Below, in pieces: positions 1 through 50,145 of a stretch of DNA of 50,145 nucleotides. Position numbers and translations under genes: made by a program. The notes below the pieces were generated by a model, which was given only the letters and a program-made list of their open reading frames with translations, had not been told where the DNA came from and made no database searches. The number at the start of each line of letters is the position of its first letter. Position 1 is the stretch's first letter. Source of the DNA: Heliobacteriaceae bacterium (lineage in GTDB: Bacteria; Cyanobacteriota; Vampirovibrionia; Gastranaerophilales; Gastranaerophilaceae). The stretch is taken from assembly GCA_031265495.1 (NCBI GenBank), contig JAISCP010000099.1, positions 1-50,145 on the forward strand, in the 5' to 3' direction.

Positions 1-84
1 AATTCAATAAAACCCTCACCCGCCCTCCGGGCACCCTCTCCCAAAGGGAGAGGGAAAAGCAAAGAGGTACAAAACAAGTCCGGC

Positions 85-477
85 ATGACAGAGAGGATTC
101 AAGGGACAGCGTGGCAATCTAAAAACAAAAAGTTAAAATCAAAAGAATTTTATTTGAAACAACCGTGGGTGTTTGAATTTGAATATATCCCCGAAGACAA
201 TGCCTATACTGCGGAAGTTAAAGGCCTTAGCTGTTATTCAAACGGCAAAACAATGGATGAGGCTACAAAAAATATATGGGCAGCCCTTGAATTTCACATT
301 GAGGGAATGCTTGAGTGCGGCAAAGAGCCGATACCTATTGACGAAGACAAAGCTACCGGACGCCTTAACATCAGAACATCAAAATCAATTCATTTGAAAT
401 TGATTAAAAAATCAATGGATGAGGATGTTTCCGTTTCCCACCTGATTAACGATGCAATTGTGCGCGTCTACGGCTAG
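85..477 (+). CDS. HicB-like antitoxin family protein (no HicA partner visible)
   Basis: 130 aa; FEFEYIPEDNAYTAEVKGLSCYSNGKTMDEATKNIWAALEFHIEGM resembles the HicB partial RNase-H fold, C-terminal RHH-like SIHLKLIKKSMDEDVSVSHLINDAI. Confidence 0.6.
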   Translation: MTERIQGTAWQSKNKKLKSKEFYLKQPWVFEFEYIPEDNAYTAEVKGLSCYSNGKTMDEATKNIWAALEFHIEGMLECGKEPIPIDEDKATGRLNIRTSKSIHLKLIKKSMDEDVSVSHLINDAIVRVYG

Positions 478-630
478 GTGGTACGGATGTGAGTTCGCCG
501 ACGGCAAGGCGGCAAGAACGACACCGTAGACATTCAACTTGCTAAATGTCCACAGAACCGGGCTGAAGTTCGAATTTTGCCGTCCTGTGAATTCTAAACA
601 CCCAACCGGCCGAAGCCCTTTAAAATCAAA

Positions 631-704
631 TACGCCTGAAGGGATTTGAACCCCCGACCTCACGGTTCGTAGCCGTACGCTCTATCCAGCTGAGCTACAG
701 GCGC
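631..704 (-). tRNA. tRNA-Arg(ACG)
   Basis: Reverse complement GCGCCTGTAGCTCAGCTGGATAGAGCGTACGGCTACGAACCGTGAGGTCGGGGGTTCAAATCCCTTCAGGCGTA folds as a cloverleaf; anticodon loop CTACGAA. Confidence 0.95.
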
Positions 705-789
705 ATATTCAATTTTACCAACTTCGCGCCCCCGAAACAAGTTCAGGACTCCGCAACTCAATTCTATCAAAAAAAGATTTATTTTCAAC

Positions 790-1095
790 TTATTTTTGTA
801 ATATTAAATTGTCATTCTTATTATAGACCCGCAGCGTAACCAAATTGTTGTTTTCTGTCTTTTTATACCCCCATTTGCCGTCAGTGTACTCTATGACAGT
901 CTCTTTAACGCCGTAACTGCAAATCTTATTCGTTATAATTTTCCCGCCGGACCAACAGTCCTGGCTGTATTTCACTAAATAATCCTCCGTAAAGGTTGTT
1001 CGGACTACTTTTTTATTATTTAAAATAATATTTGTTATTTTTATATTTGAAATATCCTCAGGGCTGAAAACCCGCCCTGCTTTTCCTTGCAACAT
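790..1095 (-). CDS. hypothetical protein
   Basis: 101-aa ORF with good Shine-Dalgarno (AAAGGAG) just upstream of ATG. Confidence 0.5.
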   Translation of the reverse strand: MLQGKAGRVFSPEDISNIKITNIILNNKKVVRTTFTEDYLVKYSQDCWSGGKIITNKICSYGVKETVIEYTDGKWGYKKTENNNLVTLRVYNKNDNLILQK

Positions 1096-1259
1096 AACTT
1101 GCTCCTTTCATGCAAAAAAATTATATATCTAACAAAATCCCGGATTCAAAAATTTTTGAATCTAGCCTCTAAATCGAAAATAATTTGTTAAATAAGTTTG
1201 CATGAATTCCCTTTTTCTTACTATCTTTGTAACATGAAAAATTTTCTTTGTCAAGAGTC

Positions 1260-1922
1260 TTAAACTAATCCCTCTTTAAGCGCTTTAACCGCTGCCTGAG
1301 TCCGGTCGTCGACAACAAGTTTCTGGATTATATTACATACGTGGGCTTTCGCGGTGTGTTCGGAAATCGTCAATTCCTGCGCAATATCATTATTTGATTT
1401 ACCGTCGACTACCAGTTTAAGAACCTCATATTCACGCTGGGTTAAATTGGCATGCTGTTCCTTAAACATTGCTCTTGACATTTGGCGCGGCGGAATTACC
1501 CCGCAGTTTTTATCCCTTAATATAGGTACAACCTGCGGGTCAAGCCACATTGCACCGTCTTTCACCGTCCTGATAACCATTTTAAGAATTTCAGTGTTAA
1601 TATCTTTCATGGCATAAGCGTGTGCGCCCGCATGAAGCGCGTCAAGTACATCCTGCTCGCTGATGTGGGAGGTAAGTATTATAATCTTTGCCTGGCTGTC
1701 TATTTCCATAATTTTCCCGGCTGCTTCTATGCCTGAAATATCCGGCAGTCCGATGTCCATAAGCACAACATCGGGACGCATTTGGCGGAACTTCTCTATT
1801 GCTTCTTTACCGCAGGCAGCTTCAGCATAAACCTCCAGTTCGCTCTGGTCTTCAAACAGAGATTTCAAACCCACGCGCATTAATTTTTGGTCTTCTATAA
1901 GTAATATTTTTATTTTTGTCAT
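1260..1922 (-). CDS. NarL/FixJ-type response regulator (REC + LuxR HTH)
   Basis: KILLIEDQKLMRVGLKSLF..VLMDIGLPDISG..ILTSH..; LTQREYEVLKLVVDGKSNNDIAQELTISEHTAKAHVCNI. Confidence 0.92.
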   Translation of the reverse strand: MTKIKILLIEDQKLMRVGLKSLFEDQSELEVYAEAACGKEAIEKFRQMRPDVVLMDIGLPDISGIEAAGKIMEIDSQAKIIILTSHISEQDVLDALHAGAHAYAMKDINTEILKMVIRTVKDGAMWLDPQVVPILRDKNCGVIPPRQMSRAMFKEQHANLTQREYEVLKLVVDGKSNNDIAQELTISEHTAKAHVCNIIQKLVVDDRTQAAVKALKEGLV

Positions 1923-2045
1923 AGTCCATTTATAAAATATTTTTTCCGGCTTTTTAATCCCTTTAACCGGTTAAGGGAAAGTCAATATTTTTTTGTTTTT
2001 AATTTTAAAGCCGGTTAGAAAATTTGTTATATGACATCGAAAATT

Positions 2046-2239
2046 CCTCTCCATACGGGAGAGGAAGAATTTCTTAATGAACACGCAGTGTGAATTTAGA
2101 AATTCAGGTGAGGGGACGCAAAACAGAATAAATTTTGGGCAGAGCATGTGTTATGGGTGCAGCCTGCCCCCTCACTCCAAACACTAAGCTCAACCTGCGG
2201 TTTTGCTAAGTGTTTGTACTCTCTCCCGCAGGGAGAGAG
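2046..2239. repeat. ~195-bp dispersed repeat, copy 1
   Basis: See copy 2 at 17822-18020. Confidence 0.9.
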
Positions 2240-2339
2240 TAAGCAGGGTAAGAAATCAATAGTATGTTAACACTGCCTCCCGCAGGGAGAGGAAATGTTA
2301 CCGTTGAAAAGCCAAAATGTTTGGTTTAGAATAAAAGAA

Positions 2340-3968
2340 ATGAAGTATTCTAATTATTCAGCGGTAATAATAGGCAGCGGTATAGCAGGGCTTTATGCAG
2401 CGCTAAAAATCCGGCAGCAGGTAAATCTGCCGGACGGTTTGCTCTTAATCACCAAATCAAAACTGGGTGAAAGCAATTCGCGGTATGCGCAAGGCGGTAT
2501 GGTCGGAGTTATGAAGGAAAACCATGCAGATTCCACGCAGGCGCACATTTCGGATACGATTAAAGCGGGCGCGGGTTTAAGCGAGTTCAATACCGTAAAA
2601 TTTGTTTCCGAAAAATCCGACATGGTGATTAGAGACTTGCTGGAATTCGGCGTTGAATTTGATAAAGATGAAAACGGCGAATTCATGTACACACTTGAGG
2701 CGGCGCACAGCGTCAACCGTGTTCTTCATTCGGGCGGAGACGCCACCGGAAGGATGATTGAGCGAGCTTTATGCGAAAAAGTAAAAGAAAATCCGGACAT
2801 AGATGTTTACGAAAAGACTATGGCTGTTGAACTGCTGGTTAATTCCGAATGCAGAGGCGTTATTGTGTTCAACGAAATTACACAGGAATACGAGGTTATT
2901 TATTCATCATGCGTAATCCTTGCCACAGGAGGAGCGGGACAGCTTTACAGATACACAACAAACCCCGCCGGAGCGTCTTCGGACGGAATTGCGCTGGCTT
3001 ATAAGGCAGGGGCGGTGTTGCAGGATATGGAATTTATTCAGTTTCACCCAACGGCGCTTGCAATTGATACGGAAGAACATCTGTTTTTAATAAGCGAAGC
3101 GCTCAGAGGCGAAGGCGCCAAACTTGTCGATAGTGACGGGCGGGAATTTATGTATAAATATCATGAATTAAAAGAGCTTGCTCCGCGTGATGTAGTAACC
3201 CGTGCAAATTTCAACGAGATGATTGACAAGAGTAATGTTTACCTGAATGCAACCTGCATTGACAGCGGGAAACTGGCAAAACGTTTCCCGAATATTTCCC
3301 GGAAATGCCTGGAATACGGCATAGACATTTCAAAAGATTTTATTCCGGTAACGCCTGCCGCACACTACTTTATGGGCGGGGTTAAGACAAACCTTAACGG
3401 TGAAACTTCCGTAAAAAGACTGTTTGCAATCGGCGAAACTGCGTCTACGGGCTTGCATGGAGGAAACAGGCTTGCCAGCAACTCTCTGCTGGAGTGTGCA
3501 GTGTGCGCTTACGCCATAGCAAAACACCTGAAATCACAGGAGTTAAAAAGTCCAAAGCAAATAGACAAAAAAATTAAAGCCCATATTGATGAATATTCTG
3601 ACGAAGCAGTATTCCTTGAGGAAATTGATATTGAAATTCCGCGTAAAGAATTACGGAACATTATGTGGGAATACGCGGGAATTCTGCGCAGCGAAAAATC
3701 TCTGGTAAAAGCGGCGCAGGAGCTGGAAAAACTAAGATGTAATTTCCCGCGCGGCAGCAAATGCCTTAATATTGAAGAATATGAATTACGGCACATGATT
3801 TGCACGTCAGGTTTAATTATTAACGCCGCGCTTGCCCGTAAAGAATCACGCGGAGCGCACTTCCGGTCGGATTACCCGCAGACAAACGAGGAATGTATCC
3901 ACAGTATTGCCTGCTCGGGTGAAAACATTGAACTTCCGGCTTCAAAGGAGGAAATTTTTGTTAAATAA
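2340..3968 (+). CDS. nadB: L-aspartate oxidase
   Basis: FAD-binding IIGSGIAGLYAALK; SRYAQGGMVGV; HFMGGVKTN-like AAHYFMGGVKTNLNGETSVKRLFAIGETASTGLHGGNRLASNSLLE. Start chosen at ATG 2340, not 2295. Confidence 0.93.
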   Translation: MKYSNYSAVIIGSGIAGLYAALKIRQQVNLPDGLLLITKSKLGESNSRYAQGGMVGVMKENHADSTQAHISDTIKAGAGLSEFNTVKFVSEKSDMVIRDLLEFGVEFDKDENGEFMYTLEAAHSVNRVLHSGGDATGRMIERALCEKVKENPDIDVYEKTMAVELLVNSECRGVIVFNEITQEYEVIYSSCVILATGGAGQLYRYTTNPAGASSDGIALAYKAGAVLQDMEFIQFHPTALAIDTEEHLFLISEALRGEGAKLVDSDGREFMYKYHELKELAPRDVVTRANFNEMIDKSNVYLNATCIDSGKLAKRFPNISRKCLEYGIDISKDFIPVTPAAHYFMGGVKTNLNGETSVKRLFAIGETASTGLHGGNRLASNSLLECAVCAYAIAKHLKSQELKSPKQIDKKIKAHIDEYSDEAVFLEEIDIEIPRKELRNIMWEYAGILRSEKSLVKAAQELEKLRCNFPRGSKCLNIEEYELRHMICTSGLIINAALARKESRGAHFRSDYPQTNEECIHSIACSGENIELPASKEEIFVK

Positions 3969-4788
3969 ATTTTACATGGAAGAACATGTTAAGGCCGCAT
4001 TAACAGAAGATATTGGATTTGAAGACATTACAACGGAAAATCTTGCCGCAGACGGTGATTTGCTGAGCGCAAGCCTTAACACGCGCAGTGACGGCATACT
4101 CTGCGGAAGCGAAGTGTTTAAAACAGTTTTTAAAATGCTCTCCAATGATGTAAAAATTGTCTTTTATTTTAAAGACGGAGATGAAATTAAAAAAGGGGAT
4201 AAAATTGCCGATATTTCCGGTCCGGCAAAACATATTCTTACCGGAGAAAGAACTGCGCTGAATTATATACAGCGCATGAGCGGGATTGCAGCTGAAACCA
4301 AAAAATACCGGGACGCAGCGGCGCCGTATCCCGTAAAAATCGTTGACACAAGAAAAACAACCCCAAATTTTCGGGCTTTTGAAAAATATGCAGTCAAAAC
4401 AGGCGGCGGCTCGCTTCACAGATTTAACCTTTCGGATTGCGCCATGATAAAGGACAATCACATTAAATTAGCAGGTTCTGTTACGGCGGCGGTTAACAAA
4501 TTACGCCCGGCAATTTCGCATGTGCATAAAATTGAAGTTGAATGCGATACGTTAGAACAGGTTAAAGAGGCGCTGGAATGCAAAGCTGATATAATTATGC
4601 TTGACAATATGAGCTTAGCCCGAATGAAGCAGGCATGCGAACTGATAAACCATGCCGCAATAGTTGAAGCAAGCGGGAATGTCCGTTTGGAAACAGTTCG
4701 CGCAATTGCCGCATGCGGCGTAGACATAATTTCTTCCGGCGCGATAATTGCGCAAGCGCCGACATTAGATTTAGCGCTTGACATATAA
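3958..4788 (+). CDS. nadC: nicotinate-nucleotide pyrophosphorylase (carboxylating)
   Basis: EDIGFEDITTENL..ERTALNYIQRMSGIA..DTRKTTPNFRAFEKYAVKTGGG..HRFNLSDCAMIKDNH; TTG start at 3958 preceded by AAAGGAGG, overlapping the nadB end. Confidence 0.93.
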   Translation: MLNKFYMEEHVKAALTEDIGFEDITTENLAADGDLLSASLNTRSDGILCGSEVFKTVFKMLSNDVKIVFYFKDGDEIKKGDKIADISGPAKHILTGERTALNYIQRMSGIAAETKKYRDAAAPYPVKIVDTRKTTPNFRAFEKYAVKTGGGSLHRFNLSDCAMIKDNHIKLAGSVTAAVNKLRPAISHVHKIEVECDTLEQVKEALECKADIIMLDNMSLARMKQACELINHAAIVEASGNVRLETVRAIAACGVDIISSGAIIAQAPTLDLALDI

Positions 4789-4831
4789 TTCTTGACAACA
4801 GTCTATGTACACCGTACCATAGACATTATAC

Positions 4832-4902
4832 GGCGGCATGGCCAAGCGGTAAGGCAGGAGCCTGCAAAGCTCTTACCCCCGGTTCGAATCCGGGTGCCGC
4901 CT
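4832..4902 (+). tRNA. tRNA-Cys(GCA)
   Basis: GGCGGCATGGCCAAGCGGTAAGGCAGGAGCCTGCAAAGCTCTTACCCCCGGTTCGAATCCGGGTGCCGCC; anticodon loop CTGCAAA. Confidence 0.95.
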
Positions 4903-4949
4903 TTTAAATACTTTAAAATAAAAAGGTACTTATATACTTAACTAGCCAT

Positions 4950-5022
4950 GTCACCCTGAACTTGATTCAGGGTCTATCAGTTTAATTGGAATTGATAGAT
5001 TCCGGGTCAAGCCCGGAATGAC
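4950..5022. repeat. nested palindromic intergenic repeat
   Basis: CCCTGAActtgaTTCAGGG and TCCGGGtcaaGCCCGGA inside a TCTATCA/TGATAGA stem, bounded by GTCA/TGAC. Confidence 0.75.
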
Positions 5023-5195
5023 AGCAAATTTTATATCGACTAGTTATGTATATAGTTCCCAATAAAAAATACTTGCATTTATTTAAAAATTGTGTTATAA
5101 TTCTTTTATAGAGTTTTTATTTTTTAATAATGTTTTTGTTAATGAGGAGAAATTTTAACCCGAAGTTATTTTTATCTAATTAAGAGGCTATTAAT

Positions 5196-6335
5196 ATGTA
5201 TGTAAACAAGTGTATCAAATGCGGTCGCGAATTTGAAACGAAAAACCCCAAAAGAGTTATCTGTCCTGATTGTCTGTATTCCGATAAAGAAATAGCGGAT
5301 ATTCCAAAAGCGCCCAGCGAGGATGAACCGCCTCGTTATTACAGCGCCGGCGGCGGAGAGGAAACGCGTTCTTATAACCGCGGTAACAGCGGCGGCTACC
5401 GCCAAAATCAGGGCGGCCAAAATCAAGGCGGGTATAACCAGGGCGGATACAACCGGCCTAACAACCAAAACAACTACAATCGCGGTAACAACGGCGGCGG
5501 CTACCGCCAAAATCAGGGCGGCGGGTATAATCAAGGCAGCCGGCCTAACAACCAAGGTGGCTACAATCAGGGCGGGTATAACCGGCCTAACAGCCAAGGC
5601 GGCTACAATCAGGGTAACAGCGGCGGCTACCGCCAAAATCAAGGCGGCGGATATAACCAAGGCGGGCAAGGCGGATATAACCGCGACAATAACAGCGGCT
5701 ACAACCGCAGCGGCGGAAATTACCGCCCCAACAACAGACCGCAAGGCAGATTTCAAAACAACCGCCGACCGATGAATAAAAACAATGCGCACAGACAATT
5801 ACTGGTTAGCAGAGAACAGCTTGAACAAATTGAATTGCTTTATAAATTAATGCTTCCGCTGCCTAACCCGGACGCGCACGAAGTAATCGGCGCAAAAATT
5901 GAACTGGAGCCAAGAAAAGTATTTTTCGGCATTAACCTTGTACGCCAAAAAATGATGCTGCCGAAATTGCCGTTCCCTAAGCGTAAACTGGCAATTTCAT
6001 CAGACCAGATGTTTGCAATAAAAAATCTTTATGAACCGCTGCTTCCACTGCCTCCGATTGGCTGTCATAAAATTATTGCGTCACAGTTGAAAATGGACGA
6101 ATGGCGCGTTCACGTAGGTATCGGATTAATCCGCTCCCAAATGGGCCTGCAGCGCTGGAATCAGGAAAGAGACGACCTTCCGCCTGAATATAAAATTAGA
6201 AAACAGGATGAAAAAACGGAAAAAACGGAAAAACCTAAAAAAACAACTAAAAAAGTAAAAGAAAAAAAGACTGAAGAGCTTGCCGAAGACAAACCGGAAA
6301 AACCTAAACGCGGGCGGAAAAAAGTTGAAAAATAA
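5196..6335 (+). CDS. zinc-ribbon protein with Gly/Asn/Gln/Tyr-rich low-complexity region, two related ~55-aa domains and a Lys-rich tail
   Basis: CIKCGREFETKNPKRVICPDC; (Y)NQGGYNRPNN repeats; LLVSREQLEQIELLYKLMLPLP.. and LAISSDQMFAIKNLYEPLLPLP.. Confidence 0.85.
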   Translation: MYVNKCIKCGREFETKNPKRVICPDCLYSDKEIADIPKAPSEDEPPRYYSAGGGEETRSYNRGNSGGYRQNQGGQNQGGYNQGGYNRPNNQNNYNRGNNGGGYRQNQGGGYNQGSRPNNQGGYNQGGYNRPNSQGGYNQGNSGGYRQNQGGGYNQGGQGGYNRDNNSGYNRSGGNYRPNNRPQGRFQNNRRPMNKNNAHRQLLVSREQLEQIELLYKLMLPLPNPDAHEVIGAKIELEPRKVFFGINLVRQKMMLPKLPFPKRKLAISSDQMFAIKNLYEPLLPLPPIGCHKIIASQLKMDEWRVHVGIGLIRSQMGLQRWNQERDDLPPEYKIRKQDEKTEKTEKPKKTTKKVKEKKTEELAEDKPEKPKRGRKKVEK

Positions 6336-6828
6336 TATTGAATTTGTTTCGGTCGGTAAAATCCTCAATTTTCACGGAATACGCGGAGAAGCAAAAGTAG
6401 GGTTTTCCGATAAAGATTTTCTGCCTGAGAAAGTTTATGCCGGAGACGAACACGAGCTGCTGGAAATTACGCAAATTCGTTTAAATAAAAAGTTTGCAAT
6501 TGTAAAGTTCAAAGGTATAAATTCTATTGATGAACTTCTGCCTTATAAAGGCATGTTGATTTTTGCCGAAAAGCAATCCGTACAAGAAATGCTTCAGGAG
6601 GATGAGTTTCTGATTGGCGACCTTACCGGTCTGCAGGTTACGGATGAAGACGGCGCCGCGCTGGGCTTTGTAAGCGGAGTTTCCAATAACGGGGCGGTTG
6701 ATTTGCTTTCCGTCAAAACAAAATCGGGAAAGATTTCCCTCGTTCCTTTTGTAAAAGCAATTGTAACAGACGTAAGTCTTAAAGATAAAAGAGTTACAAT
6801 CAATAAAATTGAAGGGCTTATTGAATAA
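6325..6828 (+). CDS. rimM: 16S rRNA processing protein RimM
   Basis: VGKILNFHGIRGEAKV..; PRC-barrel-like LIGDLTGLQVTDEDG; directly precedes trmD. Probable TTG start at 6325. Confidence 0.88.
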   Translation: MKNNIEFVSVGKILNFHGIRGEAKVGFSDKDFLPEKVYAGDEHELLEITQIRLNKKFAIVKFKGINSIDELLPYKGMLIFAEKQSVQEMLQEDEFLIGDLTGLQVTDEDGAALGFVSGVSNNGAVDLLSVKTKSGKISLVPFVKAIVTDVSLKDKRVTINKIEGLIE

Positions 6829-7497
6829 ATGCAATTTGACATTGTTACACTATTTCCTGAAATGATTGAGTCTTACTGTTCGTTCAGTATTTTGAAGCGT
6901 GCGGTTGAAGCGGGCGTAATTAGCGTCAATACGGTTAACCCCAGAGATTTTTCGCTTGATAAACACAAAAAAGTTGATGATACTCCTTACGGCGGCGGAG
7001 CAGGCATGGTCTTAATGCCGCAGCCTTATGTTGACGCGTACGAAAGTCTTGCGGATGCGCCTAATTCGCTTACGGTAATGCTTTCCCCGCAGGGACAGCC
7101 GCTGAATGAAGATATTATCCGTAAATTAGCCGGATTTGACCGTATTATAATGCTTTGCGGACATTATGAAGGGTTTGACGAAAGAATACGCACTATTATA
7201 AAACCGTATGAAATTTCACTCGGAGACTTTGTTCTGACAGGCGGAGAACTTCCCGCACTGTGCGTCATGGACGCTGTAAGCCGTAAAATAGAAGGTACTT
7301 TAGGCAAAATAGAATCTGCGCATGAAGACAGCTTTTCAAACGGACTTCTTGAATACCCGCATTACACAAAGCCGCGAGAATACAGAGGGTTAAGCGTTCC
7401 TGAGGCGCTGCTGAACGGAAACCACAGGGAAACAGAAGAATATCGCCGCACTGAAAGCCTCAAGCGCACAAAAGCAAGACGTCCAGATTTGCTTTAA
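6829..7497 (+). CDS. trmD: tRNA (guanine-N1)-methyltransferase
   Basis: FDIVTLFPEMI..VDDTPYGGGAGMVLMPQP..IMLCGHYEGFDERI..ISLGDFVLTGGELPA. Confidence 0.97.
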   Translation: MQFDIVTLFPEMIESYCSFSILKRAVEAGVISVNTVNPRDFSLDKHKKVDDTPYGGGAGMVLMPQPYVDAYESLADAPNSLTVMLSPQGQPLNEDIIRKLAGFDRIIMLCGHYEGFDERIRTIIKPYEISLGDFVLTGGELPALCVMDAVSRKIEGTLGKIESAHEDSFSNGLLEYPHYTKPREYRGLSVPEALLNGNHRETEEYRRTESLKRTKARRPDLL

Positions 7498-7550
7498 CGC
7501 AATTTTACATCATGCCGGACTTGGTTCAGGATCTGACCTAAGCCATATTA

Positions 7551-7577
7551 AAAAAGGTTGAAAAATCAACCTTTTAA
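7551..7577. terminator. probable bidirectional terminator
   Basis: AAAAGGTTG-aaaaat-CAACCTTTT hairpin between convergent trmD and the 7574..7939 gene. Confidence 0.65.
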
Positions 7578-7939
7578 GTAATTTGCCATCTCATGTAATA
7601 ATCCAAAATTTGTGAACTTGTTGCTGTTGCAAATGTTTCTTTAACTTTTTGGTCGCTCGGAGTTTCTTTTGGTTCATTTTTGTCTTCTAATGACCGGTTC
7701 TGAGCGGCTTGCTGCGCTGCCTGCTGTGCCTGTGCAACAAGCGCCTGAGCCTGAGCTGCTTCTTCATGTCTGCGCAGTTTTTCTTTATCCGCTGCCATTG
7801 AGCCTGTGGGTTCAATGCCGTTTTTGTTTAACTCTTCTAAAACCTTACTCCACTCGTTATAATCGACTTTATCCTGATATGATGCGCTTGCGGCACGCGC
7901 TTTTTTTATTTCGTCAATTTCGTCAATTTTTTGTACCAT
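7574..7939 (-). CDS. hypothetical protein, Ala/Gln-rich
   Basis: 121 aa, strong SD (AGGAGGG) upstream of ATG. Confidence 0.6.
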   Translation of the reverse strand: MVQKIDEIDEIKKARAASASYQDKVDYNEWSKVLEELNKNGIEPTGSMAADKEKLRRHEEAAQAQALVAQAQQAAQQAAQNRSLEDKNEPKETPSDQKVKETFATATSSQILDYYMRWQIT

Positions 7940-8173
7940 AATACCCTCCTGCGTCGTGAGGGCTGTCGATGCCGCACTTTAGACATCATTTAGCCCTCCG
8001 ATTCGCATATCGCTTACATATTATAAGTATTTTATTCCCGCCGGATTTCAAAGATTAAACTTTTTGTAACGCTTCTTAATAGAAGGTGAATAAGTGAACA
8101 AGAGGGAACAGAGTTAAAGGGTTGAAAATACTAGCTTCCGGCCCCTAACCACCGGTCTCTGATAAGGTCGAAA

Positions 8174-8392
8174 TCAGAGCTTAAAACTAAACAGCTCTGC
8201 CATATTCATATTAAATGTTCTTGCTATTTGCAGAAGCGTTGTATAACGCGGATCACTGACTCCGCATTCAATGCAGCTTATTGAGCGCCTTGACAGACCG
8301 GCGAGTTCGGCAAATTCTTCCTGGGAAATATTCCTCTTCATCCTTTCAAGCCGGATTTTATGTCCCAATGTTAATAATTCATCATGTTTCAT
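8174..8392 (-). CDS. XRE-family HTH transcriptional regulator
   Basis: LGHKIRLERMKRNISQEEFAELAGLSRRSISCIECG. Confidence 0.88.
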   Translation of the reverse strand: MKHDELLTLGHKIRLERMKRNISQEEFAELAGLSRRSISCIECGVSDPRYTTLLQIARTFNMNMAELFSFKL

Positions 8393-8497
8393 TCATCAAT
8401 ATTAAGTTATTGACAAAAATAACTCTATGCTCTATTGTTTATATGTGATAATTAAACATCACAAAAATGCAGAAAAGCACACAGAAAAGAGGTAAAG

Positions 8498-9160
8498 ATG
8501 AAAAAATACGGTTTTACGCTGGCGGAAGTACTAATAACTCTTGCTGTCATTGGTGTTGTGGCAGCGCTTACCATGCCGGCGCTGGTTTCAAATTATAGAA
8601 AAAATGTTGTTGTTACAAGAATGAAAAAATTTTACAGCGTGTTTTCTCAGGCTTTTAAGCTGCTTGAGGCGCAAGAAGGGGATTTAGAGAATATTCCGGT
8701 GCCTGAAATTGACCATAATTCAGACTCTCTTAGAGATTGGTGGAGTACATATTTGGCAAAATATGTTCAGGGAGAATACCCTGACAGTAAAAACGGATGG
8801 TTCCTCATAAAGCTTAATGACGGCAGCGGTGCGGGAATTAAATCCTACAGCCAAATGCGCAACGGGAAATTAGGTATGCAGGTAGTTTTTTGCGTTGATT
8901 ATAATAAATGCCTTAAAGATGATTTTAACACTACCGCCACTTCCGGCGGCAGTACTGACGGAAGAAATTCGTTTACTTTTGTAATTAATCCCGACGGCAA
9001 ATTTACTCATGCTGCAGAAAACAGGACGCGCAGTGAGCTTTTAAATGATAATCAATATGGATGTTCGGTGAGTACAGGTAATCACGCGCACAGATTTTGT
9101 TCAGCTTTAATCATGCATGACGGATGGCAAATTTCTGATGATTATCCGGTTAAATTTTAA
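8498..9160 (+). CDS. type IV pilin-like / pseudopilin N-methylation domain protein
   Basis: MKKYGFTLAEVLITLAVIGVVAALTMPALVSNYRK prepilin motif. Confidence 0.88.
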   Translation: MKKYGFTLAEVLITLAVIGVVAALTMPALVSNYRKNVVVTRMKKFYSVFSQAFKLLEAQEGDLENIPVPEIDHNSDSLRDWWSTYLAKYVQGEYPDSKNGWFLIKLNDGSGAGIKSYSQMRNGKLGMQVVFCVDYNKCLKDDFNTTATSGGSTDGRNSFTFVINPDGKFTHAAENRTRSELLNDNQYGCSVSTGNHAHRFCSALIMHDGWQISDDYPVKF

Positions 9161-9255
9161 TTATATAGTCCGGTCAGGCTGTCTGATGTTTTTATAAAAA
9201 TTAAATTATTAGAAATATTAAGAAAAATTTACAAATCAGACGTAAAGTTGCTTAT

Positions 9256-9304
9256 GGCGGCTTGTTTAAACAAGCGGATAAAGCTTGTTTGTGTGCCGTT
9301 TTTA
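9256..9304 (+). terminator. putative terminator / multi-state hairpin
   Basis: GCTTGTTT-AAACAAGC-ggataaa-GCTTGTTT, CGGC..GCCG outer stem followed by TTTTT. Confidence 0.5.
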
Positions 9305-9414
9305 TAAAAACAATCACCATGTCGCTCTAAAATATCCTGCCCGGACTCTCTAAAACGCTTGCAATTAATAATTTAGCGAATATGATATTAATGTACGAGC
9401 CGAATGAGGAATTC

Positions 9415-9630
9415 ATGTCAAAAGACGTTATCGAAATAGAAGGTACCATTATTGAATCAATGCCGAATGCAATGTTTCGTGTAAAATTAGAAAACGGTCA
9501 TGAAATTCTCGCACACATTTCGGGCAAAATCAGAAAAAACTTTATAAGAATTTTACCCGGCGACAAGGTAAAGGTTGAAATGACGCCTTACGACCTGTCA
9601 AGAGGCAGAATAACATTCAGGCTCAAGTAA
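9415..9630 (+). CDS. infA: translation initiation factor IF-1
   Basis: [69 protein letters not shown]. Confidence 0.97.
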
Positions 9631-9864
9631 TTTTGAAAATAAAAGCAGCTTTAAGAGCTGAACGGTTGAAAAATTGCTAAGCGCGTTCATCAAAACAAGC
9701 AAAACAGGTGCGAAGGGAAAAGTCCAAAGGTAGCGCAAAAAGTTCCAAAAGAATCCCCTGAGTGCGTAAAGCCAAGTAAAGCCGGCAACACGACAGCAAA
9801 ATAAGTAACAAGTAAATAAAAGAAAGGCGGCATTACGACAATCGTAAGCTGTATTAAAAAAGAA

Positions 9865-9981
9865 ATGAAAGTACGTTCATCAGTAAAACCCATGTGCGAT
9901 AAGTGCAAGGTTATAAAAAGAAAAGGCAGGATTGCCGTAATTTGTGAAGTCAACCCCAAGCACAAGCAAAGACAGGGGTAG
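9865..9981 (+). CDS. rpmJ: 50S ribosomal protein L36 (38 aa, absent from ORF track)
   Basis: Translated directly: [38 protein letters not shown]; expected infA-rpmJ-rpsM position. Confidence 0.97.
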
Positions 9982-10260
9982 GCAAAGCAGTTGAAGGGTT
10001 TAAAAATCGTTAAGCATGTTCAACAAAACAAGCAAAACAGATAGGTAACAGCTGACAAAAGCCGATAAAGGTAAAGCCAATAACAAACAAGATAAAAACA
10101 TAAAAAGGCGATAACACCAACATTGACTTGAAAGGGCATAAAAAGCAAAAGAGACAGGTAACAACCGGCAGAAGCCGGACTAAGTAAATTTGTAAAAGGC
10201 GAAGTACATAAACATTTACTTGAGACGAACAAAAAAAAACTTGAAAGGGTATAAAAAGAA

Positions 10261-10626
10261 ATGGCAAGATTAGCAGGGGTGGATTTACCCCGTAACAAGA
10301 GAATTATAGTAGCATTGACCTACATCTACGGCGTAGGCCCGTCAAGAAGCGCCAAAATTCTGGATGCTGCAAAGATTTCACCTGATTTGAGAACAGACAA
10401 CCTGACAGATGAAGATATTAAAGTATTACGTGAAGAACTGTCGCATTATAATATTGAAGGTGATTTGAGACGTGAAGTTACGATGAATATCAAGCGTCTT
10501 CAGGAAATAGGCTCTTACAGAGGTATGCGCCACAAACGCAATCTTCCGGTAAGAGGACAGCGGACAAAAACTAACGCAAGAACCCGCCGCGGCAAAAAAG
10601 GGTTGGCGATTACCAAGAAAAAGTAA
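10261..10626 (+). CDS. rpsM: 30S ribosomal protein S13
   Basis: [55 protein letters not shown]. Confidence 0.98.
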
Positions 10627-10978
10627 TTTAGAGACTAGGGGTTAGAGACTAGAAACTAGTGTGAACCGTTCAGCATAACAAGCAGAGCAGACAGGTAACA
10701 ACCGGCAGAAGCCGATAATATAGAAATTTTGAAACAAGTTCAGAATGACATGACAAGGCGAAAACACTAACGTTAACTTGAAAGGGTATAAAAAACAAAA
10801 CAGGCAGGTAGTAACTGATAAAAGCCGGTTTTGTGTAAAATCAACAAAATTCAGGTAAATTTTGAAAAAGGCGACAGAATTAAAATTGACTTGAAAGGGT
10901 ATAAAAAGCAAAATAAGTAACAAGTAAATAAAAGAAAGGCGGCATTACGATAACCGTAAGCTGAAATAGAAAAAAGAA

Positions 10979-11365
10979 ATGGCGAGACCACAAAAAGCAA
11001 AGAAAAAGGAAAAGAAAAATGTATTGCAGGGAGTTGTGCATATACAATCGACTTTCAATAATACAATAGTAACTTCTACCGACACACAGGGAAATGCTAT
11101 TGCTTGGGCAACGGCAGGAGCGGCCGGATTTAAAGGCGCAAGAAAGGGTACTCCTTTTGCGGCGCAGTCAGCAGCGGAATCCGTAGCGAAAAAATCTATT
11201 GATCAGGGTATGAAGAAAGTTGAAGTTCATATCAAAGGTCCGGGTTCGGGCAGGGAAACAGCTATTAGAGCTATTCAGGCAGCGGGATTAGAGATTACTT
11301 TAATCAAGGATGTAACCCCTATTCCTCACAACGGGTGCCGTCCGCCGAAAAAACGGCGGGTATAA
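10979..11365 (+). CDS. rpsK: 30S ribosomal protein S11
   Basis: [61 protein letters not shown]. Confidence 0.98.
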
Positions 11366-11915
11366 TGGTTGAATAGTTGAAGGGTTTAAAAACCGTTAAG
11401 CATGTTCAACAAAACAAGCAAAGCAGGCCGGCGGCAAAAGGTAAAACTAACTTGAAAGGGTATAAAAAACAAAATTCAGGTAAATTTTGAAAAAGGCGAC
11501 AGAATTAAAATTGACTTGAAAGGGTATAAAAAAGTGATAGGTAAAAAAAATGAAAGGCGGCGCTAAGGCAATCGTTAAACGCGTTCAACCAAAAAAGCAA
11601 AACAGATGCGAGCGGATAAGGTTTACAGATATAAATAAAGAACAGAAAAATACCACGAGTGCGTAAAAGCAAATAGAGCCGGTAGTTCGATAGTAAAAAA
11701 AAGTGACAGGTAAATAAAATGAAAGGCGGCATTACAACAACTTAAAAAGCAAAACAGGTGCGAAGGGAAAAATTAAAAGAAAATAGTAAAATTTCTAAAA
11801 AAATACCCTGAGTGCGTAAAATCAAATAAAGCGGTTACATAATAGTTGTAAAAGTTTTAAAAATGTCAATAAAAGCGGTTTTTTAACAGTTGTAAGCTGA
11901 AATAGAAAGAAAGAA

Positions 11916-12518
11916 ATGGCAAGATACACAGGACCAACAAACAAATTATTCCGTAATTACGGTGTGAAAGATTTATCAAACAGAAAGCTCACTTCTTCAA
12001 TGCGCCAAAGCCCTTCGGGTCAGCATGGCGCGGTAAGAAAGAAACTTTCTGAATATGCAATTCATTTGAATGAAAAACAAAAAATCAGACTTACCTATCT
12101 GGTAAGCGAAAAGCAGTTTGCGAAATATTACAAAGAAGCTGCAAGAAAAAAAGGCGTAACAGGCGCCATCCTGCTTCAGCTTCTGGAATCCAGACTGGAT
12201 AATGTTCTGTACAGAGCAGGGTTTGGTGTTACCCGCAAGCAGACAAGACAAGTCGTTAACCACGGACATGTTCTTGTTAACGGCAAAAAAGTTGATATCC
12301 CGTCTTACCTTGTTAAACAGGGCGATGTAGTAACAGTTAAGTCAAAGAGTTCCGATTATGTTAAAAGCGTTCAGAGCTTAATTGATTTGGCCTGTGCTCC
12401 GGCATGGATGACAATTGATAAAGACGCTCAAAAAATCACTTTTGACAGAGCGCCGGAAAGAGAAGAACTTGATCCGGATATTAAAGAGCAGTTAGTTATT
12501 GAGTACTATTCAAAATAG
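11916..12518 (+). CDS. rpsD: 30S ribosomal protein S4
   Basis: MARYTGPTNKLFRNYG..LLESRLDNVLYRAGFGVTRKQTRQVVNHGHVLVNGKKVDIPSYLVK. Confidence 0.97.
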   Translation: MARYTGPTNKLFRNYGVKDLSNRKLTSSMRQSPSGQHGAVRKKLSEYAIHLNEKQKIRLTYLVSEKQFAKYYKEAARKKGVTGAILLQLLESRLDNVLYRAGFGVTRKQTRQVVNHGHVLVNGKKVDIPSYLVKQGDVVTVKSKSSDYVKSVQSLIDLACAPAWMTIDKDAQKITFDRAPEREELDPDIKEQLVIEYYSK

Positions 12519-12538
12519 AAGTTAGGAGAAATAAAAAC

Positions 12539-13519
12539 ATGGAATTAAAAATCAAAAATGTTAATACTACAACCAGTTCAGATGGTTCTCAATACGGGAA
12601 ATTCGTAATTGAACCGCTGGAAAAAGGTTTTGGTACAACGATAGGCAATTCTTTGAGACGCGTGCTTTTGTCAAGTCTTGAAGGTACTGCCGTTACATCC
12701 GCAAGGATTGAGGGGATTACCCACGAATACACGGCTATTCCGGGTGTTCTCGAAGACGTCATTGATGTTATGCTTAACCTGAAAGGTCTGGTTGTCAAAA
12801 CAGATTCTAAAGAGGCGCAGCATTTGAGAATAGATGTTGACCGTCCGGGACCGGTACTGGCAAGCGACATTCAGCTTCCTGCCGGTGTTAAAGTGGTTAA
12901 TTCCGACTGGCTAATCGCAACAGTTGCGGACGGCGGCAGTTTCCACGCGGACATTATTGTTGAAACCGGAAAAGGTTATATTGCTAATGATGTTCCGAGA
13001 GACTCAAAAGGCGTTGCTATTGACGTTCTTCCTATTGACGCAACGTTTATGCCTATTAAACGCGTAAGCTACAATGTAGAAAGTACGCGTGTCGGAGACC
13101 AAATAGATTTTGATAAATTGACTCTGGAAATCTGCTCAAACGGTTCAACTGACGTAACTACCGCATTAAGTCAGGCGTCAAGTCTTCTTATTGACCATTT
13201 CATGCAAATATCTTCAATTACAGGCCAGCCGGCGGTTGTTCCGCCTGCGGGCAGCGTTGAAGAAACGGTCGAATGCGATGAGGAAGCTCCTACCATGACA
13301 ATTGAAGAACTTGAATTGTCCGTAAGGGCGTATAACTGCCTGAAACGTGCAAGTATTAATTCAATGCAGGAGTTGTTGAGAAAATCCGAGCATGACTTGT
13401 TGAATATTAAAAACTTTGGTAAAAAATCATCGGATGAGGTTATTGAAAGACTCCACCACTTTGGTTTAGATCTTCTTCCAAACCCCGAAACCGATGATGA
13501 GCCTGTTGGCAGTGTGTAA
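12539..13519 (+). CDS. rpoA: RNA polymerase alpha subunit
   Basis: KFVIEPLEKGFGTTIGNSLRRVLLSSLEGTAV; alpha-CTD LSVRAYNCLKRASINSMQELL. Confidence 0.98.
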   Translation: MELKIKNVNTTTSSDGSQYGKFVIEPLEKGFGTTIGNSLRRVLLSSLEGTAVTSARIEGITHEYTAIPGVLEDVIDVMLNLKGLVVKTDSKEAQHLRIDVDRPGPVLASDIQLPAGVKVVNSDWLIATVADGGSFHADIIVETGKGYIANDVPRDSKGVAIDVLPIDATFMPIKRVSYNVESTRVGDQIDFDKLTLEICSNGSTDVTTALSQASSLLIDHFMQISSITGQPAVVPPAGSVEETVECDEEAPTMTIEELELSVRAYNCLKRASINSMQELLRKSEHDLLNIKNFGKKSSDEVIERLHHFGLDLLPNPETDDEPVGSV

Positions 13520-13679
13520 CAAACAATAACCCCCCTCACAGGGAAAAATAAAATAAATAATAATAAAATGAAAGGCGGCTTACGATAATCGTTAAGTACG
13601 TTCACCCAAACATCAACAAAGTTTAGGTAAACTTTGGAAAAGGCGTACAATACGAAAATCTGGAGTTGTATTAAAAAAA

Positions 13680-14108
13680 ATGAGACACCAATGTAAAGTA
13701 CATAAGTTAGGAAAAGCGCAGGATCAGAGAAAAGCATTACTGCGTGCTTTAGCAACCGAGCTTTTCACTTACGGCGAAATAAAAACAACAATGGCGCGCG
13801 CAAAAGCGCTCAGACCTTATGCGGAAGAACTAATCACCCTCGCCAAAAGAGGTGATTTACACGCAAGACGGCACGCCGCTAAGTTCATTTATGATAAAGA
13901 AATAGGTCAGTATATGGACTTAACTACCGGCGAAGTATTTGAAGCGCCGCCGGCAGATAAAAAATCAGCGCCTCAAACCGTGCTGAGAAAATTATTCGCT
14001 GTTATCGGTAAAAAATATTCCGAACGGCAAGGCGGCTATACAAGAATATACCGTTTACCGCCAAGACGCGGCGATGCGGCGGAAATGGCATTAATCCAGC
14101 TGGTATAA
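13680..14108 (+). CDS. rplQ: 50S ribosomal protein L17
   Basis: [53 protein letters not shown]. Confidence 0.96.
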
Positions 14109-14842
14109 TGCGCTATTCCGTTCAAGTTCAGTATGTAGGCAAAAATTATGCAGGCAGCCAGTATCAGCCTGATGTCCCGACAATACAAAACGAACTTGAA
14201 AAAGCAATCCGAACTTTGATAAACGAAAATAAAAGATTTAAAACAGTCTTTTCCGGAAGAACCGATGCAGGTGTAAATTCAGCCGGGCAGGTAGTTCATT
14301 TTGACTTAGATAAAAATATTGTTGCTTCAAATTTTGTCTATTCATTAAATGAAATCCTTCCCGATGATATATCTGTTTCGGATTTGAAAGAAGTATCTCC
14401 TGAGTTTCACGCTCAAAAATCCGCTAAATCACGCCGCTATCGGTATGAACTTATCAACCGTAAGCATAAAAATGCTTTTGACGGAGATTTGTTGAGAGTG
14501 AAATACGATGTTAACTTAGAGCGAATGCAAGAATCGTTAAATTACCTGTTAGGAGAACATGATTTTTCAAGCTTCAAATCCTCCGGAACGCTTAACCCGA
14601 GCAAAGTCTGTTTTATTGAAAATGCCGTTATTCAAAAAGACGGCGATAAGATAATTGTTGAAATTACAGGAAACAGGTTTCTGTATAATATGGTGAGAAC
14701 AATTGTCGGAACCCTTCTGGAAATAGAAGGCCGTAATCTGCCTGCTGAACACATGAAAAATGTTCTTGAGGCAAAAGACCGCCGTAAAGCGGGAAAAACA
14801 GTCAGTCCTTACGGGCTGGCGCTTGTAGAAGTAAAATATTAA
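14108..14842 (+). CDS. truA: tRNA pseudouridine(38-40) synthase
   Basis: VQYVGKNYAGSQYQPDVPTIQNELEKAI..FSGRTDAGVNSAGQVVHF; TAATG overlap with rplQ. Confidence 0.96.
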   Translation: MRYSVQVQYVGKNYAGSQYQPDVPTIQNELEKAIRTLINENKRFKTVFSGRTDAGVNSAGQVVHFDLDKNIVASNFVYSLNEILPDDISVSDLKEVSPEFHAQKSAKSRRYRYELINRKHKNAFDGDLLRVKYDVNLERMQESLNYLLGEHDFSSFKSSGTLNPSKVCFIENAVIQKDGDKIIVEITGNRFLYNMVRTIVGTLLEIEGRNLPAEHMKNVLEAKDRRKAGKTVSPYGLALVEVKY

Positions 14843-14854
14843 GGAAATAAAAAA

Positions 14855-15295
14855 ATGAAAACGTATAGTGCAAAACCTCTTGAGGTAGAACGCAAATGGT
14901 ATGTAATTGACGCTGAGGGCGAAATTCTCGGCAGACTTGCCGTGCGTATCGCCAATATCCTCAGAGGCAAAAATAAGCCTGAATATACTCCTAATGTTGA
15001 TACCGGTGATTTTGTCATTGTAATTAACGCAGATAAAGTGGCGGTTTCAGGTAAAAAAGAAACAGATAAAATTTATTACCATCACACCGGATATCCGGGC
15101 GGTTTAAAATCAGCAAGCTTTAAAGAATTAATGGAAAAAAACCCTGCGCTTGCAATCGAAAAGGCTGTTAAAGGCATGTTACAACACAATACTTTAGGCG
15201 CTCAGCAGTTTAACAAGCTCAAAGTATATGCAGGCAGCGAGCATCCGCATGCAGCGCAAAATCCGGTTATTCTTGAAAAAAAAGGAGGTAAATAA
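14855..15295 (+). CDS. rplM: 50S ribosomal protein L13
   Basis: [49 protein letters not shown]. Confidence 0.97.
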
Positions 15296-15297
15296 TT

Positions 15298-15690
15298 ATG
15301 GCGGCAGATATTATGGCAACAGGCAGAAGAAAAACCTCCATTGCAGTGGTGAAGCTGGTTAAGGGCAAAGGCAGAATTTTTGTTAACGGCAAAACCCTGA
15401 AAAATTATATCGGCAACAGACCTGCGGTTGAACTTATGGTTTACAGACCGCTGGTTCTGACAGACAATGCTGAAAAATACGATGTAAAAGTTAAAGCAGT
15501 CGGCGGTGGTGTTGTAGCCCAGTGCGGCGCAATAAGACACGGTATTTCGCGCGCACTGGTGAAAGCCAACGAAGAATATAAAAATGTTCTGAGACAGGAA
15601 GGCTTACTAACAAGAGACCCCCGGGTCAAAGAACGTAAAAAATACGGACGCAAAAGAGCAAGAAAAAGATTCCAGTTCTCTAAACGTTAA
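15298..15690 (+). CDS. rpsI: 30S ribosomal protein S9
   Basis: ATGRRKTSIAVVKLVKGKGRIFVNG..KYGRKRARKRFQFSKR. Confidence 0.97.
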   Translation: MAADIMATGRRKTSIAVVKLVKGKGRIFVNGKTLKNYIGNRPAVELMVYRPLVLTDNAEKYDVKVKAVGGGVVAQCGAIRHGISRALVKANEEYKNVLRQEGLLTRDPRVKERKKYGRKRARKRFQFSKR

Positions 15691-15771
15691 TATATAAATT
15701 AGTAAATAGTAAACAGGAAAGAGGGAACAGCAAAGGATTGCCATTGCTGTACATGTCAATGATATTGATAA

Positions 15772-15863
15772 CGTCATTGCGAGAAGCTTGCACAGCAAGC
15801 GACGAAGCAATCCAGAAGAATTTTTACTGGATTGCCGCGTTGGGCTAGCGCGCTGCAATGACG
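15772..15863. repeat. CGTCATTGCGAG palindromic repeat, copy 1
   Basis: CGTCATTGCGAGAAG..GAAGCAATCCAG…CTGGATTGCCGCG..GCAATGACG arms. Confidence 0.85.
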
Positions 15864-16290
15864 GGATGGTTATCGTTTGATCTGCCTTCTGTACGGGGAA
15901 GTAAAGCTTAATGAAGTTGAATAGTTGAAAGGTTGAATGGTTTACAAAGCGAACAGGCGAAGAATGAGTGAGCTACCCTCCCCTTGAGGGAGGGTCGAAA
16001 TCTTTGCGGCAACAGGCGTGAGCGAAGCGAACGCATTTGCCGCAGATTTCGGGGTGGGGTAGTCGTAGGTATTGAAAAGGGTTGTTGATTTGATTTTACC
16101 ATTGGCAGATGCTGAAACAAGTTCAGCATGACAGGACGGTTGTTCAAGTGAGGCGGCAATCAAACTTTACTGCCACCTCACCCCAAACACTAAACTCAAC
16201 CTTCGGTTTCGCTAAGTGTTTGCACCCTCTCACGTATGGAGAGGTGCAGGCTGAGCCTGCACCCAAAACACTGGGTTCTACCTGAAATTT

Positions 16291-16346
16291 ATTCAACCAT
16301 TCAACCCTTCAACCATTCAACCCTTCAACTATTCAACCTTTCAACT
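16291..16346. repeat. seven octamers of NTTCAACY
   Basis: attcaacc attcaacc cttcaacc attcaacc cttcaact attcaacc tttcaact. Confidence 0.85.
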
Positions 16347-16496
16347 CAAAAGCTATCCCTCCAGCCCTCTATACATCTTAATCACCTGTTACGCTTGCAT
16401 GTAAAGTTTTATTAAAAACCTGCGCTAAATAGGGCAATTTTTCTGTTTATATATACTTTATATATTTAAGAGATATTAACAGAGAGGTACTCCGGC

Positions 16497-17708
16497 ATGG
16501 GCTGGGAAAGTATAACAGCATTATCAGGCTTAGGCGCTACTGCAGCCGGTATAATAGGCAAATCATTTACCGACAGAGGAAGCACTGCAAATACTATTTG
16601 GTCCGCTTTAGGCGCTGCCGGTACGGGCGCAATGGGTGTGGGTGCCGTTGGAGCAGTAGCTAACAGTAATGCCAAGCCTTGGACAAAATGGACTATGGGA
16701 GCCGGTATTACGTCGTTTGTTACGGGTCTTGGGATGAAGTTCTTCAACCTTGGCAGTACCGCAAATAAATGGTCAAACGGCTTAATGATAGGCGGCGCCG
16801 GAACATTTGCCGTTGGCGGTATAGGCGCGCTTGTCAGCGGCAGCAGCAATTCACACAACTGCTGTAACAACGGTTATTACAGCGGTTACGGAGGCGGTTT
16901 TGGCGGAGGCTTCGGTATGATGCCCGGCATGGGCTTTGGCATGATGCCAGGCATGGGTTTTGGTATGATGCCCGGAATGGGCTTTGGTATGATGCCGTAT
17001 GGACTTGACTTGGGTTTGAGCACGAATCCGTTATTTAGCCCTGATTATATGTACTCTTACGCCAGAGCTTACGCAGAAAACCGAGACGCAATGGCAAAAG
17101 AACAGGACAGATTAGGTAAAATTGCAAACGGCGAAGCTCCTACAGACAATGAAACAGCCGATAAAGTCGGGGCCAATCAAGACAAAACGCAAGCAGAAGC
17201 ATTTAATACTTTCTTAGAAAATGGAGCGTATGAAACAAAAGAGGGTGAAAATGAGAAGAAAGCAACTGACGAAAAACTTACGTTCTTAACCATTGATGGC
17301 AATAAATCTACAGAGAAACAAGCTGAAGAATATAAAACCAAAATTTCTGATGTCGGTAAGTCATTTGTAGCAAAACTTGATACTGGTGGTGACGGCTATA
17401 TTAATGAAGAAGAATATGTTACTTATGCAAAAGCGCAGTTTGGTGTTACGGATGGTGCAGCCAAAGCGCAGTTTGAGAGATTAAACCAAAACGGAAAAGA
17501 CGGAATTGACTGGAAAGAAGCTGCTGCAATGTTCCATACAATGGATACTTGGGCTACTAACCCAACTATAGCTGACGGTAAAATCAGCGGCAAAAATGTA
17601 GATGCTTTTCTTAAAACATTTAATAGCGCAGAAGATAAAAATAATGTAGCCAGACGTTCATTCTTAATGAGTTACAATAATTTACAATTTGACAAAAAGG
17701 AGGAGTAA
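16497..17708 (+). CDS. glycine-rich membrane-associated protein with FGMMPGMG repeats and EF-hand-like C-terminus
   Basis: GFGMMPGMGFGMMPGMGFGMMPGMGFGMM; EF-hand-like LDTGGDGYINEEEYVTY. Confidence 0.8.
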   Translation: MGWESITALSGLGATAAGIIGKSFTDRGSTANTIWSALGAAGTGAMGVGAVGAVANSNAKPWTKWTMGAGITSFVTGLGMKFFNLGSTANKWSNGLMIGGAGTFAVGGIGALVSGSSNSHNCCNNGYYSGYGGGFGGGFGMMPGMGFGMMPGMGFGMMPGMGFGMMPYGLDLGLSTNPLFSPDYMYSYARAYAENRDAMAKEQDRLGKIANGEAPTDNETADKVGANQDKTQAEAFNTFLENGAYETKEGENEKKATDEKLTFLTIDGNKSTEKQAEEYKTKISDVGKSFVAKLDTGGDGYINEEEYVTYAKAQFGVTDGAAKAQFERLNQNGKDGIDWKEAAAMFHTMDTWATNPTIADGKISGKNVDAFLKTFNSAEDKNNVARRSFLMSYNNLQFDKKEE

Positions 17709-17821
17709 TTGTATTGGCAATGGTATAGAGGGCTGATAGCTAAATTAGTAAACAGGAAAGAGGGAACAGCAAAGGATTGTCACAGCCCACCTTAACCTTC
17801 CTGTCATGCTGAACTCGCTTT

Positions 17822-18020
17822 TCCCTCTCCATACGGGAGAGGAAGAATTTCTTAATGAACACGCAGTGTGAGTTTAGAAATTCAGGTGAGGGGGCGCAAA
17901 ACAGAATAAATTTTGGGTAGATGTATTGGCTGCCGTGCTATGCCTGCCCCCTCACCCCAAACACTAAACTCAACCTTCGGTTTCGTTAAGTGTTTGTACC
18001 CTCTCCCGCAGGGAGAGGGT
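17822..18020. repeat. ~195-bp dispersed repeat, copy 2 (copy 1 at 2046-2239)
   Basis: CCTCTCCATACGGGAGAGGAAGAATTTCTTAATGAACACGCAGTGTGA… to …CTCTCCCGCAGGGAGAG, near identical to the 2046-2239 copy. Confidence 0.9.
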
Positions 18021-18076
18021 TAACCGTTCAATTATTCAACCCTTCAACTAAAAAGCCATACCTCCAGCCCTCTATA

Positions 18077-19045
18077 CTATTCCCCGGTAATTATGTTTTC
18101 AAAATTCGTCAGGTTAAAGCAGGCGTTTACGGGCTTGATTTCAAGTTTTTTCAACTGCGTGAATTTCTCATCAAAATCATCATAAGCATTTAGTTGAATT
18201 ATCGGCAAAGAAGCGGTTTGGGCAAGGTTTCGGACTTTTATGTCGTAATCTATTGCAAGAGTTTTTACATTGGATTTTACTGCCGCTAAAACTGCATGAA
18301 AACGCATTGCAATCATAAAATCTAACCCGGAAATCCGTTCAACGGCTTCATCTACGGATAAACCGGATAATATTTCCGGGTTTGGAAGCAGTTTTGCGAA
18401 TTGTTTGCAGATTTTCAGGTCAATCGAGTCCTGAAGGGAGTAAATTTCGATTTTCCTGTCAGGAAAATGCTTTGCTACTGAATTCGCAAGTTGACGCAGG
18501 AATTCATCATTCATTGTTTTGAAATCACGCAATTGAATTCCGACAGCGCCTGTTTTGGGCTGCGCAGGAATTTCCAGCGAGTAAAACGGGTCGCATACCA
18601 AATCGCTCTTAATCTTCCAATTTTCCAGCAGTTTTTGGCTGTTTTCATCACGTACGCTTATACAGGTACACTTTTTGAGCAGATTTTTTACTATAAAGCG
18701 CGCAATTGGTGAATTTACAGGACCAATTCCCTGAGCAAAGATTATGGTTTTTTTCCCGGACAGCAGTGCGGTAAAGATTACCCAGCAGTAGTACAGGAGG
18801 CTTTTTATGCCGGTAACATCCTGCAGCAGGCTTCCGCCGCCGGAAATTAAAATATCGGAGCGGAATATTGCGCGTACAATGTTTTTGAAGTCAAATGTTT
18901 GTATGGTATTGACGGACTGCGGTTTTGCGGAAATAACCGTTATTTCCGCATTGAGCGATTTTAACTTATCAATAAGTATTGATAAAATCGCTTCGTCGCC
19001 AAAGTTACCAAAGCCGTAATAACCTGATATAATAACCTTTGACAC
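18077..19045 (-). CDS. csaB: polysaccharide pyruvyl transferase CsaB family
   Basis: MSKVIISGYYGFGNFGDEAILSILIDKLK..ISGGGSLLQDVTG..MRFHAVLAA. Confidence 0.88.
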   Translation of the reverse strand: MSKVIISGYYGFGNFGDEAILSILIDKLKSLNAEITVISAKPQSVNTIQTFDFKNIVRAIFRSDILISGGGSLLQDVTGIKSLLYYCWVIFTALLSGKKTIIFAQGIGPVNSPIARFIVKNLLKKCTCISVRDENSQKLLENWKIKSDLVCDPFYSLEIPAQPKTGAVGIQLRDFKTMNDEFLRQLANSVAKHFPDRKIEIYSLQDSIDLKICKQFAKLLPNPEILSGLSVDEAVERISGLDFMIAMRFHAVLAAVKSNVKTLAIDYDIKVRNLAQTASLPIIQLNAYDDFDEKFTQLKKLEIKPVNACFNLTNFENIITGE

Positions 19046-19983
19046 TAGCCCTCCCCGTAGAGAGAGTACACTTCATCTTTGTACGGAATAGGCTTTATTG
19101 CGCCGATTTTTTCCGCCTGAAGTCCTGCGGCGACAGAGGCAAGCTTTGCGGCTTCAAACGGGCTGCAGCCGTGAAGCACTGCATGCAGGAACGCGCCGTT
19201 AAACGTATCGCCGGAACAGGTTGTGTCAACAACATTCTGCGTATAAAATTTCGTAAAAACAATATTGCCGCCGCTGCCGGTGTAATATCCTTTGTCAGCG
19301 CCTGATTTCAGCACAACCGTACCCACGCCGGCATCCCAGAGCTTTTTAATTATATTTTCCACAGAGGTAAGTTCAAGGATATTCACGGTATCGTATTTTG
19401 CGCTTAAAAACAGGATATCGATGTCCGAAATTACCTCGTTAAAATTTTCACGGGCTTCTTCGGGCGTGGTTATGTGCGGATGGAAATTAGGGTCGTAAGC
19501 GGTTATAATACCCAATTCTTTTGCGGCTTTGAACGCGTAAGCAACGGCTTCTTTTACCGAAAGCGACAATGACTGGGTTATGCCGGATGAATAAACCGCC
19601 TTTGAATTGGCAATATAATCCGGCGCAATATCTTCTATTGTCAATTTAGCGGGAGCAATTTTTTTACGGTAATGCACAATTTCTTTTTGCGCAATACTCG
19701 GGCGTGCAATAAAATATATTCCGTTCCGGTCAGGAGAGAATTTAACCTGAGAAATATCCAGACCTTCGGACTTCCAGTTATTAATCAGGTAATTCTTAAA
19801 GCAGTCTTCGCCCACACAGGTTATGAACCCGACTTCCGAACCGAGCCGTAAAGCTGAAACAGCAGCAGCCAGAGTGTCTCCGCCGTAGTATTTATGCAGG
19901 CATTCCGCGTCTTCAAGTTTCATGTCGGTTGAAAATTCTACAAGACTTTCACCTATGGTTATTATATCAATCTTTTTTTCCAA
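19045..19983 (-). CDS. PfkB-family sugar kinase (2-keto-3-deoxygluconate kinase-like)
   Basis: GESLVEFS..YYGGDTLAAAVSALRLGSEVGFI..VVDTTCSGDTFNGAFLHA. Confidence 0.85.
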   Translation of the reverse strand: MEKKIDIITIGESLVEFSTDMKLEDAECLHKYYGGDTLAAAVSALRLGSEVGFITCVGEDCFKNYLINNWKSEGLDISQVKFSPDRNGIYFIARPSIAQKEIVHYRKKIAPAKLTIEDIAPDYIANSKAVYSSGITQSLSLSVKEAVAYAFKAAKELGIITAYDPNFHPHITTPEEARENFNEVISDIDILFLSAKYDTVNILELTSVENIIKKLWDAGVGTVVLKSGADKGYYTGSGGNIVFTKFYTQNVVDTTCSGDTFNGAFLHAVLHGCSPFEAAKLASVAAGLQAEKIGAIKPIPYKDEVYSLYGEG

Positions 19984-19985
19984 AG

Positions 19986-20591
19986 TTATTCTCCAAGCTC
20001 TTTTAAGGCTTTTTCCACGCGTCTGCTTATTTCAGCGTAAGAATATCCTTCATATAAGTCCCGTCCGACGCCGACCGCAACAGCTCCGGCATTGAGGTAA
20101 GACTTTACTTCATTAAGCTTAACGTTCCCCAGCGGAAGTACATTCAAAAACGGCATAGGACGCAGCAGGTCTTCCAGATACATTATTCCGCCCAGCGCTG
20201 TTACCGGATAGATTTTAACCACCTGAATACGGGCTTTCCATGCGTTATAAGCCTCGTTCGCAGTGGAAGTTCCGGCTATGTAAGGAATTTTCTTATCTTT
20301 TGAAAGTTTAACCATATTCATGTGGAATATAGGAGAAGATATTATTTTGGCGCCGGCGTCAATTGCCGCTTGGGCCTGAATTGAGGTGATTATGTTCCCG
20401 GCGCACACTATTGAAAACTTTGAAATTTCTTCAATAACCTTTAAAGTCTGTGAGGTTTCAATGTTAACTTCAAATATATTAATGCCGCCGTCTGCCAGAG
20501 CTTTCGCAATATCAGTCATTTTGAGCGGGCCGCCGCGCAGTACCGGAAAAATTTTTGCTTCTGACAAAACGTTAATTAAGTTTTCTTTCAT
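19986..20591 (-). CDS. KDPG/KHG aldolase family protein
   Basis: KIFPVLRGGPLKMTDIAKALADGGINIFEVNIET..VKIYPVTALGG..LPLGNVKLNEVKSYLNAGAVAVGVGRDL. Confidence 0.85.
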   Translation of the reverse strand: MKENLINVLSEAKIFPVLRGGPLKMTDIAKALADGGINIFEVNIETSQTLKVIEEISKFSIVCAGNIITSIQAQAAIDAGAKIISSPIFHMNMVKLSKDKKIPYIAGTSTANEAYNAWKARIQVVKIYPVTALGGIMYLEDLLRPMPFLNVLPLGNVKLNEVKSYLNAGAVAVGVGRDLYEGYSYAEISRRVEKALKELGE

Positions 20592-20621
20592 ATCTATCCT
20601 TTTTTCAAAAAATATTATATC

Positions 20622-22583
20622 ATGAATATCATGGTAAACTTAAAAACATTTGTAAAATCAAAAACATTTTTTATATATTCCGTTTTGGTGCATATATTAC
20701 TTTCTGTGGTTGTGGTGCTTGTATCCTGGAACTTTTTTGAGCCTAAAATTTACAACTCCATGATTAGAAATTTCAACGCTGTAAAAACAGGCTCTGAGGA
20801 TGTAGTTGTTATTGTGATAGATAATAAATCAGTGGCAAGATACCGCTGGCCGTGGAAAAGAGAATTATACGGAAAAATTTTTGAATATTTAAGCGCTTAC
20901 ACCAACGCAAAAACGCTGGGGTTTGACTCGATTATTGTAACTCCTGATTTGCTTAACCCTGAATCGGATATCCGGTTTTATAATTCAATAAGAGATATTG
21001 ACAATTTAGTTGTGGGTTTCAGCCTGTCGCAGAGCCGGTATGAGAATTTTGAAGACGGCGAATTATACAACCGCAGATTTTACGAAAAATTTAAAGTTAA
21101 TATAAAAGATGAGCGCAAAAAAACTCCGCCTTCAGTCTACAACAGCATATTCAAACTGCAGCCGTCATATTTTGACGCCGTAAAATACGCGGGAGCAACA
21201 AGCGTTACATTAGACTTTGATAATTACATAAGGCGCACCGACCAGATTGTGTCTTTAGGCGGTGATAAATACCCGTCTCTTGCGTTAAGGATGTACCTTC
21301 TGCGCAATAACATAACAAATCTTACCTTGTATGACAATAAGATTATTGCGGGCGGACTTAAAATACCCGTGTTTACAAGCAAGTTCGGTATTCAAAATTA
21401 TGTGCATTACTATAAGCTTTACCCTGACAGCGACTGCACCCATAAAAAATATTCCGCAATTGATTTAATTGACTCGCTTGACGCGCTTAAAAAAGGTAAA
21501 AAGCCCGTAATAGACCCCGCCGAATTCAACAACAAATCTGTTTTGGTAGGGATGAACGCCAGCGCTAACGGGGTAAGTCTGGAAGATGTGCTTTCAACCC
21601 CGATACTGCCTAAGCATCCCGGAGTTGATATTCAGGCGACATTTCTGGATAATCTTATTCATAACGAATTTGTAAGACAGACTGAAATCTGGCAGGAAAT
21701 TCTGCTTCTGGTATTCATAAGCATCGGAGCTTTCTTAATTATTAAAGGCAGGTCATTTTTAAAATCGCTTACAATGCTTACAGGCTTTGGCGTTCTCTAT
21801 TATATATTCGCGGTAGTGTGCTTCATGCATAACTTTGCAATGTCCGTTCTTACTCCGCTTGCAGTGCTTTTAGTCACTATGGTTTTTGCGTATTCATACC
21901 AGTTTATTGCGGAGGGCAGACATAAGGAAAAAATTAAAAACGCTATGGGTAAATACCTTTCCCAAGATATTATGAAAAACGTTGTTCAGAATATTGACGA
22001 CATAAGGCTCGGCGGAAAAAGGTCTTATGTAACGGTTCTTTTCTCTGACATAAGGGGTTTTACCTCAATGAGCGAGAATATGAGCGCGGAAGAAATTTCC
22101 GTAGTCCTGAATGAATATTTTTCGGAAATGGAACCGATAATAACCGGATACAACGGAGTTATTAATAAATTTATCGGGGATGCTATTATGGCTATTTTCG
22201 GCGAACCGGTTCAGGACATTAACCATCCGGTAAATGCCGTAAAATGCGCGCATGAAATGCTTAAGAAGGTTCACCAGCTTCAGGGAAAATGGCTTAACGA
22301 AGGCAAACCCGAAATTGAAATAGGAATAGGCATTAATACAGGCGAGGCATTTGTAGGGAATATCGGCTCCGAAAAACGTCTGGAATATACGGTTATCGGC
22401 GATACGGTGAACATTGCAAGCAGAATAGAAAGTTACAATAAAGTTTACAAGACTAATTTTCTCATAAGCAGCTCAACGTATTCTTATGTAAGCGGCATTG
22501 TGGATGTAATAAAAATCAGCGAAGTAACAATTCGCGGGAAAACAAAAAAGATGGATATTTATGAAGTTCTGCGAGTGGCATGA
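20622..22583 (+). CDS. CHASE2 sensor domain adenylate/guanylate cyclase (class III)
   Basis: CHASE2 DVVVIVIDNKSVARYRWPWKRELY; TM helices; VTVLFSDIRGFTSMSE..NKFIGDAIMAIFG..EYTVIGDTVNIASRIE. Confidence 0.92.
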   Translation: MNIMVNLKTFVKSKTFFIYSVLVHILLSVVVVLVSWNFFEPKIYNSMIRNFNAVKTGSEDVVVIVIDNKSVARYRWPWKRELYGKIFEYLSAYTNAKTLGFDSIIVTPDLLNPESDIRFYNSIRDIDNLVVGFSLSQSRYENFEDGELYNRRFYEKFKVNIKDERKKTPPSVYNSIFKLQPSYFDAVKYAGATSVTLDFDNYIRRTDQIVSLGGDKYPSLALRMYLLRNNITNLTLYDNKIIAGGLKIPVFTSKFGIQNYVHYYKLYPDSDCTHKKYSAIDLIDSLDALKKGKKPVIDPAEFNNKSVLVGMNASANGVSLEDVLSTPILPKHPGVDIQATFLDNLIHNEFVRQTEIWQEILLLVFISIGAFLIIKGRSFLKSLTMLTGFGVLYYIFAVVCFMHNFAMSVLTPLAVLLVTMVFAYSYQFIAEGRHKEKIKNAMGKYLSQDIMKNVVQNIDDIRLGGKRSYVTVLFSDIRGFTSMSENMSAEEISVVLNEYFSEMEPIITGYNGVINKFIGDAIMAIFGEPVQDINHPVNAVKCAHEMLKKVHQLQGKWLNEGKPEIEIGIGINTGEAFVGNIGSEKRLEYTVIGDTVNIASRIESYNKVYKTNFLISSSTYSYVSGIVDVIKISEVTIRGKTKKMDIYEVLRVA

Positions 22584-22640
22584 CGAACAGGGTTGAAGGG
22601 TTAACCCTCTCCCTGCCCCCTCACCTGAATTTCTAAATTT

Positions 22641-22730
22641 CGTCATTGCGAGGACGAATGTAATGAGGACGAAGCAATCCAGTAAATTCAATGTTTTTGA
22701 CTGGATTGCTTCGCTGCGCTCGCAATGACA
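22641..22730. repeat. CGTCATTGCGAG palindromic repeat, copy 2
   Basis: Long inverted-repeat arms ending CGCAATGACA. Confidence 0.88.
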
Positions 22731-22778
22731 TATCAATGAAAAATTGACACTCTCCTCAAGGGGGAGGGTAAACTAACC

Positions 22779-22815
22779 CTATTCACCTAATCACTTATTC
22801 ACCTATTCACTTAAT
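22779..22815. repeat. TATTCACY octamer tandem repeat
   Basis: tattcacc taatcact tattcacc tattcact. Confidence 0.75.
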
Positions 22816-23027
22816 AAACAATAAAACCCTCATCCGGAGCACCTTCTCCCAGAGGGAGAAGGGCAGGCTGAGCCTGCACCCATTACATGTGTTCTACCCA
22901 AGATTTATTCAACCTTTCAACCATTCAACTAAAAAGCTATCCCTCCAGCCCTCTATACCCCACCCCGAAATTTGCCAAAGCAAATTTCGACCCTCCCTCA
23001 GGGGGCATTGTTAACTTTGCATTGTTT

Positions 23028-23127
23028 CGTCATTGCGAGGAGGGCGTAAGCCCGACGCGGCAATCCAGTAAATTCAACGATTTTGACTGGATTGCTTCGT
23101 CCTCATTACATTCGTCCTCGCAATGAC
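23028..23127. repeat. CGTCATTGCGAG palindromic repeat, copy 3
   Basis: CGTCATTGCGAGGAGG…GGCAATCCAGT…CTGGATTGC…CCTCGCAATGAC. Confidence 0.88.
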
Positions 23128-23329
23128 AAAGCAATAAAAAGTTAACACTCTCCCCTCAAGGGGAGGGTAATCTAACCCTATTCACTAAGCACTATTTACT
23201 AAAAATTAAGCCTTTCAACCCTTCAACCTTTCAACTATCATTCCTATTCACCTATTCACTTAATCACCTATTCACTACTTAATACTTTTGCCTATTGATT
23301 TATCCGCCTGATGATTGTAAAATATATTT

Positions 23330-24505
23330 ATGGAAGGAAGAAACAGAAAAATATGGATTGCGCTGATTGCGCTTGCGGGTCTGATTACAACAATCAAGCT
23401 GGCGTTTATTTATTATGACGCAAATTTTAACCCCTATGCGCTCTCAAGCTTTTGCTCGGTAAATGATTTTATTGACTGTGACGGTATTGCAAAAACATCG
23501 CATTCACAGTTTTTTGGTGTGCCGCTTGCATTGTGGGGAATGTTTCTTTACGCATTTATCTTCCTCATGCTCTGCGCGGACAAGCTGAAAGCCCGTTTGA
23601 AAATCTTTGAAGTTTTCAAAAATCCGCTTGATTACATTGCGGCGCTGGGAATTCTTTCTTTCGCAATATCAATTCTGCTCCTGCTGGTAAGTCTTTTTGA
23701 GATTAAAAAATTATGCGTTTTGTGCATGCTGACTTATATTTTGAATTTAGCAATCGCTTTAGCGGCGGCGGATTTCAGGAACGGCGGTTTTATGCGCGTT
23801 TTCAGGAACAGCGTAATCGATTTTATAGACGGCGTAAAGCGGTATAAAGCGGCGTTTATTGCGGCGGTGATTGCTGCGGCGCTGCTGCTGGCCTATACGG
23901 GCACGAGTTATGTTCTGGCTCCGCAGGTGAAAAGAGCGGCGGATTTTAAAGAATTTGTAGAAGCAAAAATGAATAAATACAAAGTTTCGGGTAATATTCT
24001 CGGCGCACAAAACCCGGAAGTTATTGTAGATGTTTATTCCGATTACAAATGTCCGATATGTTATGCGCATAATATTATGATACACAAGCTTGCAAAAGAG
24101 CTGAAAAATATCCGGGTTATTCACCATAACCTGCCGCTTGATATGGAATGTAATAAGTACTTGCAGCGCGAATTCCATAACGGCTCGTGTCTTGCCGCAA
24201 AATATGAGCTCGCCGCGGAAATTCAGGATAAGGCATGGGATATGAATGATATTTTGTTTCAGTACAGACCGTCGTCCGAAAATGAAATATTGAAATTGTC
24301 AAAAATAGCGGGGTTTGATGTTGAAAGACTTGAAAAAGACGCAAACAGCTCTGAAGTTGCCCAAAAATTAAAATCCGAAATTGACGAAGCTTACAAGACA
24401 GGTCTTGAAGGAACTCCCGTAACAGTAATAGACAAAGAGACAGTAGTCGGTATAAAGCCGTACAAGGATTTTAAAGGCTGGTTTGTTAAAAAAGGCGCAA
24501 AATGA
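23330..24505 (+). CDS. VKOR-like membrane protein fused to DsbA-like thioredoxin domain
   Basis: FCSVNDFIDCDGIAKTSHSQFFGVPLALWG..CVLCMLTY; thioredoxin motif SDYKCPICYAHN. Confidence 0.9.
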   Translation: MEGRNRKIWIALIALAGLITTIKLAFIYYDANFNPYALSSFCSVNDFIDCDGIAKTSHSQFFGVPLALWGMFLYAFIFLMLCADKLKARLKIFEVFKNPLDYIAALGILSFAISILLLLVSLFEIKKLCVLCMLTYILNLAIALAAADFRNGGFMRVFRNSVIDFIDGVKRYKAAFIAAVIAAALLLAYTGTSYVLAPQVKRAADFKEFVEAKMNKYKVSGNILGAQNPEVIVDVYSDYKCPICYAHNIMIHKLAKELKNIRVIHHNLPLDMECNKYLQREFHNGSCLAAKYELAAEIQDKAWDMNDILFQYRPSSENEILKLSKIAGFDVERLEKDANSSEVAQKLKSEIDEAYKTGLEGTPVTVIDKETVVGIKPYKDFKGWFVKKGAK

Positions 24506-25053
24506 CCATACTTTTGCATACCTGCTGTGCAATATGCTCGGGATATCCGATAAAACATCTTCAGGATATAGGATATAATGTCAGCGCGTATTTTTATAAC
24601 CCGAATATTTTCCCCAAAGCGGAATATGAAAAGCGTCTTGAAGCACAGCGGATTTTATGCGGGCATTTGAATTGTGAATTAATTGAAGCGGAATACGAGC
24701 CGCAGGATTTTCTGCAAGCTGCAAAAGGACTTGAAAAAGAACCGGAAAAAGGCAGACGCTGCGATAAATGTTTTGAACTGCGCCTGAGAAAAACCGCGCA
24801 AAAGGCACAAGCATCGGGGATAAAATATTTTTCAACTTCAATTCCGATAAGTCCGCATAAGGATTACAAAAAAATAACACAAATCGGCTTACAGATTGCT
24901 GGCGAAACCGGTTTGACCTACGTTGCAATTGACTTTAAGAAAAAAGACGGATTTTTGAAAACAAATAAAACAGCAAAAGAACTGGGGCTTTACCGTCAAA
25001 ATTACTGCGGCTGCCGGATTAACCCGGAATTTCCCTGCCATTCCGATTGTTGA
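24502..25053 (+). CDS. queH: epoxyqueuosine reductase QueH
   Basis: LLHTCCAICSGYPIKHL..YFYNPNIFPKAEYEKR..GRRCDKCFELRLRKTA..STSIPISPHKD..YCGCR. Confidence 0.93.
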   Translation: MTILLHTCCAICSGYPIKHLQDIGYNVSAYFYNPNIFPKAEYEKRLEAQRILCGHLNCELIEAEYEPQDFLQAAKGLEKEPEKGRRCDKCFELRLRKTAQKAQASGIKYFSTSIPISPHKDYKKITQIGLQIAGETGLTYVAIDFKKKDGFLKTNKTAKELGLYRQNYCGCRINPEFPCHSDC

Positions 25054-25104
25054 AGGGCGAATAAGAGGTATAGAGGGCCGGAGGTATTGAGGTATGGCTA
25101 GTTG

Positions 25105-25750
25105 TCAAGTTTCGCGGTATACTGGTGAGCAAATTCGGGTTTTTTCTTAAGACGTTCCGGTATGACAGGGAGTTTTGCCCTCAAGAGACTTTAATCGTTT
25201 TGCGCAGTTGTATGCTTCAGGATAATCACGCAGGTGACCTCTGAGTTGTTCGTGGGTTTCATAATAGAATATCTTAACGGTTGTTAAAGTCCTGTTAATA
25301 CGCTCTACCTGACCTCCAAGGATGTTCTGCGGTGTTCAATTTCTTCTTCTTCTTCTTTTCAAAGTTTTTGAAACAGCGTTTCAATATTGACGTTTCCCCC
25401 AGTGTCCGTGAACTGGGCATCATTATCTGTCAGTATTTTGTTAATTTTGTATGGCACAACCTCAAGCAATTTCTTCAAAAAATCAGCGGCATCTTATTGT
25501 GTCTTCGTTTTGTAAAGCTTTGCAAATGCAAACTTTGAAGTCCTGTCGATTCCTACAAACATCTGCAATTTCCCTTGCTGATGGTTTGACGTAATACCCA
25601 AAGGCGCATCGTAAGTGAAGTTTCGGTTTTTCCATTTTTGAACGGTTTTGAGGTTAAGCCCGTATTTTTTAGCAAGGGATGGTAATCTCGCTACGCACAC
25701 TCTGTGTCGTTCCGGCGAGTTTGTGTAATATCTGACCCATAACGCTTTCC
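25105..25750 (-). pseudogene. decayed IS481-family transposase
   Basis: Minus-strand pieces in several frames: MGQILHKLAGTTQSV, SLAKKYGLNLKTVQKWKNRN, GKLQMFVGIDRTSKFAFAKLYKT, DAADFLKKLLEVVPYKINKILTDNDAQF, GGQVERINRTL.., HEQLRGHLRDYPEAYNCAKRLKSLEGKTP. Confidence 0.85.
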
Positions 25751-25773
25751 TCTTCTGTTAGAACTATTTAAAC

Positions 25774-26358
25774 ATGGATAAAATTATTAAGCAGGAGGTT
25801 AGAAAAATGAATGTAGTAGAACCAATACGAAACAGAAAAGAACTGAAGCGAATCGAAGCAATTCTCGCAAGAAATCAGCAGACCGGTGGGCGGGACTTGC
25901 TGTTTTTTGTCTTGGGAACAAACAGCGGCTTGCGGATTTCGGATATTCTAGGCTTGGATGTCGGTAGTGTCAAATGTAAACACCATATTGACATTATTGA
26001 AAAGAAAACCGGTAAGTACAAGCGTTTCCCCGTAAATAGCAAATTAATGCCGTTGATTTCCGCTTTTGTGCACGGGCGTGATGACGATGAACCCCTGTTT
26101 ATGACACGTTTTAATCATCGATTAGACCGCGTTCAGGCTTATCGAATAATTAACCGAGCATGCAGAACCGCAGGTATCACTTGCAGGGTCGGAACGCACA
26201 CGCTGCGCAAAACCTTTGGTTATCACCATTACCGGCAGTTTAAGGATGTTGCAATTTTGCAGAAAATCTTTAACCATTCAAGTCCTGCCATCACTCTGAA
26301 ATACATCGGGATCGACCAAGATAAAATCGATGAAAGCTACAGTAAGTTCATTTTGTGA
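25774..26358 (+). CDS. tyrosine recombinase / integrase, catalytic domain only
   Basis: TNSGLRISDILGLDVG (Arg I), GTHTLRKTFGYHHY (HxxR), FNHSSPAITLKYIGI (H and Tyr). Confidence 0.93.
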   Translation: MDKIIKQEVRKMNVVEPIRNRKELKRIEAILARNQQTGGRDLLFFVLGTNSGLRISDILGLDVGSVKCKHHIDIIEKKTGKYKRFPVNSKLMPLISAFVHGRDDDEPLFMTRFNHRLDRVQAYRIINRACRTAGITCRVGTHTLRKTFGYHHYRQFKDVAILQKIFNHSSPAITLKYIGIDQDKIDESYSKFIL

Positions 26359-26434
26359 ACATTTGTAAATACCAACGAAAACCCATGCCTGCGTACCGGT
26401 AAGGCTTCAAACTCCTAATACAACACAATTTATG

Positions 26435-26463
26435 ACAACATAATCACCATTGTGTTGTATTAA
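26435..26463 (+). repeat. left arm of perfect 29-bp inverted repeat
   Basis: ACAACATAATCACCATTGTGTTGTATTAA = reverse complement of 26597-26625. Confidence 0.97.
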
Positions 26464-26596
26464 TTCATTCTTAACTTTAAGAATACCACAAGCACAGAAG
26501 TTTTTACGCTTTTTTTGTAAAAATTTGTGTTGTCATTTTTACAAAAAACGGAAAAAAGCATCTTTCAAAGTCCACATGTCTAAAAGGCTCCATGCC

Positions 26597-26625
26597 TTAA
26601 TACAACACAATGGTGATTATGTTGT
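26597..26625 (-). repeat. right arm of perfect 29-bp inverted repeat
   Basis: TTAATACAACACAATGGTGATTATGTTGT. Confidence 0.97.
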
Positions 26626-26653
26626 GTTGAGTCGAAGTTAGGAATAATACAGA

Positions 26654-27793
26654 ATGGCAAATATAGCTGTTGAAAATTTAATAGTCGGAGCAGGGTTTTC
26701 GGGGGCAACAATCGCAAGGCTTCTTGCTGAGACAGGACAAAAAGTCCTTGTAATTGACAAGAAAGACCACATCGCAGGCAACAGCTTTGATTACGTTGAT
26801 GAAAACGGCATTTGCATCCACAAGTACGGTTCGCATATTTTCCACACCGATAACGAAAAAGTGTGGAGTTTCTTAAAGCAATTTTCAGATTTCAACGGTT
26901 ACACGCACAAAGTCGTTGCGGTGATTGACGGGATTGAAACAGTAATCCCTTTTAATATAAATACGCTCTATGATGTTTTTTCTACCGACACGGCGCAGCG
27001 TTTGGAAGAAAAACTGCTCGGCAAATATGAGTTTGAAACGAAAGTGCCGATTACGGAATTTCAATCGCAGGACGATGAGGATTTGAAATTTCTCGCAGAT
27101 TTTATTTACAAAAAAGTTTTTGAAGGGTACAGCACAAAGCAATGGGGGCAAATTCCCGACAAAACCGTAATGGCGCGAGTGCCTGTTTTTGTAAGCCATG
27201 ACGACCGATATTTTCAGGATAAATACCAGGGCATCCCAACGGGAGGCTATACGAAATTATTAGAAAAAATGCTTGACCATGAGAATATTGAAGTGCGCTT
27301 GAATATGGATTTCAAAGAGATCCTGAAACAAGTTCAGGATGACGTAAAAGTTTTCTACACGGGTTCGATTGATGAGTTTTTTGATTATAAATTTGGCGTT
27401 TTGCCGTATCGCAACGTAAATTTTGAATTTGAAACCATGAAGCGCGAATTCTATCAGTCAAACTCCGTTATCAATTACCCCTGCGACCACGATTTTACAC
27501 GTATTCACGAATACAAATATTATCTGAACGACAAATCAGATAAAACCGTGATTGCTAAAGAATATTCCCAAGCCTTTGAGGTCGGTAAAAACGAGAGATA
27601 TTATCCGATTGCGGCAGAGGATAACCAAGCACTATATGAAAAGTATTTGCGTGAGAGACCTGAGAATGCTTATTTCCTGGGCAGGCTCGGCGACTACAAA
27701 TACTATGACATGGACGATGCGGTGGAACGTGCAATGAATTTGTTTGAGGAATTAAATGCTGTTTCAAAGCCGCTTGCGGAGGTGCCGGTATGA
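26654..27793 (+). CDS. glf: UDP-galactopyranose mutase
   Basis: LIVGAGFSGATIARLLAETGQKVLVIDKKDHIAGNSFDY..YGSHIFHTDNEKVW..YTGSIDEFFDYKFG. Confidence 0.97.
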   Translation: MANIAVENLIVGAGFSGATIARLLAETGQKVLVIDKKDHIAGNSFDYVDENGICIHKYGSHIFHTDNEKVWSFLKQFSDFNGYTHKVVAVIDGIETVIPFNINTLYDVFSTDTAQRLEEKLLGKYEFETKVPITEFQSQDDEDLKFLADFIYKKVFEGYSTKQWGQIPDKTVMARVPVFVSHDDRYFQDKYQGIPTGGYTKLLEKMLDHENIEVRLNMDFKEILKQVQDDVKVFYTGSIDEFFDYKFGVLPYRNVNFEFETMKREFYQSNSVINYPCDHDFTRIHEYKYYLNDKSDKTVIAKEYSQAFEVGKNERYYPIAAEDNQALYEKYLRERPENAYFLGRLGDYKYYDMDDAVERAMNLFEELNAVSKPLAEVPV

Positions 27794-28764
27794 TTTTAGT
27801 CACAGGCGGAGCGGGATATATCGGAAGCCATTGTGTTTTGGCTTTACAGGAGGCGGGTTATGAGGTAGTTGTGTTCGACAATTTATCGTCCGGCCATAGT
27901 GAAGTCATCGGCTGTACTGAGTTATTTCAGGGCGATTTGACAAACTTGCCGGATATTATGGCTGTTTTTGAAGGACGCAAAATTGATGCTGTGATGCATT
28001 TTGCGGCGAAGATTGAAGTCGGCGAAAGCGTCATTGCTCCGCAGAAATACTATTACAATAACGTTTACGGCACATTAAACCTTTTAAATGCAATGAAAGA
28101 ATTTAATGTGAGCAAAATCGTTTTCTCATCAACCGCTGCGGTTTACGGCGAGCCTGAATATACTCCGATTAATGAAAACCATCCTAAAAACCCAATCAAT
28201 CCATACGGCAGAACCAAATTAATGATTGAGAATATTTTGGACGATTACGACAAGGCTTACGGGCTGCGCAGCGTTTGTTTCAGGTATTTTAATGTCGCAG
28301 GTGCGGATACCCAAGGGCGCACGGGCGAATGGCACGAGCCTGAAACGCACCTAATCCCTAATATTTTGAAAGCCGGCAGCGGAAAAATTTTTGAAATCTA
28401 CGGGGCTGATTACGATACGAAAGACGGCACTTGCATCAGGGATTACATCAATGTTGAAAATTTGGCACAGGCACACCTTTTGGGCTTGGAATATTTGTTG
28501 AACGGAGGAGCAACCGACTGCTTTAACCTCGGCACGAATGAGGGCAGCAGCGTGAAGGAAGTTTTCGCCGCATGTGAAAAAATCACCAAGTCTGAAATCC
28601 CCGTTAAAATCCACCCGCGCCGTGCAGGTGACGCAGCTGTTTTGGTTGCGGATAATTCAAAAGTAAAATCTGTGCTAGGCTGGTCGCCGAAAAAAACACT
28701 TGAGGACAGCATTGCAAGTGCTTACCAATGGGAAAAATCATTACAGGGGGTGCTGATTGCCTAA
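27790..28764 (+). CDS. galE: UDP-glucose 4-epimerase
   Basis: MILVTGGAGYIGSHCVLALQEAGYEVVVFDNLSSGH..SSTAAVYGEPEYTPI..NPYGRTKLMIE. Confidence 0.97.
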   Translation: MILVTGGAGYIGSHCVLALQEAGYEVVVFDNLSSGHSEVIGCTELFQGDLTNLPDIMAVFEGRKIDAVMHFAAKIEVGESVIAPQKYYYNNVYGTLNLLNAMKEFNVSKIVFSSTAAVYGEPEYTPINENHPKNPINPYGRTKLMIENILDDYDKAYGLRSVCFRYFNVAGADTQGRTGEWHEPETHLIPNILKAGSGKIFEIYGADYDTKDGTCIRDYINVENLAQAHLLGLEYLLNGGATDCFNLGTNEGSSVKEVFAACEKITKSEIPVKIHPRRAGDAAVLVADNSKVKSVLGWSPKKTLEDSIASAYQWEKSLQGVLIA

Positions 28765-29836
28765 AGTTTCGGTAATTGTACCTATTTACAATATGGAAAA
28801 ATACTTGCAAAAGTGTTTGGAAAGCCTTGTTTCGCAGACTTTACAGGATATGGAAATAATCTGTGTTAATGATGGTTCAACTGACCGCTCAGGTGAGATT
28901 ATAAATTCATACGCAGCAAAAGACAGCCGTATTAAAGTTATTAATAAAGCGAATACAGGCTACGGACACACTTGCAATGTCGGTTTGGATGCGGCTGCAT
29001 CAGAATATGTTGCGATTTTAGAAAGTGATGATTTTGTTGACAAAAATATGTACTCTGATTTATACGCACTAATCACCGAAAATAACTGCGATATCGTGAA
29101 ATGCGAATGGTGGGAATACACGGGCAAAAACAAAAAAACGATGAAGGCTGCAACAATTATTACCAAGTTAAAGCCCGGTAAAATATCAAGCACTAAAGAA
29201 AAGAAAAAATTTCTGAAATCCCCTGCATCTATTTGGTCATTCCTGTATAAAAAGAGCTTTCTTGATGAAAATAATATCCGCTTTTTAGAAACTCCGGGCG
29301 CAAGCTATCAGGACACTTCATTCAATTTCAAAGTGGTTACGCTCGCAAAAGATATTTATATCACAAGTAATGCATATATTTATTACCGCAAGGACAATTT
29401 AAGCTGTTCTACGTTAAGACAAGACGGCGGCGAATTTATTTTTGAAGAATACGAAGAAATCAACAGGTTTTTGAATGAACATCCCGACTTGAAAGAGATA
29501 TACAAAGGACGGAAATTCCACAAAGAGTACGATGCCTATTCTTGGAATCTGAAGCGGGTTGCACCTAAGTACAGAAAAGAATGTTTTGAAAAATTTGTGG
29601 ATGCATTTAGGGCTTATTATGAAAACGGCGAGTTGGACGACAAGGCATTTGAATTTTTAAGCAAATCAAAAGCGATGCTTTTGGTGAATGACCCGAAAAA
29701 AGCGTGGAAAAAGTTCCAATGGAAATTTATCGAAACAGCGTGGAAAAAATTCAGACGCAGTTTTATTTCTGTGCGGATTAACCACAAGCGTGCCAGTGTT
29801 GAAATTTTAGGAAAGCAGATTGTGAGGATTGAATGA
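28757..29836 (+). CDS. GT2 family glycosyltransferase
   Basis: MPKVSVIVPIYNMEKYLQKCLESLVSQTLQDMEIICVNDGSTDRS; TTG start. Confidence 0.92.
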   Translation: MPKVSVIVPIYNMEKYLQKCLESLVSQTLQDMEIICVNDGSTDRSGEIINSYAAKDSRIKVINKANTGYGHTCNVGLDAAASEYVAILESDDFVDKNMYSDLYALITENNCDIVKCEWWEYTGKNKKTMKAATIITKLKPGKISSTKEKKKFLKSPASIWSFLYKKSFLDENNIRFLETPGASYQDTSFNFKVVTLAKDIYITSNAYIYYRKDNLSCSTLRQDGGEFIFEEYEEINRFLNEHPDLKEIYKGRKFHKEYDAYSWNLKRVAPKYRKECFEKFVDAFRAYYENGELDDKAFEFLSKSKAMLLVNDPKKAWKKFQWKFIETAWKKFRRSFISVRINHKRASVEILGKQIVRIE

Positions 29837-30837
29837 AGCCCAAAGTTTCTGTCATAATCCCCGTTTATAACGTCGAAAAATACCTGCACGAATGCCTCGA
29901 TAGCGTGGTTAATCAGACGCTGCGCGAGATTGAAATTATTTGCGTAAATGACGGTTCGCCTGATGGTTGCGGCAAAATTTTGAAAGAATATGTGGCAAAA
30001 GACAAGCGCATAAAAATAATCGACAAGCCAAACGGCGGCTATGGTTCGGCTTGCAATGCGGGTCTGGACAAGGCAGCAGGTGAATATGTCGCAATCGTTG
30101 AGTCTGACGATTTTATCGCACCGAAAATGTATGAAAGGCTCTACACTCTCGCACAAGAACACGATGTCGATATTGTAAAATCTTGTTTTTTTGAAAACTA
30201 CGACACCCCAAAATATAAAAAAGTTAAAAAAATACATTGGAACAAAGATTTTGATTTGCCAACCGCGCCGTTCACAATCTATGAGCATCCCGAATTTTTG
30301 TATTTTCATCCGAGTATTTGGAGCTGTATTTATAGGCTCAATTTCCTGAAAGAAAACGGTATTCGGTTTGTTGAAGCGGGGGGTTCGGGGTGGACTGATA
30401 ACCCATTCCAAGTGCAAACAATGTGCCTTGCAAAAAAGATTTTTTATACCAATGAAGCATTCTATTACTGGCGAAACCTGAATAGGAGCAACGCAGACGA
30501 CTTAAAAGATTACACTGTGCCGTTCAAGCGTAGCGATGAAATCCACAACCGGCTTGCTGTCCAAAGCATAACGGATAAAAATCTGCTTAATTGCTTGCAT
30601 CGGCGCGAACTCACTTACATTAAAATCGTGCTGCAAATATTGAAGTTTAATGAAATAAAAACCGCAAAGCCGTTGATGGCAAAAATGTACAGCCGAATGG
30701 GCAAAAAAATGCCAAGCATATACTTTGCCTGGATAAAGGCGCAAATTAAAAAAACTCAAAAAAGGGTTCTGAGTATTAGATGGAACAGGCGCGAAAAATC
30801 CGTGCGGCTACTGGGGAGGATGGTATATGAAAAATAA
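29833..30837 (+). CDS. GT2 family glycosyltransferase
   Basis: KPKVSVIIPVYNVEKYLHECLDSVVNQTLREIEIICVNDGSPDGCG. Confidence 0.92.
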   Translation: MKPKVSVIIPVYNVEKYLHECLDSVVNQTLREIEIICVNDGSPDGCGKILKEYVAKDKRIKIIDKPNGGYGSACNAGLDKAAGEYVAIVESDDFIAPKMYERLYTLAQEHDVDIVKSCFFENYDTPKYKKVKKIHWNKDFDLPTAPFTIYEHPEFLYFHPSIWSCIYRLNFLKENGIRFVEAGGSGWTDNPFQVQTMCLAKKIFYTNEAFYYWRNLNRSNADDLKDYTVPFKRSDEIHNRLAVQSITDKNLLNCLHRRELTYIKIVLQILKFNEIKTAKPLMAKMYSRMGKKMPSIYFAWIKAQIKKTQKRVLSIRWNRREKSVRLLGRMVYEK

Positions 30838-31984
30838 GCCAAAAGTTTCGGTGGTTGTTCCGATTTATAATGTTGAAAAATATTTGCACGAATGTGTGGA
30901 TTCCATTTTGGCGCAAACCTTGCCGGATATAGAGGTGATTCTTGTTGATGACGGCAGTCCTGACGGATGCCCGCAAATTGTGGATGAATACGCTGCAAAG
31001 GATCCTCGCGTTGTGGCAATTCATCAGCCGAACAGCGGCTACGGTGTTGCCGTAAACAATGGGGTTTCCGCCGCAACAGGCGAATTTATCGGCATTGTTG
31101 AATCGGATGATTTTATCGTACCCAAGATGTATGAAAAGCTCTACAATAACGCTGTTTGCAATGATTCCGATGTTGTGAAATGTAGTTTTTATGTCTACAA
31201 TCCCGCATACAGAAGCAAGAAACACATCAACGAGCCATGGGACGTAAAATATATGGATTTATTTGATGCCCCGCAGGGCAGTTTTACGATTGCGGAATAT
31301 CCGCCAATCGTTATGTTTCATTCATCTGTGTGGGCCTCGCTTTACCGCGCTGATTTCTTAAAAAACAACAGTATAAAAATGCTTGAAACCCGCAGTGCAT
31401 CTTATCAGGACTTCCCGTTTATGTGCGAGGTAATGTCGAAAGCCAAGCGCATATCCGTTGAAAGCGACTACCTCTTGCATTATCGCATTTTTGCAGAGAA
31501 TAACAGCACGCAACAAAAAAGCGAACGCCTGATAATGATGGCAACACAATGTATAAATGGTATTAATATTTTACAGCAAAATAATATTCTTAATTTTTGT
31601 CGTGAGGAAATTTACTTTCATTCATATATTGCAAACGAACGGTTTTTTGAGCGAATTTCTTGCAAATTCAAGCGACAATATTTTGACGAACTGCACCGCT
31701 TGTTTGCTCCGTTGGCGAACGACAAAACATTTACATTCAAATACTTCCACAAAAAAATGCAGCCACTTGCAAAGGCGATTATTGCGGGCGAGTATAGGAA
31801 AGCACTCCGGCTACTGTATTTAAGCGCCATCAAAAGGGAATTAAAGGTCATCAGAAAAACAATATTTTCCGTAAGAACTCAAAAGCAGCTAAGGATAATC
31901 ATTGCCGGATTGCAAATCGCAAGAAAAGGCGACCTTTCGCACGACATACCGAGTTGGAAGCAGATCGAGATAGGGTGGAAATAA
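30827..31984 (+). CDS. GT2 family glycosyltransferase
   Basis: KPKVSVVVPIYNVEKYLHECVDSILAQTLPDIEVILVDDGSPDGCP. Confidence 0.92.
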   Translation: MKNKPKVSVVVPIYNVEKYLHECVDSILAQTLPDIEVILVDDGSPDGCPQIVDEYAAKDPRVVAIHQPNSGYGVAVNNGVSAATGEFIGIVESDDFIVPKMYEKLYNNAVCNDSDVVKCSFYVYNPAYRSKKHINEPWDVKYMDLFDAPQGSFTIAEYPPIVMFHSSVWASLYRADFLKNNSIKMLETRSASYQDFPFMCEVMSKAKRISVESDYLLHYRIFAENNSTQQKSERLIMMATQCINGINILQQNNILNFCREEIYFHSYIANERFFERISCKFKRQYFDELHRLFAPLANDKTFTFKYFHKKMQPLAKAIIAGEYRKALRLLYLSAIKRELKVIRKTIFSVRTQKQLRIIIAGLQIARKGDLSHDIPSWKQIEIGWK

Positions 31985-33261
31985 TGAAAAAGGTTTTACA
32001 GAATATTTTTTCAATTAAAAATGAGCAACAACATAAAGTGTTACGTGTGCTTGGTGTAAAACTGAAAATTCGCAAAAAGAGAAAGACCTCCGGTGATTTG
32101 ATTAATGAAAAATTCAAGTTGTTGGTGGATTTTACAGATTCTGATATCAAGTATGAACCTTCGGCAATAACGGCAGAAATTTTTGCAAATAGTATTGGAC
32201 ATGAACCGTTTGATGACAACATTGCAAGAAGCTACTTTTTAAGAGCGATGTATAAGCACAATCTAAAATATACGCCGGAAGAATATGTCCAGGATTTCAA
32301 AGAGGCTGTTTTTAATTGTTCATTTGCAAATAGAAAGTACATTGATTTTTGGGCAACTCAAGCCCATCAAAATCAGATGCCAAATTTCAAAGAAGATTTT
32401 GAAATATTGCTTAATAAGTATAGCATAACGGAGCTTGGATGGTTTGCTGTCTCTTTTTATGCATTAAGCCCGGATAACGAACAAAGAGTTTCAAAAATTA
32501 TTCAAGATATAAAAAGCTCTTTTCCCGAGTATGAATTATGGCACTTTCCTGCCCTATGCCGCATTTGTGTTGAAAATAAAATTTTTATTGACGAAAGAAC
32601 CACAAAGGCTGCAAAAATATTTGAAATCATGCAAAAAACAGACGAAAATACTTTTATTGATTTTGTAAAAGATAAAAATGTAGCAGTTGTAGGGAATTCA
32701 CCTTGTGAAAAAGGACTTAAAAAAGGTAAAGATATTGATGCCCATGATATTGTAATACGTTTCAATAATTTTTCTACTGATGCGGAATACTCTGAGGATT
32801 ATGGACAAAAGACGGATATTTGGTGCAGAGTTGTATCTTCAGATCAAATTTTTAGGGAAATTTCAGATGATACAAAGATGGTAATTCTGCCATCAAAATT
32901 GTGCTACTTTGAATTGTGGGATATTATTGATCGCATAATTGATTGGGACAAGGCAGGTGTGCCAATTGGCTGGTTTCCAATGCATGTTACACAAGAACTA
33001 AAGCAAAATTACGGCATTATGCGAGCTTCAGCGGGAATTAAAATGATTTATTGGATGAAAAAAATCAAAAAAGACTTAAATCCGCAAGATTTTTTCGGCT
33101 TTGCATTTACAGACCAACTGGAAAATTGGAACAACAGGCATTATTTCAAACTTAAAAACGAAACATTACAACACATAGGCTTGAATCACAATTGGCATTC
33201 GGAAAAAAGAGTGTTTGATGAATTAGTGAATAAAATTATTCAGGAGGATACTAATGCATAA
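31984..33261 (+). CDS. GT29 (sialyltransferase-like) glycosyltransferase
   Basis: NVAVVGNSPCEKGLKKGKDIDAHDIVIRFNNF resembles the sialyl L-motif region; YGIMRASAGIKMIYW. Confidence 0.75.
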   Translation: MKKVLQNIFSIKNEQQHKVLRVLGVKLKIRKKRKTSGDLINEKFKLLVDFTDSDIKYEPSAITAEIFANSIGHEPFDDNIARSYFLRAMYKHNLKYTPEEYVQDFKEAVFNCSFANRKYIDFWATQAHQNQMPNFKEDFEILLNKYSITELGWFAVSFYALSPDNEQRVSKIIQDIKSSFPEYELWHFPALCRICVENKIFIDERTTKAAKIFEIMQKTDENTFIDFVKDKNVAVVGNSPCEKGLKKGKDIDAHDIVIRFNNFSTDAEYSEDYGQKTDIWCRVVSSDQIFREISDDTKMVILPSKLCYFELWDIIDRIIDWDKAGVPIGWFPMHVTQELKQNYGIMRASAGIKMIYWMKKIKKDLNPQDFFGFAFTDQLENWNNRHYFKLKNETLQHIGLNHNWHSEKRVFDELVNKIIQEDTNA

Positions 33262-34345
33262 AGTGATTAAATTTTGTGGGTTTAAAATAAAAATCAGACT
33301 TAATGAAGATGATTTGATGCCGTTGAGGGTGGCGAATCGTGAGCTTGAAGTGAAACTTTTAAAGGAACGTGAGAACTTTAGCAGGCTTATGAATTCTGAC
33401 CCTCGAAAGCCTAAATGCTATTTGTTAAATGTAAACATTGGCAAAAGATTTCACGAACACGAAGGCGGCACAAGCGTAAGGGAAAATATTGAATACTTGT
33501 TAGACAAAAACGGCTTGGAGTTAGTTTGGACTGATGTCAACAACCCTGTGGAAGAAATCGATGAAGATTTTTTCAGGTTGATAATGTCAAAGTGCGACTT
33601 ACTTTTGATAAATGGTGAAGGCATTTTACATCATAACCGCGGAGTGAACCATCTTCAAAAATGCAGGATAGCGAAGGAACTCGGCAAAAAAGTTGTCCTG
33701 ATAAACGCAGTATGGCAGGAAAACTCTGAAACCAAAGAATATTTAAAATATTTTGATTTAATAAGCGCGCGGGAATCCTATTCTGCTAATGAAATGAAAA
33801 AAGATGGTGCGCTTGAGCCATTGGTGGTTCCTGATATGACCTTTTATAATCACAAAATTGAAGAGGGGAGATCCTCTTGTAAAAATCAACTGATTTTTAC
33901 AGACAGTGTTGACATAGAAGTGTCGGCTCATTTGTGCAAACTTGCAAAAAATAACAACTCGCCTTATTTTTTCATGACTACAGAATCGGGTAATTTTACA
34001 TCAAACATTAAAGGCAAACAATCCTTGCTAAAATACTCCGATATATCTGAAACTAAATACATTATAACAGGAAGATATCATGCCGCTTGTTTTGCAATTA
34101 TGAACAAAATACCCGTACTTTGTGTTGAATCAAATACCTATAAAGTAAACGGGCTTATGGCCGATGCCGAGCTTGAGGAGCATCTTGTACTAAAGGCGGA
34201 TGCAAAATCTTTGACACAAGATAGAGTCAGAGATTTTATGCTGCAAAACCATAGTGAATTTTGTAATAAAGCCGAAGAGTACTCCAAAAACGCCGTCTTG
34301 AAAATTGAGAACTTATTTGAAAAAATTAAGGAGATAGCGCTATGA
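33254..34345 (+). CDS. polysaccharide pyruvyl transferase family protein
   Basis: CDLLLINGEGILHHNRGVNHLQKCRIAKELGKKVVLINAVWQ..SARESYS..YIITGRYHAACFAI. Confidence 0.75.
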   Translation: MHKVIKFCGFKIKIRLNEDDLMPLRVANRELEVKLLKERENFSRLMNSDPRKPKCYLLNVNIGKRFHEHEGGTSVRENIEYLLDKNGLELVWTDVNNPVEEIDEDFFRLIMSKCDLLLINGEGILHHNRGVNHLQKCRIAKELGKKVVLINAVWQENSETKEYLKYFDLISARESYSANEMKKDGALEPLVVPDMTFYNHKIEEGRSSCKNQLIFTDSVDIEVSAHLCKLAKNNNSPYFFMTTESGNFTSNIKGKQSLLKYSDISETKYIITGRYHAACFAIMNKIPVLCVESNTYKVNGLMADAELEEHLVLKADAKSLTQDRVRDFMLQNHSEFCNKAEEYSKNAVLKIENLFEKIKEIAL

Positions 34346-35337
34346 ATTATTCTATAAACAAATTTGAACAATTAAAGATTCAATTAAATCTGGATAAAGT
34401 CCCAAAATTTACAGAAATAAGGTTGGAAACTTCAAACATTTGCGGATATAGCGGCTTTATGTGTCCAAGGAAAAAAATGACAAGAAAGCTTGGCACTATG
34501 AGCATTGAAGATTTAAATTTAGTTCTCGATCGCTTTGATGATATCAAATACGAATTAGATTTTCACATGCACGGTTATGGCGAAGCTCTGCTTTGTGAGG
34601 ATTTGCCTGAATACCTCAAGCTGGTAACAACACGAAAGCCAAATTTCACACCTTGCATTATTACAACACTGGGCTATAAAAAAGATAAACAATGGGTTGA
34701 AGCTTTATTTAAAAATGGCTTGAGTAAATTATCTATTTCTTGTTACGGTTATGATAAAGAAACGTATAAACAAGTTCACGGAGTTGACAGCTTTGAACTT
34801 GTTAAGGAAAATCTTGAATTTATCGCATCATTGCAAAATAAATACAATTTTCACTTAAAAGTCGTCCTTGATGAATTTGGAGATAATTATCCGCTTCCAA
34901 AAGGATATACGAATAAAAAAATCCAAAAACTAAAAGAAGATTTTGTACAATATTTGAAAAAAACAGGAATATCACGTATAAGCGAACGCGTCTTGCACAG
35001 TTTTGGCGGCGGATTTGAAAAACTTCAATCCGAGCAAAATAAACCCCCTTGTTCTGTTGTTTGGGGCAAAAGGCGGTCGCATATTCAAATTCTTTGGGAT
35101 TTAAATGTTTGCACTTGCTGCCATGACTATGACGGCTCTATTCTTTGGGGCAACTTGAAGGAAAGGTCTCTTGAGCAGATATATAAATCGCCGCAAAGGA
35201 TGGAGTTTATAAAGTCACTTTGCACCTTTGAACAAAGACCGCAATTATGCGTCAAATGCTCTGCTTTATCCAAGCCCGGACATTATGACGAGGAGTATAA
35301 AGCTATACAAGAATTTATGGGGGAGAAAAACAAATGA
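34342..35337 (+). CDS. radical SAM/SPASM-type protein with substituted CxxxCxxC motif
   Basis: EIRLETSNICGYSGFMCPRKK..HGYGEALLCEDL; C-terminal CTCCHDYDGSILWGNLKERSLEQIYKSPQR..LCVKCSA. Confidence 0.82.
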   Translation: MNYSINKFEQLKIQLNLDKVPKFTEIRLETSNICGYSGFMCPRKKMTRKLGTMSIEDLNLVLDRFDDIKYELDFHMHGYGEALLCEDLPEYLKLVTTRKPNFTPCIITTLGYKKDKQWVEALFKNGLSKLSISCYGYDKETYKQVHGVDSFELVKENLEFIASLQNKYNFHLKVVLDEFGDNYPLPKGYTNKKIQKLKEDFVQYLKKTGISRISERVLHSFGGGFEKLQSEQNKPPCSVVWGKRRSHIQILWDLNVCTCCHDYDGSILWGNLKERSLEQIYKSPQRMEFIKSLCTFEQRPQLCVKCSALSKPGHYDEEYKAIQEFMGEKNK

Positions 35338-36527
35338 GTAAAGAAAAGGTGTTATTTTCATTAGATTTTTTGAGACTTTCCGAAACGTCTTACAAGACTA
35401 GGTTGTTAACCTTTTGGAATATTTTAGAGTATCAGCTTAAACTGGCAATTGGCAATAATGTTGAAAGATTTAACCCCTATAATTCAGGTTTTAATGTGGG
35501 AGAATTTTATAAATTAGCCGGTGTTCAACAAAATGAGCCTTTGAGCTGGGTTGGGCTCTATGCGCTAAAAGATGTCCCCGGCGCCGCAGTTCAATATTTT
35601 GCGAAATATCTAAAGGCTCCCCTTGTTATATACTATGGTGCCCCCAAAATTGTTAAAGCAATTCACAATAAGCTCAATATTCCATATATTAGTTTCGAAC
35701 CACATCCCGTTAGATTTTTAGATGATATTTTCTTCTATTTTCAGACAAATAATGAGAAGATATTTAATCGCATAAAAAAATATCAAGTCGATGAAAGACT
35801 TTTTTATATTCAAGCCGGTTTGCATAAAGCAATGTTTGCACCCCAGCATGTTGATGTAAAACCAAATTCAATTCTTTTTGCGGGACAAACAAATGGAGAC
35901 TCCTCTTTATATAAAGACGGAAAACTTTTAAGCATTTTCGATTTTGAGCACAGAATTAAAGAGTTTGGAGAAAAATATGAAAAAATTTATTACAAAGCTC
36001 ACCCTTATAATAAAGATTTAGGTAAAACCATAAGTTTTTTAAAGCAATATCCCTTTGTTGAATTTATCAACGAAAGTGTTTATAAGCTAATGTCAAAAGA
36101 AAATATTGCAAAAGTATGCGCTATAACATCAGGAGTATGTTATGAGGCAAAATATTTTGGCAAAAATGTGGAATTTTTAAGCACGCCTCATCTAAACTTT
36201 AACTATTCAAAAGACTGTATATTTGATGAAACGATATCATTATCTGTGCTTAACGAATTTTTTGACCCACACTTTTGGAGTGATATTTTGCAAGACATTA
36301 TACCAACTGTCCCCTCCCCGGGTTTTTTAATTCCACACAGAGCAAACCGTATCAGAGCCGCAATTGGCGGATGGTGGTCGATAGTTGAAATTGACCCGAC
36401 AATTTGTTTGACAGACCTAAAATACGGCAATCTTGAAAATGAAATTTTAACCCTTAAACGAAGCAGGCCTTATTTTAAAATAAAATCGAAATTGCAAAAA
36501 TTATTTAGAGGAAAAAAATATGACTAA
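35334..36527 (+). CDS. hypothetical capsule/LPS-type glycosyltransferase-like protein
   Basis: NSILFAGQTNGDSSLYKDGKLLSIFDF..YYKAHPYNKDLG; position within glycan cluster. Confidence 0.45.
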   Translation: MSKEKVLFSLDFLRLSETSYKTRLLTFWNILEYQLKLAIGNNVERFNPYNSGFNVGEFYKLAGVQQNEPLSWVGLYALKDVPGAAVQYFAKYLKAPLVIYYGAPKIVKAIHNKLNIPYISFEPHPVRFLDDIFFYFQTNNEKIFNRIKKYQVDERLFYIQAGLHKAMFAPQHVDVKPNSILFAGQTNGDSSLYKDGKLLSIFDFEHRIKEFGEKYEKIYYKAHPYNKDLGKTISFLKQYPFVEFINESVYKLMSKENIAKVCAITSGVCYEAKYFGKNVEFLSTPHLNFNYSKDCIFDETISLSVLNEFFDPHFWSDILQDIIPTVPSPGFLIPHRANRIRAAIGGWWSIVEIDPTICLTDLKYGNLENEILTLKRSRPYFKIKSKLQKLFRGKKYD

Positions 36528-37215
36528 AAATGATTATTTACAACAGTATAAAATTTTGCACACAGAAAACAATTATTACGGTGCAAGCTCTTTACGATAT
36601 CTTGATTACGTTTGTATGATAATTGATTACTTAAAACCTAAAGTGGTACTGGATTTTGGATGCGGCAAAGCTGCTTTAATAAAAGAGCTCACGCAGCGCT
36701 ATCCGACTATTGAGTTTTACGGCTACGACCCTGCAATCCCGGGACGCAATATTTTGCCGATTGAAAAAGCTGACTTAGTTGTAAATACGGATGTTTTAGA
36801 GCATATTCCTGAAGATGCGCTACCGGAAGTCATTGCAAAAATCGCATCCATATCTGATAATGCATTTTTCGTACTCCATCATGCACTTGCTCGCCAAATT
36901 TTACCAAACGGTCAAAACGCTCATTGTACAGTAAAGCCGCCACAGTGGTATTATGAGCTATTCAGTAAATATTTTAAAAATCCTTATCCTCTGCCAAGCA
37001 AAGATTTGCTCCGGTCAGCGGTCATAACTTTTACCCCGTCAGTGGATTTTTTGAATACATACAGCAGCATTACAAGACTTTCGCCGATTGTAGTAATGCA
37101 GGAAAACAGAAAAATTATCCCATATAGGTTAGGGAAGTTGATCTCATACTTTATTCCTAAAAAGAAAAATCGTAAGCATTTCCGCGAAAAGTATGTGCAA
37201 ACGAAGAAAGGTTAA
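36520..37215 (+). CDS. class I SAM-dependent methyltransferase
   Basis: KVVLDFGCGKAALIKELTQRYPTIEFYGYDPA..VVNTDVLEHIPEDALPEVI. Confidence 0.88.
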   Translation: MTKNDYLQQYKILHTENNYYGASSLRYLDYVCMIIDYLKPKVVLDFGCGKAALIKELTQRYPTIEFYGYDPAIPGRNILPIEKADLVVNTDVLEHIPEDALPEVIAKIASISDNAFFVLHHALARQILPNGQNAHCTVKPPQWYYELFSKYFKNPYPLPSKDLLRSAVITFTPSVDFLNTYSSITRLSPIVVMQENRKIIPYRLGKLISYFIPKKKNRKHFREKYVQTKKG

Positions 37216-37217
37216 TT

Positions 37218-39041
37218 ATGAAACTCTCTAAAACAACCGCACAGAACTCATTTGAATACCGATGGCTTTTAAGCCGGATATTTCCGTATATCAAGCCATA
37301 CATGGCACGTATAATAATCGGATTTTTAATTGCCGTTCCTGTCGGTATGCTTGACGGCGTGGTTGCGTTGTCCTTGAAACCATATATGGATTATGTTATT
37401 GGGCAAAAGGATTTGGTATTTGCGCTTTTTGGGCGTGATTTTTCAATAACTTGGCAGACAATCGCCTTTGCGATTCCCTTTGGAGTAGTTGCATTTGCCA
37501 CGATTCAAGGGGTTTTAAGATATCTAAACAGCTATATTTCAAAATGGGTAAGTCAGAAAATTACAAACTGTGTTAAAATTGACCTCTTTAAGCGACTTGT
37601 TTACATGGACGCTTCATTTTTTGACGAAAATCGCTCAGGCATAATTCTTTCAAGATATTCAAGCGATGCCAAAACCGCATCTGACGGAATTGTAGACAGG
37701 TGCGAAGGCATTATTGTGTCGGGTTTTGGCGCTTTGAGTCTGATTGCCGTTATGCTTTATAGTTCTTGGAAGTTAGCAGCAGTGGGCGTTTTCGTTCTGT
37801 GTGTTGCATTTATTCCTGTACATTTAATGAGAAAAAGAATACGCAATGCCTCAAATAAAAATATGAAAATCGGCAGCAGTATTAACACCAATTTCAACGA
37901 AACCTACCATGGCAACCGTGTTATGCGGGCATACCGCCTGCAAGAGCATCGTGTATCCCGTCTTTCTGCGAAGATAAAGGAGTCTTTTGATGTTGATATG
38001 TCGCTAACAAAGCGTTCGGGGTGGATGTCGCCCCTGATGTATTTGATTGCCTCAATCGGGATTGCGATTGTATTGAGCTATGGAACGCAATTAATTACAA
38101 GCGGACAAATGACTGCCGGCTCATTCGCATCGTTTGTAACGTCCCTTCTCTTACTTTACAAGCCTGTTAAAACATTGGGCAATACGATGACGGGGCTTCA
38201 AGGCACGTTCGTTGCAATGGGGCGTGTATTTGAGTTGTTTGATTTATACCCTGAAATACAAGATGGCGAAAATGCCATTGCGATGAAGGGATTGAGCAGC
38301 GGAATTGAATTTAAGGATGTATCTTTTGAATATGTCGCCGAGCGGCCTGTTTTGAAAAATATTAATTTGAAAATCCGGAAAGGTGAAACCCTTGCAATTG
38401 TTGGAAATTCCGGAGGAGGTAAATCTACTCTAATAAGTCTTTTGTCACGCTTCTATGACGTAACATCGGGTGCAATCACAATTGACGGGGTTGACCTGCG
38501 CGACTTGATAACGGATTCCTTGCGAAAAAATATCGCCCTTGTGTTTCAGGATAACTTCTTGTTTTCAGGCACAATTAGAGAAAATATTTTGATGGGAAAT
38601 TATGATGCAAGCGAGAACGAATTGGAGCGCGCGGTAAAATCGGCACACCTTGAAGAAATGCTCGCTGAACTCCCTGATGGACTTGACACTTTAATCGGTG
38701 AGCGCGGCACAACGCTTTCGGGCGGACAGCGTCAACGTGTTGCGATTGCGCGGGCTATGATTGCAAGCGCCCCGATAATTATTCTTGATGAAGCAACATC
38801 GGCTCTTGATAACAAATCAGAAGCGATTGTTCAAAAAGCCCTCGACAATTTAATGCAGGATAAAACTGTATTTGTAATTGCCCACAGGCTTTCCACTATT
38901 AAAAATGCCGACAGGATTGCTGTAATCAATGAGGGCGAATTGACGGAACTTGGTACGCACAGCGAGCTTATGGATATCAAAGATGGCAAATACAGACATT
39001 TGTACAAAATGCAATTCAAAACGCAGGAGGAGGCGCTTTAA
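37218..39041 (+). CDS. ABC transporter permease/ATPase (MsbA-like)
   Basis: TMD plus Walker A GNSGGGKSTL, LSGGQRQRVAIARAM, IIILDEATSALD. Confidence 0.95.
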   Translation: MKLSKTTAQNSFEYRWLLSRIFPYIKPYMARIIIGFLIAVPVGMLDGVVALSLKPYMDYVIGQKDLVFALFGRDFSITWQTIAFAIPFGVVAFATIQGVLRYLNSYISKWVSQKITNCVKIDLFKRLVYMDASFFDENRSGIILSRYSSDAKTASDGIVDRCEGIIVSGFGALSLIAVMLYSSWKLAAVGVFVLCVAFIPVHLMRKRIRNASNKNMKIGSSINTNFNETYHGNRVMRAYRLQEHRVSRLSAKIKESFDVDMSLTKRSGWMSPLMYLIASIGIAIVLSYGTQLITSGQMTAGSFASFVTSLLLLYKPVKTLGNTMTGLQGTFVAMGRVFELFDLYPEIQDGENAIAMKGLSSGIEFKDVSFEYVAERPVLKNINLKIRKGETLAIVGNSGGGKSTLISLLSRFYDVTSGAITIDGVDLRDLITDSLRKNIALVFQDNFLFSGTIRENILMGNYDASENELERAVKSAHLEEMLAELPDGLDTLIGERGTTLSGGQRQRVAIARAMIASAPIIILDEATSALDNKSEAIVQKALDNLMQDKTVFVIAHRLSTIKNADRIAVINEGELTELGTHSELMDIKDGKYRHLYKMQFKTQEEAL

Positions 39042-39051
39042 GCCAAGGTGT

Positions 39052-39164
39052 ATGAGAGAAATAACAAATAGAGAGCGGGATTGTCGCTTGTTGCACTCGG
39101 TTATACAAACGAAGAGATTGCAAAATCACTTGCTATAAGCGTTCATGCGGTGAAGCTGATCTAA
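39052..39164 (+). pseudogene. LuxR-type HTH remnant, frameshifted
   Basis: MREITNRERD (one frame) then LVALGYTNEEIAKSLAISVHAVKLI* (another frame). Confidence 0.75.
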
Positions 39165-39185
39165 TTAATGAAACTCTTGCGATGC

Positions 39186-39217
39186 CGGGTATTATTAAAC
39201 ACCCGAATTCTTTTTTT
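39186..39217 (+). terminator. rho-independent terminator
   Basis: CGGGT-attattaaac-ACCCG aattc TTTTTTT. Confidence 0.75.
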
Positions 39218-39295
39218 AGCTCTACCAACCTTATTTGAAGTTTTTCATCATCCAGCTTTCCTATACTGTACAACTAGAGAGGCAAGATAGAAAAG

Positions 39296-39424
39296 TTGAA
39301 GAGATTCAAGGATTTATTAAACAAACTTGGGAACAAGAAAATTATCATATTTTCTTTAATAATTTGTTCTGTGCTGTGTTTTGTTACCGAATTTGCAGTA
39401 AAGGAGATGAAACTTGCAGCTTAA
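39296..39424 (+). CDS. putative small membrane peptide (42 aa, TTG start)
   Basis: MKRFKDLLNKLGNKKIIIFSLIICSVLCFVTEFAVKEMKLAA: basic N-term, single hydrophobic helix. Confidence 0.35.
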   Translation: MKRFKDLLNKLGNKKIIIFSLIICSVLCFVTEFAVKEMKLAA

Positions 39425-39434
39425 TGTTGAAAAA

Positions 39435-39572
39435 ATGAAGAATTTTGATGATAAATTAAAAGAAAATACCGTCAAAAAAGGTCATAAAATACCGGGTAAT
39501 CCTATTATCAAGATAGATAACAGTGGCGGCTTATGCTGCAACCAGTTATGCGGCTTGTTACCCTGTGGATGA
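39435..39572 (+). CDS. putative Cys-rich small peptide (45 aa)
   Basis: MKNFDDKLKENTVKKGHKIPGNPIIKIDNSGGLCCNQLCGLLPCG*, followed by CCCTG/CAGGG dyad. Confidence 0.4.
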   Translation: MKNFDDKLKENTVKKGHKIPGNPIIKIDNSGGLCCNQLCGLLPCG

Positions 39573-39710
39573 GTTTCAGGGATAACAGGGAGGTTGTGTT
39601 GGCGGGGATGTTTTTTCCATACCTCTTAACCTCCTGTTCACTAATCCCTATTTACTAATATTATCAAGTTGTACAATGTGATTTTTTAGTCCGCCTGTTA
39701 TATTAATACT

Positions 39711-41072
39711 ATGAAACTAGTAATTCTCGGAGGTGTTGCCGCCGGAGCAAAAGCTGCCGCAAAAGCCGGAAGACTTTTGCCGGATGCGCAAATCGATATT
39801 TACACAGACGACACTCACGTGTCTTACTCCGCATGCGGTTTGCCTTATTATATTGAAGGAAATTTTGAGAATTACGAAATTCTCCTTGTGCGTTCACCGG
39901 AAGAATTTAAGGCGCAGGGAATTAACGTGCATCTCCAACACCGCGCTATTAAGATTTTACCCGAATCTAAACAGATATTAATATTCAATATAGTTGAAGA
40001 AAAAGGATTTCTTATTGAATATGATAAATTGATTATAGCAATCGGCGCAAGCCCGGTTATACAACAGATTAATAATATTAATTTAAAAAATATCTTTACT
40101 CTGCGAAAAATTGAAGACGGAATTGCCGTTAAAGAAAAGGTTTTGCGCTCAAAGAATGCCGTAATTGTCGGAGGCGGCTACATTGGGGTAGAGCTTCTGG
40201 AAGCTTTTGTACAGCAAGGGCTGCGCACCACATTGATTGAATATGCTCCGCATATTATGCCCATGTTTGACGATGATATTTCAAAAATTATTAAAAATCA
40301 GCTGACAGAACACAGCAACAGCCAATATGAAATTCTGACTTCTGAAATAATATCGGAATTTTCCGGCGATATGGACGGGGTTCGTTCCGTGAGAACTACG
40401 TCGGGGCTTGATATTCAGACCGATTTAGTAATGCTTTGTACGGGTGCGAAGCCAAACGTAGAAATAGCTATGGATGCAGGGATTGCAATAGGAGAAACAG
40501 GCGCTATTAAAGTTAACGAAAAAATGGAAACAAATATTCCCGATATATACGCCTGCGGAGACTGCGCAGAAGAAACTCTTGTGATAAATAACACTAAAAT
40601 TTGGATGCCGCTGGGTTCAATAGCCAACAAGGAAGGACGCTGCGCTGCTATGAATGCCTGCGGTTTTGAAGATATTTTTCCGGGTGTGCTTGCCTCTGCC
40701 GTAACCCGCTGTCTTGATTTAACTATGTCTTTAACGGGTTTAACCGAAAAAAACGCACGAAAACACGGCTTTAAGCCTGTTTCGGCTACCGTAACAAAAA
40801 ACGATAAAGTAGGTTATATGCCTGATGTTAATAATATTACGCTAAAGCTTGTTGCAGACAGCGAAAGCGGACTTTTACTGGGCGCGCAGGCAGTTGGTAC
40901 GGGAGATGCAGATAAGCGTATTAATGTTTTTGCCTCAGCGCTGCTCGGGAAGCTTACGGTTGAAGAGTTCTTGGCGCACGATTTAACGTATGCTCCGCCG
41001 TTCTCTCCCACAATCGACCCGCTGCTCAATGCCGCGCAAATCCTTGCATCAAAGATTAAAAAAACGTTATAA
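39711..41072 (+). CDS. CoA-disulfide reductase / NADH oxidase-like flavoprotein
   Basis: MKLVILGGVAAGAKAAAKAGRLLP..VSYSACGLPYYIEG..VIVGGGYIGVELLEA..YACGDCAEE. Confidence 0.9.
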   Translation: MKLVILGGVAAGAKAAAKAGRLLPDAQIDIYTDDTHVSYSACGLPYYIEGNFENYEILLVRSPEEFKAQGINVHLQHRAIKILPESKQILIFNIVEEKGFLIEYDKLIIAIGASPVIQQINNINLKNIFTLRKIEDGIAVKEKVLRSKNAVIVGGGYIGVELLEAFVQQGLRTTLIEYAPHIMPMFDDDISKIIKNQLTEHSNSQYEILTSEIISEFSGDMDGVRSVRTTSGLDIQTDLVMLCTGAKPNVEIAMDAGIAIGETGAIKVNEKMETNIPDIYACGDCAEETLVINNTKIWMPLGSIANKEGRCAAMNACGFEDIFPGVLASAVTRCLDLTMSLTGLTEKNARKHGFKPVSATVTKNDKVGYMPDVNNITLKLVADSESGLLLGAQAVGTGDADKRINVFASALLGKLTVEEFLAHDLTYAPPFSPTIDPLLNAAQILASKIKKTL

Positions 41073-41076
41073 AGGC

Positions 41077-41550
41077 TCACGTATTTACAAATCCGCTGCT
41101 CTCAAGTTCTTCATTAAATTGCTCATAAGTACACTGCATATCGGCATTTTGCGCATATTCCATAAATTCTTCATGTTCTACACCTCTGCCGTTACAAATA
41201 TTTTTTATTGAATCGACAAACTGTTGTCCTACTGAATGTTGCTCGGGCAAGTTATATTTAGCTATTTTTTCCGTGAAAATTCCATATTCCGATAAACCTT
41301 CGAGATAATAAGCGGAGCCGTGTATGCTGCCAATGCTATTATCAATACAAAGCGGCACATCAGGCAGTTCTGCCAGTTCAGCCTCAGCAGCTTTGAACTC
41401 ATCTACAAGACCTTCTTTTTCAAGACGCTCCATCATGTAAGGATCAACACCTTTGACGTATCGTGCGTACACATCTTTATAAGGTTCACCGTATTTAAGA
41501 GTGACGAAATAAGCGCCGAAATTTTGATTGTTTATGCTGTTAATTTTCAT
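41077..41550 (-). CDS. hypothetical protein, paralog A
   Basis: MKINSINNQNFGAYFVTLKYGE..; closely similar to 41642..42142. Confidence 0.7.
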   Translation of the reverse strand: MKINSINNQNFGAYFVTLKYGEPYKDVYARYVKGVDPYMMERLEKEGLVDEFKAAEAELAELPDVPLCIDNSIGSIHGSAYYLEGLSEYGIFTEKIAKYNLPEQHSVGQQFVDSIKNICNGRGVEHEEFMEYAQNADMQCTYEQFNEELESSGFVNT

Positions 41551-41641
41551 GGATATATTAAATCCGCGCAGAAAATTTTTTGCCGGTTAGTTACAAATAT
41601 TTACAACGTGCTTTGCCATTCTTTCATCCATAGCAATAATA

Positions 41642-42121
41642 TTACGCTAAAGAAGAACCAATTACAAATCCGTTACTCACAAGCTCTTTCTTAAATTGCT
41701 CAAAAGAAGCTCGATTATCAAAATAATTTTTTCCGCCTGCATACAGCATAAAATTTTTATGTTCTTTACTGCTGCTGTTACAAATATTATTTGTTAAATC
41801 AACAAACTGTTGTCCGTAACCCTTAGAAGGTGATTTAGTTATTTTTTCTATGAAAACCTTATATTGCCAGAAACCTTTAAGATAATAAGTAGTGCCGTCG
41901 GCGGTGGCAGCACTGGTATCAATACAAAGCGGCACATCAGGCAATTTTGCCAGTTTAGCCTCAGCAGCTTTGAACTCATCTGCAAGACCTTCTTTTTCAA
42001 GATGCTCCATCATGTCGGGGTTAACACCTTTGACGTATCGCGGTAATTCATTACGTTCACGTGATTTAACAGTGACGAAGTAAGCGCCGAAATTTTGATT
42101 GTTTGTGCTGTTAATTTTCAT
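41642..42121 (-). CDS. hypothetical protein, paralog B
   Basis: MKINSTNNQNFGAYFVTVKSRE..; start chosen by alignment with paralog A. Confidence 0.7.
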   Translation of the reverse strand: MKINSTNNQNFGAYFVTVKSRERNELPRYVKGVNPDMMEHLEKEGLADEFKAAEAKLAKLPDVPLCIDTSAATADGTTYYLKGFWQYKVFIEKITKSPSKGYGQQFVDLTNNICNSSSKEHKNFMLYAGGKNYFDNRASFEQFKKELVSNGFVIGSSLA

Positions 42122-42241
42122 GGATATATTAAAGCAGCGCACAAAATTTTTTGCTTGTTAGTTACAAATTTTTACAATGTGCTTTGCCGCTCTTTCGCCC
42201 AAAGAGTGCTAACATTCATAGAGATACTTATTCACCGGTAC

Positions 42242-43000
42242 CTAAACTAATTGAATGTTTTTTTGTATATTTTTGGAGGCAATATCTACGATATTTCTGA
42301 TAGCAGCCATCATAGAAATTTCAGACTCCAGTTTATTTACGCATGAGCCGACGCCGACAGCGCTTGCGCCGGCAGTGAAGGCAAACGGAGCCGTAACCGC
42401 ATTAATACCGGTTGCGCTCATAACAGGTGTTTCAATATTTGCACAAAGTTCAATTGTGTTGGAAATTGTCAATTGAGCCCGTTCCATTAACCCTTTTACG
42501 CCGTCAGACTGTTCCGAGCCGAAGTGTCCTTCTGTCTGGATTAAATCAACCCCGATTTCTTCAAGCTGTCTTGCCAGCTGAATTTGTTCGTTTACCGGGA
42601 TTTCGCCGGGAATTGTGACACAGAAAAATACATTGCGTCCTGCCAGTTCAACGGTTTTTTCCGCTAACTCAAGAACATCTTCCGCACATAATAATAAACC
42701 TTTTTTGTAAAGTGCATCAAAGTTTCCCAGTTCAATGGCGTCAGCGCCGAGTTCAACTGCTTTTGCCAGTTCTTCAGGGATAATTGAAGAAACGAACACC
42801 GGTAAATCTGTCATATTGCAGACTTCGGTTATAATTTCTTCTTTTGCGCAAATATCAATTGCGCTTGCGCCCGAACTTTGCGCAGAAGCAACTACTTTTC
42901 GGATATTGTCAATATCAAAGTTGTCAATACCCGCGATAATTTTTACCGCTCTTTTTTCATCTAAATGCTGTTTGAATAAATCAATCCTGCTCATTTTCAT
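42242..43000 (-). CDS. ycf23: DUF561 / Ycf23-like TIM-barrel protein
   Basis: KRAVKIIAGIDNFDIDNIRKVVASAQSSGASAIDICAK..PVFVSSI..DLIQTEG..PVMSATGINAVTAPFAFTAGASAVGVGSCVN. Confidence 0.85.
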   Translation of the reverse strand: MKMSRIDLFKQHLDEKRAVKIIAGIDNFDIDNIRKVVASAQSSGASAIDICAKEEIITEVCNMTDLPVFVSSIIPEELAKAVELGADAIELGNFDALYKKGLLLCAEDVLELAEKTVELAGRNVFFCVTIPGEIPVNEQIQLARQLEEIGVDLIQTEGHFGSEQSDGVKGLMERAQLTISNTIELCANIETPVMSATGINAVTAPFAFTAGASAVGVGSCVNKLESEISMMAAIRNIVDIASKNIQKNIQLV

Positions 43001-43117
43001 ACCCTTTCAATTACTTACTATTGAATTGTACATTAAAATTGTAAGAAAAACAATAACTAGCCTGATTTTTCCATTTTCAGCGAATGAAATTATATGCCGG
43101 TGTTTCATAATTTTAAT

Positions 43118-43807
43118 ATGTTTAAGAGAATAATTTTGTTAATGATGTTTTTAGTTTTGCCGGTCTTTGCCTACGAAGCGGACGAACTTATAAACATAAG
43201 CGTTTACGAAAAGATTAACCCTGCGATAGTGGCTATTGACGCGCAGATTCCGGACGGTTTTTCAGCGGGAACCGGCTGTGTTATAAAGTCAAACGGATTA
43301 ATCTTGACCGGCTCGCATGTTGTTGAAGGCGCTAATACTATTGAGGTGAAAATTAATAACGGACAGGTTTACAAGGCGGATGTAGTTGCAAAAGCCGGCA
43401 AAAATAACGATTTAGCTGTTTTGAAAATAAATCCGAAAACACCTTTGAAGACTATAGAATTCGGGGATTCGGAACAGGTTAAGGTAGGGCAGAGGGTTCT
43501 TGCAATCGGGAATCCGTTCGGGTTTTCGGGAACGCTTACGCAGGGGATAGTTTCCAGAATTGACTACGCGAAAGGCCGTATTCAGACAGACGCTTCCATA
43601 AATCCGGGATGTTCGGGCGGGCCTCTGCTCAATTCTAAAGGGCAGGTAATCGGCATAAGCCAGTCAATTTATAACCCTGACAATAATATTTCCAATATAG
43701 GAATAGGGTTTGCAATTCCGATAAATGACGCAAAGAAATTTGTAGCGGCAGTGCTTGCGGACGACAGCACAGTCCGGCGAAAAAACAAAATAGTTATTAG
43801 TAAATAG
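43118..43807 (+). CDS. secreted HtrA/DegP-like serine protease, no PDZ domain
   Basis: Signal peptide; GSHVV (His), NNDLAVLK (Asp), NPGCSGGPLLN (Ser). Confidence 0.88.
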   Translation: MFKRIILLMMFLVLPVFAYEADELINISVYEKINPAIVAIDAQIPDGFSAGTGCVIKSNGLILTGSHVVEGANTIEVKINNGQVYKADVVAKAGKNNDLAVLKINPKTPLKTIEFGDSEQVKVGQRVLAIGNPFGFSGTLTQGIVSRIDYAKGRIQTDASINPGCSGGPLLNSKGQVIGISQSIYNPDNNISNIGIGFAIPINDAKKFVAAVLADDSTVRRKNKIVISK

Positions 43808-43921
43808 GGAATAGGGAATAGTAAATTTCATGGGCTCTTTGCTTCTCCCTCTCCCTTAAGGAGAGGTCATTAACTTTTCAACCCTATTTACTATTTACTA
43901 ACTTATATTATAATTAATACT

Positions 43922-44632
43922 ATGGACAGAAGAACCGTAAAACTGCAAGGGTTTTGTATAGACACTTTTTCACAGGAGGAGGCGCTGGAGTTTGCGCAGT
44001 CAGGGCAGGTTATAACAATTAACCCGGAAATGGTTGTTAACGCAAAGAAAAATCCTGAATTCGCCAAAATTATCCGCGAAGCGCAGCTTGTAATCCCGGA
44101 CGGCATAGGCGTGGAAACAGGATTAAGAATTCTGGGGGCTAAGGTTAAAAGAATTCCGGGTATTGAGTTTGCGGCAAAACTTCTGGAACGCTCGGCAGGC
44201 AAGCCGGTTGCGTTAATCGGCGCAAGCCATTCCGTAATTGAAAAAACAGTTAAGAATTTGCACAATGTAAATATTGTTTACTATCATGACGGATTTTTTG
44301 ACGACCCGGCCGGAATAATTGAGCGGCTGAAAGAAAAACAGCCCGCAATACTGCTGGCGGCTATGGGTTCGCCCAAGCAGGAAGAATTTATTTACAATTT
44401 GAAAGAAATCCTGCCGAATACTTTAATGGCCGGAGTTGGCGGAAGTTTTGACGTCTGGGCGGGCGAGGCGGAAAGAGCGCCCTTAATCTTGCGGAAACTC
44501 GGGCTGGAATGGCTTTACAGAACTGTTAAAGAGCCGAAAAGGTTTAAGCGGATTTTTCCGGCATTGCCTTTGTTTATTTTGGAAGTTATAATAGAGAAAG
44601 TTACGGGGTATGTATATGTTAAGCAAAGATGA
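43922..44632 (+). CDS. WecG/TagA/CpsF family glycosyltransferase
   Basis: TINPEMVVNAKKNPEF..VIPDGIGV..LAAMGSPKQEEFI..AGVGGSFDVWAGEAERAP..GLEWLYRTVKEPKRFKR. Confidence 0.94.
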   Translation: MDRRTVKLQGFCIDTFSQEEALEFAQSGQVITINPEMVVNAKKNPEFAKIIREAQLVIPDGIGVETGLRILGAKVKRIPGIEFAAKLLERSAGKPVALIGASHSVIEKTVKNLHNVNIVYYHDGFFDDPAGIIERLKEKQPAILLAAMGSPKQEEFIYNLKEILPNTLMAGVGGSFDVWAGEAERAPLILRKLGLEWLYRTVKEPKRFKRIFPALPLFILEVIIEKVTGYVYVKQR

Positions 44633-45494
44633 AATTCAGGAATTAAGCAGGCTGGCGAATGAGTCCAGACGTAATATTATTAAAATGGTCTATAACGCGC
44701 AGTCAGGACATATCGGCGGTGCGTTGTCAGCAGCGGATATTTTAACAACGCTTTATCACAAGTCCATGAGGGTTCCGAAACCCAAAGGCCGGCCGGGTTA
44801 TAATGAACAGGATTACGAGAAACGCGACAGGTTTGTGCTTTCCAAAGGTCATGCATCTGCGGCGTTATATTCCGCGCTTTCCCAGCGGGGGTATATTTCA
44901 AAAGAAGATTTAATGACCTTCAGATTATTCGGGTCAAAGCTTCAGGGGCATCCTACGCTGCTTTGTCCGGGAGTTGAGGCTGCAACGGGTTCGCTCGGAC
45001 AGGGTTTGTCGATTGCGTGCGGAATTGCAATGGCTTTGAAGCTTGACGAAAATAAAGACGGCGTTCCCCCTCAGGGGGGGGACATTAGAACCCCGAATGT
45101 ATTTGTACTTATGGGGGACGGAGAGCTTCAGGAAGGAAGCGTTTGGGAAGGGTTTATGCACGCTTCTCACAGGAATTTAGACAATCTTATTGCAATCATA
45201 GACAAAAACGGCTTACAAATTGACGGCTGCACCGAGTCTGTAAAATCCGTCGAACCGGCTGCCGATAAAATAAAAGCGTTTAATTGGGATGTGATTGAAA
45301 TTGACGGGCATGACTTCAACCAAATTTACGATGCGGTTGAAAAAGCAAAAGCAAGTAAAAAGCCGGCCGCAATAGTTGCCCGCACGGTCAAGGGCAAAGG
45401 CGTGAGCTTTATGGAGAACAACGCCGGCTGGCACGGGACAGCTCCGAATAAAGAAGATTTTGAAAAGGCGATGAGCGAATTAAAGGAGAAATAA
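44616..45494 (+). CDS. transketolase N-terminal subunit
   Basis: AQSGHIGGALSAADILTTLYH..RFVLSKGHASAALYSAL..GSLGQGLSIACGIAMALK..VFVLMGDGELQEGSVWE. Confidence 0.93.
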   Translation: MLSKDEIQELSRLANESRRNIIKMVYNAQSGHIGGALSAADILTTLYHKSMRVPKPKGRPGYNEQDYEKRDRFVLSKGHASAALYSALSQRGYISKEDLMTFRLFGSKLQGHPTLLCPGVEAATGSLGQGLSIACGIAMALKLDENKDGVPPQGGDIRTPNVFVLMGDGELQEGSVWEGFMHASHRNLDNLIAIIDKNGLQIDGCTESVKSVEPAADKIKAFNWDVIEIDGHDFNQIYDAVEKAKASKKPAAIVARTVKGKGVSFMENNAGWHGTAPNKEDFEKAMSELKEK

Positions 45495-45496
45495 TT

Positions 45497-46300
45497 ATGA
45501 AAGAAAGACGCAATGCATTTACACTTGCCGAGATAATGGTTGCTTTAGCGGTAATTACCATATTGCTCACGGTAACCCTTTCGGTTAGTAAAAGTAAATT
45601 GGAAAATGCAATAAGATATTCATATTATGCAGCATACACCGTACTTCAGCAGGCGGTTAAAGAGATAGTTTATGAAAATGCCAATGCGGCAACTCCGATT
45701 TCAGGGCTGGATACTTCCGGCGCTAATGTTTGTACAAAAATGAGAGATTTTTTGAATTTAAACTCGGCAACGCCTTGCGCCGGAACACCTAACTTAACGG
45801 ATACTTCAAACTTTGCCGCCGACAGTACTAAACCCGATTTAGTCCTTCGCAACGGGATTAAATTATACAATATCCAAACTTATAAAACAGGTCTTACCGG
45901 ATTAGACGGTACGGATGATGAAAAAAACGGATATGTTGTTTATGCTGATGTTAACGGAACGCAGGGTAAGTCTCAGTTATACAAAGATGTGTTTCCCTTC
46001 TACATAACAATTTCGGGCAAAGTAGCGCCTGCATGGAAATCCGGTACAACTGCCGGCGGTAACTACAACAGACATCTGGAAGTAAGCGTTAAGTATTTTC
46101 AGGTTGACGGTTCCGGAAAACGTACTGTTATGTGGCTCGATAAAAGCGTAAGTTTCCGTGAAGCGGCATGCCACAGCGGATATATAACAGGAACTTATTG
46201 CACAGCCGCTCCTGCTGTTTCAAAAAGCGCCGTATGTACGAATACTGCTGATTACACTGCTGATTGCAGAATAGTTCCGATTAAACCGGGAATAATTTAA
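45497..46300 (+). CDS. prepilin-type N-methylation domain protein
   Basis: MKERRNAFTLAEIMVALAVITILLTVTLSVSKSKL. Confidence 0.87.
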   Translation: MKERRNAFTLAEIMVALAVITILLTVTLSVSKSKLENAIRYSYYAAYTVLQQAVKEIVYENANAATPISGLDTSGANVCTKMRDFLNLNSATPCAGTPNLTDTSNFAADSTKPDLVLRNGIKLYNIQTYKTGLTGLDGTDDEKNGYVVYADVNGTQGKSQLYKDVFPFYITISGKVAPAWKSGTTAGGNYNRHLEVSVKYFQVDGSGKRTVMWLDKSVSFREAACHSGYITGTYCTAAPAVSKSAVCTNTADYTADCRIVPIKPGII

Positions 46301-46755
46301 TGATTTATGACGACCTTTCAAACCTTTCCAAATATAATATTGTATCTGACAAAGTTTTGGAGTTTTTGTACGGAACAAATGTTGAAATTCTTCAGGGCTG
46401 TTACGATATAGATAACCGCGTGACTGCCAATGTAAGCGTTTACTACACAAAAAATCCGCAGGACTGCACGCTTGAGTCTCATGAAAAATATATTGACCTC
46501 CAAATGATAATCAAAGGTGAAGAACAGCTGGATTTCATTGACGTTGATGATTTGGACATAAAAAATGTATATGACGAACAGCGCGATATTACGTTTTATG
46601 ACGACCCGCAAACTCCGTTGAATTCCGTTATGTTAACCCCGTACAAATTCGCGCTTATTTTTCCGTACGAAGCGCACAAGCCTCAGATGAATTATAATGG
46701 TGTATCAAAAGAAGTCCGAAAAGTTGTTGTGAAAATTCCTGTTAAAATTTCGTAA
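46300..46755 (+). CDS. YhcH/YjgK/YiaL family protein
   Basis: MIYDDLSNLSKY..HEKYIDLQMIIKGEEQLDF..FALIFPYEAHKPQM..VRKVVVKIPV. Confidence 0.87.
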   Translation: MIYDDLSNLSKYNIVSDKVLEFLYGTNVEILQGCYDIDNRVTANVSVYYTKNPQDCTLESHEKYIDLQMIIKGEEQLDFIDVDDLDIKNVYDEQRDITFYDDPQTPLNSVMLTPYKFALIFPYEAHKPQMNYNGVSKEVRKVVVKIPVKIS

Positions 46756-46815
46756 TACTACGCTTGTAATATTTTTTGTTTGCGGTAATATAAAAATAAA
46801 AAAGGAAATATTTTT

Positions 46816-46863
46816 ATGTCAAACTTTAAATTCAATTACCAATCTTGGTGGCGCCTGTTATAG
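46816..46863 (+). CDS. putative leader peptide MSNFKFNYQSWWRLL
   Basis: AAAGGAAATATTTTTATG RBS/start, nearly the same as AGGAAATATTTCAATG of the downstream gene; tandem TGG codons then stop. Confidence 0.45.
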   Translation: MSNFKFNYQSWWRLL

Positions 46864-46943
46864 GAGACAGGTAGTTTGACAACATCTAAAATGCAGCGCC
46901 TGTACTCTATTGTGTGCAGGCATTTTAGACAGGAAATATTTCA

Positions 46944-48185
46944 ATGAAAACCGACAAAATTAACAACAATAAACCATTTACCGCAAATATAGGCTTGGGA
47001 CTTCAGGCAGCAAGTAAAATCGTTGCAATTCAGGAAGGCGGCGCAGGTTTATCAAATATCCGATTTATTCAGGATACTGCCACAAATCTTACCCCCAGAG
47101 TGATTTTTGCCAGAAGTAAGGCGGATTTGGTTGAAAATACTTTTCTTGAATTGACTGAGTCCCTGCTTGTGTACTACTGTCCGGCATTGCTTGGCGAGAA
47201 AATTTTCAGAAAACTTTACTCTAAAAAGTTATCTCCGGCAGCAAGGAAACTCATTTCCACTCCGGCAAATGAACTGCTGAAAAGCAAAATACCGGATAAT
47301 AAGCTTCTGATGCCCGTTAAGGCTGCGCTTGCCCTGAGCTGCTTTGCAATCCCGCTTGTTGAATTCACGCTGAATTATTTCAAAAATCTGGTAACACTGG
47401 GCGCTTTCAGACAAGGGAATTTTGAAAACATTGCAAATCTTGATAAAACAAATAAAGTTGATAAAAAATTAAATCAGGAAGTCGAAAAAAGCGCAAAGAA
47501 AAACATTAAACGCGCTGCGGCAATATACGGCGGCTGTCTTGCGGCAAGCGCTCTGTTAATCAAAAAAGGCGCGGGGTCAAAGCTTCTGCGTAATGTTTCC
47601 GAAGCAATTCTGGCGCCGGGCACGAAGTTCTTTAAAGGAAAAGAAAAAAGTGAAAAATTCCTTAATAAATATTTAAGCCTTGATTTTGCCGATAACAACG
47701 GTAAATTAACCATGAGCCGCGGTCAGCTTACATCCTGCGTTCTGGTCGGCGGCGCGGGGTACTTCGGCGCCTCAAAAGACAGAGGCAGACAAAACTTCCT
47801 TGAAACGCTTTTCAGATTTCCGCTGGTAGGGTTTTATGTTATTTCCGGCCACGAACTGCCGGAAAAAGGCCTGAAAAAACTGCTTTACAAAAACGGAAAA
47901 TGCAAAGACCTGATTGATAAGAATTTGAATGTTCCCAAGCTTGATGAATTAAAACAGCTTGCGCAGGCTATTGTCAATAAGCGCGGCGGAGATTACAATG
48001 AAGTTTACAAAAAGCTTCTCAGGCAAAAGACTTTTATAGCCGGAGTTCCGTTGTTGTTCGGAATAGGCGTTATGGGATTTTTTGTTACCAAATCGTCTAA
48101 TATGTTCACAAAATTCAGGTATGAAAAAGAAAAGGCAAAAAACAGCATGTTAATGCCTGTATCGTCAAAAAGGTTTTTTACTTAA
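46944..48185 (+). CDS. hypothetical membrane-associated protein
   Basis: 413-aa ORF with SD ACAGGAAA; several hydrophobic segments. Confidence 0.8.
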   Translation: MKTDKINNNKPFTANIGLGLQAASKIVAIQEGGAGLSNIRFIQDTATNLTPRVIFARSKADLVENTFLELTESLLVYYCPALLGEKIFRKLYSKKLSPAARKLISTPANELLKSKIPDNKLLMPVKAALALSCFAIPLVEFTLNYFKNLVTLGAFRQGNFENIANLDKTNKVDKKLNQEVEKSAKKNIKRAAAIYGGCLAASALLIKKGAGSKLLRNVSEAILAPGTKFFKGKEKSEKFLNKYLSLDFADNNGKLTMSRGQLTSCVLVGGAGYFGASKDRGRQNFLETLFRFPLVGFYVISGHELPEKGLKKLLYKNGKCKDLIDKNLNVPKLDELKQLAQAIVNKRGGDYNEVYKKLLRQKTFIAGVPLLFGIGVMGFFVTKSSNMFTKFRYEKEKAKNSMLMPVSSKRFFT

Positions 48186-48723
48186 TCAAGACTTTATCTT
48201 TGTACTGTTCAACCTGCTTATGGTCCAGCCTTAAAAGACCCGGCCGGACAAATTTCTTTATAATAACATTTTCCACAAAACGGTCTATGGGGTTAATTGC
48301 TAAGGCGAGCGCGGCAAAGCCTCCGATAGTTTTCAAAGTGACCGCTTTTTTATGTTTAACTTTTTTGGGTGTAAGCCGTGATACGATTTGCTGGCCGGTA
48401 AAAACAGCGGTAGTCGGCAGGATAAGGCCGGATAAAGCCTGAAAAATAGCTTGCTGTGTTCCGCGATAACCGTTTGGGTTATACAGCGTTTTATCGTTTT
48501 TATATTTGTCGTAAATATCCGCGCCAAAATACATCATAGTCGGAAACCACAGCAGTGTTCCGAGTTTGGGAGCAACGGGGTTTATTGCTGCGCCTATTTC
48601 GTTTGTATATGATAATCCGCGCAGCGGCCATCGTGTTAAAGGGTCAACGTATGCGGGTTCTTCTTTTTTTTGTTCGAATTTGGCTGTATAATCTTTAAAA
48701 TCAACCGGGGCTATTCCTGACAA
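48178..48723 (-). CDS. hypothetical membrane-associated protein
   Basis: 181-aa ORF, convergent with the preceding gene and overlapping by 8 bp; SD AAAGGAG upstream. Confidence 0.75.
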   Translation of the reverse strand: MSGIAPVDFKDYTAKFEQKKEEPAYVDPLTRWPLRGLSYTNEIGAAINPVAPKLGTLLWFPTMMYFGADIYDKYKNDKTLYNPNGYRGTQQAIFQALSGLILPTTAVFTGQQIVSRLTPKKVKHKKAVTLKTIGGFAALALAINPIDRFVENVIIKKFVRPGLLRLDHKQVEQYKDKVLIK

Positions 48724-48901
48724 GTTTGTTAATATCTCCTTTTAAGATTTTAAGTATCCTGAATATTTTTTTTTGCCGGTAGCGGATAACTGAAAAAGGG
48801 AATAAGTGATTAGGTGAACAGGAGAGGATAAGGGTGACGCATGTTAGCAAGTACCGGTATTCGGAATTTTATCGGGCTTCTTTAGTTCTGATTTTTTTTT
48901 G

Positions 48902-48935
48902 CTTACTTTTTCTTTTTTCTAAAAGAAAAAGTAAG
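48902..48935. terminator. perfect 15-bp hairpin abutting the tRNA-Leu 3' end
   Basis: CTTACTTTTTCTTTT-ttct-AAAAGAAAAAGTAAG. Confidence 0.5.
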
Positions 48936-49021
48936 TGCCGATGGCCGGAGTCGAACCGGCACGGGGAGCGAACCCCACCAGATTTTGAGTCTGGCACGTC
49001 TACCAATTTCATCACATCGGC
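48936..49021 (-). tRNA. tRNA-Leu(CAA)
   Basis: Reverse complement GCCGATGTGATGAAATTGGTAGACGTGCCAGACTCAAAATCTGGTGGGGTTCGCTCCCCGTGCCGGTTCGACTCCGGCCATCGGCA; long variable arm. Confidence 0.95.
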
Positions 49022-49121
49022 ATAATTTTTATCTTACCAGAAACATTTTAAATTTCAACCGTGCAGCCTAATCCGGCAGGCCAATTTATTATTTTTATAC
49101 AATGTTTAAAATATAAATTAT

Positions 49122-49898
49122 ATGAAACACAAAATTGTATTAACTTTATTATTATTTACCGGTATTTGTACTTCTTGTTTTGCTGCTCTGGAAGGACGGG
49201 TATCCGAAAGCGGCGCTGTAAACTCTGTTGTTGACCGGCATACCGGAGAGCCGGTTGCAAACGCAAAAGTTTCCCTGCCAAAGCAAAAGTATTCAACATA
49301 CACGGACAGCAGCGGCGGTTTTAATCTGGACTCCGGTATAAAAGGCAATACGCTTTTATCTGTGGAAAAAGAGGGTTACAGACCGTATTCTTTAACGATT
49401 GATGAAAGCATTGCCGCAAAACCTATGGCACTCAGTATTGAAAAAAGTAATGCCCATGATATTGTGCTGGCGGCAGAGCTGTTTCATCTGGGCGATAATA
49501 ATTTTTCCGGCAATTCCGCGAACTCGGGCGAATTCAAAGCTGATTCATCAGGACCGTTTTATACAAAGACTTTCAAAATGGGCGTTGAGGCGCTTTCGCG
49601 CGGGAATTATCTTGTAGTCGGTTCTATTATAGGAATTGACACATTAATGGCGCGCTCGTTGGGACAAAACAAAATTACCCACTCGTACTCCAGCCCGCCG
49701 GAGGTTTATTTTAACGGCAGCAAGATAGCGGAAATCAGTCTTAATGGGGATAATCAGCGCATAAAACTGCCTAATAACTTAATCCGCCCTGATAATATTA
49801 ACGAAATAACGCTCAAAACCGGTAAAAACCTTATGCAGACCGCATACGTAGACTACGATGATATAGAGTTAATGAATTTGTCGGTACAGCCGGAGTAA
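49122..49898 (+). CDS. secreted protein with carboxypeptidase-regulatory-like domain
   Basis: Signal peptide; VVDRHTGEPVANAKVSLPKQKYSTYTDSSGGFNLDSGIKGNTLLSVEKEGYRPYSL. Confidence 0.7.
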   Translation: MKHKIVLTLLLFTGICTSCFAALEGRVSESGAVNSVVDRHTGEPVANAKVSLPKQKYSTYTDSSGGFNLDSGIKGNTLLSVEKEGYRPYSLTIDESIAAKPMALSIEKSNAHDIVLAAELFHLGDNNFSGNSANSGEFKADSSGPFYTKTFKMGVEALSRGNYLVVGSIIGIDTLMARSLGQNKITHSYSSPPEVYFNGSKIAEISLNGDNQRIKLPNNLIRPDNINEITLKTGKNLMQTAYVDYDDIELMNLSVQPE

Positions 49899-50023
49899 TC
49901 CAAGACAAGTTCAGCATGACAGGAAGGTTATGGTGTGATTTGCCAAGTGCCAGATCCTGAAACAAGTTCAGGATTGTATAGGTTAGGTAAGACGGTGACA
50001 AAAATATTTTTTTCTTAACCTGA

Positions 50024-50145
50024 AATATCAAAGAAAAAGCCGGAGAATTGGCACACATAGACTGTCACTATTTGCCAAGAGGAATAATAGAAAACAACAC
50101 CCGGAAATATTATCTTGTGGCAGTAGTAGATGATTGTACAAGAGT
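50024..50145 (+). mobile_element. partial DDE transposase (IS481/IS3-like), runs off window
   Basis: Frame reads IKEKAGELAHIDCHYLPRGIIENNTRKYYLVAVVDDCTR. Confidence 0.7.

Follow-up and report, generated by a model that had tools for sequence, protein, structure and literature searches.

A putative invertible promoter segment between a tyrosine recombinase gene and a surface-glycan operon in Gastranaerophilales

Gastranaerophilales is a non-photosynthetic lineage of the cyanobacteria. In a 50,145-nt stretch of DNA from this lineage (the window), we found a tyrosine recombinase gene, a pair of inverted repeats and a long run of glycan genes, in this order (Table 1). The recombinase matches Phage_integrase over residues 23-180 (E=2e-24, 86.6 bits, cut-off 27.1). 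The R-K-H-R-H-Y catalytic residues are all present (R54, K78/K81, H142, R145, H168, Y177), show at least 99% conservation across 145 relatives, and line up with XerC-like/XerA structures. Its scores fell far under the cut-offs of the NCBIfam models for FimB/FimE-type invertases (46.2 bits for NF007371, cut-off 222; 27.7 bits for NF007370, cut-off 221), and therefore the recombinase was left unassigned to that family. The closest relatives among named records belong to Candidatus Gastranaerophilales MAGs, a sheep-rumen bacterium and an uncultured bacterium; judged by these relatives, the host is probably a member of Gastranaerophilales. Between queH and the recombinase gene, the minus strand carries an apparent decayed transposase gene (25100-25770), IS481-like by eye.

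Table 1. Positions of the recombinase gene, the putative switch and the glycan operon in the window
Feature	Position	Strand	Basis or remark
Tyrosine recombinase, 194 aa, catalytic domain only	25774..26358	+	Pfam PF00589; putative invertase of the switch
Half-site TAATACAACACAAT, extra copy outside the left arm	26416..26429	+	exact repeat of 26598-26611
Left inverted-repeat arm	26435..26463	+	imperfect palindrome AACATAAT-CACC-ATTGTGTT at 26437-26456, putative recombinase core site
Putative invertible 133-bp segment	26464..26596	.	homologous layout in 68/128 sister loci
Extended -10 element GCTTGTGGTATTCT	26480..26493	-	family motif; faces away from glf; 16 bp from left arm
Right inverted-repeat arm	26597..26625	-	exact reverse complement of left arm; core palindrome 26604-26623
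glf, UDP-galactopyranose mutase, first gene of the operon	26654..27793	+	Pfam GLF
Remainder of the putative operon	27790..39041	+	overlapping co-directional ORFs; Pfam

The two arms form a perfect 29-bp inverted repeat, which reaches 34 nt at 94% identity. By our rough estimate, a perfect inverted pair of this length a few hundred bases apart is expected by chance about 1e-9 times in 50 kb. The pair is single copy in the 2.05-Mb genome, which excludes a dispersed repeat as its origin. We also searched for the enclosed segment in the 387 genomes of the same taxonomic family and found no homologous copies elsewhere; the weak matches were short, mostly A+T-rich stretches. Within the segment lies an A+T-rich inverted pair (26496-26524/26535-26563), and the half-site copy outside the left arm is possibly an accessory binding site. 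A second long inverted pair is located at 22642-22683 and 23086-23127 (GTCATTGCGAGGACG..., 402 bp apart), and looks like a dispersed palindromic repeat, not a switch.

The right arm is followed after 28 bp by glf, whose product has a strong GLF match (E=2e-67, 227 bits). This gap leaves scant space for a promoter of the operon outside the segment. From 26654 to 39041, we counted 11 co-directional genes, nearly all with overlaps of a few bases and mostly assigned by Pfam to glycan functions. After glf, they encode an epimerase/dehydratase, three GT2 glycosyltransferases, a GT29 sialyltransferase-like protein, a pyruvyltransferase, a radical SAM/SPASM protein, one protein of unknown family, a methyltransferase and an ABC transporter. 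These results agree with the initial annotation in three respects: the recombinase consists of a catalytic domain only, as its Pfam span indicates; the perfect 29-bp repeat around 133 bp between recombinase and glf was confirmed to the exact base; and glf does head a long co-directional surface-glycan cluster.

The glycan genes showed further features. The GT29 protein (31954-33261) belongs to the sialyltransferase family, and its presence is suggestive of a host-like sugar. To our knowledge, GT29 proteins are unusual in bacteria. The glf coding sequence contains the palindromic repeat GATCCTGAAACAAGTTCAGGATGACG in frame at 27313-27350, where it codes for part of a loop that varies among glf homologues; dozens of copies occur in the genome. 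The same genome also holds a paralogous glf-epimerase-glycosyltransferase cluster (L228; G000:C19, ~3860-7318) with 70% DNA identity. One near-perfect palindrome resembling the switch core, ATAACATAATCATTATGTTAT, precedes its glf, and the promoter-like GTTTGTTTTATTAT faces the gene. There is neither a recombinase nor a partner arm for the palindrome in this cluster, which is perhaps a locked-ON relic.

The recombinase family was found in 217 of the 387 genomes (E<=1e-60), often with several members per genome. Two other genomes of the same genus had no recombinase match at E<=1e-60 and no counterpart of the glf switch locus. We fetched 150 recombinase loci, and looked for repeat pairs in the 128 whose downstream DNA reached at least 680 bp. 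A pair was counted if it scored at least 14 and its start was no more than about 200 bp from where the recombinase ends, and a stricter cut of at least 18 was also applied. A repeat pair was present just 3' of the recombinase in 68/128 loci at the first cut and in 50/128 at the second, and control windows from the same loci contained one in 24/2253 and 11/2253 cases, respectively. On the 5' side, we found a pair in 1 of 136 loci. By the same detection method, about half of the 128 sister recombinases are without a repeat pair. The gap sizes of the sister loci form one cluster at about 123-148 bp and another at 247-338 bp. The arm sequences vary between loci, yet they are identical or nearly so within one locus. 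The arms are imperfect palindromes, in which 8-bp half-sites enclose a centre that is usually 4-8 bp long; 7-8 half-site matches were observed in 94/144 arms versus 60/720 random stretches. On this sequence evidence, the palindromic arms look like tyrosine-recombinase core sites.

In the sister loci, the first gene beyond the switch heads away from it in 65/67 cases, often starting 20-60 bp beyond the right arm. Among 57 such genes, 11 encode GT2 proteins, and others encode GT8, GT1, LicD, Stealth, aminotransferase, GLF and capsule families. Six of the 57 match the phage-integrase family and represent a second recombinase. In another genus (L148), a switch precedes a glf 70% identical to that of the window, and its promoter faces the gene. 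L148 shares a common segment with L145 and L189 at 79-87% identity. Read from their starts, the genes that follow this segment are nucleotidyltransferase-like in L145, glf in L148 and GT2-like in L189. Since a similar segment stands ahead of different glycan genes, the recombinase-plus-promoter cassette seems to be modular.

Several loci had unusual arrangements. The three-site segments of L141, L142, L042 and L079 consist of two joined invertible pieces. In L082 and L085, one switch has a family recombinase on each side, an arrangement that resembles a paired-recombinase system. In L087 (G087:C9, ~5343-5996), a 33-bp perfect inverted repeat surrounds the recombinase gene itself with 588 bp between its arms, and this recombinase may flip its own gene.

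Inversion was visible between relatives. L191 and L193 share arms and flanks, and the 129-bp segment between them is 100% identical but reversed. Likewise, L048 and L151 share arms and flanks around a 247-bp segment that is 100% identical but reversed, and L065 carries the segment in the L151 orientation at 97% identity. Reversed segments were also found in L157/L185, at 74% identity, and only one of the two segments in L141/L142, which have three sites each, is reversed between the loci. Both orientations between the same flanks were seen for L191/L193 and L048/L151, and the window locus is known from one assembly of its species. In addition, 17/150 contigs stop no more than 300 bp beyond the 3' end of the recombinase, compared with 1/150 on the 5' side. 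A mixed or repeated switch at which assembly breaks off would produce this pattern, which could also have other causes.

These comparisons bear on two other explanations of the repeat. The first is a MITE with terminal inverted repeats that came to lie beside the recombinase by chance. Short non-coding DNA between inverted repeats has this layout, and the apparent transposase remnant upstream would suit it. However, the element has no dispersed copies in the genome, a target-site duplication is not visible, the same layout stands beside 68/128 sister recombinases with different arm sequences, and relatives already display the inverted orientation between unchanged flanks. We consider a MITE very improbable. 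The second explanation is that the repeat forms an RNA hairpin or acts as a transcription attenuator in the recombinase-glf interval, with no DNA inversion. The repeats could pair in RNA, as could the A+T-rich inverted pair inside the segment, but the loop would be 133 bp, the arms are A+T-rich, no intrinsic terminator is found at the repeat, and true inversions occur in relatives. This makes a hairpin the least credible of the explanations, with hardly any probability left to it.

To find signals shared by the enclosed segments, we ran a de novo motif search, with no prior assumption, over 47 non-redundant segments of the sister loci. The resulting motif, TTTGTGnTAnnAT, is an extended -10 promoter, with a log-likelihood of 133 versus 69-76 for shuffled sets. 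Its sites are mostly located 20-28 bp inside one arm and point outward, and a clear -35 is absent. Among 37 independent sites, 14 face the downstream gene and 23 face away. A fixed promoter would always face the gene, so that the mixed directions suggest a switch caught in random states.

In the window, the leftward TGGTATTCT, which is the complement of 26480-26493, scored 12.5 bits in a leave-one-out model built with the window excluded, and 5/2000 Markov null sequences reached this score (p ~0.0025). Its -10 hexamer, TATTCT, is imperfect and comes with no clear -35. A standard -35/-10 scan of the 133-bp segment gave no promoter, because the family promoters appear to be of the extended -10 type with no clear -35. 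A weaker match to the motif on the plus strand (26523-26536, 10.3 bits) is inside the null range, and could provide a basal level of ON expression. Since the element at 26480-26493 faces away from glf, the assembled orientation is most likely OFF.

The initial annotation had proposed an inverton layout, inversion of the segment, a promoter within it and a possible OFF state of the assembled copy. Comparison with relatives supports each proposal: 3' of sister recombinases, the layout is found far more often than in controls, identical segments are reversed between identical flanks in relatives, the de novo extended -10 motif occupies a fixed place in both directions, and the window's element points away from glf. 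The leftward extended -10, which had been described as weak, is present and stronger than thought, since it fits the family-wide motif.

Taken together, we put the probability that the locus is a site-specific inversion switch (inverton) with a promoter upstream of the glycan operon at about 0.9. In the proposed mechanism, the 194-aa recombinase would bind both inverted, imperfectly palindromic core sites and flip the 133-bp segment between the arms. A single extended -10 promoter in the segment would face outward. It would transcribe glf and the rest of the 11-gene operon in one orientation; in the assembled orientation, it would aim back at the recombinase, and the operon, deprived of that promoter, would be OFF. 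The linkage in 68/128 loci suggests that the recombinase acts on the neighbouring sites. We infer that the window copy flips and that its own recombinase is responsible; the motif would be the site of the transcription start, and the glycan would be phase-variable.

A related explanation is that a once-working switch is now frozen at this locus, either locked OFF or with the basal promoter alone in use. The single orientation known from the one assembly would agree with this, and the glf cluster on contig C19, having a single palindromic site and no partner arm, could be such a locked relic. But an intact recombinase ORF that keeps every catalytic residue, and arms that match perfectly over 29 bp, count against a frozen switch, as the arms of a dead switch should diverge. 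We regard this as improbable, and favor a working inversion switch.

A broader reading is that a transferable recombinase-plus-promoter cassette precedes many different surface-glycan operons throughout Gastranaerophilales, and that antisense feedback affects its flipping rate. As a whole, this reading is doubtful. Its first half, the lineage-wide cassette, is well supported by the sister loci. For the second half, the 3' end of the recombinase always faces the switch, and we propose that the OFF promoter would send antisense RNA into the recombinase gene. That the switch state could in this way feed back on its own flipping rate is speculation from geometry.

We searched the open literature on Gastranaerophilales/Melainabacteria, with the main 2019 inverton survey outside its coverage, and found no report of inversion, phase variation or invertons. 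The inverton type is already known, and its occurrence in Gastranaerophilales may be new. Our data indicate that these little-cultured, poorly known, cyanobacteria-like gut bacteria widely vary their surface sugars by DNA inversion, as Bacteroides does with its capsules. Phase variation of glycans is relevant to phage escape and to host immunity. The sequence rule (recombinase, repeat pair, TTTGTGnTAnnAT, glycan gene) lets ON and OFF cells be counted in existing metagenomes, and the extended -10 promoters are brought to light in a lineage lacking genetics.

Among known switches, the fim system of E. coli has its recombinase gene upstream of and co-directional with the operon, as in the window. 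Both have a small tyrosine recombinase lacking the arm-binding N-terminal domain, and inverted repeats around a promoter segment ahead of a surface-structure operon. fimS, which is inverted by FimB/FimE and controls type 1 fimbriae, is a 314-bp invertible promoter segment with 9-bp repeats (PMC9993118), whereas the window has 133 bp with 29-bp repeats ahead of a glycan operon. The flg switch of C. difficile spans 154 bp with 21-bp imperfect inverted repeats, and acts after transcription initiation, not as an invertible promoter (PMC5386303). The RecV switches of this species (cwpV, flg) employ a tyrosine recombinase as in the window, and flg is very near in size. One RecV serves scattered switches, whereas each recombinase of the window lineage adjoins its own switch. 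Mpi of Bacteroides is a serine recombinase. It acts on at least 13 switches with a common 10-bp core (PMC5386303); in contrast, the window lineage pairs each recombinase with an adjacent switch of its own, and the core sites vary by locus. Bacteroides likewise has invertible promoters ahead of capsular polysaccharide operons in gut bacteria (PMC5386303). Invertons are defined as DNA between inverted repeats of 10-40 nt (PMC11892184); the window has 29-bp arms with 133 bp between them, and a predicted promoter of the extended -10 family inside. By this comparison, the window switch would work like fimS/FimB and the RecV switches of C. difficile, and appears to fit the inverton definition.
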